Below, piece by piece: positions 1 to 64,000 of a stretch of 64,000 nucleotides of DNA. The DNA is taken from assembly GCF_001244545.1 (NCBI RefSeq), contig NZ_LN852693.1:75631-139630 (forward strand). Reading direction: 5' to 3'. Position numbers and translations under genes: made by a program. A model generated the notes under the pieces. The model ran no database searches, was not told where the DNA came from, and worked only from the letters and a program-made list of their open reading frames with translations. The number at the start of each line of letters is the position of its first letter. Position 1 is the first letter of the stretch. Origin of the DNA: Candidatus Stoquefichus sp. SB1. Its GTDB lineage: Bacteria; Bacillota_I; Bacilli_A; Erysipelotrichales; Coprobacillaceae.

Positions 1-285
1 TATTCACGTATTGGTGGCGATGAGTTTTTATTATTTATCCCTGATGTTCAAGACAAAAAAGAAATTCTCACAAGAATAGAGCGTTTAACTTTGATTGAAC
101 CCGATCAACAAAATTATTTGATAAAAAGTATCCCTAGAGTGACAATTTCTATTGGTGTCGTATGTCAAAAGGGAAATCGTTACAATTGTGATGTACTTTA
201 TTATTTGGCTGATAAGGCATTATATGGAACCAAAAAAGATTGTAAAGGAACAATGCGTATATATAATGAAAAAGAAATGGGATGA
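1..285 (+). CDS. Diguanylate cyclase GGDEF domain, C-terminal fragment (partial)
   Basis: The reading frame is open from the first base, so the gene starts outside the window. The visible 94 residues begin YSRIGGDEFLLF, with an intact GGDEF active-site motif, and end with the family's typical tail (ADKALYGTKK, about residues 73-82). GGDEF domains make cyclic di-GMP from two GTP. The motif is intact here, so activity is plausible, but the sensory N-terminus is not visible. The gene converges on the flippase gene, and its stop codon lies in the loop of a shared terminator hairpin. Whether a c-di-GMP-binding RxxD inhibitory site precedes the motif cannot be seen. Confidence 0.9.
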   Translation, partial: YSRIGGDEFLLFIPDVQDKKEILTRIERLTLIEPDQQNYLIKSIPRVTISIGVVCQKGNRYNCDVLYYLADKALYGTKKDCKGTMRIYNEKEMG

Positions 286-304
286 TTTATCGCATTTCTT
301 TTTC
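268..304. terminator. Bidirectional terminator between GGDEF gene and flippase gene
   Basis: A perfect 12-bp stem (268-279 with 293-304, GAAAAAGAAATG and its complement) gives a T-rich 3' end on either strand. The GGDEF stop (283-285) and the opposing flippase stop (287-289) both lie in the loop. Seen directly in the sequence; function inferred. Confidence 0.8.
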
Positions 305-1609
305 TATAGAACGTTTTGAATAGATTGCCATATATACATAAAAAGCAGAAAGAACAAGCGTCGTAAATAAGCCTATTAACATAACCATAGCAACACTTAA
401 AACATGATAGCGTGGTGTTAAGATAAGTAAACAGACAAATTCAATAATGACTTCTAATGTACTCATGACAAACATTTCTTTATTTTTATTGAGTGCTTGT
501 AAAGTGGCACTTAATGGTGTTTGAAGATAGAAGAGAGTAAAAGGAATAGCCATATATTTTAAATATTCATACCCATTTTTGGTATTATACATAAATAAGA
601 GACAAACATCTCCAAAGAAATAAAATAATAAAGTGAATGGAAGACTGATTAAAAAACAAACAACAATCCCATAAATAACATGTTTTCTTAAATCATGATA
701 TTTTCGATAAGCGATATCTTTGTTAAGAATTGGTAATAATAATCTTAAAACAACATTATTAAAGAAGGTTGGTGTGACCAGTAATGAAATGACATAACCA
801 CTGATAATTGCATATTGTAAATGAATATCTGTTTCATTCATTTGTAATCGTGTTAAGATGGTGACAAGGACAATTGGTTCAATAAAATTGTAACATGAAT
901 GAAGAATACGTGAACCTGTTAATGGTAAGGCAATATTCATCATATCTTTTAAGATAAAATGCTCTTGTAAATATTCGATTGGATGATAACTGACATTGAC
1001 CTTACGATGGAGATGTAAATATAAATACAGAATCGAAGTCAATTCTCCAATACTCATAGCAGCAATCGCAATTGAAACTAAATAAGTGATTGGTAAATAG
1101 GAAAATGAACGAATCATGATATAAGTAAATACAATGCGTGATACTTCTTCAAGCAGTTGAGCGACTGATAAAGTCCAAACATCTTCTTTTCCTAAATAAT
1201 AATTTTTAATGATACCACTGATTCCTACAAGCGGAATAAAAGGAATCATAGTTAATAAGGGGAGATAAGCTTGGTCTTGTTTTAAAAAATTAACGGCAAT
1301 GATTTTTGCAAAAAAGATAATACCGCAAATAATGATAAAACATGAGGTAAAACAAATCATAATAGCTGAAATGATAACTTTTTTATTGTTATATTTAGGA
1401 TTAGAAATCAATCGAAAGACAGCAGATGGAATGGAAAACTGAGCAAGCGTAATGCATAAAGAAAGTGTTGGTATAACTAAAATATATAATGCCATTCCTT
1501 GTTCATCAAGTAATCTTGCCAGCATCATTCTATTAAAAACAGAGAACACCTTGGTTATGAGGGTACTACCACTTAAGATGATAAATGAATTAATCAATTT
1601 TCTTTTCAT
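287..1609 (-). CDS. SpoVB/MurJ-like polysaccharide flippase (MATE-like superfamily)
   Basis: A 440-residue polytopic membrane protein opening MKRKLINSFIILSGSTLITKV, as in the SpoVB/polysaccharide transporter branch of the MOP flippase superfamily. Roughly a dozen hydrophobic segments span its length. Members move lipid-linked cell-wall or polysaccharide precursors across the cytoplasmic membrane. SpoVB of Bacillus, its likely relative, acts in spore cortex synthesis, but whether this organism sporulates is not shown here. It is divergent from a ComN-like gene, and in Bacillus spoVB is also next to comN (yrzD), which supports the assignment. The start at 1609 has AAAGGAAG about 6 bases upstream. 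Substrate unknown. Confidence 0.8.
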   Translation of the reverse strand: MKRKLINSFIILSGSTLITKVFSVFNRMMLARLLDEQGMALYILVIPTLSLCITLAQFSIPSAVFRLISNPKYNNKKVIISAIMICFTSCFIIICGIIFFAKIIAVNFLKQDQAYLPLLTMIPFIPLVGISGIIKNYYLGKEDVWTLSVAQLLEEVSRIVFTYIMIRSFSYLPITYLVSIAIAAMSIGELTSILYLYLHLHRKVNVSYHPIEYLQEHFILKDMMNIALPLTGSRILHSCYNFIEPIVLVTILTRLQMNETDIHLQYAIISGYVISLLVTPTFFNNVVLRLLLPILNKDIAYRKYHDLRKHVIYGIVVCFLISLPFTLLFYFFGDVCLLFMYNTKNGYEYLKYMAIPFTLFYLQTPLSATLQALNKNKEMFVMSTLEVIIEFVCLLILTPRYHVLSVAMVMLIGLFTTLVLSAFYVYMAIYSKRSIEKEMR

Positions 1610-1688
1610 AAAACACTTCCTTTATTGTCGAATTTCCTTTATAATAAATATGTTGAATACATGAGAAATATGTTAGGAAGTGCAATAA

Positions 1689-1976
1689 ATGGAAATCAAT
1701 CTCAAGAATAACTTACCATTAGATATTCTTTTTTTAATTCGAATAAAGGCTAATGAGTTTAAAACAGAAGGTGTACAGGATATTAATGCTCAAGATATTA
1801 AAGAGTATTTATATCAAATTAAATGGAAAAATACAGAAACTCTCTCAATGTGTGATGTCATTAATGATATTATGTCATTGCGTTTTTCTGAGGTTTTTGA
1901 TTATTTGAAATTAAAAGTGATTAAAGAAGCTTCATCTATGAAAATAGATGATTTTAGTGAATTGATTGCTAAATAA
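1689..1976 (+). CDS. comN: ComN-like post-transcriptional regulator
   Basis: A 95-residue protein without membrane segments or a signal peptide. The segment DIKEYLYQIKWKN (about residues 36-48) resembles the conserved E-V-YL--KKWK stretch of the ComN/YrzD family, whose Bacillus member (97 aa) controls translation of comE mRNA. Length fits. Position is the strongest support: it lies between spoVB and recJ-apt-rel as in Bacillus, although secDF and the other intervening genes are absent here. AGGAAG precedes the ATG by about 9 bases. Similarity is modest and the role is inferred from synteny plus a short motif. Confidence 0.6.
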   Translation: MEINLKNNLPLDILFLIRIKANEFKTEGVQDINAQDIKEYLYQIKWKNTETLSMCDVINDIMSLRFSEVFDYLKLKVIKEASSMKIDDFSELIAK

Positions 1977-1997
1977 CTGGATAACAGTTATTTTTCT
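1971..1997 (+). terminator. Terminator overlapping the comN-like stop codon
   Basis: A 9-bp stem (1971-1979 AAATAACTG with 1985-1993) is followed by a T-rich run. The TAA stop (1974-1976) is inside the left arm. recJ begins only about 20 bases downstream, so some readthrough into recJ is likely unless it has its own promoter. Confidence 0.7.
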
Positions 1998-2014
1998 TTT
2001 TTGAGGAGAACATT

Positions 2015-3637
2015 ATGGAATATAAAACAATTGAAGCAAAAAACTATCAAATGATTCAAGAACAATATCATGTGAATTCATTATTAGCAAAAATTATTGA
2101 TAGTCATGGCTATGATCAAGAAACCTTACAAACATTTTTAAATCCCCGTTTAATTTATCATGATTTTTCTTTGTTTGAAGAAGCAGATATGACTTTAGAA
2201 CGTATTCATGAAGCCATTGAAAATGAAGAGAAGATTTGTATCTATGGCGATTATGATTGTGATGGCATACTAGCAACAACAATTTTAGTACAGGCCTTTT
2301 TAGAATTAGGCATACAAGTAGGCTATCATATTCCTAATCGTTTTGATGATGGTTATGGTTTAAATGTTGAACGTGTTCAGCAGATGGCAAAGAGAGGTTA
2401 TACCTTAATTATTACGGTTGATAATGGTGTCAAAGCTTTTGATGCAGTAGAGTGTGCCAATGAATTAGGCATAGATGTTATTATTACAGATCATCATCAA
2501 TTTGATGCTGATTTGCCTGATGCCTGTACTTTTATTCATACTAAACTTTCTCCTTCTTATCCATTTAAAGAGATTTCAGGTGGATTTGTAGCATATAAAT
2601 TAGCCAGTGCATTGTTGAAAAGACAAGATAAATATTTGTATTGTCTAGCGGCGATTACAACTATTTCTGATATGATGCCATTATTAGATGAAAATCGTTC
2701 TTTGGTAAAAAAGGCTTTGACTTTTATGAAAGCAGAAAAATATACATCATTGGAATTATTGTTAGGTGATCAGCAAAGTTATAGCACAACAACAATTGGC
2801 TTTACAATTGCACCAAAAATCAATTCATTTGGACGATTACCAGAATTATGTAATCCCAATATTTTGGTGAAATATTTTTTAAAGGATGCAGCTTTAGAAC
2901 TGATGATGAAAGTGTCACAATTAGCTACTCAAATTAACAGTAAACGTCAGGCATTAACTAATGAACAGTATGCTATGGCTAGTCAAAATATGAATGAACA
3001 GTTCTTGTATTGGGCAAGTGAAGATGTTCATGAAGGATTAGTAGGATTAATTGCAGGTAAATATACAAGACAATATGAACGTCCAAGTTTTGTTATGCAT
3101 TATGATAAAAAAGCTGGAATTTATAAAGGAAGTGCAAGAAGTGTTGATGGTTTTTCACTGCATGAATTTTTTACGGCTCACAGTGAACAGTTCATTACTT
3201 ATGGCGGTCATTCTTTAGCAGGTGGTTTTAGTGTTGATGAGCAACATTATGAATCTGTTTATCATTGTATTGAAGAGAATTTAAAAGATGTTTCATTGCA
3301 TTCTTCAATGCCTGTTTTACTTATTGATGAAAATGATTTGAGTATTGAAAATATTGAATCTTTATCAATTTTAGAACCATTTGGTATGTGTAATGAAGAA
3401 CCTGTTTATTTGTTAAAAAATGCGCCTATTAATAAGCTTTATCAGTTAAGCGGAGGGAAACATCTTAAATTAGATATTCTTTTTGCTAATGTTAAATTAT
3501 CTGCTTTATATTTTCAACATGGTGAACTTTATCAGCAACTTTTGAATCAAAAGACAGTCAATTTAATTGGAACTTTAAGTATTAATGAATTTAGAAATCA
3601 AAAAAGTATTAATTTTATTATTAAAGATATGATATAG
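2015..3637 (+). CDS. recJ: Single-stranded-DNA-specific exonuclease RecJ
   Basis: RecJ degrades single-stranded DNA 5' to 3' in recombination and mismatch repair. The 540-residue product shows the DHH phosphoesterase motifs in order: GDYDCDG (78-84), DNG (136-138), TDHH (158-161), APKINSFGR in the middle of the protein, and the DHHA1-type ending with YGGHSLAGG at about 400-408. It is near the size of the E. coli enzyme (577) and lacks the long C-terminal extension of Bacillus RecJ (786). TTGAGGAGAA lies just upstream of the ATG. Downstream are apt and rel, the same order as in Bacillus. Confidence 0.95.
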   Translation: MEYKTIEAKNYQMIQEQYHVNSLLAKIIDSHGYDQETLQTFLNPRLIYHDFSLFEEADMTLERIHEAIENEEKICIYGDYDCDGILATTILVQAFLELGIQVGYHIPNRFDDGYGLNVERVQQMAKRGYTLIITVDNGVKAFDAVECANELGIDVIITDHHQFDADLPDACTFIHTKLSPSYPFKEISGGFVAYKLASALLKRQDKYLYCLAAITTISDMMPLLDENRSLVKKALTFMKAEKYTSLELLLGDQQSYSTTTIGFTIAPKINSFGRLPELCNPNILVKYFLKDAALELMMKVSQLATQINSKRQALTNEQYAMASQNMNEQFLYWASEDVHEGLVGLIAGKYTRQYERPSFVMHYDKKAGIYKGSARSVDGFSLHEFFTAHSEQFITYGGHSLAGGFSVDEQHYESVYHCIEENLKDVSLHSSMPVLLIDENDLSIENIESLSILEPFGMCNEEPVYLLKNAPINKLYQLSGGKHLKLDILFANVKLSALYFQHGELYQQLLNQKTVNLIGTLSINEFRNQKSINFIIKDMI

Positions 3638-3661
3638 AATCTTTATTATCTTATGAAAATT

Positions 3662-3670
3662 TGTTATAAT
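3662..3670 (+). promoter_or_regulatory. Extended -10 promoter for apt
   Basis: TGTTATAAT is a perfect -10 hexamer with a TGn extension; no convincing -35 is seen. It lies 26 bases before the apt start. Confidence 0.6.
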
Positions 3671-3696
3671 ATAAAAACAAGGAGGGCTTTTTAGCT

Positions 3697-4209
3697 ATGG
3701 ATTTAAAGAAATATATTGCCGATATTCCTGACTTTCCTGAACCAGGTGTATTGTTTCGAGATGTGACCCCTTTATTAGCTGATGCAACAGCTTATAAAGA
3801 ATCTATTCGTTTACTTGTGGATTTTGCTAAAGATAAAAATATTGATGTTATTGCTGGGCCAGAAGCTCGAGGTTTCTTGTTTGGTTGTCCAGCTGCAGTT
3901 GAATTGAATTGTGGTTTTGTACCAGTTAGAAAACCGGGGAAACTTCCTCGTGAAGTTGTTTCAAAATCATATGAGTTAGAATATGGAACTAATGAAATTC
4001 AAATGCATAGTGATAGTATTAAACCTGGGCAAAATGTCTTGATTGTTGATGATTTATTAGCAACAGGTGGGACAGTTGAGGCAGCTGTCTCTCTAATTGA
4101 ACAAATGGGTGGAAATGTCGTAGGAATTGCTTTCTTAATTGAGCTAGAAGCTTTAAAGGGAAGAGACCTTTTAAAGGGATATGATGTTTACTCTGTCTTA
4201 AAGTATTAA
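3697..4209 (+). CDS. apt: Adenine phosphoribosyltransferase
   Basis: Converts adenine and PRPP to AMP and pyrophosphate (purine salvage, cytoplasmic). The 170-residue protein has the family N-terminus ([16 protein letters not shown], 10-25), the AGPEARGF flexible region (53-60) and the PRPP-binding loop [13 protein letters not shown] (114-126). Length is typical. AAGGAGGG lies upstream of the ATG. The gene has its own extended -10 promoter and ends in a hairpin that starts at its stop codon. Position between recJ and rel is conserved in Firmicutes. Confidence 0.97.
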
Positions 4210-4230
4210 AAGAGACATTGTCTCTTTTTT
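4209..4230 (+). terminator. Terminator after apt
   Basis: A perfect 8-bp stem AAAGAGAC / GTCTCTTT (4209-4216 with 4220-4227), a 3-base loop, then three more T. The first base of the stem is the last base of the apt stop codon. A TTG in the loop opens the rel frame upstream of its real start. Confidence 0.75.
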
Positions 4231-4256
4231 GTCATTATTGTAAAGGAGGAAGAAAT

Positions 4257-6473
4257 ATGGAATATAAAGGAGCGCATGATCAGGTTACGTTTGATGATGT
4301 TTTAGAAAGCTGTTCAACATATATTACTCATCAGGAGAGTATTGAACTTATCAAACGTGCATATGATTTTATTATGGTTATGCATGCTGGACAAAAACGT
4401 AAAAGTGGAGAACCTTATACGAATCATCTGATATGGGTGGCCTATATTTTGACAACTTTACAAACTGGACCAACGACAATTGCAGCTGGATTGTTGCATG
4501 ATGTCATGGAAGATTGTGATGTGACACATGATGAAATGGTTGAACGTTTTGGCGAAGAGATTACAACCTTGGTTGAAGGTGTAACAAAAATTAATAAAAT
4601 GCCATTCAAAGATGAAGCTGATGTTTATGCAGAAAATCATCGAAAAATATATATTGCAATGGCTAAAGATATCCGTGTTATTTTAATCAAATTGGCGGAT
4701 CGTTTGCATAATATGCGTACATTACAATATATGCGTCCTGACAAACAACAACGTATTGCAAGAGAAACTTTAGAAGTTTATGCTCCTATTGCTCATCGTC
4801 TAGGGATTAATGATATTCGTATTGAATTAGAAGATCTTTGTTTGAATTATTTAGATCCTAAAGCTTATCAGGAAATTTCAGAATTGCTTGAACAAAAACG
4901 TAGTGAACGTAAAGATTCTGTTGATAAGATGATGAATTCTGTTAAAGAACTTTTAGATCGTCATCATATTGAGTATCGTATCAAAGGACGGGCAAAACAT
5001 ATATATAGTATTTATAAAAAAATGGTTATTAAGCATAAACGTTTTGATGAACTTTACGATTTGAATGCTTTGCGTATTATCTTAAAAGATAAAATGAAAT
5101 GTTATGAAGTCTTAGGAATTATTCATGATCATTATCGTCCTTTACCAGGGCGTTTTAAAGATTATATTGCAATGCCAAAACCTAATATGTACCAATCACT
5201 TCATACAGCAGTGATTGGTGAAAATGGGCATATTTTTGAAATCCAGATTCGAACTGAAGAAATGGATGAATTGGCTGAACGAGGAGTTGCATCACATTGG
5301 CGTTACAAAGAAGGACGCGATTATTCATCTAAACAAGAACAAAAAGACATTGTCGATAAACTTCAATGGCTGGGAGATTTTATTACTTTAAGTGATGAGA
5401 TTAAAGATGGCGATGCGAAGGAATATTATGATTCATTAAGACGTGATATTTTTGAAGCCAATGTTTATGTTATGACACCACAGGGAAAAATTGTAGAACT
5501 TCCTAATGGTGCGACACCAATTGATTTTGCTTATCGTATCCATACAGAAGTTGGACATCATGCAGTAGGAGCAATTGTTAATAATGTAATGGTTCCTATC
5601 AATACAAAGTTAAAAACAGGTGATGTATGTGAAATTAAAACCAATAAGAATTCAGGCCCAAGCGAAGATTGGCTGAAATTTGTTCAGACAGCTGGTGCTC
5701 GAAATAAAATCCGTCAGTATATTTCTAAAAAAGATGCTGAGACACAAAAAGAGTTTATTGAAGAAGGTAAAAAACTACTAAAAGAAGAAATTCGTAAACG
5801 TGAATTAGATGAAAAGAAATATCTGGATCCAGAAACTTATAAATCTTATTTCGGTTCATTTGGAGCCAATAATTTTGATGATTTAATGTTAGTGATTGGG
5901 AAAAAGCAAGCCACTGCGGCAACCCTTATTGATAAAATTTTACCGAATCATACAGGATTCTTTGATAATTTATCAAAGATGCTTAAAAAGAATAATAATG
6001 CGATTAAAAATCAAAAGAGAACAAATGGCAGTCTCGGTATTAGTGTCAATGGTGTAGATGGTTTAAAAGTTCAACTTTCAAAATGCTGTAATCCAATTCC
6101 TGGTGATCCTATTGTTGGTTATGTGTCTAAAGGACAAGGGATTAAAGTGCATAGAGCAGATTGTCCTAACTTGAATGGTGCTGAAAAAGGAAGACTTATT
6201 GATGTTTATTGGGACTATACCAATATTACTGAAAAACGCTTTGAGGTGGATATTGAAATTAGTGGACTTGATCGTCCTAATTTATTGAATGATATTATAA
6301 CTGTATTAGGACAAGTCAAAGTAAATATTTTAAATATCAATGCTGGCATTAAGGATATGGAAGCACAAATTAAGTTGACTTTATCAGTTGAAAATGCTGA
6401 ATTATTACAATTGACAATTGATAACCTTAATAAAATACAAGGAATCTATGAAATCAAAAGAGTTATTCATTAA
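4257..6473 (+). CDS. rel: Bifunctional (p)ppGpp synthetase/hydrolase Rel
   Basis: The long RelA/SpoT homologue that makes and degrades the stringent-response alarmone. Domains in the 738-residue product: HD hydrolase (HAGQKRKSG at 43-51, HDVMED at 81-86), synthetase with the RFKD form of the RxKD motif in GRFKDYIAMPKPN, TGS starting at VYVMTPQGKIVELP, and a C-terminal ACT domain (about 660-738). RxKD plus an intact HD site is the signature of bifunctional Gram-positive Rel. I chose ATG 4257 because AAAGGAGGAAGAAAT precedes it; the frame also extends upstream to a TTG inside the apt terminator loop, which I rejected. Confidence 0.96.
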   Translation: MEYKGAHDQVTFDDVLESCSTYITHQESIELIKRAYDFIMVMHAGQKRKSGEPYTNHLIWVAYILTTLQTGPTTIAAGLLHDVMEDCDVTHDEMVERFGEEITTLVEGVTKINKMPFKDEADVYAENHRKIYIAMAKDIRVILIKLADRLHNMRTLQYMRPDKQQRIARETLEVYAPIAHRLGINDIRIELEDLCLNYLDPKAYQEISELLEQKRSERKDSVDKMMNSVKELLDRHHIEYRIKGRAKHIYSIYKKMVIKHKRFDELYDLNALRIILKDKMKCYEVLGIIHDHYRPLPGRFKDYIAMPKPNMYQSLHTAVIGENGHIFEIQIRTEEMDELAERGVASHWRYKEGRDYSSKQEQKDIVDKLQWLGDFITLSDEIKDGDAKEYYDSLRRDIFEANVYVMTPQGKIVELPNGATPIDFAYRIHTEVGHHAVGAIVNNVMVPINTKLKTGDVCEIKTNKNSGPSEDWLKFVQTAGARNKIRQYISKKDAETQKEFIEEGKKLLKEEIRKRELDEKKYLDPETYKSYFGSFGANNFDDLMLVIGKKQATAATLIDKILPNHTGFFDNLSKMLKKNNNAIKNQKRTNGSLGISVNGVDGLKVQLSKCCNPIPGDPIVGYVSKGQGIKVHRADCPNLNGAEKGRLIDVYWDYTNITEKRFEVDIEISGLDRPNLLNDIITVLGQVKVNILNINAGIKDMEAQIKLTLSVENAELLQLTIDNLNKIQGIYEIKRVIH

Positions 6474-6481
6474 TTGTTTAA

Positions 6482-6518
6482 AATAATCATCTATAGGAAA
6501 ACTATAGATGATTATTTT
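6482..6518 (+). terminator. Terminator after rel
   Basis: A perfect 15-bp stem (6482-6496 with 6502-6516) with loop GAAAA, followed by TT. It separates rel from ndk. Confidence 0.85.
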
Positions 6519-6524
6519 GTATAT

Positions 6525-6556
6525 TTGACATCTTTTGAAAGCATTTATGATAAAAT
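6525..6556 (+). promoter_or_regulatory. Probable ndk promoter
   Basis: A consensus -35 TTGACA (6525-6530) is followed by an AT-rich -10 region, either TATGAT at 6546 (15-bp spacer) or TGATAA at 6548 (17-bp spacer). It lies between the rel terminator and the ndk ribosome binding site. Confidence 0.55.
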
Positions 6557-6586
6557 AATAGATATCCAAAGAAAAGAGGAAGAACA

Positions 6587-7072
6587 ATGAAACAATATAC
6601 GTATATGATGTTAAAACCAGATGCTTTTCAGGGCAATCAGCCAGATGCAATTTTAAAGATGATGGAAGACCATGGATTATGTGTTGAGTCGTCTCAGGTT
6701 GTTGAAGTCAATATGGATGTAATGAAGGTGTTATTAGAACATTATCATCAAGTGATTGATGATAAAGGTGCGGTCTTTAATTTCCCGGCTCGGTTATTTC
6801 ATACATTTTATTTTGATGGACCACATTGGATTATGCCAATGAAAGTGAGTTATACAGGAAGCGAAGATATTATTGCTTATTCTAGAAAATTGGTTGGAAA
6901 AACCAATCCAATTGAAGCAGCACCAGGAACCATACGTGGAACATTTAGTCATGATAATTATGATTTAGCCGATCAGGAAAATAGGCTTGTTAACAATGTT
7001 ATTCATGCTTCTGACTCAATCGAATCAGCTAAGCGAGAATTAGAGATTTGGAAAATGTATTTAGAAAAATAA
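6587..7072 (+). CDS. ndk: Nucleoside diphosphate kinase, divergent
   Basis: Transfers the gamma phosphate between nucleoside triphosphates and diphosphates through a phosphohistidine. The 161-residue protein keeps MLKPDA (8-13), GKTNPIEAAPGTIRG (about 103-117) and the active-site stretch NNVIHASDS (about 135-143, catalytic His), then ESA-REL-IW as in the family. It is longer than the usual 140-150: there is extra sequence in the Kpn-loop region (IDDKGAVFNFPARLFHTFYF) and between GTIRG and the catalytic His. AAGAGGAAGAAC lies just before the ATG. All key residues are present, so activity is likely. It is the last intact chromosomal gene before the decayed island. Confidence 0.88.
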   Translation: MKQYTYMMLKPDAFQGNQPDAILKMMEDHGLCVESSQVVEVNMDVMKVLLEHYHQVIDDKGAVFNFPARLFHTFYFDGPHWIMPMKVSYTGSEDIIAYSRKLVGKTNPIEAAPGTIRGTFSHDNYDLADQENRLVNNVIHASDSIESAKRELEIWKMYLEK

Positions 7073-7119
7073 ATTTTCAAAATATGAAAGTGTAAGGGCT
7101 TCCATTTTAAGAAGGATTG

Positions 7120-7128
7120 TGCTATTAT
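7120..7128 (+). promoter_or_regulatory. Extended -10 promoter for the 38-residue ORF
   Basis: TGCTATTAT (TGn plus a 5/6 -10 hexamer) lies about 43 bases before the small ORF. No clear -35. Confidence 0.4.
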
Positions 7129-7170
7129 ATAGATGTAGAAAAGGAAAGGACATGAAAGGAGGTCTTAGAG

Positions 7171-7287
7171 ATGTTAAATGATATGAAAATAAAAACTTTA
7201 TATTTAGGACCTGTATTCATGGTTAATCTTAATCTTCCAAAAGATTATCGATTAATAAGAGATTTGCTACCCCCTAACATACGTTAG
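7171..7287 (+). CDS. Small ORF, 38 residues, with a strong ribosome binding site
   Basis: Starts MLNDMKIKTLYLGPVFMVNL and ends LLPPNIR. GAAAGGAGG lies 8 bases before the ATG, among the best sites in the window, and an extended -10 lies upstream. I do not recognise the product. Two small hairpins sit at its end: CCTAAC/GTTAGG (7273-7278 with 7283-7288, loop ATAC) and GGCCT/AGGCC (7287-7291 with 7302-7306); they share two bases, so they cannot form together. It may be a real small protein, a leader peptide, or the 5' end of a gene whose remainder has decayed; in-frame stops follow quickly and no intact gene lies downstream. Confidence 0.4.
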   Translation: MLNDMKIKTLYLGPVFMVNLNLPKDYRLIRDLLPPNIR

Positions 7288-7539
7288 GCCTGAATTTAAA
7301 AAGGCCGTAAATATAAAAAAGTTCATGATATAGTAAAGAAAGATCATGATGGGTGAATGAGAAAGTTCATATTAATGTAAAAGTATTTGTTTGTTGGATT
7401 TGAATATTTGGTATTATAAATGAAATCGAAAGTATAAAATAGTTTTTAATTATTATTGTATCCATGATGAAATTGTAAGAATAAATGTCGCATATACCAA
7501 TAAGTAAGTTGCTAATATGAATGAGTAAAAAAAGACATG
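7288..7539. other. Intergenic stretch without a supported gene
   Basis: All three forward frames carry frequent stops and no ribosome binding site stands out. A minus-strand frame at 7367-7549 lacks a recognisable product and lies in sequence that looks decayed. Beyond the two small hairpins noted near 7273-7306 I see no structure. Confidence 0.4.
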
Positions 7540-7740
7540 ATGAAATCACTTTATGGAAAAGATGGAAACATCCTTCATGAGATTATCATTGAGTTGAAAC
7601 GAATTAACAAGTGTTTCTAGGATATGTAGGAAATGGAAAATAGAAAAGATAGTCAAAAAGAAATGAGCTTGTTAAAAGAGTGATATGAAAATGGTAAGCA
7701 AATAAATAATGAATATTATTTATGAGATTTATATAAATAA
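7540..7740 (+). pseudogene. Decayed coding remnant upstream of the insertion sequence
   Basis: One frame reads as plausible protein for about 66 codons, opening MKSLYGKDGNILHEIIIELK, but has in-frame stops at 7618, 7627, 7681, 7723 and 7738. The residues between the stops keep a charged, helix-like composition (for example KDSQKEMSLLKE), unlike random AT-rich sequence. No family recognised. I infer a gene that accumulated stop codons; chance is the alternative. Confidence 0.35.
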
Positions 7741-7774
7741 GTCACATAGAAGATAATATTTCTTCTTTATATAG

Positions 7775-7786
7775 GATAGGAGTCGA
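7775..7786. other. Left half of a hairpin split by the insertion sequence
   Basis: GATAGGA (7775-7781) pairs perfectly with TCCTATC (9404-9410) across the insertion sequence. With the element and one copy of its target duplication removed, the pair forms a 7-bp stem with a 10-base loop followed by TTTTCTT, as in a terminator. The element therefore landed in the loop. Confidence 0.55.
7779..7786 (+). repeat. Target site duplication, left copy
   Basis: GGAGTCGA, identical to 9391-9398. Eight bases is the duplication length known for ISL3-family elements. Confidence 0.9.
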
Positions 7787-7813
7787 GGCTCTGTGTCAAG
7801 AGTGGAGGATAAA
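7787..7813 (+). repeat. Left terminal inverted repeat of the ISL3 element
   Basis: Begins GGCTCTGTGTCAAGAG then TGGAGGAT. Matches the reverse complement of the right end at GGCTCT and at TGGAGGAT, with a diverged middle. Confidence 0.8.
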
Positions 7814-7820
7814 GGAATAA

Positions 7821-9263
7821 CTATTGAAAAATAGGGATTCCTTTTTTTCTGTCTTTATAAGTAAAAGTATAACTATATCCAAGATGTAAAAATATGCGTT
7901 TTCTTAAATTGTAGAAATATCTGAAACCATATGCATTCCTTTTGACAAGTTTGATTTTATTATTCATTCCTTCAATGAATCCATTATTAAAGCTCGTTCT
8001 ATATGATCTGTTTCTTCTTTTGTATATGGTTGTATAGGATAATGAACATAAAAGAGGAATAAACCATCTCTTTCTAAAGTTTTTAGCAGTTATCTGATAA
8101 TAACTATTTTGAGTATCAAAGATATAATCAAGCCATCTGTTTAATTCTTTTTTGTAGTCATTATGTTTTTCATGTATAAGTTTCAATAGATTCTGATAAA
8201 TTTCATAGTTATCAAGCATTTCTAAAATGACAAGAGAATCGAACATAGTATTATCATCACAGTCTTTATCATTTCTTCTTTCACTAAGATCATAAAGATA
8301 ATCAATATAGGAAGCACAGGTAAAGTATCTTTTCAGATGAAAATCATACCATGTCTTTTCATTATCCAGATCTTTTCTGAATTTATAGAATAATCGAAGC
8401 TGTCTTTTGATAGATTTAGCTAATGGCTGATAGTGAAGAGAAGAACAGGCATCGAGTCTTGACTGGATAAAATTCTGACCAGCAAGTCTGACGTAATGAA
8501 ACCTGTCACATATAATCTGGGCATGAGGGAAAAGAGAATGCATAATACAGTAAAAAGGACCAGAAAGATCCATAATGATAAACTTAACCTTCTTTCTTTC
8601 AGAGAAGGGAAACCTAAGGAAATAGTTTTTCAGGAAGGAAGCTTTTCTATCTTCGATAATATCAAGAGTTTTACCAGTGATAGGATTGACTATATTAAAA
8701 GCATAAGTTCCCTTATCGCTGGTAGCCTTAAATTCATCAATAGAGATAACAGAGGAAAGATGATAGAATCTATCAGGAATATGGATATTTTCACTGAAGA
8801 TGCGATACATAGTATTTTTACCAAGGCCATGCATTCTGGAGATGGAAGCCATAGAATGATTTTCATTCAATTCAAAAAGAGCGGACTGAACATTAGGAAT
8901 AGTAGCCTTTCTATTGTAAAACTGAAAAGGAATATCTTCAACGAAATAGGAAGAACAGTCATGACAAATATATCTGTGATAGGAAACCACAAGAACGACA
9001 GGGAGAGAGCCAAAGGAGAAATGCTTAAGATTGATAGATCTTGTTCCTTTAGATATGTGATGATTATATGAACCGCAGTGAGGACAGACAAGAGGAGAGA
9101 CTTGAGATTTAAGATGGATGAATAAAGTGAGAACACCGTTAGAATCAGGAACTTTTTTAAGACATGAAGAAGAATCATCAAAGGGAGCAGGAATAAAAAG
9201 ATGAGAAAAATGATTAATTTGTAGAATTTCAAGAATAAGATTGATATAATCAGAAGTGGACAT
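7821..9263 (-). CDS. ISL3-family transposase
   Basis: A 480-residue DDE-type transposase. The N-terminal zinc-binding region has CPHCGS and, later, CHDC (both within the first 110 residues), followed by a helix-turn-helix-like stretch (ASISRMHGLGKNTMYRIF). The catalytic core shows VISIDEFKA, IIMDLSGPF and the C-terminal NGFIEGMNNKIKLVKRNAYG that typifies ISL3 transposases. I chose the ATG at 9263 (MSTSDYIN) because GGAGG lies 9 bases upstream; an in-frame ATG 33 bases earlier lacks such a site. It fills the element between the terminal repeats and has no frameshift. Confidence 0.93.
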   Translation of the reverse strand: MSTSDYINLILEILQINHFSHLFIPAPFDDSSSCLKKVPDSNGVLTLFIHLKSQVSPLVCPHCGSYNHHISKGTRSINLKHFSFGSLPVVLVVSYHRYICHDCSSYFVEDIPFQFYNRKATIPNVQSALFELNENHSMASISRMHGLGKNTMYRIFSENIHIPDRFYHLSSVISIDEFKATSDKGTYAFNIVNPITGKTLDIIEDRKASFLKNYFLRFPFSERKKVKFIIMDLSGPFYCIMHSLFPHAQIICDRFHYVRLAGQNFIQSRLDACSSLHYQPLAKSIKRQLRLFYKFRKDLDNEKTWYDFHLKRYFTCASYIDYLYDLSERRNDKDCDDNTMFDSLVILEMLDNYEIYQNLLKLIHEKHNDYKKELNRWLDYIFDTQNSYYQITAKNFRKRWFIPLLCSLSYTTIYKRRNRSYRTSFNNGFIEGMNNKIKLVKRNAYGFRYFYNLRKRIFLHLGYSYTFTYKDRKKGIPIFQ

Positions 9264-9363
9264 AATATATAACCTCCAAAGAATTTTAGTTAGCACATAA
9301 ATTTTACAGTAAGGTTATAGTTATGTCTATTTTTATATAAAAAATAAAACTGAAAGATTTATT

Positions 9364-9390
9364 TAAATCCTCCAGTTAAATTATAGAGCC
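9364..9390 (-). repeat. Right terminal inverted repeat of the ISL3 element
   Basis: Read on the minus strand it begins GGCTCTATAATTTAAC then TGGAGGAT, matching the left end in the outer 6 and inner 8 positions. Confidence 0.8.
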
Positions 9391-9398
9391 GGAGTCGA
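9391..9398 (+). repeat. Target site duplication, right copy
   Basis: GGAGTCGA, identical to 7779-7786. Confidence 0.9.
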
Positions 9399-9464
9399 GA
9401 GATTCCTATCTTTTCTTGTTTATCAAGAATTTGGATATATCAAGGAATATAGGACAGATAAAGA

Positions 9465-9488
9465 AAAACCAACTTTCAGGTTGGTTTT
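9465..9488 (-). terminator. Terminator for the decayed minus-strand genes
   Basis: A perfect 9-bp stem AAAACCAAC / GTTGGTTTT (9465-9473 with 9480-9488). Read on the minus strand it is followed by TTTTTCTTT. It still marks the end of the transcription unit that held the pseudogenes at 9526 and 9648. Confidence 0.7.
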
Positions 9489-9525
9489 AAAACGAAGTCG
9501 CTAAAAATTGTTATATCTATTTGAA

Positions 9526-9618
9526 TCAACTTATTAAATCGTGACATCGTAGACATTCTATTTCAACTTCTCCATCGTTTCCTAATGCTTTGTTTTCTCC
9601 AATAAATTCTTCAAGTAT
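9526..9618 (-). pseudogene. C-terminal remnant with a CxxC motif
   Basis: A minus-strand frame of 30 residues, including EEFIGENKALGNDGEVE followed by IECLRCHDLIS and a stop, cut off upstream by an in-frame TGA. No start codon with a ribosome binding site belongs to it. It sits just before a minus-strand terminator. It looks like the surviving end of a lost gene; the CLRC pair suggests a small zinc-ribbon-like tail, but no family can be named. Confidence 0.4.
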
Positions 9619-9647
9619 TCAGTTAAATATGTGTAACATGCGAATCT

Positions 9648-9996
9648 TTATTGGTATGGATAAATCATTTCTATTTGTTTGTCGAGATTAATTTGATGTA
9701 TTTCTTTTATCTGCTGATTTTGATTATCTATTTTAATGAACTTAGGATAATGATGACCTGTGAAAAAGAATTGATATAATTGAAATTCATAAACACCATT
9801 CCCCATATCATTTAACTCATAATGATGATATTTGTTGTCACCAGTACCATCGGATATTTCAAAAGTAATCTCAGAATCAGTTTCTATAACGTCAGCAATA
9901 TAAGCATAACTTGGAAATGTTGTTCATTTATCAAAGATAAATAACCCACAAAAGCAAGACAACAAATCGCAATAAAATAAATATTTTTTTCTTCAC
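9648..9996 (-). pseudogene. Frameshifted small exported or membrane-anchored protein
   Basis: On the minus strand AGGAGGAGAT precedes a GTG at 9996 that opens KKKIFILLRFVVLLLWVIYL, a typical signal or anchor segment. This frame then stops. A second frame carries on with about 90 residues of plausible sequence (TTFPSYAYIADVIETDSEI, later DGTGDNKYHHYELNDMGNG) to a stop at 9648. Start to stop is 349 bases, not a multiple of three, so at least one indel separates the halves; a TGA also lies near the junction. Family not recognised. Confidence 0.6.
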
Positions 9997-10241
9997 ATAT
10001 AATCTCCTCCTCTTTGATAAGTAGTGATATACCCTAAAATATAGAGTCATTTCTTAATTCCAATATATCAGATTTTTAATACTAATGCTTGTATCAGTCT
10101 GGTTATTAAAACAAAAGAAGAACTATAAAATAACTTTTCATCATATTAACAAATAATGCATTATCTAATGAGTGGAGAGGGTGGAATTTAGTTTTTCAAT
10201 TGAGTAATGAATGAAAATAATTCCTTTTCTTGTTTAAAGGA
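9997..10241. other. AT-rich intergenic region upstream of the hisS leader
   Basis: No frame of useful length with a ribosome binding site. It separates the decayed minus-strand gene from the hisS promoter. Nothing further is supported. Confidence 0.4.
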
Positions 10242-10270
10242 TTGCTTTTTTGTCAAGAATACATTATAAT
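10242..10270 (+). promoter_or_regulatory. hisS promoter
   Basis: TTGCTT (10242-10247), a 17-bp spacer and a perfect TATAAT (10265-10270), directly upstream of the T-box leader. Confidence 0.7.
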
Positions 10271-10276
10271 TCAGAT

Positions 10277-10475
10277 AAGTTCCGTTGAAGAAGATTAAAT
10301 AGTGAAATTTTGAAGAGATACTGTGGTTGGTGAGAACAGTAAAAGGAAGCTATGGGACACTTTGGAGGATGTTATGAAAGTAACCGTTTATCGCGTTAAG
10401 ATATTGAGGGCATACAATGTATGAACTAAGGTGGTACCGCGTGAATGAACGTCCTTAGATAAGGACGTTTTTATT
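10277..10475 (+). promoter_or_regulatory. T-box riboswitch, histidine-specific (hisS leader)
   Basis: The leader holds the T-box sequence AAGGTGGTACCGCG (10428-10441), a Stem I apical hairpin (ACTGT/ACAGT around GGTTGGTGAGA, 10319-10340) and a specifier codon CAC (10358-10360), which reads histidine. The terminator AACGTCCTT/AAGGACGTT (10448-10456 with 10461-10469) with a T tail follows. Known mechanism: uncharged tRNA-His pairs with the specifier and the T-box bulge, stabilises the antiterminator and permits hisS transcription. Confidence 0.93.
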
Positions 10476-10495
10476 ATTTTAAGGAGGAGAAGATT

Positions 10496-11776
10496 ATGGC
10501 TTATAGTGCACCAAGAGGAACAGTTGATATTTTACCTGAAGTATCAGGGAAATGGCAGGAATTAGAGCAGTTATTAAGAACGATTTGTGCAAATTATAAT
10601 GTAAAGGAAATGAGAACACCAATTTTTGAACATACGGAATTGTTTTCAAGAGCAGTGGGTGATACAACTGATGTTGTCACTAAAGAAATGTATTCTTTTG
10701 CAGATAAAAAAGGACGTTCTATAACTTTGCGTCCAGAAGGAACAGCCGGGATTGCAAGAAGTTATGTGGAAAACAAGTTATATGCATTACCTGAAAAACT
10801 ACAAAAATATTATTATATGGGACCAATGTTTAGATATGAAAGACCACAGAATGGGAGACAAAGACAATTTCATCAATTTGGTGTAGAAATGATTGGATTA
10901 GAATCACCTTATGTAGATGTTGAATGTATGGTTATGGCTGTAACAGTGGTGGAAGCATTGGGATTAAAAGATATTACATTACATATTAATTCATTAGGTG
11001 ATGAAGCTTCAAGGGATGCTTATCGAGAAGCATTAAAACAGCATTTTGCACCGGTATTAAATGAATTGTGTTATGATTGTCAACAACGTTTTGAGAAAAA
11101 TCCTTTACGTATTTTAGATTGTAAAGTTGATAAAGATCATAGTGCTATGAAGGATGCTCCAAGAACCATTGATTATTTAAGTGAAAGTGCTAAAGAACAC
11201 TTTGATAAGGTTTGTTCATTATTAGATGATTTAGAAATTGATTATGTGATTGATACGAATTTGGTTCGTGGATTAGATTATTATTCACACACTGTTTTTG
11301 AAGTCATCTCAGATGATCCAAAATTAGGTGCTGGGGCGACTGTGGGTGCTGGTGGTAGATATAACAGTTTAATTAGTGAATTAGGTGGACCAGATAATCC
11401 TGGTGTTGGATTTGCCTTTGGTATGGAAAGATTAATGATTGCTTTAGGTGATGACAATAATGAGGAAGATGGTTTGGATGTTTATATTATGCCATTAGGT
11501 CATGAAGCAAAGGATTTAGCAATGCAGATTTTAACAATGTTGCGTGCGAATGGATTTACATGTGATATGGATCAATGTGATCGTGGATTAAAAGGACAAT
11601 TTAAGTCTGCTGATCGCTATCATGCTCATTTTTCAATGATTATTGGTGAAGAGGAAGTTCAAAAAGAAGTTGTGAATATGAAATGTAATCATTCTAAGGA
11701 ACAAAGTATTGTGCCATTAGAAAATATTGTGGCATTTATTGAAAATCATTATGAAGGAGGAGATCATCATGAATAG
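10496..11776 (+). CDS. hisS: Histidine--tRNA ligase
   Basis: Class II synthetase that charges tRNA-His. The 426-residue product starts AYSAPRGTVDILPE and has motif 2 FRYERPQNGRQRQFHQFG (about 112-129), the histidine-binding signature LVRGLDYYSHT (about 255-265), AGGRYNSL and motif 3 GVGFAFGMERL. Length is normal. AAGGAGGAGA precedes the ATG. A histidine T-box controls transcription. aspS follows with an 8-bp overlap; the hisS-aspS pair is conserved in Bacillus. Confidence 0.97.
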   Translation: MAYSAPRGTVDILPEVSGKWQELEQLLRTICANYNVKEMRTPIFEHTELFSRAVGDTTDVVTKEMYSFADKKGRSITLRPEGTAGIARSYVENKLYALPEKLQKYYYMGPMFRYERPQNGRQRQFHQFGVEMIGLESPYVDVECMVMAVTVVEALGLKDITLHINSLGDEASRDAYREALKQHFAPVLNELCYDCQQRFEKNPLRILDCKVDKDHSAMKDAPRTIDYLSESAKEHFDKVCSLLDDLEIDYVIDTNLVRGLDYYSHTVFEVISDDPKLGAGATVGAGGRYNSLISELGGPDNPGVGFAFGMERLMIALGDDNNEEDGLDVYIMPLGHEAKDLAMQILTMLRANGFTCDMDQCDRGLKGQFKSADRYHAHFSMIIGEEEVQKEVVNMKCNHSKEQSIVPLENIVAFIENHYEGGDHHE

Positions 11777-13535
11777 AACACATAATAATGGAGAATTGCG
11801 TTTATCACATGTTGGAGATAATGTTGAATTGATTGGTTGGGTTGCTAAAAAGAGAAATTTAGGAGCACTTGTTTTTATTGATTTAAGAGATCGATATGGG
11901 ATAACACAAGTTATTTTTGATGAGTCTTTTGAAGAAAGATTAAAAGAAGTTAAAAATGAATATATTTTACAGGTAAAAGGTTCAGTGATTGAAAGATCTT
12001 CTAAAAATCCAAAAATGCCAACAGGAGATATTGAAATTCAGGCAAAAGAATTTCAAATTATCAATACAGCAAAATTAACTCCAATGATTGTTGCGGATGA
12101 AACAGATGCTTTAGAAGAAACGAGAATGCAATATCGTTATTTGGATTTAAGACGTCCTAAGATGCAGGAAAATATCATGATCAGACATAAGATTACGGGT
12201 TCTATTAGAGAATATTTAGATAATCTTGATTTTATTGATATTGAAACACCTTATTTAAATCGTTCAACACCAGAAGGTGCAAGAGATTTCCTTGTTCCAT
12301 CTCGTGTCCATAAGGGAGCTTTTTATGCTTTGCCACAATCACCTCAATTATTTAAGCAGTTATTAATGGTATCTGGTTTTGAAAAATATTATCAGATTGC
12401 ACGTTGTTTTAGAGATGAAGATTTGCGTGCTGATCGTCAAATTGAATTTACACAAGTCGATGTGGAAATGAGCTTTTTATCAACTGATCAGATTTTAGAG
12501 ATTGGTGAGGGTATGATGGCAAAAGTTATGCGTGATGTCAAAGGAATCAATATTGAATTACCTTTAAGACGCTTGACTTGGCATGAAGCGATGGAAAAAT
12601 ATGGGATTGATAAACCTGATACACGTTTTGGATTAGAATTGGTTAATTTAAATGAAGTTGTTGCTGATGTTGATTTTGCGGTGTTCAAAAGTGCTTTAGA
12701 AGCTCATGGGCATGTTAAAGGGATTAATGTCATTGGTGAAGCACAAAATTATTCACGTAAAAAAATTGATCAATTAACTGATTTAGCCAAAACATATAAA
12801 GCCAAAGGGTTAGCATGGTTAAAAGTAACAGATGCAGGTGTGCAGGGACCAATCGCAAAATTCTTTACTGAAGAACAGTTAACTCGCTTATTAACAGCCA
12901 TGGATGCACATGAAAATGATTTATTGTTATTTGTGAGTGATGCAAAATATGAAGTTGTATGTGATGCCTTGGCAGCAATTCGTAATTTCTTAGGAAAAGA
13001 GTTAAAATTATACGATCCAGCGACATTTGATTTCCTTTGGGTGGTGGATTTCCCAATGTTTGAATATGATGATGAAACACAAAGATATTATGCGAAACAT
13101 CATCCATTTACACGTCCAAAGGATGAAGATATTGATAAATTAGAAACAGATCCTGAACATTGTTTAGCAGATGCTTACGATATTGTTTTAAATGGATTTG
13201 AATTAGGTGGGGGTTCTCAAAGAATCTATGAACAAAGCTTGCAAGAAAGAGCGTTTAAAGCTTTAGGAATGACCCAGGAACAAATCGATTCACAATTTGG
13301 ATGGTTTGTAGAAGGACTTCAATATGGAACACCTCCACATGGTGGTTTTGCGTTAGGATTAGATCGTATTGCCATGTTACTTTGTGGTTGTGATTCTTTA
13401 AGAGATGTCATTGCATTCCCTAAAAATACAAGTGCAACATGTCCAATGTCAAAAGCACCAACAGCAGTTGCTATTGCTCAATTAGATGAATTAGGAATAG
13501 GAGTGAATGAAGATGCATCAACAGAGAATAAATAA
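11769..13535 (+). CDS. aspS: Aspartate--tRNA ligase
   Basis: Class IIb synthetase, 588 residues, the usual bacterial length with a GAD insertion. It has an OB-fold N-terminus (GWVAKKRNLGALVFIDLRD), motif 2 FRDEDLRADRQIEFTQVDVE, GFELGGGSQRIYE and motif 3 GGFALGLDRIAM. I start it at ATG 11769, preceded by GAAGGAGGAGATC; an upstream in-frame ATG lies inside hisS. It overlaps the hisS stop by 8 bases, so translation is probably coupled. GatCAB is encoded at 35-38 kb, so the enzyme might be non-discriminating and feed Asp-tRNA-Asn; that cannot be decided from sequence alone. Confidence 0.97.
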   Translation: MNRTHNNGELRLSHVGDNVELIGWVAKKRNLGALVFIDLRDRYGITQVIFDESFEERLKEVKNEYILQVKGSVIERSSKNPKMPTGDIEIQAKEFQIINTAKLTPMIVADETDALEETRMQYRYLDLRRPKMQENIMIRHKITGSIREYLDNLDFIDIETPYLNRSTPEGARDFLVPSRVHKGAFYALPQSPQLFKQLLMVSGFEKYYQIARCFRDEDLRADRQIEFTQVDVEMSFLSTDQILEIGEGMMAKVMRDVKGINIELPLRRLTWHEAMEKYGIDKPDTRFGLELVNLNEVVADVDFAVFKSALEAHGHVKGINVIGEAQNYSRKKIDQLTDLAKTYKAKGLAWLKVTDAGVQGPIAKFFTEEQLTRLLTAMDAHENDLLLFVSDAKYEVVCDALAAIRNFLGKELKLYDPATFDFLWVVDFPMFEYDDETQRYYAKHHPFTRPKDEDIDKLETDPEHCLADAYDIVLNGFELGGGSQRIYEQSLQERAFKALGMTQEQIDSQFGWFVEGLQYGTPPHGGFALGLDRIAMLLCGCDSLRDVIAFPKNTSATCPMSKAPTAVAIAQLDELGIGVNEDASTENK

Positions 13536-14595
13536 AGTTCTTAATGAAATGCAATTAAGAGGAATGGATCATTTGATTATTAGTGAACCAAGTTCAATTC
13601 ATTATTTAACAGGATATGACAATCATCCTGGTGAAAGAATGTTTGTCTTATTACTATCATTAGATGGTCAACATACGATTTTTCTTAATAAATTATTCTA
13701 CCTAGATCAGTCATTAGATTTTAATATTGTCTGGTATGCTGATACTGATGATGGAGCTGCGTTGGTTGCTCAACATTTAGTCAATGCACATGTTGTAGGT
13801 GTAGATAAAAATTGGGAAGCTAAATTCTTGATGCGTGTCATGGAACTTGCTAATGAAGAATGTTGTTTTGAAATAGGGTCTATTTGTGTTGATCATGTTC
13901 GTATGATTAAAGATCATAAAGAACAAGAACTGATGCGTGAATCGAGTCGAATTAATGATTTGGCAATGGATCAGGTTATCCAATTATGTGCTCAAGGTGA
14001 TTTAAGTGAAATTGAAGTCACAGAGAAAGTTACTGAGATTTTTCAATCATTAGGGTGTTCTTCTTTCTCATTTCCAGCTATCATTGCTTATGGAGCAAAT
14101 GGTGCTGATGGACATCATGAAGGTGATGAGACAAAATTGCAGCCAGGTGATAGTATTGTGATTGATATGGGTGGATTATATCAAGGGTATTGTAGTGATA
14201 TGACCAGAACCGTTTTCTATAAAGAAGTTTCACCAAAACAACAAGAAGTTTATAACTTGGTGCGTTTGGCTAATGAAACTGCTGAAGCCATGATTAAACC
14301 AGGTGTTAAATTATGCGATATTGATCAATCAGCAAGAGATGTTATAACAAAGGCTGGTTATGGTGAACAATTTAATCATCGTTTAGGACATTTTATTGGA
14401 AGAGATGTTCATGAATATGGTGATGTTTCTGCTGCTTTTGATATGGAAGTGGAAGAAGGAATGATTTTTTCAATTGAACCAGGCATTTATCTTCAAGGTG
14501 ATTTTGGTGTTCGTATTGAAGATCTTGTTTTGGTTACAAAAGATGGCTGTGAAGTTTTAAACTCATATACAAAAGATTTATTAGTTATTGGATAA
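13513..14595 (+). CDS. M24 family metallopeptidase (Xaa-Pro aminopeptidase type)
   Basis: A 360-residue peptidase with a creatinase-like N-terminal domain and a pita-bread catalytic domain. All five expected metal ligands are visible: Asp in VIDMGGLYQGY, Asp in CSDMTRT, His in GHFIGRDVHEYG, Glu in SIEPGIY and Glu in RIEDLV. Such enzymes remove N-terminal residues preceding proline. The start is uncertain: ATG 13513 has AGGAG 9 bases upstream, while ATG 13507 has it only 3 bases upstream. Either start overlaps the end of aspS, so it belongs to the hisS-aspS unit. Confidence 0.88.
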   Translation: MHQQRINKVLNEMQLRGMDHLIISEPSSIHYLTGYDNHPGERMFVLLLSLDGQHTIFLNKLFYLDQSLDFNIVWYADTDDGAALVAQHLVNAHVVGVDKNWEAKFLMRVMELANEECCFEIGSICVDHVRMIKDHKEQELMRESSRINDLAMDQVIQLCAQGDLSEIEVTEKVTEIFQSLGCSSFSFPAIIAYGANGADGHHEGDETKLQPGDSIVIDMGGLYQGYCSDMTRTVFYKEVSPKQQEVYNLVRLANETAEAMIKPGVKLCDIDQSARDVITKAGYGEQFNHRLGHFIGRDVHEYGDVSAAFDMEVEEGMIFSIEPGIYLQGDFGVRIEDLVLVTKDGCEVLNSYTKDLLVIG

Positions 14596-14619
14596 GGAAG
14601 GCAACTTCCTTTTTCTTTT
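14594..14619 (+). terminator. Terminator of the hisS-aspS-peptidase unit
   Basis: A 7-bp stem AAGGAAG / CTTCCTT (14594-14600 with 14605-14611), loop GCAA, then TTTCTTTT. The stem begins in the peptidase stop codon. Confidence 0.8.
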
Positions 14620-14661
14620 GAATAATCTATAACAATGAGGGAAAAATAAGGGTAAATAAAA

Positions 14662-14681
14662 AAACACGGTTTCCCGTGTTT
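14662..14681 (-). terminator. Terminator of the 44-residue minus-strand gene
   Basis: An 8-bp stem AAACACGG / CCGTGTTT (14662-14669 with 14674-14681), followed on the minus strand by a run of T. It overlaps the stop codon of the small gene. Confidence 0.75.
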
Positions 14682-14814
14682 ATGCGCGAGCATTAGAATT
14701 GTCTTCAAATTTAAAGTTATCCATTTGTTCAAAACTATCATTTGCTTGCTGATTTTGATTATAACCTTTGTTCATCTCTTGTTTTTGTTTGTTCTTTGAT
14801 TTCTTATGACTCAT
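14680..14814 (-). CDS. Small hydrophilic protein, 44 residues
   Basis: Starts MSHKKSKNKQKQEMNKGYNQ and ends FKFEDNSNARA. The N-terminal third is strongly basic, the middle is rich in Asn and Gln, and the end is acidic; there is no membrane segment or cysteine. AAAGGAG lies 6 bases before the ATG and a terminator overlaps its stop, so the unit looks like a complete small gene. It is convergent with the M24 peptidase gene and divergent from murC. Family not recognised; a nucleic-acid-binding or small spore-type protein would fit the composition but is speculation. Confidence 0.6.
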   Translation of the reverse strand: MSHKKSKNKQKQEMNKGYNQNQQANDSFEQMDNFKFEDNSNARA

Positions 14815-14911
14815 TGTTTTCTCCTTTGTTTTCTATTGACATTATTAGTATGTGACATTTCAAAAAAAATATAAAAAATATAAAGAGAAAGCATACATTT
14901 TCCAAAATTTG

Positions 14912-14920
14912 TGCTAGAAT
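14912..14920 (+). promoter_or_regulatory. Extended -10 promoter for murC
   Basis: TGCTAGAAT (TGn plus a 5/6 -10 hexamer), 18 bases before the murC ATG. No clear -35. Confidence 0.5.
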
Positions 14921-14938
14921 AGTGAAGAGGTGACAAGG

Positions 14939-16249
14939 ATGTATTATTTTATTGGAATTAAAGGTTCAGGTATGGCTTCATTAGCAACAATTCTTTATGA
15001 TTTGGGTTATGAAGTTGCTGGAAGTGATATTGATAAATATATTTTTATAGAGGATGAACTTAGAAAAAGAGGGATTCCTATTTATTCTTTTGATAAGAAT
15101 AATATTAAAGATGATTATGATGTCATTGTTGGTAATGCTTTTGATGAAACAAATGAAGAAGTTAAGGCAGCTTATGACAATCCACGTGTGAAAACACATA
15201 CTTATTATGATTTTTTAGGACAGTTAATGGATCAGTATACTTCTATAGGAATTGCTGGAACACATGGAAAAACAACAACTACAGGGATGGCTTATCATTT
15301 GTTTAAGGATTATGATAAAACATCTGTCTTAATTGGTGATGGAACTGGTCATGCGGTTGAAGGTAGTCATTATTTTATTGCTGAGACATGTGAGTATCAA
15401 GATCATTTTTTACATTATTATCCAACATATGCAGTGATTAATAATATTGAAATGGATCATGTTGATTATTTTCATTCGATTGAACAATATCAAGAATCAT
15501 TTGAAAAATTTGCCAATCAAGTAAAAGATACAGTAGTGGTATGGGGAGATGATCCTTATCTTCCTCATCTGAATTATACAACACGTGTTTTAAAATTTGG
15601 AGTAGGCGAACATAATGATGTTAAAGCTAAAAATATATTAAACAATGAACATGGTTTATCTTTTGATGTTTATATTCATGGTGAATTGTTTGGACATTTT
15701 GCTTTGCCATTCTATGGAATGCATATGCTTTATAACTCTTTAGCAGTGATAACACTTGGCTATTTAGAAAATATGCGTGCTGATTATATCCAGCAACGTT
15801 TATCAACTTTTGATGGTGTGAAGCGTCGTTATACAGTTAAAGAAATTGGGAATAATATTTATGTTGATGATTATGCTCATCATCCAACGGCTATTCAATA
15901 TGTTATTGAAGCGACACGTTCACGTTATCCGGGTAAAAAAATTGTTGCTATATTCCAGCCTGATCGTTTTTCAAGAGGATTAAGATTTGCCAAAGAATTT
16001 GCAGCATCTTTAAATTTAGCAGATCATCCATTTCTTGTTCATTTTCCTGAAAATGCTAAAAAAGAACCAGGGATTGATATAGATATTTATGAAATTGCAC
16101 AATATATTCCACGTGCACAAGTTATTCATGAGGATGAAGAGGCTGTCAAATTATTAGCTCAATATGATAATGTTGTTTATTTGTTTATGAGTAGTAAAGA
16201 TATTTATAAATTAGAAGATAATGTTATAGCCTATAAAGAGTCTCACTAA
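14939..16249 (+). CDS. murC: UDP-N-acetylmuramate--L-alanine ligase
   Basis: Adds the first residue of the peptidoglycan stem peptide, using ATP, in the cytoplasm. The 436-residue product shows the N-terminal nucleotide-binding stretch FIGIKGSGMASLA, the ATP-binding loop GTHGKTTTTGM (about 108-118) and DDYAHHPTAI in the C-terminal half, all diagnostic of Mur ligases and of MurC. ATG 14939 is preferred over GTG 14930 because AAGAGGTG lies about 7 bases before it. ytxG- and ytxH-like genes and ccpA follow, the same neighbourhood as in Bacillus. Confidence 0.95.
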   Translation: MYYFIGIKGSGMASLATILYDLGYEVAGSDIDKYIFIEDELRKRGIPIYSFDKNNIKDDYDVIVGNAFDETNEEVKAAYDNPRVKTHTYYDFLGQLMDQYTSIGIAGTHGKTTTTGMAYHLFKDYDKTSVLIGDGTGHAVEGSHYFIAETCEYQDHFLHYYPTYAVINNIEMDHVDYFHSIEQYQESFEKFANQVKDTVVVWGDDPYLPHLNYTTRVLKFGVGEHNDVKAKNILNNEHGLSFDVYIHGELFGHFALPFYGMHMLYNSLAVITLGYLENMRADYIQQRLSTFDGVKRRYTVKEIGNNIYVDDYAHHPTAIQYVIEATRSRYPGKKIVAIFQPDRFSRGLRFAKEFAASLNLADHPFLVHFPENAKKEPGIDIDIYEIAQYIPRAQVIHEDEEAVKLLAQYDNVVYLFMSSKDIYKLEDNVIAYKESH

Positions 16250-16277
16250 GTGCTGACTTTTAATCAATGGAAATTTA

Positions 16278-16286
16278 TGGTATAAT
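16278..16286 (+). promoter_or_regulatory. Extended -10 promoter for the ytxG/ytxH/ccpA unit
   Basis: TGGTATAAT, a perfect -10 with TGn, 27 bases before the ytxG-like ATG. Confidence 0.65.
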
Positions 16287-16313
16287 GAATAAAAGTCGAT
16301 GAAAGGAGAATTT

Positions 16314-16613
16314 ATGGACGCAAAATTAGTATGCTATTGCATTTTAATATTGTCTGGAGCCTTTGCTTTATTAAGTTTAGGGCTATTGCTGATTAGAATG
16401 TCTGGAGCAGTTAAAGAAGCGACTGTGTTAATGACGATTCTAGAAACAACTTTAGCAAAAGTGAATCATATTTTAGATGATGTCAATAATAAGATGGATA
16501 TGTTAAATGCCCCTGTTGAACTCGTAAGTGGATTCTTTTCAAGAGGTGGACTGAAAGCAAGTATGCTTTCTCTATTAGGTTTTTTAACTTCTATGTTTAG
16601 AAGAAAAAAATAA
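16314..16613 (+). CDS. YtxG-like DUF948 membrane protein
   Basis: A 99-residue protein with an N-terminal membrane segment (VCYCILILSGAFALLSLGLLLI, shown here as residues 5-26) and a following helical region (VLMTILETTLAKVNHILDDV), as in DUF948 proteins. Bacillus YtxG is its likely counterpart, a general-stress protein of unknown biochemical role. ATG 16314 is chosen because GAAAGGAG lies just upstream. Position between murC and a YtxH-like gene supports the identity. Confidence 0.7.
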   Translation: MDAKLVCYCILILSGAFALLSLGLLLIRMSGAVKEATVLMTILETTLAKVNHILDDVNNKMDMLNAPVELVSGFFSRGGLKASMLSLLGFLTSMFRRKK

Positions 16614-16634
16614 TTAAAGAAAGGTGAGAAGAAA

Positions 16635-17117
16635 ATGAAATTTGGAAAGTTTTTAATGGGACTTGGAATTGGTGCTGCGGCAGGATTATTGCTTGCTCCT
16701 AAAAAAGGTAGTGAATTAAGAGAGGATATTAAAAGAGAATCTTTAAAAGCGTATGATAATTTAAAGAATATGACAAAAGAAGATGTTGAAGCTTTACTTG
16801 GTCAAACAATTGAAACAGTAAAGAAATCTGTTGATGAATTTGATGTTGATACGTTTAAAGATACAACAAAACAAAAATTAACTGATTTGGAAGCAAAATT
16901 AGAAGAATTTGCAGCAAAGGTTAAAGAAAGTGACCAATTTATGCAAGTTAAAGAAAGTGTTGTTGATTTAACTGATAAAGTCAATTCTAAAATTGATGAG
17001 GTCAAAACAAAAGTTTTGGATGCCTCTTTAGATGATGATTATTTAAATGAATTAGAAGAAGAAATTGATGATGTTGAAGATAAACTTGAAGAAATGATTG
17101 AAGAAATCAAAGATTAA
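16635..17117 (+). CDS. YtxH-like protein
   Basis: A 160-residue protein starting MKFGKFLMGLGIGAAAGLLL, with the glycine/alanine-rich N-terminal segment followed by APKKGSELRED that defines the YtxH (gas vesicle GvpP-related) family. The rest is highly charged and helical, probably coiled coil, ending in an acidic tail. Known members are membrane-associated stress proteins of unclear function. AAAGGTGAG precedes the ATG. It lies between the ytxG-like gene and ccpA. Confidence 0.8.
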   Translation: MKFGKFLMGLGIGAAAGLLLAPKKGSELREDIKRESLKAYDNLKNMTKEDVEALLGQTIETVKKSVDEFDVDTFKDTTKQKLTDLEAKLEEFAAKVKESDQFMQVKESVVDLTDKVNSKIDEVKTKVLDASLDDDYLNELEEEIDDVEDKLEEMIEEIKD

Positions 17118-17119
17118 GT

Positions 17120-18127
17120 ATGGGTAAGAATGTAACGATTTATGACGTTGCTAGAGAAGCAGGTGTTTCTTTAGCAACGGTTTCACGTGTTATTAATGGT
17201 TCAAATGTTGTGAAACCTGGAACGCGTGATCGTGTGATGGAAGCAATTCAACGTCTGGATTTCAAACCTAATCAAATTGCAAGGGGTCTTGCAACAAGTA
17301 AAACAACAACAATTGCTATTGTGTTTCCACAATCATTGTTTGCTCATGTGAAAGATATGATTGGTGGAATTGGTGATACAAGTCGCCGTTTAGATTATAA
17401 TGTTAGTATTTATACAACTGATGAAATTGGTGATGGGAATCCCATTGAAACAGTGATCGAAAGAGTCGTGAAATCAAGAGCTGATGGTGTTATTCTTTTT
17501 AATAATGAAGAAATTGATCAAGAAATTGAATTGGTTAATAAATATAAAATTCCTTCTGTTGTGATTGGTTCACGTGTATCTAGTGAGTATATGGGATCTA
17601 TATTTGTAGATTCTAAAAAGATTGCTTTTGAAGTTGTTGATGAATATTTAGCAAAAGGTAAAACTGATATTGTTTTTGTAAGTCCTCGACAAAATCTTAT
17701 TAAGACAGAAGATTTTGTCGCTGGGATAAAGGAGGCTTATCAAAAACATGGTATGACTTTTGATTTAGAGTCACAAATGATTCATACATCAACTCATTAT
17801 GAAAAAAGTTATCCTCAATTTTTAGAATATTTTCAGTCACATCGTCATGATCTTGTTTTGACTGGTTATGATAAAGAGGCTGTTGCGGTTGTTAATGCAG
17901 CAGTGGATAATGGTATTCAGGTGCCTGATGAGATGGAAGTTATTGGTATGATGAACACAAGTTATGCTTTGATTTGTCGTCCACCATTAACATCTATTCA
18001 TGTTCCTGTTTATGATATGGGGGCACTTGCTGTTCGTCTATTGACGAAAATATTAAATGAAGAAGAAATTGATCAAAAAGAGGTTCCAGTATTGCATTTA
18101 TTGATGCCAAGAGGAACAACAAAATAA
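17120..18127 (+). CDS. ccpA: Catabolite control protein A (LacI family)
   Basis: A 335-residue LacI/GalR regulator. The N-terminal helix-turn-helix IYDVAREAGVSLATVSRVIN (7-26), the hinge FKPNQIARGLAT and the following KTTTIAIVFP closely match CcpA. A periplasmic-binding-protein-like domain follows, ending in PRGTTK. CcpA with HPr-Ser-P controls carbon catabolite repression through cre sites. The start is 2 bases after the ytxH stop with no good ribosome binding site, so translation is probably coupled. The DAHP synthase gene found between ytxJ and ccpA in Bacillus is absent. CcpA identity rests on sequence plus synteny. Confidence 0.85.
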   Translation: MGKNVTIYDVAREAGVSLATVSRVINGSNVVKPGTRDRVMEAIQRLDFKPNQIARGLATSKTTTIAIVFPQSLFAHVKDMIGGIGDTSRRLDYNVSIYTTDEIGDGNPIETVIERVVKSRADGVILFNNEEIDQEIELVNKYKIPSVVIGSRVSSEYMGSIFVDSKKIAFEVVDEYLAKGKTDIVFVSPRQNLIKTEDFVAGIKEAYQKHGMTFDLESQMIHTSTHYEKSYPQFLEYFQSHRHDLVLTGYDKEAVAVVNAAVDNGIQVPDEMEVIGMMNTSYALICRPPLTSIHVPVYDMGALAVRLLTKILNEEEIDQKEVPVLHLLMPRGTTK

Positions 18128-18154
18128 AACTTCTATTGATTTAGAAGTTTTTTT
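18127..18154 (+). terminator. Terminator after ccpA
   Basis: A 9-bp stem AAACTTCTA / TAGAAGTTT (18127-18135 with 18142-18150) with a 6-base loop, then TTTT. The stem starts at the last base of the ccpA stop. Confidence 0.85.
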
Positions 18155-18171
18155 GTGAGAGAGGGGAAAAT

Positions 18172-19731
18172 ATGGAAAAGAGAGATTCAGAGACACTTCA
18201 TATTTTAAAAGAGAGAAGTCAATTGAGCAGTCGTTTGTTTTTTGAGGGATTATTGGTGGGTGCTTTTGCTGGACTGATTGCGATTATTTATCGATTGCTT
18301 TTGACGAATGCTGAGAACTTATATTTTACAATTGTTTCATTTGTAAAAGGCAATGTGATTTATATCATTTTATGGTTGATTGGCCTGGTTATTTTGGGAA
18401 TCATTATATCATTGTTTTTAAAGTATGAGCCTTATATCTCTGGTTCAGGAATTCCACAGGTTGAAGCAGAAGTACAAGGACAAATCAACCAATGCTGGTA
18501 TAAGATTTTAATTTCTAAGATGATTGCTGGGACATTGTGTATTGTTGGTGGATTGTCTTTAGGACGAGAAGGACCAAGTATTCAGTTAGGGGCAATGGTT
18601 GGGAAAGCTGTTTCACAGTTTTTCCATCGAATCAAGACAGAAGAACGATTCTTATTGACATGTGGAGCGGCTGCTGGGTTATCCGCTGCTTTCAATGCTC
18701 CTTTGGCAGGGATTATGTTTGCTTTAGAAGAAGTTCATAAAAACTTTTCTACAAGTGCTTTGGTTTCGGTTATGTGTGCTTCTATTACTGGAGATTTTTT
18801 AAGTCGACAGATTTTTGGATTGTCACCATCATTACACTTTGTTTTAGAAAATACATTACCACTTCATCATTATGTTTGGTTGTTGGTTTTAGGAATCGCA
18901 ACTGGATTATTGGGTGCTTTTTATAACAAAATGACCATGACTTCATTAAAACTGTATGATAAGATTCCGTTTTTAAAATCTCATCAAAAAGTCATTATTC
19001 CTCTCTTTATTTCTGGAATCTTAGGACTTTATATTCCGCAAGTTATTGGTGGAGGACATGTTTTGGTTGATTATCTTAATAGTGATCATATTGTTTTAAG
19101 TACATTGATTATTTTGTTAATTGTTAAATTTATCTTTTCATTGCTGAGTTTTGGTTCTGGTGCACCAGGTGGTATTTTCTTTCCTTTGCTGATTTTAGGA
19201 AGTTTAATTGGTGCTATTTTTGGGCAAGTGGCTATCTTATGTGGAGTTGAAGATATTTATTTTGTAAACTTTATTATTTTTGCAATGGCTGGTTTTTTTG
19301 CTGGGATTGTCCGCGCACCTATTACAGGAATTGTATTAATTGCAGAGATGTGTGGGACATTAAAGCTTCTTCTTCCTATAGCAACAGTTTCATTTATTGC
19401 TTATATTATTGCTAATAGTATTGGGAGTGAGCCTATTTATGAAAGCTTATTACATCGTTTAACAAAAAATAAAAACCCTATTGATTATATTGAAAATAAA
19501 GAATTAATATCATTTGTGGTCAGTCTTGGGAGTATTGCTGTGAATCAGACTGTCGCCTCTTTGCAATTACCACCTCGATGTTTATTGGTTTCTTTAATGC
19601 GTGGTAAAAATGAAATTATCCCACATGGAGATACACAATTTTATGTAGGAGATCAGGTGATTATTATTGTTGATAAATATCGGATTGAAGAATCTAAAGA
19701 AAAATTAGCAGAAATATTTACATTTTCATAA
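18172..19731 (+). CDS. ClC-family chloride/proton antiporter with RCK_C domain
   Basis: A 519-residue membrane protein with the ClC selectivity motifs GSGIP (91-95), GREGP (131-135) and later GSGAPGGIF. E133 in GREGP is the gating glutamate, and ALEEV in NAPLAGIMFALEEV carries the internal proton glutamate position of the antiporters, so exchange rather than a channel is expected. The last 80 residues form a TrkA-C/RCK_C-like regulatory domain. GAGAGGGG lies before the ATG. Monocistronic between the ccpA terminator and the tyrS leader. Confidence 0.9.
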   Translation: MEKRDSETLHILKERSQLSSRLFFEGLLVGAFAGLIAIIYRLLLTNAENLYFTIVSFVKGNVIYIILWLIGLVILGIIISLFLKYEPYISGSGIPQVEAEVQGQINQCWYKILISKMIAGTLCIVGGLSLGREGPSIQLGAMVGKAVSQFFHRIKTEERFLLTCGAAAGLSAAFNAPLAGIMFALEEVHKNFSTSALVSVMCASITGDFLSRQIFGLSPSLHFVLENTLPLHHYVWLLVLGIATGLLGAFYNKMTMTSLKLYDKIPFLKSHQKVIIPLFISGILGLYIPQVIGGGHVLVDYLNSDHIVLSTLIILLIVKFIFSLLSFGSGAPGGIFFPLLILGSLIGAIFGQVAILCGVEDIYFVNFIIFAMAGFFAGIVRAPITGIVLIAEMCGTLKLLLPIATVSFIAYIIANSIGSEPIYESLLHRLTKNKNPIDYIENKELISFVVSLGSIAVNQTVASLQLPPRCLLVSLMRGKNEIIPHGDTQFYVGDQVIIIVDKYRIEESKEKLAEIFTFS

Positions 19732-19748
19732 AGAATTATTTTTCCTTA

Positions 19749-19777
19749 TTGACTTCATTTGTAAAATTTAATATGAT
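19749..19777 (+). promoter_or_regulatory. tyrS promoter
   Basis: TTGACT (19749-19754), a 17-bp spacer and TATGAT (19772-19777), just before the T-box leader. Confidence 0.75.
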
Positions 19778-19784
19778 ATAAACA

Positions 19785-19996
19785 AGCGTTGAAAGAGACA
19801 AGTAATTATATTGATTTGATACAGAGAGCCTGTGGCTGGTGAAAACAGGACAATAGATATAATGAATACACTCTAGAGCAGCTAAATGCAAAGTTTAGCC
19901 GGTGGCAACACCGTTATCAATAAAGAGAGTATGCTTAATGCATAAATAAAGGTGGTACCGCGAGAATTCGTCCTTTGGGATAGAATTCTTTTTTAT
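19785..19996 (+). promoter_or_regulatory. T-box riboswitch, tyrosine-specific (tyrS leader)
   Basis: Contains AAAGGTGGTACCGCG (19948-19962), a Stem I apical loop (CCTGTGGCTGGTGAAAACAGG, 19829-19849 region) and the specifier TAC (19867-19869), which reads tyrosine. A terminator AGAATTC / GAATTCT (19963-19969 with 19983-19989) with an inner TCC/GGA step and a T run follows. Layout parallels the hisS leader, including a GGA/GAA before the specifier. Confidence 0.93.
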
Positions 19997-20011
19997 TTAA
20001 AGGAGGATATT

Positions 20012-21238
20012 ATGAAAATTTATGATGAATTGGTATGGCGTGGATTAATTAAGGATGTAAGTTCACCAGACATTGAAGAAAAATTGAATAATGGAGGAAT
20101 GACTTTTTATATTGGGACTGATCCAACCGGAGATAGTTTGCATATTGGTCATTTTTCATCATTTTTAATCAGTAAAAGATTAAAAGATGCTGGACATAAT
20201 CCGATTTTACTAGTTGGAGGTGCAACTGGTTTGATAGGAGATCCAAAACCGGATACGGAAAGACCAATGATTACAAAAGAACAAGTTCAACATAATTTTG
20301 ATTGTTTGAAAAAACAAGCTCAGGATTTATTTGGATTTGAAGTGGTTAATAATTATGATTGGTCAAAGGATTTAAATTTTATTGATTTCTTGAGAGATTA
20401 TGGAAAATATTTTAATATCAACTATATGTTGAATAAAGATATTGTCAAAAGAAGATTAGATTTAGGAATTACGTATACTGAATTTTCATATATGATTATG
20501 CAGGCGATGGATTTTTACTGGTTATATGAAAATAAAGATTGTCATATGCAGGTTGCTGGTCAGGATCAGTGGGGAAATATTACTGCTGGGATTGAATTGA
20601 TTAGAAAGAAAACAGGTCAGGAAGCTTATGGATTTACTATGCCATTGCTCACAAAAAGTGATGGTACGAAATTTGGTAAGACAAATGGTCATGCAATCTG
20701 GTTGGATAGAAAGAAAACATCTCCTTATGAGATGTATCAGTTCTTTATTAATTCAGAAGATGATAAGGTTATTGATTATTTAAAATTCTTAACATTCTTA
20801 TCAAAAGAAGAAATTGAAGAATTAGCTGAGAAAAACAAAACACAGCCACATTTAAGAGAAGCTCATAAAGCATTAGCAAAAGAAGTTATTACCTTTATTC
20901 ATGGTGAGGAAGCTTATCAGGAAGCATTGGATATTAGCCAAATGTTATTCTCTGGTCAAATTCAAAATTTAACATTAGAACAAGTTCAGTCTTGTTTTAA
21001 TGGTGTTCCAAGTATTGAATTAGATGAAGATATGCAGATTTTAAATGCCTTAGTTAAAGTTGGGGCAGCGTCTTCTAATCGTGAAGCACGTCAATTTGTG
21101 ACTGGTGGATCTGTTTTGATTAATGGTGAAAAGATCACTGATGTTGAGTTTGTTATTCAAAAAGAAAATGCTTTTGGAAAACAGGCAACAGTTATTAGAC
21201 GTGGTAAGAAAAATTATTATGTGATTAATCATCAATAG
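20012..21238 (+). CDS. tyrS: Tyrosine--tRNA ligase
   Basis: Class I synthetase of 408 residues. It has the HIGH motif in DSLHIGHFSSF, a KMSKS-type loop KFGKTNG, the tyrosine-binding YTEFSYMIMQAMD and a C-terminal S4 RNA-binding domain (GAASSNREARQFVTGGSV). The start is ATG 20012 with AAAGGAGGATATT upstream; the frame stays open into the T-box, where an upstream GTG is an artefact of the conserved GGTGGTACCGCG. A Tyr T-box regulates it. The FKBP lipoprotein gene follows after 9 bases. Confidence 0.97.
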   Translation: MKIYDELVWRGLIKDVSSPDIEEKLNNGGMTFYIGTDPTGDSLHIGHFSSFLISKRLKDAGHNPILLVGGATGLIGDPKPDTERPMITKEQVQHNFDCLKKQAQDLFGFEVVNNYDWSKDLNFIDFLRDYGKYFNINYMLNKDIVKRRLDLGITYTEFSYMIMQAMDFYWLYENKDCHMQVAGQDQWGNITAGIELIRKKTGQEAYGFTMPLLTKSDGTKFGKTNGHAIWLDRKKTSPYEMYQFFINSEDDKVIDYLKFLTFLSKEEIEELAEKNKTQPHLREAHKALAKEVITFIHGEEAYQEALDISQMLFSGQIQNLTLEQVQSCFNGVPSIELDEDMQILNALVKVGAASSNREARQFVTGGSVLINGEKITDVEFVIQKENAFGKQATVIRRGKKNYYVINHQ

Positions 21239-21247
21239 GAGAAGACA

Positions 21248-21871
21248 ATGAAAAAAATATTAAGTTTAGCTTTATGTTTAAGTGTTTTGTTTGGCTGTAG
21301 TTCACAAAAGAAAACAGAAAGCAATATCAAAGCTGAAAATGGTGATGTTGTGAAATTGAATTATGTTGGAAAACTGGATGGGACAGCTTTCCAAGGTGGA
21401 ACAGCCCAAGGAGCTATCCTTGAATTAGGCTCTGGAACTTATATTGATGGGTTTGAAGAACAGGTTGCTGGTATGAGTTTGGGTAGTTCAAAAACGATTG
21501 AAGTGACTTTTCCAGAAAATTATGGTTCAACTGATTTGGCTGGAAAAGATGTGACTTTTGATATTGATCTTGTGTCTGTCTATCGTGAAGAAACATCTTC
21601 AGCATGTCAAAAGGGTGATATTGTCAAGATTGATTATGTTGGAAAAAAAGATGGAGAGCTCTTTAGTGGTGGCAGTGCTAGTGGATATTTATTGGAACTT
21701 GGTTCTGGTACATTTATTGATGGATTTGAAGATCAATTAATGGGAATGAAAGCGAAAGAATCAAAAACGATTGAAGTGACTTTTCCTAAAAATTATGGTG
21801 CAGCTGATTTGGCTGGAAAAGCAGTGACTTTTGATGTGGCTGTGAACCATATTTACAGAGTTGTGAAATAA
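21248..21871 (+). CDS. Lipoprotein with two tandem FKBP-type prolyl isomerase domains
   Basis: A 207-residue protein with a lipoprotein signal peptide (lipobox LFGC, modified Cys at residue 17) and two FKBP repeats of about 82 residues. Each carries KxxYVGKxDG, LELGSGTxIDGFE, SKTIEVTFP and YGxxDLAGKxVTFD, resembling the PPIase domain of trigger factor. The repeats are very similar: a 26-base stretch is identical at 21488-21513 and 21761-21786, so the duplication is probably fairly recent. Expected outside the membrane, folding secreted proteins. TAGGAGAAG overlaps the tyrS stop, so it is cotranscribed with tyrS, an unusual pairing. Confidence 0.85.
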   Translation: MKKILSLALCLSVLFGCSSQKKTESNIKAENGDVVKLNYVGKLDGTAFQGGTAQGAILELGSGTYIDGFEEQVAGMSLGSSKTIEVTFPENYGSTDLAGKDVTFDIDLVSVYREETSSACQKGDIVKIDYVGKKDGELFSGGSASGYLLELGSGTFIDGFEDQLMGMKAKESKTIEVTFPKNYGAADLAGKAVTFDVAVNHIYRVVK

Positions 21872-21897
21872 AAATGGGTATTTTTATCCATTTTTTT
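21871..21897 (+). terminator. Terminator of the tyrS-FKBP unit
   Basis: A 10-bp stem with one G-T pair (21871-21880 with 21885-21894) and a T run. The first base is the end of the FKBP stop codon. Confidence 0.75.
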
Positions 21898-21905
21898 CAA
21901 TTTTA

Positions 21906-21914
21906 TGATATACT
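21906..21914 (+). promoter_or_regulatory. Extended -10 promoter for truB-ribF
   Basis: TGATATACT (TGn plus a 5/6 -10), 15 bases before the truB ATG. Confidence 0.45.
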
Positions 21915-21929
21915 AAAGCAGGTGATAAA

Positions 21930-22766
21930 ATGGACGGAATCTTATTAGTGAATAAACCATCAGGGATGACAAGCCATGATGTGGTCAATAAAGTGAGAAA
22001 AATTCTACATACCAAGAAAGTTGGACATTGTGGAACTTTGGATCCTGATGCAACAGGTGTACTTGTTTTGTGTATTGGAAAAGCAACCAAGGCATTGCAG
22101 TTTTTAACAAGTGAAGAAAAAGAATATATAGCAACTCTTTCTTTAGGAGAGGCGACTGATACATATGATAGTAGTGGGACAGTTGTAGAAACAAAAACAT
22201 TTGAAGGTGTAAATGATGTTGAAGCAACATTAAAATCATTTTTAGGTCCTCAAAAACAAATGCCACCTATCTATTCTGCAATTAAAGTGAATGGTAAAAA
22301 ATTATATGAATATGCTAGAAATCATGAAGAAGTTAAAATTGAACCAAGAGATATTGTCATTCAATCAATTGAACTTTTACAACAAGAAAAAAACACAATA
22401 ACATTTAAGGTGCAATGTTCTAAAGGTACTTATATTCGTTCACTTTGCGTTGATATTGCTAAAAAATTAGGATATCCAGGACATATGTCAAAATTGGTGA
22501 GAAGTCAGTCAGGACATTTTCGTTTAGATGATTGTGTAACATTAGAGGAAATTGAAAATGGTGATTATCATATTTTGGCTTTGGAACAGGCTTTTGCACA
22601 TTATGAGCATTATGTTGTTGAAGATGAAAATATTGTGATTCATGGGAAAATGATTCAAAGTGATATTGATCATCAGGTTGTTGTTGTGAACCAGATGGGA
22701 AAAGTATTAGCGGTTTATGGACCTAATGGTCAAGGATATTTAAAGAGTATAAGAGGGTTATTTTGA
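21930..22766 (+). CDS. truB: tRNA pseudouridine(55) synthase
   Basis: Makes pseudouridine 55 in the T-loop of tRNA. The 278-residue product has the family opening GILLVNKPSGMTSHDVVNKV, the catalytic Asp in GHCGTLDPDATGVL, then PPIYSAIKVNGKKLYEYAR and CSKGTYIRSL. Length is usual for a TruB with a short C-terminus. AGCAGGTG precedes the ATG. It overlaps ribF by one base (TGATG); truB-ribF is a conserved Firmicute pair. Confidence 0.95.
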   Translation: MDGILLVNKPSGMTSHDVVNKVRKILHTKKVGHCGTLDPDATGVLVLCIGKATKALQFLTSEEKEYIATLSLGEATDTYDSSGTVVETKTFEGVNDVEATLKSFLGPQKQMPPIYSAIKVNGKKLYEYARNHEEVKIEPRDIVIQSIELLQQEKNTITFKVQCSKGTYIRSLCVDIAKKLGYPGHMSKLVRSQSGHFRLDDCVTLEEIENGDYHILALEQAFAHYEHYVVEDENIVIHGKMIQSDIDHQVVVVNQMGKVLAVYGPNGQGYLKSIRGLF

Positions 22767-23686
22767 TGGAAATTGTTTATTTGAATGGACAACAATTGGA
22801 TATTACTGAACCTATTTGCAGTGCTATTGGTTTTTTTGATGGTTTGCATATAGGTCATATGGCGCTTGTTAATGAAGTTATTCGTGTAAGTGATGAGAAG
22901 GGGTATAAGAAAGCCTTAATGACATTTGATCATTATCCTCTCTATGTTTTAGGGCGTATTTCAAAAGAGAAGTATCTTACGTCTATGGCTGATCGGATTT
23001 CTCTTTTAGAACAATCTGGTATTGATTATTTATTTATTATTCAATTTACTAAAGAAGTTGCAGCATTAACACCTGAAGATTTTATTCAAAGATATTTAAT
23101 TTCAAGTCATATTCAGCATGTTGTCTGTGGTTTTGATTTTCGTTTTGGGAATCGTAATTTGGGTGATGCTCAAACATTACGAAAATATTTTGGATCACAT
23201 GTCAGTGTTATTGATGAAGTGCTTTATAAAGGTGAAAAAATATCTTCTTCACGCATTAAACTTGTTTTAGAAGAAGGAAATATTGATGATATGAATGCTT
23301 TGCTTGGTCGTCATTATTGTGTCTTAGGGAAAGTGATTCATGGACGCAGAATTGGTCATTCTATTGGTTTTCCAACCGCTAACATAGATTATCAGTCTTA
23401 CTTTTTGCCTTGTGGAGGCGTTTATGCTGTTAAAGCCTATGTTCATGACTGCGTTTATTTAGGAATGTGTAATATTGGTTATAATCCAACTTTTACAGCA
23501 TTGGATAAACCTTCTTTAGAAGTTTATATATTAGATTTTGATGATGATATATATGATATGACAGTGAAAGTTGAATTTTATCATTTGATTCGTAAAGAAA
23601 AGCCTTTTTCTTCTCAGGATGAATTGATTCATCAACTTAAAAAAGATGAAAATTATGTAAGAGAGTATTTTAAAACACAGAATTAA
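22766..23686 (+). CDS. ribF: Bifunctional riboflavin kinase/FAD synthetase
   Basis: Converts riboflavin to FMN and FMN to FAD. The 306-residue protein has an N-terminal nucleotidyltransferase domain (GFFDGLHIGHMALV with the HxGH motif, and ISSSRIK) and a C-terminal riboflavin kinase domain (GRRIGHSIGFPTANI, GGVYAVKA). ATG 22766 overlaps the truB stop; a TTG one codon earlier is less likely. Its stop codon and that of the opposing Ppx/GppA gene overlap within one terminator loop. Confidence 0.95.
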   Translation: MEIVYLNGQQLDITEPICSAIGFFDGLHIGHMALVNEVIRVSDEKGYKKALMTFDHYPLYVLGRISKEKYLTSMADRISLLEQSGIDYLFIIQFTKEVAALTPEDFIQRYLISSHIQHVVCGFDFRFGNRNLGDAQTLRKYFGSHVSVIDEVLYKGEKISSSRIKLVLEEGNIDDMNALLGRHYCVLGKVIHGRRIGHSIGFPTANIDYQSYFLPCGGVYAVKAYVHDCVYLGMCNIGYNPTFTALDKPSLEVYILDFDDDIYDMTVKVEFYHLIRKEKPFSSQDELIHQLKKDENYVREYFKTQN

Positions 23687-23699
23687 AGATCTGTGTTTT
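23672..23699. terminator. Bidirectional terminator holding two interlocked stop codons
   Basis: A perfect 10-bp stem AAAACACAGA / TCTGTGTTTT (23672-23681 with 23690-23699). The 8-base loop contains the ribF stop (23684-23686) and the complement of the opposing stop (23683-23685). Confidence 0.85.
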
Positions 23700-24585
23700 T
23701 TTGGATTCTTTTTATAAAATAGCCTTCTCTTAATCCTGTATAACTAATTGTAAGATGTTCAATCTGAAACTGTGTCATCATTTCTTTTAAAATAATCAGA
23801 CCTGGAATAAAAGTATGAATACGTTCTGGCTTGATTTTAAGAATTGTATGTGCAGATTTTTTAGTGTTTTGAGTCAGCTGTCTGATTAAATAATCTATTT
23901 CTTCTTTGGTCATTGTATCATGAATCTGGTTCTTTTTTAATATTGCTTGAGCAACGCGAAGTGTTGTTCGCATTGTTCCACCAATTCCAATTGCATGTGT
24001 AGAAAAATGAGATGTATCTAATAATTGCACCTGTTTTTTCACTTCAGCATAAATTTGATTCAGTTCTTTTGTCGTTGGGGTGATTCCTTTAACATAATCT
24101 CTATAAAGACTTAATGCACCAAGTGGGATCGATTGATTTTGAATAATATGATTACCTTGAAAATGAACAATTTCACTACTTCCACCACCAATATCAATCA
24201 TCAACCCCTTAGGAATATGAATGGATGTTCGCATACCATAAAAATCTAACATTCCTTCTTCCTGATGGGAAAGAACTTCAATATGAATTCCTAAAGACGT
24301 TGTCACTCGTCTTAGAACTTCCTGACGATTAGAAATGTTTCTAAGTGCTGCAGTAGCAAAATAATATGCTGAATCAACATCAAGACGTCTGATTAGTTTT
24401 TTGAATTCTCTTAGTGTTTCTATTAATGCATTCTGACCTTCTTGGTTTAATTTATCGTCATGTATATAATTCATCAGACCAACCATTTTATTTTTGCTCA
24501 TCAGTTTTTCATCTTTTTTATTTTTGTCATGATAAATGAGTAGATGAATAGAATGAGAACCAATATCTATAATTGCTTTTTTCAT
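23683..24585 (-). CDS. Ppx/GppA phosphatase family protein
   Basis: A 300-residue member of the exopolyphosphatase/guanosine pentaphosphatase family in the ASKHA fold: IDIGSHSIHLLIY (phosphate 1 loop, 5-17) and MIDIGGGSSEIV (phosphate 2 loop), then AIGIGGTMRT. Members hydrolyse polyphosphate or pppGpp; which one cannot be told here, but rel lies in the same window. It is near the short form of the family and lacks the C-terminal HD-like extension. ATG 24585 is chosen because GGAGG lies 8 bases upstream. Confidence 0.85.
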   Translation of the reverse strand: MKKAIIDIGSHSIHLLIYHDKNKKDEKLMSKNKMVGLMNYIHDDKLNQEGQNALIETLREFKKLIRRLDVDSAYYFATAALRNISNRQEVLRRVTTSLGIHIEVLSHQEEGMLDFYGMRTSIHIPKGLMIDIGGGSSEIVHFQGNHIIQNQSIPLGALSLYRDYVKGITPTTKELNQIYAEVKKQVQLLDTSHFSTHAIGIGGTMRTTLRVAQAILKKNQIHDTMTKEEIDYLIRQLTQNTKKSAHTILKIKPERIHTFIPGLIILKEMMTQFQIEHLTISYTGLREGYFIKRIQKNTDL

Positions 24586-24676
24586 TTGTTTTCCTCCAAT
24601 CATTTGTAGTATAACAATTAAAAATGAAGAACATGTTGGATTTATCTGAAGTTTCTGTTAAAAAATAAAAAATCTA

Positions 24677-24685
24677 TGTTAAAAT
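24677..24685 (+). promoter_or_regulatory. Extended -10 promoter for the Na/Pi transporter gene
   Basis: TGTTAAAAT (TGn plus a 5/6 -10), 24 bases before the ATG. Confidence 0.45.
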
Positions 24686-24709
24686 AGAATTAGGAAAGCT
24701 GGGATCATT

Positions 24710-26404
24710 ATGTTGGATTGGTTAAATGCAAATACAATAGAGGCAGTTGGATTGGTTTTGGGTGGATTGGCTATTTTTATTTATGGCATTCAAATGATGA
24801 GTGACGCATTAAAAAGTATTGCTGGAACAAGAATCAGAGAATATATTGAAAAATATACAAGAAACTTGTTGATGTCAATTTTGGTTGGAACGTTTATTTC
24901 AGCATTACTACATTCAAGTTCAGCCGTTACAGTCATTTCAATTAGTTTAGTAAGAGCTGGACTGATGGGATTGGAACAGGCAATTGGTATTACTATTGGT
25001 GCGAATATTGGAACCTGTGTTACTTCTATTATGATTGGGTTGAACATTGAACAGTTTGCTTATTACTTTGTTTTTATTGGTGTAGCAGTTATGTTTTTAG
25101 CAAAGAAGAAAAAAATATCCTATGTGGGAAAGGTATTAACTGGTTTTGGCTTGATTTTTGTAGGCTTAGAAATGATGAGCAATGAACTGGTATTGATTGC
25201 TAAAGAAGCATGGTTTATGGATATGATGATTATGTTAGGAAAACAGCCTTGGTTTGCTTTGATAGGAGCAACAATTGCAACTGCTATTATGCAATCATCA
25301 ACTGCTATTATTGGAATTGTTCAAAAGTTATATATTACAGGTGTATTGACACCGGCAGCAGGAGCGGCTTTTATATTTGGAGCAAATGTGGGAACTTGTA
25401 TGACGGCTTTATTGGCTTCTTTAGGTGGTTCTATTGCAACAAAGCGAGCTGCTTGGTTTCATGCAGTCTATAATCTTTTAGGAGCTTTGTTAGGAATGAT
25501 TATCTTGACGCCTTTTGTCAATTTGACAAATTGGGTTAATCAGATCATATATGGTGGTCCTGAAATGTATATTGCTCAGGCACATTTTATCTTTAATGTG
25601 GCTTCTACCATCCTTGTGATTCCTTTTGTTGGCCAATGTGTTAAATTATTAAAATTACTGATTCCAGGTGAAGATAATAAAGGTATCAAAATTGAAAATA
25701 TTGATCAGCTTGATGATCAGCTGATTGAAAAATTCCCAGCTGCCGCTTTAGCAGTTGCTAGAAAAAATACTTTAAGAATGGGACGCAATGTTTTAGAAAA
25801 TATCAAATTGTCAAAACAATATCTTTTGTCACATAATACAGAAGAGTATGATGAAGTGATAGAAATTGAAGCTTTAGTCAATAGATATGATGCCTCATTA
25901 TCTCAATATCTGCTCAAAATAGCTCAGCAGCCAACTTTATCACAAGATCAAACTCAGGAATATTATAAAAATTATCAAATTGTTAAACATTTAGAACAAA
26001 TTTCTGATCAGGTTAATAATCTCATTGATTTTTATAAGATGGTTTATGATGAAAAAGGAACTTTTTCATCTGGTGCCATTGATGATTTTGAAAAGATTTA
26101 TAGTTTAATTGAAGATATGTTAGCAGATGCTATGCATATTTATGATACAAGAAAAGGTGCAAGGTTATTAGGACAGTTGAATAATAAAGAAAAACAACTG
26201 AATTTATTAGAATTGCAATGTCAACAAAATCATTTTGAAAGAATGTGTCAGAATATATGTGACAATTCATTTGCAGCTTCAGTTTTTCTAGATATTTTAT
26301 CACACATGGAAAGAATTGGGGACATTTCTTTGGATATTGCCAATCGTACTTTTGTGGCTTATAAAAAACATGAACAGAAATATCTTGATCCAAATCAAAT
26401 ATAA
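24710..26404 (+). CDS. Na/phosphate cotransporter family protein with PhoU-like tail
   Basis: A 564-residue protein. The N-terminal half is a membrane domain with the two inverted Na/Pi repeats, each with the family's QSS/HSSS-type motif: ALLHSSSAVTVISI (about 65-78) and AIMQSSTAIIGI in the second half, plus GANIGTCVTS and GANVGTCMTA. The last 220 residues are a soluble helical PhoU-like domain. Such proteins import phosphate using sodium. It is monocistronic and convergent with the ROK kinase gene. Confidence 0.88.
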   Translation: MLDWLNANTIEAVGLVLGGLAIFIYGIQMMSDALKSIAGTRIREYIEKYTRNLLMSILVGTFISALLHSSSAVTVISISLVRAGLMGLEQAIGITIGANIGTCVTSIMIGLNIEQFAYYFVFIGVAVMFLAKKKKISYVGKVLTGFGLIFVGLEMMSNELVLIAKEAWFMDMMIMLGKQPWFALIGATIATAIMQSSTAIIGIVQKLYITGVLTPAAGAAFIFGANVGTCMTALLASLGGSIATKRAAWFHAVYNLLGALLGMIILTPFVNLTNWVNQIIYGGPEMYIAQAHFIFNVASTILVIPFVGQCVKLLKLLIPGEDNKGIKIENIDQLDDQLIEKFPAAALAVARKNTLRMGRNVLENIKLSKQYLLSHNTEEYDEVIEIEALVNRYDASLSQYLLKIAQQPTLSQDQTQEYYKNYQIVKHLEQISDQVNNLIDFYKMVYDEKGTFSSGAIDDFEKIYSLIEDMLADAMHIYDTRKGARLLGQLNNKEKQLNLLELQCQQNHFERMCQNICDNSFAASVFLDILSHMERIGDISLDIANRTFVAYKKHEQKYLDPNQI

Positions 26405-26426
26405 AATCATTCATTTTGATTGATGA

Positions 26427-26461
26427 AAAGAGTTATCGTTTTGTGGCGATAACTCTTTATT
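26427..26461. terminator. Bidirectional terminator between Na/Pi transporter and ROK kinase genes
   Basis: A perfect 12-bp stem AAAGAGTTATCG / CGATAACTCTTT (26427-26438 with 26447-26458). A T-rich tail is present on both strands. Confidence 0.85.
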
Positions 26462-26471
26462 GAAATCATAT

Positions 26472-27332
26472 TTAAGATATATGATTTTTTAATGCTCCTA
26501 ATAGATTAGCATCATTATAATAGTGACAAGCTGTTATAATAGGCTGATGTTCATCTTCTTGATATTGCTGACGAAGTTTTTGAAATTCTTGTTGAATTGT
26601 TGTTATGAGGATAGGTTGTTCACTGATACCGCCACCAATACAAACAACATCAAGATCAAGAATATAATCAAGATTATAAATCATAAATGCAATTTGACGA
26701 CAATACTTTAGAAAATGCTGATAGGCAGTAGGATGATCCTGAATTTTTTCAAAAACAACTTGACCATCTTCTAAACATCCCATCATTTGACTCATTGAAG
26801 CGATGAGTGCGTTAGCACTATTGTTCTTTCCAAAATTTGTCATTACTCTATAAGTATCATCAGTATTCATAAGAATAGAACCAATCTCACCAGCTTTATG
26901 ATGATGACTGTTATAGATTTTGCCATCTAAGATAAGCGTTCCGCCAATTCCACTACCCAAAACAATCATGAGAGCATTGTGGGCATTTTGTAAACTGCCT
27001 TTCCACATTTCACCAAGAGCAGCACACTTAGCATCATTTTCTATAGAAACGGGAAGGTGGGTAATGTCTTCGAGTTCTTGTTTAAGAGAATGATTGGCTA
27101 AAAAAGGCAAAAGTGTAATCGCATGCACATAACCTGTTTGACTCTCAATTATGCCAGGCATACTGATGGCTATACCGACAACATCATCTTTTATGAGGCT
27201 TGTTAAACTGTTATAAAAATCAGCAAGATTTGTTTTAACAGTTGGTATCTTTGATTTTTTTAAACAATGACCATCTTTTTGGTAATAGCCATATTTTGTA
27301 TAAGTTCCACCAATATCAATGACTAAATACAT
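26472..27332 (-). CDS. ROK family sugar kinase
   Basis: A 286-residue ASKHA-fold protein with the phosphate loop DIGGTYTKYG (6-15), the catalytic-type region IENDAKCAALGE (about 98-109), VLGSGIGGTLI and IGGGISEQP near the C-terminus. The ROK zinc motif (CxCGxxGCxE) is missing; the corresponding region reads HHHKAGEIGS, as in the zinc-free subgroup. It probably phosphorylates glucose, ManNAc or a related sugar; the substrate cannot be assigned. AAGGAAGTG precedes the ATG. Monocistronic. Confidence 0.85.
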   Translation of the reverse strand: MYLVIDIGGTYTKYGYYQKDGHCLKKSKIPTVKTNLADFYNSLTSLIKDDVVGIAISMPGIIESQTGYVHAITLLPFLANHSLKQELEDITHLPVSIENDAKCAALGEMWKGSLQNAHNALMIVLGSGIGGTLILDGKIYNSHHHKAGEIGSILMNTDDTYRVMTNFGKNNSANALIASMSQMMGCLEDGQVVFEKIQDHPTAYQHFLKYCRQIAFMIYNLDYILDLDVVCIGGGISEQPILITTIQQEFQKLRQQYQEDEHQPIITACHYYNDANLLGALKNHIS

Positions 27333-27470
27333 TTTTTATTCACTTCCTTTTTTCTATTATTTCATTGAATGTATGAATTGTAAAGAAAAAGAATACCATC
27401 AAATGGTTGTTGTGATATCCATTGATTGATGATATACTTTTATCAAAATTATTATAAATAAGGGGGATAT

Positions 27471-28175
27471 ATGAAATTAGTTATTGAACATCTTCAAAAA
27501 AGTTTTGAAGATAAAAAAGTTTTAGAAGATATTCATTTTTGTTTTGAACAGGGGAAAATTTATGGCTTATTAGGAAGAAATGGGGCTGGAAAAACAACAT
27601 TATTTAATTGCTTGAATCATGATATAGATATTGATGGGGGAACATTTTATATTGAGGATGGTGAACAACGTCCTCTTACCATGAATGATATTGGTTATGT
27701 TTTATCAACACCAACAGTTCCAGAGTTTTTAACAGCTAGAGAATTTTTGAAATTTTTTATTGAAGTGAATCAAAAAAATATTGTTGACTTAAAAAGTATT
27801 GATGAATATTTTGATATTGTCAATATTGCTGCTGAAGATCGTGATCGTTTATTAAAAGATTTTTCACATGGAATGAAAAATAAGATGCAGATGTTAATTC
27901 AATTGATTGCCAAGCCTGCTATCTTATTGCTAGATGAACCACTTACATCTTTAGATGTTGTTGTGGCTGATGAAATGAAAAAACTTTTAAAACAAATGAA
28001 GGAAGAACATATTCTTATTTTTTCAACACATATTATGGAATTGGCTATTGATCTATGTGATGAAATTGTTATTTTAAATAAAGGTCAATTATCTTTTGTT
28101 GATAGGAATGGACTGAATCAAGATGAATTACAAGAAAAAATTATCAAAATTTTAAAGGATGACCATGATGCTTAA
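27471..28175 (+). CDS. ABC transporter ATP-binding protein
   Basis: A 234-residue ATPase with Walker A GRNGAGKTTLF (about 37-47), Walker B AILLLDEPLTSLD and the H-loop in IFSTHIMEL. The signature is unusual: FSHGMKNKMQ in place of LSGGMKRR. It belongs to the ABC-2-type exporter ATPases. AAGGGGGA lies before the ATG. The stop overlaps the start of the membrane-protein gene that follows, so the two form one transporter. Confidence 0.88.
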   Translation: MKLVIEHLQKSFEDKKVLEDIHFCFEQGKIYGLLGRNGAGKTTLFNCLNHDIDIDGGTFYIEDGEQRPLTMNDIGYVLSTPTVPEFLTAREFLKFFIEVNQKNIVDLKSIDEYFDIVNIAAEDRDRLLKDFSHGMKNKMQMLIQLIAKPAILLLDEPLTSLDVVVADEMKKLLKQMKEEHILIFSTHIMELAIDLCDEIVILNKGQLSFVDRNGLNQDELQEKIIKILKDDHDA

Positions 28176-29739
28176 GACCTTTTTGATTGCTTATCGCTTA
28201 AAAGATACTTATCATGTCAATAGTATGATCTATGCTTTAAAAAGTCTTCCATTTATTAAAAAAATATTGCCTGTTTCCTTATATCAGCATTACGGATTAA
28301 AAGTATTAGGTCATATTTTAAGTGTGTTATGGGAATTTATTTCTCTTTTTCTTGGTAAATTCATTTATTTTCTCATCATGTTTATGGTTCCACTGGCTTA
28401 TATGGACCGTGTTGATTTTCATTCGTTTTTACAATTGCTTTTCTTTTTAACATTGATTGGCACACGATTCAATACAGAAATGATTAATCCTAGTCAAGAT
28501 AAATATTATGCGATTATTTTGATGAAAATGGATAGTCGTGAATATAGTGTCTCACAATATATTTATAAATTACTTAGATATATTATTGGTTTAATTCCTT
28601 GCTTTTTATTTTTTACAATCTCTATGGATTATGCAATCTGGTTATGTTTTGTTTTGCCAATTGCTATGGGATGTTTAAAAACAGTTGTTGTTGCCTATGA
28701 TCTTTATGTTTATCAAAAACATCATCGGATTTCTTGTCAAAACGACCATCATCGAGGTACTTTTGTTTTTGCTTTTATTTGTTTAATAGCAGGGTATGGG
28801 CTTTTATTCTTTGATATCATGCTTCCTATGATATTTCTTGTATTCATATTTACAATAAGTCTATTTCTGGGTATCATTTGTGGATTATATATTTTTAATT
28901 ATCCTTGTTATCATGCTTTTAGTCATGATTTATTGCGAAATGTTCATCAGTTGTTTCAAAGCGATAATCAGGAACTCGTTAATGATGCATATCATCAAGT
29001 GATTACTATTGAAACAGATAAAAAGAGTTCTAAAAAAGGATTTGCGTATTTTCATGAACTGTTTGTGAAACGTCATCAAAAGATTTTATGGAAAACAGCG
29101 AAACGTCAAACTTATTGTTTAACTGTGATCATGATGTTGATCATATTGATAATTTGTCGTGATATGAATATCAAAAAAGAAGTTCATGTTTTATTAAAAA
29201 CTTTTTTACCTTATTTTGTCTTTATTATGTATTTATTAAATACAACTCAAAATGCAACCAATGCGATGTTTGTCAATTGTGATCACAGTATGTTAACATA
29301 TTCATTTTATCGTGTTCCTTCCCATATTTTACAGCTGTTTCAAATGAGATTAAAAGAAATGATAAAAATCAATTTATTGCCTGGTTTTGTTTTGGCAATG
29401 GGATATTTGATTGTTTCATTAATATGTGGAGGGATGAATGAATTCTTAAATGCTATGATTGGTTTTATATCTATTATATCTATGAGTATCTTTTTTTCGA
29501 CTCATTATTTAATTCTCTATTATTTATTACAACCTTATAATATGGAGACTGAAATCAAAAATCCTATTTATTCCCTTGTGCTTTCTTTGACTTATATTGT
29601 TTGTTATGCATTTATAAGAATTGAATTGCCTACTTTTGCTTTTGGGATTGTGTGTATTGTTTTTTGTATTTTCTATTGTTTGATGAGTTGTGTTTTGGTT
29701 TATAAAAAAGCTGAGCAAACTTTTAAAATACATAATTAA
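28168..29739 (+). CDS. Large ABC exporter permease, family unassigned
   Basis: A 523-residue membrane protein with about 10-12 hydrophobic segments, including FLGKFIYFLIMFMVPLAY near residue 65 and several pairs in the second half. I recognise no named family; the role as permease is inferred from its overlap with the ABC ATPase gene. ATG 28168 has AAGGA 8 bases upstream; in-frame ATGs at 28159 and 28165 are alternatives. Substrate unknown; bacteriocin, lipid or peptide export would all fit. Confidence 0.65.
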   Translation: MLKTFLIAYRLKDTYHVNSMIYALKSLPFIKKILPVSLYQHYGLKVLGHILSVLWEFISLFLGKFIYFLIMFMVPLAYMDRVDFHSFLQLLFFLTLIGTRFNTEMINPSQDKYYAIILMKMDSREYSVSQYIYKLLRYIIGLIPCFLFFTISMDYAIWLCFVLPIAMGCLKTVVVAYDLYVYQKHHRISCQNDHHRGTFVFAFICLIAGYGLLFFDIMLPMIFLVFIFTISLFLGIICGLYIFNYPCYHAFSHDLLRNVHQLFQSDNQELVNDAYHQVITIETDKKSSKKGFAYFHELFVKRHQKILWKTAKRQTYCLTVIMMLIILIICRDMNIKKEVHVLLKTFLPYFVFIMYLLNTTQNATNAMFVNCDHSMLTYSFYRVPSHILQLFQMRLKEMIKINLLPGFVLAMGYLIVSLICGGMNEFLNAMIGFISIISMSIFFSTHYLILYYLLQPYNMETEIKNPIYSLVLSLTYIVCYAFIRIELPTFAFGIVCIVFCIFYCLMSCVLVYKKAEQTFKIHN

Positions 29740-29769
29740 GATTTTAAAGATAAGAATTTGACTGGAATG

Positions 29770-29800
29770 AGTGATGACAAATTTCATCACTTTTCTTATT
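29770..29800 (+). terminator. Terminator of the ABC exporter unit
   Basis: An 8-bp stem AGTGATGA / TCATCACT (29770-29777 with 29784-29791) and a T-rich tail. Confidence 0.75.
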
Positions 29801-29809
29801 TTGATAATA

Positions 29810-29818
29810 TGGTATAAT
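29810..29818 (+). promoter_or_regulatory. Extended -10 promoter for pcrA
   Basis: TGGTATAAT, perfect -10 with TGn, 23 bases before the pcrA ATG. Confidence 0.65.
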
Positions 29819-29841
29819 GAAATAATGAAAGGAGTGGGACA

Positions 29842-31989
29842 ATGAATTTAGATGAATTATTAAACCCAAGACAAAAAGAAGCAGCGACATATTTGGACTC
29901 TCATTTGCGTATTATTGCGGGGGCAGGAAGTGGGAAGACCAGAGTTTTAACTTATCGTATTGCTTATTTGATTGAAGAAATTGGCATTGAACCACGCCAT
30001 ATATTAGCCATTACGTTTACTAATAAAGCAGCTAACGAAATGAAAGAAAGAGTTATCGGATTGTTAGGTGATTATGCTTCTGGGGCTTTGCTTTGTACAA
30101 TTCATTCTTTGTGTGTAAGGATTTTAAGACAAAATATTCGAGCACTTGATTATCCAAATAATTTTATTATTATGGATGAAGAGGACCAAAAATCACTCTT
30201 AAAAAAGATTTTTAAAGAACGTCAAATTGATCCAAAAACAATCAGTGTTAAAAGTTGTATTCATTATATTTCAACATGTAAAATAGGTGGTGTTTCACCA
30301 GAGCGTGCTTTAATGTTTGCGGGTGATTTTATCGGTGAACAAAAAAAAGCTATTGCATATGAAGATTATGAAAAATATAAAGCTGATCATTTTATGCTGG
30401 ATTTTGATGATCTTTTATTAAAAACGGTAGAATTGTTTGAAAAATTTCCAGAAATATTAGAAAGATGGCAAAGACATTTTCAGTTTATTCATGTTGATGA
30501 GTTTCAGGATGTGAGTGAAGTTGATTATAAATTGATTAAATATTTGTCAGGACGATCTACACTTTGTGTGGTTGGTGATCCTGATCAAACAATTTATTCA
30601 TTTAGGGGATCAGATATCAATTTTATTATGAATTTTGATCAAGATTTTCCAAATACCAAAACAGTTATTTTAGATCAAAATTATCGATCAACCAAAACAA
30701 TTCTTAATATTTCAAATAATTTAATTCGTAAAAATAAGAATCGTATGGAAAAAGATTTGTTTACAGAATTAGATGATGGTCCTAAGGTTTTACATTATTC
30801 AGGTGTTGATGAAGAAGCTGAAGCCAATTTTGTTTGTGATACAATTGAAGATATTATTCATCAGGTAGAAGGGGTCAATTATCATGATTTTGCAATATTG
30901 TATCGTGCCAATTATCTTTCTCGTTCTTTTGAACAGAAATTAATTCAAAGACAGATTGATTATAAAATATTTGGGGGCTTAAAATTCTTTAATCGTAAAG
31001 AAATTAAAGATGCTTTGAGTTATATTCGATTGATGGTAAATCAGGATGATTTATCTTTTGAAAGAATTGTCAATGTTCCAGCTCGTGGAGTTGGTGAAAA
31101 GACTTTAGCGAAGATTCAAAATAAAGCGATTGAATATGGCATGAGTAATTATGAGGCGTTGAGTGTTTTTCATGATGAAATGGGATTATCTGGTAAGGCG
31201 AAAAAACAACTGATGGAATTTGTAAAATGTATTGAAAGAGCAAAATCATCATCGTTAAGTTTGCCAGATGTTTTTGAAAAATTATTAGGGGATGTTGGTT
31301 ATTTTGATATGTTAAAAAATGATCAGGATGATAATCGTATTCAAAACTTAATGGAATTAAAAGCTTCTATTTCCAATTATATGAATACACATCCAGATAC
31401 ACCAACTTTTGAAAGTTATTTGCAGGATATTGCTTTATATACATCACAGGATGATGTTTTTGATGATGAGTATGTATCATTGATGAGTATTCATATGGCC
31501 AAAGGCTTAGAGTTTAACTATGTATTTGTAGTGGGATTGTCAGAAGATGTTTTTCCGAGCTTTAGAAGTGTTTCAGAGGCTGGTGATGATGGTATGGAGG
31601 AAGAAAGAAGATTGGCATATGTGGCATTTACACGTGCGAAAAAACGTTTGTATTTAACCGATAGTCAAGGCTTTAACTTTATTACCAATTCTCCTAAGAT
31701 GTCATCACGTTTTATTGATGAAATTGGTAGTGATCAAGTTGAACATGTGGGTAATCCTTCAAAATTTAAACCTAAGGAATATCTTCATTTAGGTCCAACT
31801 GTTGAAGAGATGATTGGCGATAATGAAGTAAGTGAATGGAAACAAGGAGATCTGGTTGAACATGATACTTTTGGCAAAGGTGTCATTGTTAAAGTCAATG
31901 GAAATACTTTGGATATTGCTTTTTCTGTTCCTTATGGTATTAAGACTTTAATGGCTCATCATAAAGCATTGAAAAAACTTGCATCTTAA
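29842..31989 (+). CDS. pcrA: ATP-dependent DNA helicase PcrA/UvrD
   Basis: SF1A 3'-5' helicase, 715 residues. Motifs in order: Q-motif LNPRQKEA, Walker A AGAGSGKTRVLTYR (about 26-39), Ia TFTNKAANEM, II VDEFQDVSEVD, III GDPDQTIYSFRGS, IV LDQNYRST, V SIHMAKGLEFNYVF and VI EERRLAYVAFTRAK. The C-terminus ends with the Tudor-like segment (GDLVEHDTFGKGVIVKV) that binds RNA polymerase in Bacillus PcrA. It removes recombinogenic filaments and acts in repair. ligA and camS follow, as in Bacillus. Confidence 0.97.
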   Translation: MNLDELLNPRQKEAATYLDSHLRIIAGAGSGKTRVLTYRIAYLIEEIGIEPRHILAITFTNKAANEMKERVIGLLGDYASGALLCTIHSLCVRILRQNIRALDYPNNFIIMDEEDQKSLLKKIFKERQIDPKTISVKSCIHYISTCKIGGVSPERALMFAGDFIGEQKKAIAYEDYEKYKADHFMLDFDDLLLKTVELFEKFPEILERWQRHFQFIHVDEFQDVSEVDYKLIKYLSGRSTLCVVGDPDQTIYSFRGSDINFIMNFDQDFPNTKTVILDQNYRSTKTILNISNNLIRKNKNRMEKDLFTELDDGPKVLHYSGVDEEAEANFVCDTIEDIIHQVEGVNYHDFAILYRANYLSRSFEQKLIQRQIDYKIFGGLKFFNRKEIKDALSYIRLMVNQDDLSFERIVNVPARGVGEKTLAKIQNKAIEYGMSNYEALSVFHDEMGLSGKAKKQLMEFVKCIERAKSSSLSLPDVFEKLLGDVGYFDMLKNDQDDNRIQNLMELKASISNYMNTHPDTPTFESYLQDIALYTSQDDVFDDEYVSLMSIHMAKGLEFNYVFVVGLSEDVFPSFRSVSEAGDDGMEEERRLAYVAFTRAKKRLYLTDSQGFNFITNSPKMSSRFIDEIGSDQVEHVGNPSKFKPKEYLHLGPTVEEMIGDNEVSEWKQGDLVEHDTFGKGVIVKVNGNTLDIAFSVPYGIKTLMAHHKALKKLAS

Positions 31990-32003
31990 TTATTTTTGTG
32001 AAG

Positions 32004-32041
32004 AAGAGTAAATGGTCATAAAAGGATCTTTACTCTTTTTC
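32004..32041 (+). terminator. Terminator after pcrA
   Basis: A 9-bp stem AAGAGTAAA / TTTACTCTT (32004-32012 with 32029-32037) with a 16-base loop, then T. Confidence 0.65.
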
Positions 32042-32193
32042 ATGTTTATAGAATTTGATTTTGTAATGATGGATGATGTGAAAGGAGATATTAATGTTTT
32101 CTTAAGAAATAATCGGGAAGAATAGGTTATGATAAGGGTGAATGAGGTCTTTAAGAATTTTTTGCCTTTATGGTTTTATTCAATGGTTATTTT

Positions 32194-32202
32194 TGGTATA
32201 AT
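32194..32202 (+). promoter_or_regulatory. Extended -10 promoter for ligA
   Basis: TGGTATAAT, identical to the elements before pcrA and the ytxG-like gene, 26 bases before the ligA ATG. Confidence 0.65.
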
Positions 32203-32204
32203 GA

Positions 32205-35284
<3,080 letters not shown>

Positions 35285-35295
35285 GGGGTATGAAA

Positions 35296-35586
35296 ATGAA
35301 TGATACTGAGAAAATGTTAAAACAGTTAGGTCGTAAAACGATGTTTGATGTAAGTGATGAAGAAATGCCGGCATTAGTTGAAGAATATAATGTCTTTATG
35401 AGTCATGTTAAAGCATTGGAAGATATTGATACAACGGATGTAGAGCCTTTGGCTTTTCCTTATGAAATAGAAACAACGTTTTTGCGTGAAGATGAAGCTG
35501 TTCATACAATTAGTCGTGAAGAAGCTTTAAAGAATGCAAAGAGTGTACAAGATAATCAAATTAAAGTACCAAAGGTGGTGGGGTAA
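35296..35586 (+). CDS. gatC: Asp/Glu-tRNA amidotransferase subunit C
   Basis: A 96-residue protein that stabilises GatA-GatB. It has the family's typical core: VEEYNVFMSHVKALEDIDTT then VEPLAFP and FLREDE. ATG 35296 is chosen over ATG 35290 because the AGGGGG site at 35283-35288 would be only 1 base from the earlier start. gatA starts directly after the stop. Confidence 0.92.
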   Translation: MNDTEKMLKQLGRKTMFDVSDEEMPALVEEYNVFMSHVKALEDIDTTDVEPLAFPYEIETTFLREDEAVHTISREEALKNAKSVQDNQIKVPKVVG

Positions 35587-37029
35587 ATGATTCAATATAG
35601 TATAGAAGAACTTCATGATTTATTGGCTTCTGGTGAACTTAATCCTCAGGAGTATTATGATGAATTATTTCAAGAAGTTGAGTTTCAACAAGAGAGATTA
35701 AATGCTTTTGTAACAATTACAAAAGATAAAGCATATGATGATTTAAAAAACACACAATTTGATCATTTATTAAATGGGATACCCTATGTATTAAAAGATA
35801 ATTATAATACCAAAGGAATTCGAACAACAGCGTCTAGCCGTATGTTAGAAGATTATACACCTATTTATAATGCACATGTTGTTGATTTGTTGACGAAGCA
35901 GGGTGTCTGTTTGATAGGAAAAGCATCGATGGATGAACTGGCAATGGGTGGAACAAATAAATCTGCGCTTACTGGACCAGTTTACAATCCATGGGATCAT
36001 ACACGTATTGCTGGTGGATCATCTGGAGGAAGTGCAGCACTTGTTGGCAGTGGCGTTGTGCCATTTGCCTTAGGAAGTGATACAGGAGATTCTATTCGTA
36101 AACCAGCAGGTTTTTGTGGGATTGTTGGATTTAAGCCAACATGGGGTCGTATTTCACGATATGGTGTCATCCCTTATGCATCAAGTTTAGATACAGTTGG
36201 AGCTTTTACGCGTAACGTTCGAGATATGGCGATTGTAACAGAAGCTCTTGCTGGACGTGATGAAAGAGATATGACATCAAGCACAAGAGAAGTTCCTCAT
36301 TATTTAGAGAATTTAACAGATGATATTCGTCATTTGAAGATAGCGGTTTTGACATCAGTCAGTGATGAAATCAGAAATCCTGAAATTAAAGCAAATTTTG
36401 AACATGTTGTACAAACATTTAAAGAATTAGGAGCAACTGTTGAAGATGTAACTATGCCAACAACACTTATGCGTACATTACTACCAACGTATACAATTAT
36501 TGCTAATTCTGAAGCAACAAGTAATCATTCTTGTTTAGATGGTATTAAATATGGAAATCGTCAGGCAGGTCAAACAACAGATGATGTTATGATTCATTCT
36601 CGTACTCATGGTTTTGGTGATCATATTAAACGTCGTTTTATTCTTGGTAATCTAGCTTTGGCAACTGAAAATCAGGAAAGAATGTTTAGAAAGGCACAAC
36701 GTGTCAGAAGATTGATTGTTGAAGAATTGAATAAAATTTATCAGGATTATGATATTATCTTAACACCTAATGGGGGAAGTATTGCTCCTCGTGTTGATGA
36801 GGCAACTGATGATCGTTTAAGTGATGAATATCTCATTTTAGAGAATCATTTAAGTTTAGGTAATTTTGCTGGAACACCAAGTTTATCATTACCATCTGGT
36901 TTTGTTGATGGTATGCCGATTGCTGTGAATTTAATGGGTCGTCTTTTTGAAGAACAAACAGTTCTTAATTGTGCCTATGCATTAGAAAATGCATTAGGAT
37001 TTAAAAATCAATATTCAAGGGAGGGGTAG
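35587..37029 (+). CDS. gatA: Asp/Glu-tRNA amidotransferase subunit A
   Basis: The amidase subunit (480 residues), releasing ammonia from glutamine for transamidation of Glu-tRNA-Gln or Asp-tRNA-Asn. The Ser-cisSer-Lys triad is visible: Lys in VLKDNYNTKGI, GGSSGGSAAL and GSDTGDSIRKPAGFCG. The last motif reads TGDS where many GatA have TGGS; I believe related low-GC bacteria share this variant. No gap to gatC. Confidence 0.96.
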   Translation: MIQYSIEELHDLLASGELNPQEYYDELFQEVEFQQERLNAFVTITKDKAYDDLKNTQFDHLLNGIPYVLKDNYNTKGIRTTASSRMLEDYTPIYNAHVVDLLTKQGVCLIGKASMDELAMGGTNKSALTGPVYNPWDHTRIAGGSSGGSAALVGSGVVPFALGSDTGDSIRKPAGFCGIVGFKPTWGRISRYGVIPYASSLDTVGAFTRNVRDMAIVTEALAGRDERDMTSSTREVPHYLENLTDDIRHLKIAVLTSVSDEIRNPEIKANFEHVVQTFKELGATVEDVTMPTTLMRTLLPTYTIIANSEATSNHSCLDGIKYGNRQAGQTTDDVMIHSRTHGFGDHIKRRFILGNLALATENQERMFRKAQRVRRLIVEELNKIYQDYDIILTPNGGSIAPRVDEATDDRLSDEYLILENHLSLGNFAGTPSLSLPSGFVDGMPIAVNLMGRLFEEQTVLNCAYALENALGFKNQYSREG

Positions 37030-37032
37030 AAG

Positions 37033-38466
37033 ATGAATTTTGAACAGGTTATTGGATTAGAAGTCCATTGTGAATTGAAAACAAACTCTAAAATGTTTTC
37101 TGCTGCCCCAGTTACATTTGGGGAAGAACCCAATACAATGATTAATGAAGTAGATATGGGAATGACAGGAACAATGCCCGTATTAAATAAACGTGGTGTT
37201 GAGTTTGCCATTCGTGTATGCCATGCTTTACACATGGAAATAGATGAATTATTATGTTTTGATCGTAAGAATTATTATTATTCTGATTTACCTAAAGGCT
37301 TTCAGATTACTCAGGATAAAAGACCAATTGGTAGAAATGGTTATTTAGATATTGAAGTTGATGGACAAATGACACGGGTTGAAATTGAACGTTTGCATAT
37401 GGAAGAAGATACTGCAAAACAATTCCATTTTGATGATTATTCTCTTATTGATTATAATCGTGCTGGTATTCCATTGATCGAAATTGTCACAAGACCTAAT
37501 ATTAGAAGTGGAGCCCAGGCAGCTGCTTACTTAGAAAAATTAAGACAGATTTTCTTATATACAGATGTTTCAGATGCAAAGATGGAAGAAGGATCAATGC
37601 GTTGTGATGTCAATATTTCTATTCGTCCATTTGGAAGTGAAGAATTTGGAATTAGAACAGAAATCAAAAACTTGAATTCTATTTCTAATGTCCAAAAAGC
37701 CATCGAATTTGAAGCAATGCGTCAAGAAAAAGTATTGATTCAAGGTGGTGAAGTTTTACAGGAAACAAGACGTTTTGATGAAGATACCAAAGAAACTGTC
37801 ATGATGCGTGCTAAAGGGGATGCTGTTGATTATAAGTATTATACGGAACCTAATATTTTGCCTATTCGTCTTGATCATCAATGGGTGATGGATATTAAAG
37901 AAAACTTGCCAATGCTTGCAGAGGAAAGAGAAAAAATTTATATTGAGAATTATAGTTTACCAAAGACAGATGCACATATTCTTGTTTCTAGTAAAGATAT
38001 TTCTGATTTTTATGAAGAAACAATTACAACATGTCAAGAATATAAATTGGTTTGTAACTGGTTATTAGGTGAAGTTCAGGCTTATTTAAATAAAGCAGGA
38101 CTCACAATTCAGCAAACAAAGTTAACACCACTTTATTTAGGAAAAATGATTACATTTATTCAAGATGGAACAATTTCATCTAAACAAGCAAAAAAAGTCT
38201 TTGAATGTTTAATGGCTGAAGGAAAAGATCCTGAAATCATTATTGAAGAAAAAGGGATGAAACAAATTTCTGATGTTGAGACTTTAACACATATTATTAA
38301 TGAAGTTCTTGATCAAAATGAACAGTCAATTCAGGATTTTGCTGCTGGTAAGGATCGTGCTGTAGGATTTTTAGTTGGTCAAATTATGAAGAAAACAGGT
38401 GGACAAGCGAATCCTAAAATTACAAATCAGCTTTTGATTCAATTGTTAAAAGAAAGAACAAAATAA
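37033..38466 (+). CDS. gatB: Asp/Glu-tRNA amidotransferase subunit B
   Basis: The kinase/transamidase subunit, 477 residues. Opens EQVIGLEVHCELKTNSKMFS, with CRACP-type cysteines replaced (CHALHMEID region), then YYYSDLPKGFQITQ, RCDVNISIRPFG and a C-terminal YqeY-like tRNA-binding domain. GGGAGGGG lies before the ATG. Presence of the complete GatCAB set suggests Gln-tRNA (and perhaps Asn-tRNA) is made indirectly. Confidence 0.96.
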   Translation: MNFEQVIGLEVHCELKTNSKMFSAAPVTFGEEPNTMINEVDMGMTGTMPVLNKRGVEFAIRVCHALHMEIDELLCFDRKNYYYSDLPKGFQITQDKRPIGRNGYLDIEVDGQMTRVEIERLHMEEDTAKQFHFDDYSLIDYNRAGIPLIEIVTRPNIRSGAQAAAYLEKLRQIFLYTDVSDAKMEEGSMRCDVNISIRPFGSEEFGIRTEIKNLNSISNVQKAIEFEAMRQEKVLIQGGEVLQETRRFDEDTKETVMMRAKGDAVDYKYYTEPNILPIRLDHQWVMDIKENLPMLAEEREKIYIENYSLPKTDAHILVSSKDISDFYEETITTCQEYKLVCNWLLGEVQAYLNKAGLTIQQTKLTPLYLGKMITFIQDGTISSKQAKKVFECLMAEGKDPEIIIEEKGMKQISDVETLTHIINEVLDQNEQSIQDFAAGKDRAVGFLVGQIMKKTGGQANPKITNQLLIQLLKERTK

Positions 38467-38491
38467 TGCCCTATACATTTGTGAGTATTTT

Positions 38492-38500
38492 TGGTACAAT
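38492..38500 (+). promoter_or_regulatory. Extended -10 promoter
   Basis: TGGTACAAT (TGn plus a 5/6 -10), 20 bases before the membrane-protein ATG. Confidence 0.5.
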
Positions 38501-38520
38501 GAGAGAAAGTAGGTGAGATA

Positions 38521-39258
38521 ATGGCAAAGAAATTTCAGTTTGATGATGAAGATGATATACCAGAAAGTGGATATCAGCAACCATCTCATATTGATGAATT
38601 AGAAAATATGAAGATGCAAGAATCAAGCGAACCAGTAGAAGATACATATGGATATACTGATGAATATGAAGATTTTGATGAAGAGGATAGTCAACCTATG
38701 AGTAAGAAAAAGAAAAAATTTGTATGGAAATGGTGGTATTATCTGTTAATTGCTTTGGCTGTTCTAATGATTGCATTTATTGTTTACATTTTTGTTTTGT
38801 CAAGTAATGATGGACCTGTTTATGGTAAAAGATGTGAAGGTTTAGTGACTATTCCTAAAGATTTACAAACAGCTGCGATAGATACGGTTAAGAAAGAGAA
38901 TTCTGATGTTCAAGATATAACAATTGAAATCGCATGTCGTCAGGTCAAAGTGGATATTGTCTATAAGGATAAAATGGATACAAAAAAAGCTCAGAAAATT
39001 GCTGAAAATGCAGTTCAAACTTTAGATAAACTTGTTGGAAAAACCAAAGAAGAAGGAAAAACATATAGTACATTATTTGGAAAAATTGATAATGTTAATC
39101 AGTATGAAGTGAATTTATTCTTAACTTCTCAAAATAGTGATGATTTTCCAATCTATGGAACAAAGAATGTTCAAAATGATGAATTTTCTTATACACTAGC
39201 AAGTGTACGAGATAAAGATAGTGCTGAAAAAGCAAAAGAGACATTAAATGATAATTAA
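38521..39258 (+). CDS. Single-pass membrane protein with acidic N-terminal domain
   Basis: A 245-residue protein that I do not recognise. About 60 acidic, low-complexity residues (for example YTDEYEDFDEEDSQ) are followed by a basic patch KKKKKF, one membrane segment (about 74-96) and an external domain of about 150 residues with two Cys. The topology predicts a cytoplasmic N-terminus and a folded outer domain. AGGTGAG lies before the ATG, and it has its own promoter and terminator. Confidence 0.75.
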   Translation: MAKKFQFDDEDDIPESGYQQPSHIDELENMKMQESSEPVEDTYGYTDEYEDFDEEDSQPMSKKKKKFVWKWWYYLLIALAVLMIAFIVYIFVLSSNDGPVYGKRCEGLVTIPKDLQTAAIDTVKKENSDVQDITIEIACRQVKVDIVYKDKMDTKKAQKIAENAVQTLDKLVGKTKEEGKTYSTLFGKIDNVNQYEVNLFLTSQNSDDFPIYGTKNVQNDEFSYTLASVRDKDSAEKAKETLNDN

Positions 39259-39282
39259 AAACGAGCATTGCTCGTTTTTTTT
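39258..39282 (+). terminator. Terminator overlapping the membrane-protein stop
   Basis: A perfect 9-bp stem AAAACGAGC / GCTCGTTTT (39258-39266 with 39270-39278), loop ATT, then T. Its first base is the end of the stop codon. The rlmD start follows 10 bases later. Confidence 0.85.
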
Positions 39283-39291
39283 GGAGGACTT

Positions 39292-40644
39292 ATGAAAAAA
39301 AACGAATATATTGAAGCAAAGTGTATTGATTATTCTCATGATGGACAAGGGATTGTTAAGGTAGAAGGATTTCCGGTTTTTGTTAAAAATATGTTGATTG
39401 ACGAAGTTGGAAAAGTGAAAATTATTAAGGTATTAAAAAATTATGCTGTTGGACGTTTAATTGAACTTTATCATTCTCACCCATGTCGTCAAGAGGCACG
39501 ATGTCCTTTATTTAAACAATGTGGTGGTTGTCATCTTCAGCATTTGTCAAAAGAAGGACAACAGGTATTTAAAACCAAACGAGTTCAGGATACATTGGAA
39601 CGTATTGGACATTGTCATGTAGAAGTGCTGCCTTGTTTTATGATGGATGAACCATGGTTTTATAGAAATAAGGTTCAAGTCCCTGTAGGATATCAGAATA
39701 ATAGATTGGTTAGTGGTTTTTATAAACAACATAGTAATGATATTATTCCTATGGAAAGATGCTATATTCAAAACGATGAATCCAATCAGTTGGTTAATCG
39801 TGCAAGGGAATTGCTTCAAGATGCTAAAGAAACAGCTTATGATAAGATAAGTCATAGTGGAAATATAAGACATATTCTTGTGAGATCAGCTTATGCAACA
39901 CAACAACTTATGCTTGTTTTTATTACTTATCAAAAGACAATTAAGGATATTGATTTTATTATAAAAACATTACAATTAGAATTTCCACATTTACAAACAA
40001 TTGTTCAAAATATTAATCAAAGACATGATAATGTTATTTTAGGAAAAGAAAATAAAATATTATGGGGTCCAGGTTATATAGAAGATCAATTGTTAGGAAA
40101 TACATATCGTATTTCAACACAATCGTTTTATCAGATTAATCCTAAACAGGTAGAATATTTATATCAAAAAGCGATTGAATATGCACAGTTAAAAGCAACT
40201 GATGAAGTGATTGATGCATATTGTGGAATTGGAACAATTTCACTATCTATGGCACAATATGTTGATAAAGTTTATGGTGTTGAAATTGTTGAACAGGCAA
40301 TTATTGATGCAAAAGAAAATGCTAAACGAAATCATATTCATAATGTTGAATTTACTTGTCAGGATGCTGGTGAATTTATGGTGAATTTTGCAAATGAAAA
40401 CAAACATATTGATGTTGTGATGGTGGATCCACCACGTAAAGGATGTTCAGAAGTATTTTTAAATCAACTGATAACTTTATCACCAGATAGAATTGTCTAT
40501 ATTTCTTGTGATGTGGCTACTCAGGCAAGAGATATTGCGTATCTTCAAGAACATGGGTACCAGGCGGATATTTGTCAGCCAGTTGACATGTTCCCACAAA
40601 GTTATCATATTGAAAATATTGTGCGACTATCACTTAAAAAGTGA
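39292..40644 (+). CDS. rlmD: RlmD/RumA-type 23S rRNA (uracil-5) methyltransferase
   Basis: A 450-residue enzyme of the TrmA/RlmD family. N-terminal TRAM domain (CIDYSHDGQGIVKVEG), then a 4Fe-4S cysteine set (CRQEARCPLFKQCGGC), the SAM-binding DAYCGIGTISL, DPPRKGCSE and the catalytic cysteine in YISCDVATQARD. It methylates C5 of a uracil in 23S rRNA; whether U1939 or U747/U1939 (RlmCD type) cannot be told. ATG 39292 is chosen since TTGGAGGAC lies just upstream. A terminator stem covers its last codons. Confidence 0.92.
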   Translation: MKKNEYIEAKCIDYSHDGQGIVKVEGFPVFVKNMLIDEVGKVKIIKVLKNYAVGRLIELYHSHPCRQEARCPLFKQCGGCHLQHLSKEGQQVFKTKRVQDTLERIGHCHVEVLPCFMMDEPWFYRNKVQVPVGYQNNRLVSGFYKQHSNDIIPMERCYIQNDESNQLVNRARELLQDAKETAYDKISHSGNIRHILVRSAYATQQLMLVFITYQKTIKDIDFIIKTLQLEFPHLQTIVQNINQRHDNVILGKENKILWGPGYIEDQLLGNTYRISTQSFYQINPKQVEYLYQKAIEYAQLKATDEVIDAYCGIGTISLSMAQYVDKVYGVEIVEQAIIDAKENAKRNHIHNVEFTCQDAGEFMVNFANENKHIDVVMVDPPRKGCSEVFLNQLITLSPDRIVYISCDVATQARDIAYLQEHGYQADICQPVDMFPQSYHIENIVRLSLKK

Positions 40645-40656
40645 TAGTTTTTTTTG
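40626..40656 (+). terminator. Terminator built into the end of rlmD
   Basis: A perfect 10-bp stem ACTATCACTT / AAGTGATAGT (40626-40635 with 40639-40648) then a run of T. The stop codon TGA (40642-40644) lies in the right arm, so the last five codons encode the stem. Confidence 0.9.
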
Positions 40657-40714
40657 TTATAAAGTTGATTAAGACAAGTATATTATTACATGATTATCCA
40701 TTTTTTAACAGTAC

Positions 40715-40751
40715 ACAAAGTTGCATATAATCTTGTTTTATGCAACTTTGT
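40715..40751. promoter_or_regulatory. Long inverted repeat, candidate operator of the umuC-yolD unit
   Basis: Perfect 13-bp arms ACAAAGTTGCATA (40715-40727) and TATGCAACTTTGT (40739-40751) with an 11-bp spacer. It overlaps the -35 and spacer of the predicted promoter and has no T run, so it reads as a repressor site rather than a terminator. The sequence is not the Bacillus LexA box. Confidence 0.65.
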
Positions 40752-40761
40752 ATGCTAAAAT
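40733..40761 (+). promoter_or_regulatory. Promoter of the Y-family polymerase gene
   Basis: TTGTTT (40733-40738), a 17-bp spacer and TAAAAT (40756-40761). The right arm of the inverted repeat fills most of the spacer. Confidence 0.55.
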
Positions 40762-40794
40762 AAATGTGTCATAAAAATGGTGGAGGTTAAAGAG

Positions 40795-42312
40795 ATGAGA
40801 AGTGATAAACATATATACATGGCAATTGATTTAAAATCTTTTTATGCTTCAGTTGAATGTGTTGAAAGAAATCTTGATCCATTAACAACCCATCTTGTTG
40901 TTGCTGATTCAAGTCGAACTGAAAAGACAATCTGTTTAGCAGTTTCACCATCATTAAAAAAATATGGACTTCCAGGAAGAGCACGTTTATTTGAAGTTGT
41001 TCAAAAAGTCAAAGAAATCAATCAGGATAGACGAAGAAAAGCACCAGGATATCAACTGATTGGAGAATCCTATAAAGAAGCAGAATTACTCAATCATAAG
41101 CAACTCGCATTGTCATATATTATTGCACCACCAAGAATGGCTTTTTATTTGGATTATAGTGCCAGAATATATCAGATTTATCTTAAATATGTAGCACCTG
41201 AAGATATTCATGTTTATTCAATTGATGAAGTCTTTATTGATATGACAGGTTATTTGCATAGTTGTCATATGACGCCTAAAGAATTTGCCAAAAAGATTAT
41301 TCTTGATATTTTTGAAACAACTGGACTCACTGCAACAGCAGGTATTGGAAGCAATTTGTATTTATGTAAAGTGGCGATGGATATTGTTGCTAAACATATT
41401 AAACCTGATGAACATGGTGTGAGAATTGCACAATTGGATGAATTGCGATATCGTCAGTATTTATGGAATCATCAGCCAATTACTGATTTTTGGAGAGTTG
41501 GTAGAGGTTATGCCAAGAAATTAGCCAATGTAGGCATTTATACAATGGGAGATATTGCGAAATGTTCAATTGGCAAAAGCAAGGACTATTATAATGAAGA
41601 TTTGCTTTATCAGATGTTTGGTGTCAATGCAGAATTACTGATTGATCATGCCTGGGGTTATGAATCGTGTACAATGGCTGATATTAAGAATTATAAACCG
41701 GCTCATAATAGTATTGGAACTGGTCAGGTATTAAGTTGTCCTTATGATTTTGATAAAACAAAATTGGTTGTTAAGGAAATGCTGGATTTGTTATCGTTAG
41801 ATTTGGTTGATAAAGGACTTGTAACTGATCAAATTGTTTTAACAATAGGATATGATATTGATAATTTGAAAAATAAACAATATCAGGGAGAAGTTGTGAC
41901 TGATTATTATGGTCGTAAAATTCCTAAACATGCTCATGGAACTGCTCGTCTTGATCGACAGACAGCGTCTGGGTATCTTATGACAATAGCAGTTATGGAA
42001 TTGTTTGATCGGATTGTAGATAAAAAATTATTTGTGAGAAGAATTCATCTTTCAGCTCATCATCTTGTTGATGAAGAAGTAATAGAAAATAAAGAATTTT
42101 TTCATCAAATAGATATTTTTACAGATTATGATGTTTTAAAGAAACAACAAGAAATGCAAAAACAAATTTTAGAGAAAGAAAAACGTCTGCAAAAAGCAAC
42201 ATTACAATTAAAGAAAAAATATGGTAAAAATGCTGTGCTTAAAGGAATGAATTTAGAAGAAGGAGCGAGAACCATTGAACGTAATGGAACGATTGGTGGT
42301 CATAAAGCTTAA
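40795..42312 (+). CDS. Y-family DNA polymerase (UmuC/UvrX type)
   Basis: A 505-residue translesion polymerase-type protein. Catalytic carboxylates are visible in MAIDLKSFYASVEC (Asp) and VYSIDEVFID (Asp-Glu), with the thumb/HhH region GIGSNLYLCKVAMDI and FWRVGRGYAKKLANVGI following. The DLKSFYA form and extra length (505 versus about 350 for DinB) match the Firmicute UvrX/YqjW branch. Such genes are usually DNA-damage induced. ATG 40795 is chosen with GGTGGAGG 9 bases upstream. A YolD-like gene follows after 14 bases, the usual partner. Confidence 0.88.
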   Translation: MRSDKHIYMAIDLKSFYASVECVERNLDPLTTHLVVADSSRTEKTICLAVSPSLKKYGLPGRARLFEVVQKVKEINQDRRRKAPGYQLIGESYKEAELLNHKQLALSYIIAPPRMAFYLDYSARIYQIYLKYVAPEDIHVYSIDEVFIDMTGYLHSCHMTPKEFAKKIILDIFETTGLTATAGIGSNLYLCKVAMDIVAKHIKPDEHGVRIAQLDELRYRQYLWNHQPITDFWRVGRGYAKKLANVGIYTMGDIAKCSIGKSKDYYNEDLLYQMFGVNAELLIDHAWGYESCTMADIKNYKPAHNSIGTGQVLSCPYDFDKTKLVVKEMLDLLSLDLVDKGLVTDQIVLTIGYDIDNLKNKQYQGEVVTDYYGRKIPKHAHGTARLDRQTASGYLMTIAVMELFDRIVDKKLFVRRIHLSAHHLVDEEVIENKEFFHQIDIFTDYDVLKKQQEMQKQILEKEKRLQKATLQLKKKYGKNAVLKGMNLEEGARTIERNGTIGGHKA

Positions 42313-42326
42313 TGAAAGGAAGAAAT

Positions 42327-42740
42327 ATGAATTACATTCATGATTATTCAGATATCTTAAAAATAACTTATCAGAAATCTTCTCGTCATCCACATATGTC
42401 TAGAAAAGAAAGAGCTGCTCAATTTGCACCTTTTGCAGCTTTAACAGGGCATAAAGAAGTGATTAAGGAAACTGCTCGATTGACAGATTCAAAGAAGAGA
42501 CTTGATGAGAATCAGAAAATTCTTGTTAATTACCAATTGCAGGAAATATTGCATCAATTGCCTCATCATCCTTATGTGAAAATAACATATTTTCAACCTG
42601 ATGGATTCAAACAGGGTGGACACTATATAACGATTGTAGGTAATGTTTCAAAAATTGATGAATATGAACGTATCATTATTTTAGAAGATTATACAAAAAT
42701 TTTGATAAATGACATTTATCAAATAGAATTGATTTCATAG
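42327..42740 (+). CDS. YolD-like protein, partner of the Y-family polymerase
   Basis: A 137-residue protein with the YolD-family core MSRKERAAQFAPFAALTGH (about 24-42) and a following helical plus beta region. YolD-like proteins are encoded beside UmuC-type polymerases in Firmicutes and may play a UmuD-like role; direct function is uncertain. ATG 42327 has AAAGGAAG upstream; an in-frame ATG at 42312 overlaps the polymerase stop and lacks such a site. Confidence 0.82.
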   Translation: MNYIHDYSDILKITYQKSSRHPHMSRKERAAQFAPFAALTGHKEVIKETARLTDSKKRLDENQKILVNYQLQEILHQLPHHPYVKITYFQPDGFKQGGHYITIVGNVSKIDEYERIIILEDYTKILINDIYQIELIS

Positions 42741-42906
42741 AAAGTGCTATTCAATCTAAAAAGAGTTTATTGATGTTATCTTATGATTGCTAGTTATAGA
42801 TGAATCGTGTAATATAAGAAAGGGAAATGAAGAATAGTGGTCATGAAATAAAGAACTTTAAGACAATGATAAAAAATCAAGATTGAAATATAAGGAGATA
42901 ATGAAT

Positions 42907-44109
42907 ATGAAAAGAAATAACCCAAAAGTGGTGATTTCTCCTGAAGGAGAAACATGGCTTGATAAAGGACAAATGTGGATGTATAAAAATAATGTGATGG
43001 AATTAGATGATTCCATTGAAAATGGAGCATTGGTTGATATTGTGACAGTGAATGGAAAATATATGGGAACTGGTTTTCTATCTAAGCATAGTCATATTAC
43101 TGTTCGTATTTTATCAAAAGATAGAAATGATGTATTGGATAGAAACTTTTTTAAAAAAAGAATTCAATTTGCTTATGATTTTCGTAAAACATTAGAAGCA
43201 GACAATATCACAAATTGCCGATTGGTTTTTGGAGAGGCTGATTTGCTTCCTGGTTTAACTGTAGATAGATACAATGATATTTTGGTTTGTCAAATCAGTT
43301 CATATGGATTAGAGAAGAGAAAAGATATGATCTATGAATTGTTAATGGAAGTTTTAAAAGAAGACCATCAGGATATTAAGGGGATTTATGAAAGAAATGA
43401 CATTAAGGTTCGTAGTAAAGAAGGATTGCCATTAGAGAAGGGATACTGGAAGAATGCCGATTTACCAACAACGACTATTATTAGAGAAAATGGGATTCTT
43501 TTACATGTAGATATTGAAAATGGTCAAAAGACTGGATACTTTTTAGATCAAAAAGCCAATCGTTATTTATTAAGACAGATGGCACATGGGAAAAAAGTAT
43601 TGGATTGTTTTAGCCATACGGGAGGATTTGCTTTAAATGCTGCTTATGGTCATGCAAAAGAAGTTGTTGCAGTAGATGTGTCTCAAACAGCTTTAGATCA
43701 GGGATATCATAATGCGTTGCTTAATTCTTTAGAAGATAAGATTACTTTTACTCAAGATGATGTCTTTGATTATTTAGATAAATGTAAAGTAGGACAATTT
43801 GATATCATTGTTTTAGATCCACCAGCTTTTACAAAATCACGCCGAACAATTGATCATGCTTATAACGGCTATAAAAAGATTAATATGAAAGCTATGAATC
43901 TTTTAAAAAAGGGTGGTTATTTACTGACTTGTAGCTGTTCACGTTTTATGGAAACAGATCATTTTGAAAAAATGTTAAGAGAATCTGCTTATGAGGCAGG
44001 AGTTACTTTAAAACAAGTATCTGTTACACAACAAAATCATGATCATCCGATTTTATGGACTATGGAAGAAACATCATATTTAAAATTTTATATTTTCCAA
44101 ATCATTTAA
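42907..44109 (+). CDS. Class I rRNA methyltransferase, RlmI-like
   Basis: A 400-residue enzyme with an N-terminal PUA domain (VVISPEGETWLDKGQMWMYKN), the RlmI/RlmK central domain and a SAM-binding Rossmann fold: VLDCFSHTGGFALNAA, VAVDVSQTAL, IIVLDPPAFTKSR and LTCSCSRFM. RlmI methylates C5 of C1962 in 23S rRNA in E. coli; this is the likely activity. ATG 42907 is chosen with AAGGAG 9 bases upstream. Upstream 42741-42890 holds nothing I can support. Confidence 0.88.
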   Translation: MKRNNPKVVISPEGETWLDKGQMWMYKNNVMELDDSIENGALVDIVTVNGKYMGTGFLSKHSHITVRILSKDRNDVLDRNFFKKRIQFAYDFRKTLEADNITNCRLVFGEADLLPGLTVDRYNDILVCQISSYGLEKRKDMIYELLMEVLKEDHQDIKGIYERNDIKVRSKEGLPLEKGYWKNADLPTTTIIRENGILLHVDIENGQKTGYFLDQKANRYLLRQMAHGKKVLDCFSHTGGFALNAAYGHAKEVVAVDVSQTALDQGYHNALLNSLEDKITFTQDDVFDYLDKCKVGQFDIIVLDPPAFTKSRRTIDHAYNGYKKINMKAMNLLKKGGYLLTCSCSRFMETDHFEKMLRESAYEAGVTLKQVSVTQQNHDHPILWTMEETSYLKFYIFQII

Positions 44110-44142
44110 AGAGTAGAATTTATTTTATTGATGATTGGATAG

Positions 44143-44230
44143 AAAAAGCAGTTATGATTGAAATGAAGAGCACCCCATAATTTGAACAAACAAATTATGG
44201 AGATGCACTTCAAAAATAACTGCTTTTTTT
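44143..44230. terminator. Three-tier hairpin between convergent genes
   Basis: An outer perfect 13-bp stem (44143-44155 with 44216-44228), a middle GAAG-A-GCA step (44165-44172 with 44204-44211, one mismatch) and an inner perfect 10-bp stem CCATAATTTG / CAAATTATGG (44175-44184 with 44191-44200). It ends in a T run and serves both strands. Much larger than other terminators here; a stable small RNA is an alternative. Confidence 0.75.
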
Positions 44231-44233
44231 AAA

Positions 44234-44953
44234 TTAGAAATGAATATATTTTTGAGGATCGATGAGTGAAGCGGCATCTTGATCACAAATGACAGTAAAA
44301 TTAGGATGAAGTTTAAGAATCGTGGCTGGAACATCCTGATTAATAGGTTCATCTAAAAATCTTTGTAAGATTTCAGCTTTTTCTTTACCATTAACAATCA
44401 TAACCAGATGTTTCACACGCATTAAACTTTTTGGCCCCATTGTCAAAGTAAATGGTTGGCGTGGTCGATCGCCATAAGTTGGATTAACAGCTTGCTTATC
44501 TTTAAAGTCAATACAATAAGTATAACTATCAAAAGGTGTACAACGTGGACAATTGCCACAGAAATGACCATCATGTCCTAGACCAATAACCATAACATCA
44601 ATTCCACCAGCATTGCGGATTTCATTATCGTAATTTTGCCAATTATCAGGATTCATAATATGAATACGTTTATCAGGAATATGCGCATCACGAAAAAACA
44701 AATCCTGCATGTCTTTCCAGTTGGGTCCATATGGTTCGTCTATAAATGGATTTTCATCAAAGAGATAATATTGTATATCTTTGAATTTTTCTTGATCTTT
44801 AACATAGGGAATCATCATTTCATACATTGTTTTGGGTGATCGCCCAGATGTTAAAGAGATATTCACGCGCTTATCTTGCATCATTGCACCTAACAAAATA
44901 AACATAGCACTTTCACTCATTTTGTGTTCATTTTCTTCAATTATTAGTTTCAT
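44234..44953 (-). CDS. NagB-like glucosamine-6-phosphate deaminase family protein
   Basis: A 239-residue protein of the NagB/6-phosphogluconolactonase fold: ISLTSGRSPKTMYE (sugar-phosphate loop), YYLFDENPF, IDVMVIGLGHDGHFCGNCP (catalytic Asp-His region, NagB has GxGxDGHxxFNEP) and FTLTMGPKSLM. The altered GNCP in place of FNEP and shorter C-terminus suggest a divergent subgroup, so exact substrate is uncertain. It has a good promoter upstream and shares the three-tier hairpin with rlmI. Confidence 0.8.
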   Translation of the reverse strand: MKLIIEENEHKMSESAMFILLGAMMQDKRVNISLTSGRSPKTMYEMMIPYVKDQEKFKDIQYYLFDENPFIDEPYGPNWKDMQDLFFRDAHIPDKRIHIMNPDNWQNYDNEIRNAGGIDVMVIGLGHDGHFCGNCPRCTPFDSYTYCIDFKDKQAVNPTYGDRPRQPFTLTMGPKSLMRVKHLVMIVNGKEKAEILQRFLDEPINQDVPATILKLHPNFTVICDQDAASLIDPQKYIHF

Positions 44954-44988
44954 TTTTTTCTCCTTAATATAATGATTTTCATAATTTT

Positions 44989-45017
44989 AGTATAACGATT
45001 TTTTAACGGTGGGTCAA
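44989..45017 (-). promoter_or_regulatory. Promoter of the NagB-like gene
   Basis: On the minus strand TTGACC (45017-45012), a 17-bp spacer and TATACT (44994-44989), 36 bases before the ATG. Confidence 0.7.
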
Positions 45018-45118
45018 GATAACTGTATATAGTAAAAATAAATAATCATAACTATCCATAGTCAACACATACAATTTTAAAATGAATATAATCGCAACTG
45101 CTTTGCATTTGACTAATA

Positions 45119-46021
45119 TCAATTATTTAAGACTTGAGTTTTGAATTCTTCATAACTGATATCCTGAAAAATAAGTTCAAAAACTTTATCCAACTGTTCC
45201 ATTGTACATGTCTTTAACCACTCTAATGAACAGTTCGGATATTTTCCTTTGATGATTTTTAGACAGTTTTCTCGTTTTTCTTCTGCTTTTCCTTCAGCAA
45301 TCCCACTTTTCTTAGATTGCATCATTCTTGATTTAATAATAAGCCTATCTCTTTCAATATTACAATAAGTGAGAAATTCATCTGAGTTCTGATAATCTTC
45401 ATATAAGCGAATAACTTCTTCTCCTAATTTCGTTTTCGGCTTTTTCTTATGATTCTCCTCATCTGCAAACATCCAAAATACCTCTCTGATACCTTCACTT
45501 TTTAATTCCATATTATCTGCCTCCATTCTTTGTGTCTGTAAGATATGAAACTCCAATAATCCTTTTTCCATCATTATCTGATACTGATCATCGTATAATC
45601 GTGCAATATGATAGTCATGATCATAATTTTTAACAGGTGACCCTGTATAAATAATCAGCTGTATTACTTTTTCAAGTTCTCCGTAGTTTTTGCCATCCTG
45701 TAGCTGTCGTTCTACCAGTCTCATTGCATAAAGCTGAAATCTTCCAAGTTCATCCTCACCGATATATCCATTCTGCATTTCAAAATTATAGTATCTTCCA
45801 AAATCATCCTTAACCACAACATCTAAAACCATCTTAGAACTTTCTTTGTTCAGCCCATATGTATCACAATAGACAACTTCAACTATACTCATATCATCAT
45901 AGCCAGAAACACAACTGCAAAGTTCCCTTCGAAAGTTTTCGCTATGATGCATCAGGTAATGAAAAAAATAATCCGAACAGAATAATGAAACTCCTTTTTT
46001 TCCTTGTTTGTTTTGACTCAT
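45119..46021 (-). CDS. Rpn-family PD-(D/E)XK nuclease (recombination-promoting / transposase-like)
   Basis: A 300-residue protein of the PDDEXK_2/Rpn type. The nuclease core shows MVLDVVVKDDFGRYYNFEMQ (about 63-82), giving the D...ExQ active site, followed by QLYAMRLVERQL and VIQLIIYTGSPV. The C-terminal third is charged and helical and contains a KSGIAEGKAEEKREN segment typical of the family. Members are common multicopy genes in gut Firmicutes; Rpn proteins nick DNA and promote RecA-independent recombination or act in phage defence. AAAGGATA lies upstream of the ATG. Confidence 0.85.
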   Translation of the reverse strand: MSQNKQGKKGVSLFCSDYFFHYLMHHSENFRRELCSCVSGYDDMSIVEVVYCDTYGLNKESSKMVLDVVVKDDFGRYYNFEMQNGYIGEDELGRFQLYAMRLVERQLQDGKNYGELEKVIQLIIYTGSPVKNYDHDYHIARLYDDQYQIMMEKGLLEFHILQTQRMEADNMELKSEGIREVFWMFADEENHKKKPKTKLGEEVIRLYEDYQNSDEFLTYCNIERDRLIIKSRMMQSKKSGIAEGKAEEKRENCLKIIKGKYPNCSLEWLKTCTMEQLDKVFELIFQDISYEEFKTQVLNN

Positions 46022-46338
46022 TTTATTTGTATATCCTTTCTTGAAAAGTAGCCCCTACTTATATATACAAATAAAATCTTCATTTTTCTTTTTTTATGAG
46101 AAATTTTTTTAATTTTCTACATATATTATATATTTTCACACAAAAATATGCAATAAGCAATTATGATAAACAACAACTATAGAAAATCTATCTCATTGAA
46201 AAATGTGTTTTTATGTAGTGTGAATAGTAATAAATCATCTTTTTGATTATTTTCTTGATAAAAATTGAATGTTTTCTAAGGAAAGAGTAAAATAAAAATA
46301 AGTAAAGATAATTGATGAAAAAGTAGGTGAACATCTAT
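46022..46338. other. AT-rich divergent intergenic region
   Basis: About 317 bases between the Rpn gene and the GNAT gene. A small hairpin AAGTAG / CTACTT with loop CCC (46046-46060) lies in the Rpn 5' leader, 25-39 bases before its start. The rest is very AT-rich and must hold both promoters, but none can be placed with confidence. Confidence 0.5.
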
Positions 46339-46797
46339 ATGGAAATAAAAGATGGAAGTCAATATCTAGAGGACGTTAAGATTTTGATTATCGATTATAT
46401 AAATACACTACAGCGAGATTTAAGTTTTCAAAATCTGGATGCTGAGTTAGCGGACTTAAAAACGAAATATACACCCCCTTATGGAAAAGTATTGGTTGCA
46501 GTGGTAGATGAAAAGGTTGTTGGTTGTGTTGCTTATCATAGACATAATAATAAACGGTGTGAAATGAAAAGATTATATGTATTGCCAGCATATCGAGGAT
46601 TAAGAATTGGTCAGAAGCTGGTTGAAGAAATTATGGAAATAGCTAAGCAGGATGGCTACACAGAAATGGTATTGGATACAATTGAACCACTTTATTGTGC
46701 CATTTCACTTTATAAAAAATGTGGCTTTAAAGAAAGAAAAGCATATTATGATAATCCTATGAAAGATGTCATTTATATGCAATGTTGTTTATCATAA
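46339..46797 (+). CDS. GNAT family N-acetyltransferase
   Basis: A 152-residue acetyl-CoA-dependent transferase. The acetyl-CoA loop YRGLRIGQKLVEEIM (about 91-105) follows MKRLYVLPAY, and SLYKKCGFKERKAYYDNP gives the typical motif B end. ATG 46339 is chosen with AGGTG upstream; a GTG at 46327 is the alternative. The amidohydrolase gene follows 19 bases after the stop, so both are probably cotranscribed. Substrate unknown. Confidence 0.87.
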   Translation: MEIKDGSQYLEDVKILIIDYINTLQRDLSFQNLDAELADLKTKYTPPYGKVLVAVVDEKVVGCVAYHRHNNKRCEMKRLYVLPAYRGLRIGQKLVEEIMEIAKQDGYTEMVLDTIEPLYCAISLYKKCGFKERKAYYDNPMKDVIYMQCCLS

Positions 46798-46816
46798 AAA
46801 GAGGAGAGAAGAGAGT

Positions 46817-48097
46817 ATGAAATATGCATATGTTAATGGTATTGTTTTAAATGGTCATGAGGATATGAAACCACAGAAGAATCTCGTGATTTTAACAAAA
46901 GATGATAAAATCATAGATATTGTTGAAAAGACTTTTGATATGACTGAATATGAAATTGTAAATCTTGAAGGGGCTTATATTATGCCTGGATTGATTAATA
47001 TGCATGTCCATTTACCAGCGAGTGGAAAGCCTAAAAAAAAGCAAAGTGATGTCAAAAAACTCGTAAAACTTGTAACAAGTCATGCTTTGTTAAGAAAGGT
47101 TTCTCAAAAATTATGTGAAAATTATGCCAAAATGGAATTATTGAGTGGGGTAACAACTCTAAGGACAGTAGGGGGAATTCTTGATTATGATACTCGTATT
47201 CGTGACCGCATTCTTTCTGGCGAAGCCATTGGTCCACGCATTGTTGCTGGAAATATGGCTATATCAGTTGAAGGTGGGCATATGGCCGGTTCATTAGCAT
47301 ATATTGCTAAAAGTGCAGATGAAGCAAGAGATTATGTCAGACAAATAGCAAAAGATCATCCTGATATTATTAAGCTGATGATTACAGGTGGAGTTTTAGA
47401 TGCAAAAGTGAAGGGTGAACCAGGTGAATTGAAGATGCCTGGGGAGTATGTCAAAGCAGCTTGTGATGAGGCACATCGCCTTGGGTTGAAAGTTGCTGCT
47501 CATGTTGAAAGCCCAGAAGGTGTAAGAGTTGCATTAGAAAATGGGGTAGATACCATAGAACATGGGGCTAAACCAGATGATACAATTCTTGAATTATTTC
47601 AAAAACGTCAAGCCTGTTTAATTACAACACTCTCACCAGCAATCCCATATGCATTATTTGAGCGTGAAGTGAGTCATGCGAGTGAAATGGAACAATACAA
47701 TGGAAAGATTGTATTTGATGGGATTGTTGCATGTGCAAAAGCATGTTTAAAAAATCATATTCCAGTAGGATTAGGTACTGATACAGGATGTCCGTTTATC
47801 ACACATTATGATATGTGGCGTGAAATTCATTATTTTCATAAGTATTGTGGTGTCAGCAATACGTTTGCTTTATATACAGCAACTTTATTAAATGCAAAAT
47901 TAGCAGGCTTAGGAGATATCACAGGATCAATTGATGTTGGAAAATGTGCTGATTTTATTGTTACAAAAGACAATCCGCTTGATGATTTACAAGCATTGCG
48001 TCATATTGAAATGGTTGTGGCACGTGGTCAAATGATTAAAAATCCAAAAGTAAAGAAATTAAAAGATGTAGAAAGTCAATTAGATCAATTTGTTTAA
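46817..48097 (+). CDS. Metal-dependent amidohydrolase family protein
   Basis: A 426-residue amidohydrolase of the imidazolonepropionase/prolidase-like branch. It shows the metal-binding INMHVHL (about 65-71), a Lys in IIKLMITGG, AAHVESPEGV, TIEHGA and VGLGTDTGCPF, all of the TIM-barrel amidohydrolase pattern. Such proteins hydrolyse cyclic amides or Xaa-Pro/Xaa-Arg dipeptides; the substrate is not determined. ATG 46817 has AGAGGAGAG upstream. Followed by LysR and MFS genes, so a substrate-uptake-and-breakdown cassette is plausible. Confidence 0.85.
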   Translation: MKYAYVNGIVLNGHEDMKPQKNLVILTKDDKIIDIVEKTFDMTEYEIVNLEGAYIMPGLINMHVHLPASGKPKKKQSDVKKLVKLVTSHALLRKVSQKLCENYAKMELLSGVTTLRTVGGILDYDTRIRDRILSGEAIGPRIVAGNMAISVEGGHMAGSLAYIAKSADEARDYVRQIAKDHPDIIKLMITGGVLDAKVKGEPGELKMPGEYVKAACDEAHRLGLKVAAHVESPEGVRVALENGVDTIEHGAKPDDTILELFQKRQACLITTLSPAIPYALFEREVSHASEMEQYNGKIVFDGIVACAKACLKNHIPVGLGTDTGCPFITHYDMWREIHYFHKYCGVSNTFALYTATLLNAKLAGLGDITGSIDVGKCADFIVTKDNPLDDLQALRHIEMVVARGQMIKNPKVKKLKDVESQLDQFV

Positions 48098-48133
48098 ATA
48101 TAAAGAATTTGAATATGGAAGGTAGGTGAGGTT

Positions 48134-49027
48134 ATGGAATTAAGGGTATTAAGATATTTTTTAGCTGTGGTATATGAAGAAAATATCAGTCGAGCAGCTG
48201 AAACATTGCATATCACACAACCTACGTTATCACGTCAATTAATGCAGTTAGAAGATGAACTGGGTACCCAGTTATTTGTACGTGGCAAAAGTAAAATTTC
48301 TTTAACAAATGAAGGTATGTTATTGAAACGAAGAGCACAGGAAATTATTGATTTGACTGATAAAACAGAACAGGAATTCCTACAGCCAAGTGAACGAATT
48401 GCAGGAATTATAGATATTGGAGGTGGCGAAACATACACAATGCGTTATATGGCAGAGTGTATGAAAGCATTTCATGAAATGTATCCGCAAGTCAGTTATC
48501 ATCTTTTTAGTGGCAATGCTGATGATGTGAAAGAGAAACTTGACAATGGTTTAATTGATATTGGTTTATTAACTGAACCTGTTGATATTGAAAAATATGA
48601 TTATATTCGTTTGCCTCAAAAAGATATCTGGGGTGTCTTAATGCGAAAAGATCATCCTTTAGCCAATAAGAAATTTATTGAACCACAAGATTTGAAAAAT
48701 GAATCCATTCTTTGTTCACAACGTGATTTAGTTGTAAAAGAATTGGAACATTGGTTTGGTGATGTTTTTCATACCATCCAGATTATTTCAACATATAATC
48801 TGGTTTATAATGCATCATTATTGGTTGAATCTGGAATGGGACTAGCGATTTGTTTTGAAAAACTTATCAATATTAGTGAGACAACGAATATTACCTTTAA
48901 AAGATTATCACCTCGTTTAGAAAGCGGAACAGTGATTGTATGGAAAAAACATCAGATATTTTCTTTGGCTACAACACGTTTTTTAGAGATGTTAAAGAAT
49001 CATTTTCATGATGGAAAGACTCTATGA
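48134..49027 (+). CDS. LysR family transcriptional regulator
   Basis: A 297-residue LTTR: N-terminal winged helix-turn-helix MELRVLRYFLAVVYEENISR then AAETLHITQPTLSRQLMQLE, and a substrate-binding domain from about residue 90. It has AGGTGAGG before the ATG. It is codirectional with the amidohydrolase, where many LysR genes are divergent. Probably regulates the neighbouring amidohydrolase and MFS genes. Confidence 0.93.
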   Translation: MELRVLRYFLAVVYEENISRAAETLHITQPTLSRQLMQLEDELGTQLFVRGKSKISLTNEGMLLKRRAQEIIDLTDKTEQEFLQPSERIAGIIDIGGGETYTMRYMAECMKAFHEMYPQVSYHLFSGNADDVKEKLDNGLIDIGLLTEPVDIEKYDYIRLPQKDIWGVLMRKDHPLANKKFIEPQDLKNESILCSQRDLVVKELEHWFGDVFHTIQIISTYNLVYNASLLVESGMGLAICFEKLINISETTNITFKRLSPRLESGTVIVWKKHQIFSLATTRFLEMLKNHFHDGKTL

Positions 49028-49050
49028 TATTTTATTCATGGAGTTTTTTT
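49019..49050 (+). terminator. Terminator overlapping the LysR stop
   Basis: A 9-bp stem with one G-T pair, ACTCTATGA / TCATGGAGT (49019-49027 with 49036-49044), then a run of T. The TGA stop is the end of the left arm. Confidence 0.75.
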
Positions 49051-49160
49051 ATGCTTGTTAAGCATGATGAGTTATATAATATAGGTATTGGATATCGCTT
49101 TAATAAACTGATATGATGATGTTGTCAAAAAAATATCTTATGAAAATATGGGAGGTTTAT

Positions 49161-50393
49161 ATGAGAGATAATCAAAGAAAACCATGGTTGGTTTTGGCAA
49201 TATGTTGTGGATTGGCTGCATCATCAATTGGAATTTCAATCAATTCATCAGGTGTATTTTACACACCTGTAGCTGAAGATTTGGGAATATTAAGAGGGAC
49301 ATTTTCATTGCATATGACCATCTTTTCTTTAGTGACAGCACTCAGTGCATTATTTGTACCACGCCTTATGGCACGCTTTTCTTATAAATTGATTCTGATT
49401 ATAAGTATCACTACAACTGTTATTGCAACTGCTATGATGGGCTTTGTTAATAACATTTATGCTTTTTATTTATTGGGAGGTATTCGTGGATTAGCAACAG
49501 GAATGTTTTCGATTGTTCCTTTGACGATGATTATTAATGAATGGTTTCATCAAAAGCATGGTTTTGCAACGAGTTTTGTATTTGGATTTAGTGGATTAGC
49601 CGGTTCTATTTGTTCACCGATTTTATCACAATGTATTGCATTTGTTGGCTGGCAATATGCTTATGTTATAAAAGCACTGATTATTGCCGTACTATGTTTA
49701 CCAGCTATTTTCTATCCTTTTGCTATTAAGCCACAAGATGAAGGTCTGTTGCCTTATGGTTATCAACCAGAAACGATAACACAGCACCAAAATAAAGCAC
49801 CAGCCTTTCGTTTGATGCAGGTTGGCTTTATCTGTTTTTTTATCTTAGCATTTATTAATACGATGATTACTGGTATGACTCAGCATTTTCCAGGTTTTGC
49901 TGAATCTATGGGATTAAGTGCAACGATTGGAGCAACTCTTTTATCAGCAGGAATGATTGGTAATATTGTTTCTAAATTATTGATTGGTAGTATGAGTGAT
50001 TATTTTGGTCCTGTTAAAGCGACTTTAACAATGATGACAACAAATATGTTAGGAATGATTATATTAATATTTTCACCATCAGTGATTGGATTATATTTGG
50101 GAGCATTTTTATTTGGCAGTATCTATTCTGTTGGGGCAGTTGGATTACCTTTATTATGTAAATATTTCTTTGGAACTGAAAATTATACGAGGGCTTTTCC
50201 AATGATTTCATTTGCAAGTAATTTTGGTGCAGCATTAGCATTATCTATTGTTGGATATATTTATGATTTTACTGGTTCTTATATGAATGCTTTTTTGATA
50301 GGTATTGTTATTAATGGGATTTGTTTTGGATTGATTGGGATTGTTATGAAATATCAAATACAAAATCAAAAGATGAGAATAGATGAGGAGTAG
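49161..50393 (+). CDS. MFS transporter
   Basis: A 410-residue major facilitator protein with about 12 membrane segments. The oxalate/formate antiporter-like (MFS 1, OFA-type) opening ICCGLAASSIGISINSSGVF and a loop GGIRGLATGMFS are visible; the second half starts near residue 215. ATG 49161 is chosen with GGGAGG upstream; an in-frame ATG at 49113 has none. Likely imports the substrate of the upstream amidohydrolase, which is inference from neighbourhood. Confidence 0.88.
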   Translation: MRDNQRKPWLVLAICCGLAASSIGISINSSGVFYTPVAEDLGILRGTFSLHMTIFSLVTALSALFVPRLMARFSYKLILIISITTTVIATAMMGFVNNIYAFYLLGGIRGLATGMFSIVPLTMIINEWFHQKHGFATSFVFGFSGLAGSICSPILSQCIAFVGWQYAYVIKALIIAVLCLPAIFYPFAIKPQDEGLLPYGYQPETITQHQNKAPAFRLMQVGFICFFILAFINTMITGMTQHFPGFAESMGLSATIGATLLSAGMIGNIVSKLLIGSMSDYFGPVKATLTMMTTNMLGMIILIFSPSVIGLYLGAFLFGSIYSVGAVGLPLLCKYFFGTENYTRAFPMISFASNFGAALALSIVGYIYDFTGSYMNAFLIGIVINGICFGLIGIVMKYQIQNQKMRIDEE

Positions 50394-50424
50394 AGAGTTA
50401 TACATAGTGATAACTCTTTTTTTG
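50394..50424 (+). terminator. Terminator after the MFS gene
   Basis: An 8-bp stem AGAGTTAT / ATAACTCT (50394-50401 with 50410-50417) and a T run. Confidence 0.85.
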
Positions 50425-50429
50425 TGAAA

Positions 50430-50458
50430 TTGTTTTCTTGTCTTGTTTCGTGTATAAT
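50430..50458 (+). promoter_or_regulatory. Promoter of the pilus-like operon
   Basis: TTGTTT (50430-50435), a 17-bp spacer and a perfect TATAAT (50453-50458), 22 bases before the lipoprotein start. No other promoter is obvious until 55 kb. Confidence 0.7.
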
Positions 50459-50479
50459 AAGAATATTAGGAGGCGGATA

Positions 50480-51382
50480 GTGTTTATGTTTAAAAAAATA
50501 AGTATTATAGCTATGACATTATCTTTATGCCTTTTTGGTTGTTCAAAGGAGCCAGGCAAAGAATATCCTAGCCAATACCCTGATTCACCATCATATCAGA
50601 TTGATGATATCCTGTATCCAGAAAATCCAGGGACACATGTTTTAAAAAGCCAAGTTGCAAATGTTGATTATTCACATACTGATTTAGGATATGTGATGGC
50701 TTATTTGAATCAAAAGAGTGATGTGAAAATTAAAATCAAGATTTCTAAGGGTGAACAAAAATATTTTTATGATTTGACAAGTCAGCAACCGATTGCTTTT
50801 CCATTACAGATGGGAAATGGGGACTATTTAATATCAGTCTTAAAACAATATCAGGGAAATGATTATTATGTAGAAAAGACACAAAAAATTCAGGTGGAAT
50901 TACAAAATGAACTGACACCTTATTTATATCCTAATCAATTGGTTGATTATCAAAAAGGGGATATCATTACGACTAAAAGTATGGAAGTTGTTAAAGATGA
51001 TACAAATGATTTACAACGGATTAAAGATATTTATAATTATGTGGTTGATTATTTGAGTTATGATGATAATAAGGCAGTAGAAGCTACAAAGAAATATATT
51101 ATTCCTAATTTACAGGAATTATTTGTTGAAAAAAAAGGGATTTGTTTTGATTACGCTTCAATGATGACAGCGATGTTAAGAATTCAGCATATTCCAGCAC
51201 GATTAATATGTGGTAATACAGATATTGAATATCATGCCTGGGTAGAAGTGTATTTAGAAGGACAGGGATGGGTGAATCCAGATATTTTTGTTGATGAGAA
51301 AACATGGACAAGAATGGATCCAACTTTTGCAAGTTCGAAATTTGACTATAATGGACAGTATGAAGCTGTTTATTACTATTAG
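50480..51382 (+). CDS. Lipoprotein with transglutaminase-like domain
   Basis: A 300-residue lipoprotein (signal KKISIIAMTLSLCLFGC, lipobox LFGC). The C-terminal third is a transglutaminase-like cysteine protease fold with the triad visible: Cys in KGICFDYASMMTAML, His in IEYHAWVEVYLE, Asp in WTRMDPTF. Such domains act as peptidases or cross-linkers outside the membrane. GTG 50480 is 6 bases after AGGAGG; ATG 50486 is the alternative. It leads the pilus-like operon (11 bases to the next gene), which suggests a role in processing or anchoring surface protein. Confidence 0.82.
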   Translation: MFMFKKISIIAMTLSLCLFGCSKEPGKEYPSQYPDSPSYQIDDILYPENPGTHVLKSQVANVDYSHTDLGYVMAYLNQKSDVKIKIKISKGEQKYFYDLTSQQPIAFPLQMGNGDYLISVLKQYQGNDYYVEKTQKIQVELQNELTPYLYPNQLVDYQKGDIITTKSMEVVKDDTNDLQRIKDIYNYVVDYLSYDDNKAVEATKKYIIPNLQELFVEKKGICFDYASMMTAMLRIQHIPARLICGNTDIEYHAWVEVYLEGQGWVNPDIFVDEKTWTRMDPTFASSKFDYNGQYEAVYYY

Positions 51383-51393
51383 GAGGAAATCTT

Positions 51394-52422
51394 ATGAAAC
51401 TTAACTTTGAAGAAAAATATGCTTTTACAACACAAATGGCAATGATTTTAGATGCCGGTTTTGATATGATGGAAGGGGTTGAAATGATTGCCCAAGAATC
51501 AGAAAATATGCATATTCAATCTGTCTGTCAGGATATGCTTCGTTATTTTAAAGAAGATTCCCGTTTAAGTTATGCTGTTTTAAAAAGTGATGCATTCGAT
51601 CACTATATGATTCATTTGCTGGAAGTAGGCGAAATGAGCGGTCATTTAGATGAAGCAATGTTATCTCTTTCACAATATTATGAGCGTATGAATGACATGT
51701 CACGTCAATTACAGCAGGCACTGACTTATCCTATTGTGTTGTTGATGATGATGTTTGTGGTTATTGGAGTGATTGTTTTTAAGGTTTTACCTATTTTTGA
51801 AAATGTTTTAAAGAGTTTGGGAAGTGATTTATCACAATATGCTTATACATTTATGCGTTGTGGTCAGATTTTTTCATTCATCGGATTTTGTATTCTCTTA
51901 TGTGTATTATTATTGATGATTGCTTTCTATGTTTATGCTAAGATTACACATACAAGTTTATTGACTTTGTTTATTGATAAGGTACCATTGATGAAAAAAC
52001 TATCTCAGGCACTTTCACGAGCACAAATGACGTATGCTTTATCGATGTTTATGTCTAGTGGATATGAATTAGAAAATGCGGTTGAATATACAATTCCTTT
52101 GGTTCAGGAAAAAACGTTACAAAGTCAGTTAAAAAACTGTTTGCAGGATATGCGTAATCAGATTTCTTTTTTGGATGCAATTGCTAAATATCATATTTAT
52201 CAGGGAATGAAATTAAATATGTTGCAGGTTGGTGAAAAAACTGGACGAATTGATCAGGTTTTATCTAAATTGGCAATGACTTACCAGGATGAAGTGAATG
52301 CTTCAATTACCCATTTTTTAAATGTTGTTGAACCTGCAATTGTAACATTTTTATCAGTTATTGTTGGTATTGTATTGTTATCAGTCATGTTACCAATTGT
52401 TAGTATTTTATCTTCTTTATAG
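51394..52422 (+). CDS. Type IV pilus/type II secretion inner-membrane protein (PilC/GspF/ComGB-like)
   Basis: A 342-residue platform protein with two T2SSF domains. The first (about 1-115) has LLEVGEMSGHLDEAM and ALTYPIVLLMMMF; the second has MLQVGEKTGRIDQVL and VVEPAIVTFLSVIVG. Three membrane segments are visible, near 110, 170 and 320. It normally couples cytoplasmic ATPases to pilin assembly. AGGAGG lies before the ATG. Within the operon it is followed by small membrane proteins and PilT. Confidence 0.9.
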   Translation: MKLNFEEKYAFTTQMAMILDAGFDMMEGVEMIAQESENMHIQSVCQDMLRYFKEDSRLSYAVLKSDAFDHYMIHLLEVGEMSGHLDEAMLSLSQYYERMNDMSRQLQQALTYPIVLLMMMFVVIGVIVFKVLPIFENVLKSLGSDLSQYAYTFMRCGQIFSFIGFCILLCVLLLMIAFYVYAKITHTSLLTLFIDKVPLMKKLSQALSRAQMTYALSMFMSSGYELENAVEYTIPLVQEKTLQSQLKNCLQDMRNQISFLDAIAKYHIYQGMKLNMLQVGEKTGRIDQVLSKLAMTYQDEVNASITHFLNVVEPAIVTFLSVIVGIVLLSVMLPIVSILSSL

Positions 52423-52431
52423 GTATTGCTT

Positions 52432-52731
52432 ATGAAAAATATTGGAAAAATATTATTTTTGTTCATCGTTGTAGCTATGATATGGACAGGGGTTCAACAG
52501 GCTGGTTCTTATTCAGAAAATGAAGATCTTCAAAGAATCAGTGATACCATTTATCAATTGAGTTTAAAGTGTTATAGTATTGAAGGAAAATATCCTCAAG
52601 ATATTCATTATTTAAAAGACTATTATGGATTATTAGTTAATGAAGATGATTATCATATTCTTTATCATTATGAAGGGGATAATATTCAGCCAACAATTCA
52701 TGTTTATAAGAAGGTGAAAGATTATGAATAG
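52432..52731 (+). CDS. Small single-pass membrane protein, pseudopilin-like
   Basis: A 99-residue protein with an N-terminal membrane segment (about 4-22, ILFLFIVVAMIWTGV) and a short outer domain. LSLKCYSIEGKYPQDIHYLKD resembles the G-YP--L--L pattern of pseudopilin bodies, but no GFxxxE prepilin cleavage site precedes the hydrophobic stretch. ATG 52432 is preferred over TTG 52426. It overlaps the next gene by 8 bases. Assignment as pilus component is inferred from context. Confidence 0.6.
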   Translation: MKNIGKILFLFIVVAMIWTGVQQAGSYSENEDLQRISDTIYQLSLKCYSIEGKYPQDIHYLKDYYGLLVNEDDYHILYHYEGDNIQPTIHVYKKVKDYE

Positions 52732-53173
52732 ACAGTTTCATATTCAGACGCTCTTGTTTCTATTGTTGTTTCTGATTTTTGTGATTGGATCGTTTTTCAT
52801 TGTTTCAAGTGAGATACAGGGGTATCAGAATATTCATAAAAGTATAACTTTAGAGGATGATTTATCAACACCACTTGCTTATCTCAATACAAAGATAAAA
52901 AGTTATGACCAAAAAGATATGATTGAGATAGTGACATTAGAAAAGAGTACATGTTTAAAATTGAGTGATAATGAAACATCAACTTATATTTTTTATAAAG
53001 ATGGTTATTTACAGGAGGTTACTGTTGCTTTTCAATATGTTCCTTCATTAGATGAAGCAGAAAAATTATTTGCGTTAGATGATATGCAAGTGACTATTAA
53101 TCATCAGATGTGTGCTATAATGGTGAAAAAAAGTGATCAGATGAAAAGGTTATCACTATATTTACATGGGTAA
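52724..53173 (+). CDS. Small single-pass membrane protein of the pilus-like operon (DUF4860-like)
   Basis: A 149-residue protein with an N-terminal membrane segment (LLFLLLFLIFVIGSFFIVSS, about 10-29) and an outer domain with two Cys. I think it fits the DUF4860 family of Firmicute pilus-type operons, but this is recalled, not searched. AAGGTG lies before the ATG; overlap with the preceding gene implies coupled translation. Confidence 0.6.
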   Translation: MNRQFHIQTLLFLLLFLIFVIGSFFIVSSEIQGYQNIHKSITLEDDLSTPLAYLNTKIKSYDQKDMIEIVTLEKSTCLKLSDNETSTYIFYKDGYLQEVTVAFQYVPSLDEAEKLFALDDMQVTINHQMCAIMVKKSDQMKRLSLYLHG

Positions 53174-53185
53174 AGGAGGATTATC

Positions 53186-53554
53186 ATGCAATCTAAAGTT
53201 CATTCATTCTCTTATTTGATGGAGTTGATTATTGTTATATTTTTCTTTACCATTTCTACAACGATATGTGTTTCTTTAATAGTGAAAGCAAAAGAAAAAC
53301 AAACTGATGCTAAACATTTACAAGATACTTTATTGAATGTTCAATCAATGATTGAAACAATGCAGGCTTATCCTCAAAAAAATCCTGAAGAATTATTTGT
53401 GCTTACAAAAATAGATGAGCATACATATCAAGGCGATTCTTTTGTTTTAAAAATATATAGTGATAAGACAAAACATGGTGAAATTCAAATTTATCAAGGT
53501 GAGACATGTGTAGAAGAATTTCCTTTTGTTTTAGGAGGAATACACAATGAATAA
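53186..53554 (+). CDS. Small pilin-like membrane protein
   Basis: A 122-residue protein whose N-terminus HSFSYLMELIIVIFFFTIST recalls the prepilin signature (a Glu just before a long hydrophobic helix), with SYLMEL where the canonical form is GFTLIEL. Helix then outer domain with one Cys. The glycine before the cleavage point is absent, so processing is uncertain. AAGGAGG lies before the ATG. It overlaps the next gene by 8 bases. Confidence 0.6.
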   Translation: MQSKVHSFSYLMELIIVIFFFTISTTICVSLIVKAKEKQTDAKHLQDTLLNVQSMIETMQAYPQKNPEELFVLTKIDEHTYQGDSFVLKIYSDKTKHGEIQIYQGETCVEEFPFVLGGIHNE

Positions 53555-53939
53555 AGAGAGACATGAATTTCATATGAGTGTTGGGGCAGCAACAATTTTT
53601 ATGATTTTTGTTATTTTGGTGATGAGTGTTTTATCTATTTTGTCTTATTTAAGAGCGAAAAGTTATGATGAATCAATTATGAGACAAGTGATAAAAACAA
53701 GCGAATATTATCAAAGTGAAGCAAAATTGATGGATTGTTATTATCAATTGGATGTTAAAAATATTGAACATCAATTAAAAACGATGAATAGGGATTATAT
53801 TTATCAAAATGGTCATTATATAATTGAAGAGAATGTTGATGAAAATCGTATTTTAAAATTGACTTTTTCAATAGATAGTGAAAAATTAGAAATCATTTCT
53901 TTAAAGACAGAAAGTAAGGAGAAAACGTATGGGAGCTAA
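53547..53939 (+). CDS. Small single-pass membrane protein of the pilus-like operon
   Basis: A 130-residue protein with the segment SVGAATIFMIFVILVMSVLS (11-30) as membrane anchor and a helical outer region with a YYQ-rich stretch. Similar SVGAA-type proteins occur near PilT in other gut Firmicutes by my recollection. AGGAGG lies before the ATG; the gene overlaps pilT by 11 bases. Function unknown. Confidence 0.6.
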   Translation: MNKERHEFHMSVGAATIFMIFVILVMSVLSILSYLRAKSYDESIMRQVIKTSEYYQSEAKLMDCYYQLDVKNIEHQLKTMNRDYIYQNGHYIIEENVDENRILKLTFSIDSEKLEIISLKTESKEKTYGS

Positions 53940-54984
53940 GGAATTATTAGAAAATGTGGTGGCAATGAAGGCTTCAGATGTCTTTATTATTGCTGGTTCG
54001 CCATGTGTTGTGAAGAGAGATGGAAAAATTGAAAGATATAATGAACAAAGATTGCTTCCTCAAGATACTGAGAAGCTAATTCGTGAAATCTATGAGATTG
54101 CTCAAAAAGATGATATTGATGTGTTTATGAAAACAGGCGATGATGATTTTTCTTTTTCTATTCCAAGTGTTGGGCGTTTTCGTGTGAATGTTTATAAACA
54201 AAGAAATTCTTTTGCAGCTGTGATTAGAATTGTGAGTTTTGAATTGCCGGATCCTCATGATTTGCAAATTCCTTCTATTGTTACAGATTTAGCAAAGTTA
54301 AAAAAAGGACTTGTGCTTGTGACAGGACCAGCAGGCAGTGGAAAATCAACGACCTTAGCATGTATTATTGATCAAATTAATCGTCAACGTAATACACATA
54401 TTATTACTATTGAAGATCCAATTGAATATTTACATACTCATCATAAAAGCATTGTTTCTCAGCGTGAAGTTTATCATGATACAAAGGATTATGTTTCTGC
54501 TTTAAGAGCAGCTTTAAGAGAAGCACCTGAAGTGATTTTAGTAGGAGAAATGCGTGATTTAGAGACTATGGATATTGCAATCACAGCAGCTGAAACAGGA
54601 CACTTGATTTTTTCGAGTTTACATACATTAGGGGCAGCCAATACAATTGATCGTATGATTGATGTTTTTCCATCATCACAGCAACAACAGATTCGCGTTC
54701 AGCTTTCAATGGTATTAGACGCAGTGATTTCTCAACAGTTACTTCCTAGTACAGATGGAAAAATGGTTCCTGTGTTTGAAGTGATGATTTGTAATCAGGC
54801 GATTCGGACTTTGATTCGTGAAGGAAAAACGCATCAGATTGATAATGCGATTGCTTCACAACGTCATAATGGAATGATAACAATGGATGAAGCCATTGTT
54901 GAATTATATCGTCAAAATAAAATTACCAAAGAAACTGCATTAATGTATGCAGCACATGCCAATTTAATTGAGAAGAAGTTATAG
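53929..54984 (+). CDS. pilT: PilT-type type IV pilus retraction ATPase
   Basis: A 351-residue hexameric secretion-type ATPase. The PilT-specific N-terminus KASDVFIIAGSPCVVKRDGK is followed by Walker A GPAGSGKST (133-141), the Asp box ITIEDPIEYLH, Walker B ILVGEMRDLETM, the His box FSSLHTLGAANTIDR and the PilT hallmark AIRTLIREGK. Length fits PilT, not the longer PilB/GspE. It normally depolymerises pili using ATP. It is the only ATPase in this operon. AAGGAG precedes the ATG; the gene overlaps its neighbour. Confidence 0.93.
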   Translation: MGAKELLENVVAMKASDVFIIAGSPCVVKRDGKIERYNEQRLLPQDTEKLIREIYEIAQKDDIDVFMKTGDDDFSFSIPSVGRFRVNVYKQRNSFAAVIRIVSFELPDPHDLQIPSIVTDLAKLKKGLVLVTGPAGSGKSTTLACIIDQINRQRNTHIITIEDPIEYLHTHHKSIVSQREVYHDTKDYVSALRAALREAPEVILVGEMRDLETMDIAITAAETGHLIFSSLHTLGAANTIDRMIDVFPSSQQQQIRVQLSMVLDAVISQQLLPSTDGKMVPVFEVMICNQAIRTLIREGKTHQIDNAIASQRHNGMITMDEAIVELYRQNKITKETALMYAAHANLIEKKL

Positions 54985-55008
54985 AGGATGTTCACATCCT
55001 TTTTATTA
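54985..55008 (+). terminator. Terminator of the pilus-like operon
   Basis: A 6-bp stem AGGATG / CATCCT (54985-54990 with 54995-55000), loop TTCA, then a T-rich run. Confidence 0.75.
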
Positions 55009-55049
55009 TCACAAATTAAATAAAATAATTACAAAAATAGGAAATATTA

Positions 55050-55078
55050 AAGACATTTGTGATAGATTGGTATATAAT
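55050..55078 (+). promoter_or_regulatory. Promoter of the BTAD regulator
   Basis: AAGACA (55050-55055), a 17-bp spacer and a perfect TATAAT (55073-55078), 84 bases before the ATG. Confidence 0.55.
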
Positions 55079-55122
55079 AGGAACGTAAGAATATATTCAT
55101 TTATCATAGATATATATGTATA

Positions 55123-55143
55123 GCTTGACCCTATTAGGTTAAG
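55123..55143. promoter_or_regulatory. Inverted repeat in the BTAD-regulator leader
   Basis: CTTGACC (55124-55130) pairs with GGTTAAG (55137-55143) with one G-T pair and a 6-base loop, between the promoter and the start codon. It could be an operator for autoregulation or an RNA hairpin. Confidence 0.4.
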
Positions 55144-55162
55144 AAAAAGAAGGAGAATGATT

Positions 55163-56344
55163 ATGGAAAATAGACCAGTCTTGAACATTCAAACATTAGG
55201 AAAATTACGGATTTCATGTGGAGAGACGGTATTTCCTTTAGAGCGACAAAGAAGTGCCCAAGTTGAGTTACTAATTGTTTATTTAATTTTAAATCGTAAT
55301 ATGAATTTGACATCTTCACAATTAATTGATTTTTTATGGCCGGATGGTGATTCAGATAAACCTGAAGGTGCTTTGCGTAATCTTGTTTATCGTGCAAGAA
55401 AAGAAATGAAAAAATTTTTTGATGATATCAATTGTATTCAATCTCAGGGACGTGGGTATTATTGGAACTTAGATATTGAGTGTAAAATTGATTATGAAGA
55501 AATCATGAAGATGGCAAGTCGAGTTGAACAGGAAAGTGATTGGTTAAGAAAGTATGAAAAATGCTTAACATTATTGTCACTTTATCAAAATAACTTCTTG
55601 CCAGAATTTAATTATAATGATTGGATCATGCAAATGAATAATGCTTTAGAAGTGACTTGCTTAGATACTATTTTGCATACTTTTGACGTTTTGGTACAAC
55701 ATCAAAAGTATAATGAAATTTTAAAAATAACGAATCATCCACATATTCAAAATCTCTTAGATTCACGTTTATATGAGATGAAACTTTATGCATACTATAA
55801 ATCAGAACAATATGATACAGCTTTATCATTTTATCGTCAGACTGTTGATCTTTATTATAGTCGTTATGGAATGCCAGTTTCTCAGAAATTTAAAGGGATT
55901 TATCAATTAATTTTAGATACGATTCCAACTGCCCAAGTTGATGTAGATGAATTAGAGGAAAATTTAAATCATAATGGTAATGTAGATACAACATTTTATT
56001 GTGATTTTGAGGTTTTTAAAAATATTTATCAAGTGAATTTACGTTCGGCTAGACGTTCTATGAAAGCTCGTGTATTAGCACTGTTAACATTGGAAGATGA
56101 AACTTCTACATTATCTGAAAAACAGATTCAAGAAGAAGCGGGTATTTTAAGAAACGTTATTGCGAGTAGTTTACGTAAAAATGATGTTTTTTCTAAATTC
56201 AATATGACACAATTTTCATTAATTATTGCTTCGCCTGATCTTGATGGAGCAAGAATTGCTGTCAATCGTATTCAAAAACGTTATGATGAAAAAAAGAAAC
56301 ATGATGAGATGATATTGAAATCAGATTTGAAAAAGATTAATTAG
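55163..56344 (+). CDS. BTAD-type transcriptional regulator with a degenerate GGDEF-like C-terminus
   Basis: A 393-residue protein. The N-terminus is an OmpR-type winged helix of the AfsR/SARP kind (IQTLGKLRISCG, LEGALRNLVYRAR-like segment reading PEGALRNLVYRARKEM), followed by a tetratricopeptide-like BTAD domain (about 110-250). The last 120 residues resemble a GGDEF domain by LRKNDVFSKFNMTQFSLII, where NMTQF replaces GGDEF, so it cannot be a cyclase but might still bind a nucleotide. ATG 55163 has AAGGAG 7 bases upstream. It lies 11 bases before the giant surface protein gene and probably controls it. Confidence 0.8.
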   Translation: MENRPVLNIQTLGKLRISCGETVFPLERQRSAQVELLIVYLILNRNMNLTSSQLIDFLWPDGDSDKPEGALRNLVYRARKEMKKFFDDINCIQSQGRGYYWNLDIECKIDYEEIMKMASRVEQESDWLRKYEKCLTLLSLYQNNFLPEFNYNDWIMQMNNALEVTCLDTILHTFDVLVQHQKYNEILKITNHPHIQNLLDSRLYEMKLYAYYKSEQYDTALSFYRQTVDLYYSRYGMPVSQKFKGIYQLILDTIPTAQVDVDELEENLNHNGNVDTTFYCDFEVFKNIYQVNLRSARRSMKARVLALLTLEDETSTLSEKQIQEEAGILRNVIASSLRKNDVFSKFNMTQFSLIIASPDLDGARIAVNRIQKRYDEKKKHDEMILKSDLKKIN

Positions 56345-56355
56345 GAGGGAACGAA

Positions 56356-59300
56356 ATGAAAAAAATAAATGGCTTGTTGAAGAAAATAAGCGTTATTTTT
56401 CTAGCATTGACAATCGTTATGTCTTTGATTCAGTGGAGTGCTTTCAATCATGTCAATGCAAGTGAAAAAGCAATTGCGAATGTGACTTTTACTTCACAGA
56501 TTGTCACAAATGTTGGAGATAGTACATCAACTATTTCTAGTATAGAAACAGGAGCTCCCTTCTTTCTGGCATTAAGATATAATGTCAATTCTGGTGGGGA
56601 TAATGTACAATATAAAAGTTGTCAGATTTCTATAACTTTGCCTAGTTCTATTGAATTTGAAGAACTGGCAATTCCAGAGGGAACAACTTCTGTCTTTAAT
56701 AGTGCAAGAGTAGATAGTCTTGGAAAAATTAAAGTATTAAGAATTGATGCCGCAGATACATTAGAACCAGGGAATAGTGGAACGGTTTATCTGAAAATGC
56801 ATTTTAAAAATATGGAAACAACTGATGGTACAGTTGCTATTTTCGATGATATGGAAATGACAGGATTTGAACAAGCAGGGAATGTCGCAACTGAATTAGA
56901 AGGAGTTAAAATTCCAAGTGCAAAGATGACTGCTGTTGCTAATCAGGAGTGGACAATTAATAAAACAGTACAAAAACAAGATGGACAAGATACAAGTATT
57001 GTTGAAATTAATGGTGAAAAATTTTATAAAGTCAATTATCAAATAACAATTCGACCTGGTGCTGAAAATGTCAGTGCAAATCGTTATGGACGTTTAAACT
57101 GTGATCCTTTTATTTTAAAAGACATTTTACCTGATGGTTATCCAGATAAAGGAGAACCTCAATTATCTGAAATTAAAGTAGGAGACAAAATTTTGGTCAA
57201 AGATACAGATTATGTTATTGGCAAAGATGAACAAGGTAAAGACTATATTCAATTAAATTATGTCAATAAATATGATGGATCCGATAGCCAAAGCTTCATT
57301 CCAAAAGGAGCAGCTATTAATACAACGTATTCAATGACATTGTTATATAATTATGATGCTTATATGATTCGTCAAACTGAAGAATTTATTCAAAAAACTT
57401 TGACAAATGCAGCAACTTTAACTTATCAGCCGATAGGTAAAGAAAAAAAGACAGTAAGCAGTAGTGCGCCAGTTTTACTTGGTTGGCAAGAACAAGACCA
57501 GATGCATGTTGACTTTACAGTTACTAAAAAAGCAACTGTCAAAGCAACAGGAACGCCTTCTATAGGTATAGATGATACAAAAGTCTTTGATAAGACTTTA
57601 CAAAACATTTATTATCATAATGATTCAGATCATATTCAATTTGGTTTGTATATAGATAAAAATTGTACAACTTTAGCTAAAGATAATAATAATCAAGTTG
57701 TTAATCTAATCGCAATCGATGAAAATGGACAGGCAACTTTTAAGGATATTCCTTATGGAACTTATTATTTAAAAGAAGTTGGTGGTCCAAGTTTATTTAA
57801 AAATGATGGTGTTAAAGTTGTTGTGATTGATAGAAAAGATGGTTCAATGACTGTAGATAATCAAAAAGTAGAGAATGGTCATATTGATTTTATCAATACA
57901 ACTGATGATAAGGGATATGGTTATGTTGCTTTTTGGAAACGTGGATCAAGTGCGACTTCTAAAGATACAGGATGGTTAGCTGACGTAGGCTTTACTTTAA
58001 CAGATAGCAAAGGAAATACTTACAATGCAACATCAGATAAAAATGGTTTGGTTTTATTTGAAGGGATTCCAGCAGGAGACTATACAATTACTGAAAATAA
58101 AACAGATGATGGTGAATTTGAAGTTTCTACAGATTCATGGAAAATCACTGTGAAAGGAAATCAAGTTAATTATCCTGCAGGAATGAACGAATATAAAGAA
58201 AACGAAAATGTTTATCCATATGTTCAAAATGTTTCTAATAAAGGGAAATTAAAATTTATTAAGCAATCAAGTATTGATGAAAAAGGCTTGAATGGTGCTG
58301 TTTTTGAACTCTATGTTCCAGATAATTTAAATAAAGAATGGACTGCAGAGGAATTAAAAAACTTAGATACAAGTACGTTTAAGAATAAGCATACATTAGA
58401 TTGTGGTGATGGTTCATCTATAGAATCACCTGCTTTACAGCCTGGAATATATTTATATCGAGAAGTGAAAGCTCCAACAGGCTATACACTTGATTCTGAA
58501 TTAAAAACAGTGGTTGTAAAACAAAATGAACTTGTTGAAGTCAAGGTAGAGAACATTCCACAAGGAAAACTCATTGTTTACAAATATGGTAAACTTTCAT
58601 TAGAACATCCATTTAAAGTGCCATTGGAAGGTGCAGAATTTAAAATCTATACAGATAAGAATGCTACTGAAACTGTTAAGGATAGTAAAGGTGAAGATAT
58701 TGTTATTAAACCATATATACCGTTTAATGATAGTACAAGTGCTGTGTCTGATCCTGTATTTTTAGATGCAGGAACATACTATTTAAAAGAAACAAAAGCA
58801 CCAGATGGATATCAAATGTCAGATAAAATAATTGAATTTACGATTACTGTTAATCAAGAAACAGGAATAAATGTCGATAATGCAGTTAAACATCAGGGGT
58901 TTGTTAGTTTGCATAAAACAGATGCAAAAGATTCTGGTAAAAGTCTTCAAGGTGCAGAATTTGAAATTAAGGATTTAAGTGGTAAAGTTGTTGACACTTT
59001 AATAACAGATGAAAATGGAAATGATCAATCAAAATTCCTTCCTTCTGGAAAATATACATTAGTCGAAACAAAAGCTCCAGATGGGTATATTCTTTTAACA
59101 AAAGAAGTTCAATTTGAGATTAATGATAATGAAGAAACTAAAATTACTAATACTGATATAGCCAATATTCCTTATATGAAATATCAGTTTACAAAAGTTG
59201 ATTCAACTACAAATAAACCTATTGAAGGTGTGACTTTCCGTTTGTATGAAGAAAATCCAGACCATAATTCAAGTGCTTCTTACCGTGAGATGAGAAGTGA

Positions 59301-62300
59301 TAAAAATGGTATTGTGACATTTGATAATCTTGTTAATGGAAAGACATATTATTTTAAAGAATCAGCAACGAAAAACGAATATACACTAGATACAACAGTT
59401 TATTCATTTACTGCTAATATTGATAAGACAACTCAACTGTCTAATAGTTGGGTACAACAAGGAAATCCAATAGAGAATCATCCTAAAGGAAAATTTACGA
59501 TTCATAAAAAACTAATAGGTATGGATTCTATAGGTACTTCTAATCTTAAAGGAATTACTTTTAGATATTATCCAAAATTGACTGAAGACTTTATTAAAGA
59601 TCGAGAAACAGCTAAAAAAGAGAATACTTATCAAACATTAGGAACAACACCAGAAAATGGAAAACTTCAATCTAAACTTCTTGATGCAGGTGAATATTGG
59701 GTAGAAGAGGATAAGAATGATAGTTATAATCCAATTGATCCGCAAGTTGTGACAGTAAAAGAGGGGATAACTGATAATAAAAATGAGGATTCAGGATTAT
59801 TTGTAATTAATAATACCTATGCTAAAGGAAAACTGAAACTCAAGAAAATCAGTTCCACTGATAAGAAAGGAATTGATGTCACTTTCTCAGTTTATAAAAA
59901 AGTACCTAATCTTGTTGATTATTCAGGGCAAAAGGTAATATTTACTGTACGTACTGATGCTGCAGATGGAACAGATATTGGTGAAAAATTGAGTACCCAT
60001 TGGTTTGATCCTGGTGATTATGTTTTGGTTGAAAAAGAAATTCATAGTGGTTCTTATATTTTGGACAAAACACCTCATGAGTTTACAATTGAGGCTGGGA
60101 AAACAAATACAAAATATTATGATGATCCGATTCTTAATGTTCCATCAAGTTCTCTTTCATTAAAAAAATATGAATCATGGAGTTCTGTTGGGCAAGAAGA
60201 AGTTAATTTTGTTTCAAAAGGATTCAAATTTAAAATTTATCATGCAATTGAGTGTGATGCCTCTATAGAAGGTGCACTTGAACTTAATGGTTCGTATTAT
60301 AAAAAGGGAACTGATACTGGTGAAACAATCACTAGTGGTGAAGATAAAGTAAGTTTAGACCAATTATATGCAGGTTTCTATATTGTTGAAGAAGTTTTAA
60401 CCGCTGAACAAAAGGCGGAAGGATACTCTCAAGCACAATCTCAGGTTGTCGAATTGAAATCTGGAGAAGAAACATTAGTTACTTTTAAAAACAAGAATGC
60501 AAATAGCAAGATTAAAATCACGAAGGTTGATGCAGAAAATCATGAGAAACTTCTTGATGACGCTGAATTTGAAATTTATCGTCTCGCTGAAGGTAGTGAA
60601 ATAAGTGAAGAAATCATGATAGGTGATCAAACATATCATGTTGTTTCAGCAAACTTGAAATATACGATTAAATCTGGAACTGCTATTATTTATGATAGTA
60701 ATGGGCAGGAAATCACTCAAACTGGTGTTGGATATTCTGGATTCTTAAAACCAGGTGAAACTTATTTCTTAAAAGAAACAAAGACACCTGATGGATATGA
60801 AGCAAGTCAGATTTGGACAAAAGTTGGACCGTTAGTCAGTGGTCAATTGTCAGAAGTGACAATTGAAAACTATAAACCAAAAGAAGCAATCGGAAGCAAG
60901 GTTGATGGTCTAGGTAATAAGGTACAAGGTGCTACATTTGCACTCTTCTCATCGAAATTAAATGCTGATGCTGTTGCTCAATTAACAGATGAACAATTGG
61001 CAACACTAGCAACAAATGAGGATATGCAAAATCAATATCATGTTTTACAAGTTACGACATCTGATAAGAATGGACAAATCAAATTTACGAATTTAGATGT
61101 AACACAAACTTATTATGTGTTAGAGATTAAAGCTCCAACGGACAAAGATAATCATCCAACTCATGAAAGAGACAAGCAAGTCCATGAAGTTAAAATTCAA
61201 GTCAATGGTAATCAATATTCTCTCATTGATAAGAAAACAAATGAAATATTATCAGTTGTCAATTATTTATATCAAAGAATTTGGATAAATAAGACTTTTA
61301 CATTTGCTAAAGAAACAAAACCTCTAAATGGTGTTAATTTTAATGTCTATGCAGCAGTAAAAACTGATAGGCCTGAAGAAGCAGTGATTACAAAGGATGG
61401 TATATCTTATAAATTAGGGGACAAAGTTGATACTTTACACACTGGAACAGATACAACTCAAGGTGATGGTGGCGCCATCAGTATTAGGTTACCAGCGGGA
61501 GTCTATATTATTGAAGAAGATGGTTCTTCACTACCTAATCATGGATTAATTGTTAATGATACAAATCGTTATCATATTGTAGAATTAACAAATATTGATA
61601 AGAATAATCCAACAGACAATAAAGATTTATATACAAATCCAATTAACAATACAACTGAATATGGTTCTTTCTATTTCAATAAAGTTTCTAATGTTAATGA
61701 TAAAAAGCTGAAGGCTACATTTACATTGCAAGTCAAAGGAAATGATGGACAGTATACTGATTATAAACTTAATAACAATATTGTCAAAATAGAAACTGAT
61801 GGAACAAATATTTTCAAATTTTATGAAAAATATAATGCTCTTTTACCAGTAGGAAGTTATCAGTTAAAAGAAGTCAGTGTTGAATCTGGTTATACAATGA
61901 GTGAACCAATTCAATTTGAGATTCAAGCTGGAAAAATAACTGGAATGGACAATGGAACTATCACTTATTATGAATCAGCAACTGAGGCTGCTACCAATCC
62001 ATTAGTTATGGTTAATAATGCTCAAGGTCATTTAAATCTTAAAAAGATTGGTAGACGCATATATGAAAATAATTTGACTGAAGACAAGGCTTTAGCAGGT
62101 GCTGAGTTTGAAATTTATAAATATAAATTAAAGAATGGTCAATTGCAGTTAGACGAAAAAGTGGGAACAGGGTTGTCACAATCTAATAGTCAAATTGAAT
62201 TCTATAATTTGGAAAAGAAAAATGTAACAAATACAAACTGGTTGGATGCAGGTGACTATGTTATTAAAGAAATATCTGTAGGAGAGTCTAATGAAAAACT

Positions 62301-64000
62301 TGGTTATAAAGCAGGATATTTAGGCAAATTCACAATTATTAGCAATCAACTTACAAAAGAAGTGACAGAAATTGATAATAGTGGTCAAGTGATAGGCCAA
62401 CCTGGAGAGTCTATCATTAACGAATCATTATATGGTCGTTTTACCATTCAAAAAGTTGATCAGTATAATCCAAATAAAAAACTAAAAGGTGTTGAATTTG
62501 AAATCTATACAAAAAATGGCTTGAAATATACAAAAGTCAATGCTGAGAATATGGTGACAAATGATGAAGGAATTGCTAAATCACCATTATTACCAGCAGG
62601 AAATTATTATTTAAAAGAAGTAAAGACTTTAGGTGGATACGTCTTAAATAGTGAATACTTAGGACCATATATAGTTAATAAACAAGAAGTAACACAATCT
62701 GTTTCAGTTACAAATGTTATGAAACAATCTCTTAAGGTTATTAAGATTGATTCGGAATCAAAAAATGAAATCACTAATTTAAAGGGTACAACTTTTGAAT
62801 TGTATCAAAATAAGACTGACAATAAGCCACTTCAAGTCGCCACTTATGAAGAAAATATAGGTATTGTCTTTAATGATTTAAAAGCAGATACAACTTATTA
62901 TCTTAAAGAAATTAAGGCGCCAGCAGGATATGAATTGAAGTCAGATTTTATTGAAGTGAAAACTGGAAAATCACAAGATGATTCAACAAATCCGGTTGTT
63001 ACAGAAATCAAGGTTAAAAACGATTTGTTAGGAAGTTTGATAATTCAAAAGGTTGCTCAATGGGATATGCCAGGAAGTACTTCGCAAAAATTACCATTAA
63101 GTGGTGTTGAATTTACTTTGTATAAGGCTGATGGCACGACTGTTGTGACTAAAGATGTGACTGATACTAATGGAGAGTTATTGTTTATTGGTCTTGCACA
63201 GGGAGATTATGTTCTTAAAGAAACAAAATCTATTGAAGGTTTTGCAGCAAATAACGAAACTTATGATGTTAAGATTGTAAAAGGAAAACAAAATACTGTT
63301 TATACAGGTGAAAAGGCAATTGTTAATAATCCTATTTTAGGTAAGTTTGAATTTACAAAAGTTGATGCTGCTAATAATCCGTTATCAGAAGCAAAATTCC
63401 GATTAATTCATATAGATGACAATAACAAGGAAACTGTTGTCTTTAATGAGTTTAAAACAAATGATAAAGGTTATTTTGCATCAAGAATGTTAGATCTAGG
63501 TCATTATCGCTTAGAAGAAATCGAAGCACCTGATGGTTTTGCTAAAATTGAACCTATTACATTTGATATTGTTGCAAAACAAATTACACGTTTAGGTATT
63601 GATGGTAAGATTACGGATCATGCTCAAGGTGAAATTACGATTGTTAAATATAATGATGTAAGTGATTATTTAGGTGGTTCAAATGAAACATTAGCCGGTG
63701 TTCATTTTGGTTTGTATACTTCTAACAATAAGCTTATTGAAGAAAAAGTGACAGATGCAAATGGTAAGATTGTTTGGGAAAATGTTGATCCTGGAAACTA
63801 TTATGTTCAGGAAATTAATTCTAAAGATAATCCTCAAGGATACAAATATAGTGATAAATCATACAATGTAGAAGTAAAGAGTGGTGAAGCAACATTAGTT
63901 AATTATCATCCTGAAGGTACAACAGGTGGAGAAATCATTAATTATTCAACGATGGGTAAAATTGTTGTTAAGAAGTTAGATAAGAATAATTCTGCTTTAA
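56356..64000 (+). CDS. Giant secreted surface protein with SpaA/Cna-B-type repeats (partial, 3' end beyond window)
   Basis: The frame is open from ATG 56356 to the last base, at least 2548 codons. It starts with a signal peptide (MKKINGLLKKISVIFLALTI, cleavage probably after VNA at about residue 35), then an N-terminal region of about 420 residues without clear repeats. From about 57.5 kb come SpaA/Cna-B-like modules. The module hallmark, a YxLKExxxPxGY-type E-box, appears about 19 times: near 57757, 58075, 58441, 58771, 59047, 59338, 59689, 60013, 60373, 60754, 61105, 61498, 61855, 62251, 62599, 62890, 63202, 63499 and 63793. Such domains form internal Lys-Asn/Asp isopeptide bonds and build stiff stalks or pili. 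The C-terminus and any LPxTG anchor lie outside. AGGAGGG precedes the ATG. Confidence 0.92.
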   Translation, partial: MKKINGLLKKISVIFLALTIVMSLIQWSAFNHVNASEKAIANVTFTSQIVTNVGDSTSTISSIETGAPFFLALRYNVNSGGDNVQYKSCQISITLPSSIEFEELAIPEGTTSVFNSARVDSLGKIKVLRIDAADTLEPGNSGTVYLKMHFKNMETTDGTVAIFDDMEMTGFEQAGNVATELEGVKIPSAKMTAVANQEWTINKTVQKQDGQDTSIVEINGEKFYKVNYQITIRPGAENVSANRYGRLNCDPFILKDILPDGYPDKGEPQLSEIKVGDKILVKDTDYVIGKDEQGKDYIQLNYVNKYDGSDSQSFIPKGAAINTTYSMTLLYNYDAYMIRQTEEFIQKTLTNAATLTYQPIGKEKKTVSSSAPVLLGWQEQDQMHVDFTVTKKATVKATGTPSIGIDDTKVFDKTLQNIYYHNDSDHIQFGLYIDKNCTTLAKDNNNQVVNLIAIDENGQATFKDIPYGTYYLKEVGGPSLFKNDGVKVVVIDRKDGSMTVDNQKVENGHIDFINTTDDKGYGYVAFWKRGSSATSKDTGWLADVGFTLTDSKGNTYNATSDKNGLVLFEGIPAGDYTITENKTDDGEFEVSTDSWKITVKGNQVNYPAGMNEYKENENVYPYVQNVSNKGKLKFIKQSSIDEKGLNGAVFELYVPDNLNKEWTAEELKNLDTSTFKNKHTLDCGDGSSIESPALQPGIYLYREVKAPTGYTLDSELKTVVVKQNELVEVKVENIPQGKLIVYKYGKLSLEHPFKVPLEGAEFKIYTDKNATETVKDSKGEDIVIKPYIPFNDSTSAVSDPVFLDAGTYYLKETKAPDGYQMSDKIIEFTITVNQETGINVDNAVKHQGFVSLHKTDAKDSGKSLQGAEFEIKDLSGKVVDTLITDENGNDQSKFLPSGKYTLVETKAPDGYILLTKEVQFEINDNEETKITNTDIANIPYMKYQFTKVDSTTNKPIEGVTFRLYEENPDHNSSASYREMRSDKNGIVTFDNLVNGKTYYFKESATKNEYTLDTTVYSFTANIDKTTQLSNSWVQQGNPIENHPKGKFTIHKKLIGMDSIGTSNLKGITFRYYPKLTEDFIKDRETAKKENTYQTLGTTPENGKLQSKLLDAGEYWVEEDKNDSYNPIDPQVVTVKEGITDNKNEDSGLFVINNTYAKGKLKLKKISSTDKKGIDVTFSVYKKVPNLVDYSGQKVIFTVRTDAADGTDIGEKLSTHWFDPGDYVLVEKEIHSGSYILDKTPHEFTIEAGKTNTKYYDDPILNVPSSSLSLKKYESWSSVGQEEVNFVSKGFKFKIYHAIECDASIEGALELNGSYYKKGTDTGETITSGEDKVSLDQLYAGFYIVEEVLTAEQKAEGYSQAQSQVVELKSGEETLVTFKNKNANSKIKITKVDAENHEKLLDDAEFEIYRLAEGSEISEEIMIGDQTYHVVSANLKYTIKSGTAIIYDSNGQEITQTGVGYSGFLKPGETYFLKETKTPDGYEASQIWTKVGPLVSGQLSEVTIENYKPKEAIGSKVDGLGNKVQGATFALFSSKLNADAVAQLTDEQLATLATNEDMQNQYHVLQVTTSDKNGQIKFTNLDVTQTYYVLEIKAPTDKDNHPTHERDKQVHEVKIQVNGNQYSLIDKKTNEILSVVNYLYQRIWINKTFTFAKETKPLNGVNFNVYAAVKTDRPEEAVITKDGISYKLGDKVDTLHTGTDTTQGDGGAISIRLPAGVYIIEEDGSSLPNHGLIVNDTNRYHIVELTNIDKNNPTDNKDLYTNPINNTTEYGSFYFNKVSNVNDKKLKATFTLQVKGNDGQYTDYKLNNNIVKIETDGTNIFKFYEKYNALLPVGSYQLKEVSVESGYTMSEPIQFEIQAGKITGMDNGTITYYESATEAATNPLVMVNNAQGHLNLKKIGRRIYENNLTEDKALAGAEFEIYKYKLKNGQLQLDEKVGTGLSQSNSQIEFYNLEKKNVTNTNWLDAGDYVIKEISVGESNEKLGYKAGYLGKFTIISNQLTKEVTEIDNSGQVIGQPGESIINESLYGRFTIQKVDQYNPNKKLKGVEFEIYTKNGLKYTKVNAENMVTNDEGIAKSPLLPAGNYYLKEVKTLGGYVLNSEYLGPYIVNKQEVTQSVSVTNVMKQSLKVIKIDSESKNEITNLKGTTFELYQNKTDNKPLQVATYEENIGIVFNDLKADTTYYLKEIKAPAGYELKSDFIEVKTGKSQDDSTNPVVTEIKVKNDLLGSLIIQKVAQWDMPGSTSQKLPLSGVEFTLYKADGTTVVTKDVTDTNGELLFIGLAQGDYVLKETKSIEGFAANNETYDVKIVKGKQNTVYTGEKAIVNNPILGKFEFTKVDAANNPLSEAKFRLIHIDDNNKETVVFNEFKTNDKGYFASRMLDLGHYRLEEIEAPDGFAKIEPITFDIVAKQITRLGIDGKITDHAQGEITIVKYNDVSDYLGGSNETLAGVHFGLYTSNNKLIEEKVTDANGKIVWENVDPGNYYVQEINSKDNPQGYKYSDKSYNVEVKSGEATLVNYHPEGTTGGEIINYSTMGKIVVKKLDKNNSAL

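Follow-up and report, generated by a model that had tools for sequence, protein, structure and literature searches.

Type IV machines are thought to require an assembly ATPase together with cleaved pilins; in the textbook account, PilT serves as the retraction motor. The systems most readily compared with the locus described here are the ComGA–GG competence pseudopilus of the Bacilli, the type IVa pilus of monoderms (PilB/PilT/PilC/PilD), the pseudopilus of the type II secretion system (T2SS; GspE/F/G-K), and the Tad pilus with its single bidirectional ATPase (CpaF/TadA). PilT promotes extension of the MSHA pilus (PMC9815625), and CpaF is reported to act in both directions (PMC11300603, PMC12019362). 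MSH pili have no peptidase of their own and may borrow one (PMC6668835).

Within the window, i.e., the whole 64,000-nucleotide stretch of DNA that was analyzed, an ORF check confirmed the seven-gene operon that an earlier note had placed at 50480–54984 and that encodes a transglutaminase-like lipoprotein (TGL), a PilC/GspF-like protein (PilCx), four small single-pass proteins (S1–S4), and a PilT (PilTx) (Table 1). The tight spacing held up as well, with intergenic gaps of 9–12 bases and overlaps of 8–11 bases, and a terminator-like hairpin was found where a terminator had been claimed. The promoter did not rise above chance, and none of the sites listed by the scan falls on the plus strand of the gap 5' of the operon; on visual inspection, this gap contains TTGTTT-17-TATAAT and AGGAGG. 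The neighboring gene BTADreg, which recurs within 6 kb of the operon in 29/97 loci, probably encodes a regulator rather than a machine component.

Table 1. Features of the operon and its 3' flank, in window positions
Feature	Position	Strand	Description
TGL	50486..51382	+	Transglutaminase-like domain lipoprotein; heads the operon; alternative GTG start at 50480
PilCx	51394..52422	+	PilC/GspF/ComGB-like membrane platform; two T2SSF repeats
S1	52432..52731	+	Small, pilin-like, with GspG/ComGC resemblance; class III signal absent
S2	52724..53173	+	DUF4860 protein; pilin-like, ComGF/GspJ-like
S3	53186..53554	+	I-type minor-pilin-like (ComGE/PilV/GspI); SYLMEL, Glu at +5
S4	53547..53939	+	Small, single-pass; invariant Gly precedes hydrophobic helix; no Glu5; K-type/ComGG-like (weak)
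PilTx	53929..54984	+	PilT-family ATPase; clade apart from canonical PilT; catalytic motifs intact
Terminator-like hairpin	54983..55002	+	3' of PilTx; region scan: 3 sites vs 1.5 expected
BTADreg	55157..56344	+	SARP/BTAD-type regulator; degenerate GGDEF-like tail

PilTx scored 435 bits against the curated model TIGR01420 (pilT_fam; cut-off 319) and matched the PilT structure 2gsz in the PDB (4e-97). Since it exceeds the curated cut-off and its conserved GPAGSGKS, GEMRD, EDP, and ETGH boxes (Walker A/B, Asp, and His) are intact, it belongs by sequence to the PilT/PilU ATPase family, within which the tree sets it in a clade separate from canonical PilT. PilCx matched T2SSF (PF00482, 8.4e-38 in the Pfam scan) and lacks the counterpart of the first ~60 GspF residues, the GspF model aligning from position 59. 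PilTx and PilCx thereby supply the homologous ATPase and platform by which members of the type IV filament superfamily are recognized.

The small proteins, which had been proposed as possible unprocessed anchors, look like divergent pilins instead of generic anchors, as judged from the structural models of S1 and S2 and the ComGE and PilV matches of S3 relatives. The AF2 models of S1 and S2 (pLDDT 93–95) combine a long helix with beta strands: in S1 (94.5), a helix at 2–51 is followed by a helix and two strands, and in S2 (93.4), a long N-terminal helix occurs with two four-strand runs. Foldseek returned no PDB match for either model at E ≤ 0.001; the one coherent signal, below significance, came from pilins, which ranked near the top by TM-score in the S1 search and gave a single hit at probability 0.72 in the S2 search. 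S1, in which Y48, G52, P55, and P87 are invariant, aligned to ComGC with 88% in hhalign (reversed controls ≤17%). S2 belongs to DUF4860 (PF16152, 4.2e-16 in the Pfam scan), a family without assigned function for which no paper was found in the open-access literature, and its best ComG partner was ComGF at 33% only. Relatives of S3 matched ComGE (8.6e-07) and PilV (7e-05), S3 matched PilE1/PilA at weak E, and two S4 members matched the ComGG model (5e-04), a weak homology. When the window copies of S1, S3, and S4 were scanned singly against Pfam and NCBIfam, nothing rose above noise, and the signal came from their relatives.

The absence of a canonical cleavage site from the small proteins, also claimed in the earlier note, stands for S1 and S2, in which the strict class III motif occurs in 1/66 and 1/59 sequences, respectively, versus 21/22 for ComGC; no N_methyl prepilin match was obtained within the operon. 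The SYLMEL motif noted earlier is present in S3, and its Glu is the pilin Glu5 (the +5 Glu), invariant in 47/47 sequences; the residue at −1 is Phe in the window copy and is unconserved (Gly in 8/47, Ser in 21/47). Gly13 of S4 is likewise invariant (50/50).

The lipoprotein at the head of the operon matched Transglut_core (PF01841, 1.7e-22 in the Pfam scan), and both its lipobox Cys19 and its candidate triad C220/H250/D278 are invariant in 20 relatives. On the profile match and this Cys-His-Asp triad, TGL can be placed in the transglutaminase-like superfamily. It is an integral component of the operon, as it is retained there even at loci where its position has changed.

How the operon relates to the described systems can be set out part by part. 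With ComG, it shares a ComGB-sized platform, the lack of PilM/N/O, and a compact arrangement in which the platform gene precedes small pilin-like genes, and by profile S1 resembles ComGC, S3 ComGE/ComGD, and S2 ComGF. However, its ATPase belongs to the PilT family and not to ComGA, S1 and S2 are without class III signals, TGL is present, and a separate comG operon often occurs in the same genomes; having neither a ComGA-type ATPase nor a class III ComGC, it is not a ComG competence system. The type IVa pilus has homologues of PilT and PilC in common with the operon, but the latter is without PilB, PilD, PilM/N/O, and a processed major pilin, and PilB is absent from 44/69 carrier genomes (22/43 in the order of the window, 22/27 named carriers); with no PilB pairing and no class III (G/xxxxE) major pilin, it is not a type IVa system either. 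The operon recalls the T2SS pseudopilus in having a single ATPase, a single F platform, roughly one subunit of each G/I/J/K-like type, and a possible link to an exported enzyme; it differs by its PilT-like motor, its Gram-positive hosts, the lack of a secretin in the operon, and subunits without a cleavage motif. As in the Tad pilus, one motor could serve both directions, but the operon has an ATPase of a different family and one platform gene; it is not a Tad pilus, as the TadA ATPase, Flp pilin, and TadV are all absent from it, and Tad (TadA-type ATPases) coexists with it as a separate locus in other carriers. No published description of, or name for, the seven-gene system was found in the open-access literature.

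Comparison among relatives showed the same seven-gene order in 67/80 named loci, and in three more with TGL moved. These loci span two GTDB phyla and include Coprococcus comes, Dorea, Pseudobutyrivibrio, Acetobacterium, and Faecalibacillus; many carriers are gut Clostridia and Erysipelotrichales. Content and order were also kept in 20 loci fetched from the order of the window, one of them without TGL, in a comparison where ORF picking missed some small genes. PilT is separated from the other six genes at two loci (L161 and L179). Order is kept among relatives even though identity between their small proteins is often no more than 20–30%, which puts the operon far beyond a chance arrangement. 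The patchy occurrence of DUF4860 (48/196 in the order, 13/399 in the phylum to which Coprococcus comes belongs) and one apparently disrupted copy (L064) would suit what is left of a type IV pilus or competence locus in the course of decay, but seven intact genes, residues invariant over two phyla, and intact catalytic motifs make such decay highly improbable. SipW/TasA-like neighbors, noticed by eye at a few loci, were ruled out as a general partner (motif in 1/97 loci), and a phage or viral origin was rejected in one scan with close-relative patterns, which matched no viral contig.

The statement that PilB, pilin, and prepilin peptidase are missing is correct for the operon and wrong for the genome, where all three lie elsewhere. 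The genome search recovered a complete type IV pilus locus at C3:170.6–183 kb (PilB, PilT, PilC, PilD, PilM, a PilO-like protein, and GFTLIE pilins), with the canonical PilT adjoining PilB, and a comG operon at C3:292.7–296.3 kb. Each has its own platform and ATPase, and the operon of the window is a third, separate system beside them. Tad is not a constant partner, since the remaining ATPases of this genome belong to the pil and comG loci. The earlier note had offered two options. The first, that the missing parts are encoded elsewhere, is true of this genome in the literal sense; however, both loci are self-equipped and many carriers lack PilB, ComGA, or both, which favors the second, a reduced machine whose only ATPase is of the PilT type. 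Pairing with the pilus or comG of the same genome was rejected as a general explanation, as carriers without them keep the operon.

Nearly all carriers hold some other type IV system, which could mean that the operon is an accessory retraction module whose PilT and platform would be an additional set serving a T4P, Com, or Tad pilus of the same cell. We regard this as rather improbable: the companion differs by lineage (both T4P and Com in the window genome; elsewhere Com or Tad by itself; no companion found in G061), the operon has its own platform and four pilin-like genes of its own, and the window genome already has a canonical PilT beside PilB.

A24 peptidases occur in 41/43 carriers of the order and 26/27 named carriers (67/70 checks), so that in-trans processing of S3 and S4 is possible. 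The operon could then be a divergent but true short pilus or pseudopilus (ComG/T2SS-like), in which the prepilin peptidase of a Tad, Com, or Pil system is borrowed to cleave S3 and S4, and perhaps also S1 and S2 at unusual sites, and PilTx replaces the assembly ATPase. The MSH pili as a precedent, the invariant Glu5 of S3 and Gly of S4, and a 214 aa A24 frame on a contig other than that of the Tad locus in Extibacter and Dorea D27 agree with this explanation. It is nevertheless unlikely, though the most serious of the alternatives, given S1 and S2 without a class III motif, the unconserved −1 residue of S3, and the lack of any peptidase match in G061 (92% complete), G161 (99%), and the MAG G555.

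Instead, we favor, with a probability of roughly 55%, a reduced machine of the type IV filament superfamily that is complete in itself, has one PilT-type ATPase, and acts with a surface lipoprotein. The system looks like a relative of type IV pili that is self-contained and as yet undescribed, because the seven genes recur in genomes without PilB or an ordinary pilin: canonical (N_methyl) prepilins are absent from 19/22 PilB-less named carriers, and PilTx and a TadA-type enzyme are the only such ATPases in Extibacter muris and Dorea D27. The composition and autonomy of the seven-gene system are well supported; its function, filament formation, and processing are what we infer. Acting like PilT in pili, a PilTx hexamer would turn or pull PilCx, and the motion of this platform would shift a short, membrane-held pilin-like set, akin to the G/I/J/K pseudopilus and not to a long fiber. 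S1 and S2 would retain their N-terminal segment, as they have no cleavage site, and the single motor may be bidirectional or have a pulling stroke only. On the outer side of the membrane, the stroke may present TGL, or act on it, and so serve to process the envelope or surface proteins. More tentatively, and at somewhat less than even odds, the system may represent a distinct class of machine derived from type IV filaments, without prepilin processing or an assembly ATPase, in which PilT, as the sole motor, drives unprocessed pilin-like subunits that power a surface lipoprotein enzyme across the membrane in many gut Firmicutes.

A widespread natural system in which PilT is the only motor would put to the test its capacity to drive assembly or do other work, as well as the capacity of pilin-like subunits to act uncleaved. 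The seven genes are found in common human gut genera, where surveys that demand a recognizable major pilin would overlook them.

The seven genes of the operon encode, in order, a transglutaminase-like lipoprotein (TGL), a PilC/GspF-like platform protein (PilCx), four small single-pass proteins (S1–S4, with S2 a DUF4860 protein) and a PilT-family ATPase (PilTx). The operon was verified base by base in the window, and profile searches recovered the same families that an earlier note had claimed. Its tight packing (claimed gaps of at most 12 bases, or overlaps) was reproduced on re-measurement, with intergenic gaps of 9–12 bases or overlaps of 8–11 bases from the second gene on. Of the one promoter and one terminator proposed, a scan of the region recovered the latter as a terminator-like hairpin directly 3' of the last gene but gave no claimable promoter.

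Features of the window and its genome (G000) that bear on the operon
Feature	Position	Remarks
Seven-gene operon	window 50480-54984	
BTAD/SARP-type regulator	window 55157-56344	downstream of operon
SpaA-repeat surface protein, 4107 aa	window 56356-64000, on to about window-equivalent 68679 (locus L011)	C-terminal FPLTG sorting-like signal; next after BTAD gene
Complete type IV pilus locus	G000 C3:170.6-183 kb	GFTLIE pilins, PilD, PilC, PilM, PilO-like, minor pilins, 557-aa PilB, PilT
comG operon	G000 C3:292.7-296.3 kb	

The earlier note had suggested that the missing pilus components might lie elsewhere in the genome. The assembly containing the window (G000:C3:75631-139630; 3.59 Mb, 100% complete) was searched whole and holds four T2SSE ATPases above cut-off, three platform genes, one A24 peptidase and nine N_methyl prepilins; PilB, peptidase and pilins thus all occur at other loci. 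A complete type IV pilus locus and comG were indeed found, but because each has its own platform and its own ATPase, the orphan operon is a third system rather than the missing half of either. One N_methyl prepilin of about 280 aa (G000:C5:540879-540959) lies outside the three type IV loci.

The operon is shown to be autonomous with respect to both PilB and the canonical prepilins. Among 43 carriers of the order Erysipelotrichales, full-length PilB is present in 21 and absent in 22, and nearly all have a ComGA-sized ATPase. PilB is also absent from 22 of the 27 named carriers, i.e., operon-bearing genomes from a TGL scan of GTDB species, whose absence counts refer to genomes of unstated completeness; 19 of these 22 have no N_methyl prepilin at all. 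With Faecalibacillus intestinalis (G027/G529) counted in both sets, the distinct carriers number 69, and 44 of them lack PilB. Extibacter muris and Dorea D27 encode exactly two such ATPases, PilTx and one of 413 aa whose best family is TadA, although under that model's cut-off, and searches of one 92% complete genome (G061) matched neither PilB nor ComGA, nor any peptidase or prepilin. A24 peptidases, present in 41/43 carriers of the order and 26/27 named carriers, set a limit to this reading. The partner system varies by lineage while the operon persists, and the evidence therefore argues for a self-standing machine.

Composition and conservation are likewise established. DUF4860 occurs in 48/196 genomes of the order, in 13/393 genomes of the window's phylum (all 13 from the same taxonomic order) and in 13/399 genomes of high completeness from the phylum to which Coprococcus comes belongs. 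The comparison of gene order proposed earlier bore out the arrangement: it is kept across 20 loci fetched from the order, where TGL was not detected in L075 and basic ORF calling overlooked individual small genes at a few loci, and the full set in the same order occurs in 67 of the best 80 named loci among at least 592 TGL relatives. Three further loci have the complete set with TGL relocated between S4 and PilT, and most of the other ten are truncated at the end of a contig. Since TGL is kept in the set even where relocated, it is part of the system. PilT is not adjacent to the other six genes in L161 and L179, and no same-strand PilT follows S4 in L182 and L187. Large secreted-looking ORFs (1224 aa; 744 and 628 aa) follow S4 in L161 and L179. 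One operon copy (L064 in G105, 4526-8850) appears broken, with a transposase-like ORF between S4 and S3 and PilC split over two frames.

The lipobox Cys and a Cys-His-Asp set of TGL are invariant in 20/20 relatives, and its nearest solved relative is 3isr (4.6e-11), annotated as a putative cysteine protease. The pilin plan is a long N-terminal helix plus a beta sheet (PMC6916266). Confident AlphaFold models show, for S1 (pLDDT 94.5), a helix of 50 residues followed by a short one and two strands and, for S2 (pLDDT 93.4), a 59-residue helix with two runs of four strands. Foldseek returned no match at E≤0.001 for either model; below that level, the best TM-scores for S1 were pilins (4d40, 6xxd), and S2 hit one pilin at probability 0.72. 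Profile-profile comparison paired S1 with ComGC (88%), S3 with ComGD (59%, Glu aligned) and S2 with ComGF (33%), with reversed controls reaching 17%. S3 relatives matched ComGE (8.6e-07) and PilV (7e-05), each in 6/47 members, the S3 profile weakly matched PilE1 and PilA in the PDB, and S4 gave weak ComGG matches. The claimed lack of a canonical cleavage site held for S1 and S2, with the strict motif in 1/66 and 1/59 sequences vs 21/22 for ComGC, but S3 retains Glu at +5 in 47/47 (residue at -1: Ser 21, Phe 9, Gly 8, others 9). S4 has an invariant Gly (50/50) and lacks Glu5.

PilTx matches the solved PilT structure 2gsz at 4e-97, and when canonical PilT sequences of the same groups are included in a tree, 89/90 PilTx sequences form one clade (99/99 support), with that of L187 unplaced. 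In the alignment of 90, the catalytic motifs are intact; at sequence level, PilTx is set apart from canonical PilT by GPAGSGKS replacing GPTGSGKS in Walker A (71/90) and SD(I/V/L)F replacing SD(I/V/L)H in most.

Neighbouring genes suggest surface-linked regulation. The BTAD regulator, one relative of which has a weak GGDEF match (a degenerate cyclase-like domain) in its tail, recurs beside the operon across two phyla and lies within 6 kb in 29/97 loci; a GGDEF-domain membrane protein does so in 27/97, and a cluster with ECF sigma factors and an anti-sigma-like partner in 24/97. In many Lachnospiraceae, the operon is preceded, mostly upstream of TGL, by a membrane protein whose GGDEF domain has a degenerate signature and by an ECF sigma factor accompanied by its probable anti-sigma protein (e.g., L128, L129, L138, L153, L154). 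A small protein family (about 141 aa; e.g., L162:8570-8995) adjoins the BTAD regulator in 17 loci (L065, L075, L109, L153, L162 and L165 among them) and has no Pfam match. SpaA-repeat proteins, within about 3 kb in 7/97 loci, are a possible substrate in this minority; similar proteins stand beside the operon in L056, L058, L067, L182, L063 and L183.

In the mechanism we propose, PilTx would act on PilCx to move a short set of pilin-like subunits, which would serve TGL. A single motor is plausible because MSHA pili require PilT to extend and not just to retract (PMC9815625), and CpaF works in both directions (PMC11300603). We place the operon inside the type IV filament superfamily but outside the type IVa, ComG, Tad and type II systems. 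Among open-access papers, our literature search found none that names DUF4860 and no description of the system. Denise et al. required a recognised major pilin in addition to an ATPase and a platform (PMC6668835), so systems without a recognisable pilin would escape such criteria, and a system of this kind would be overlooked by surveys needing one.
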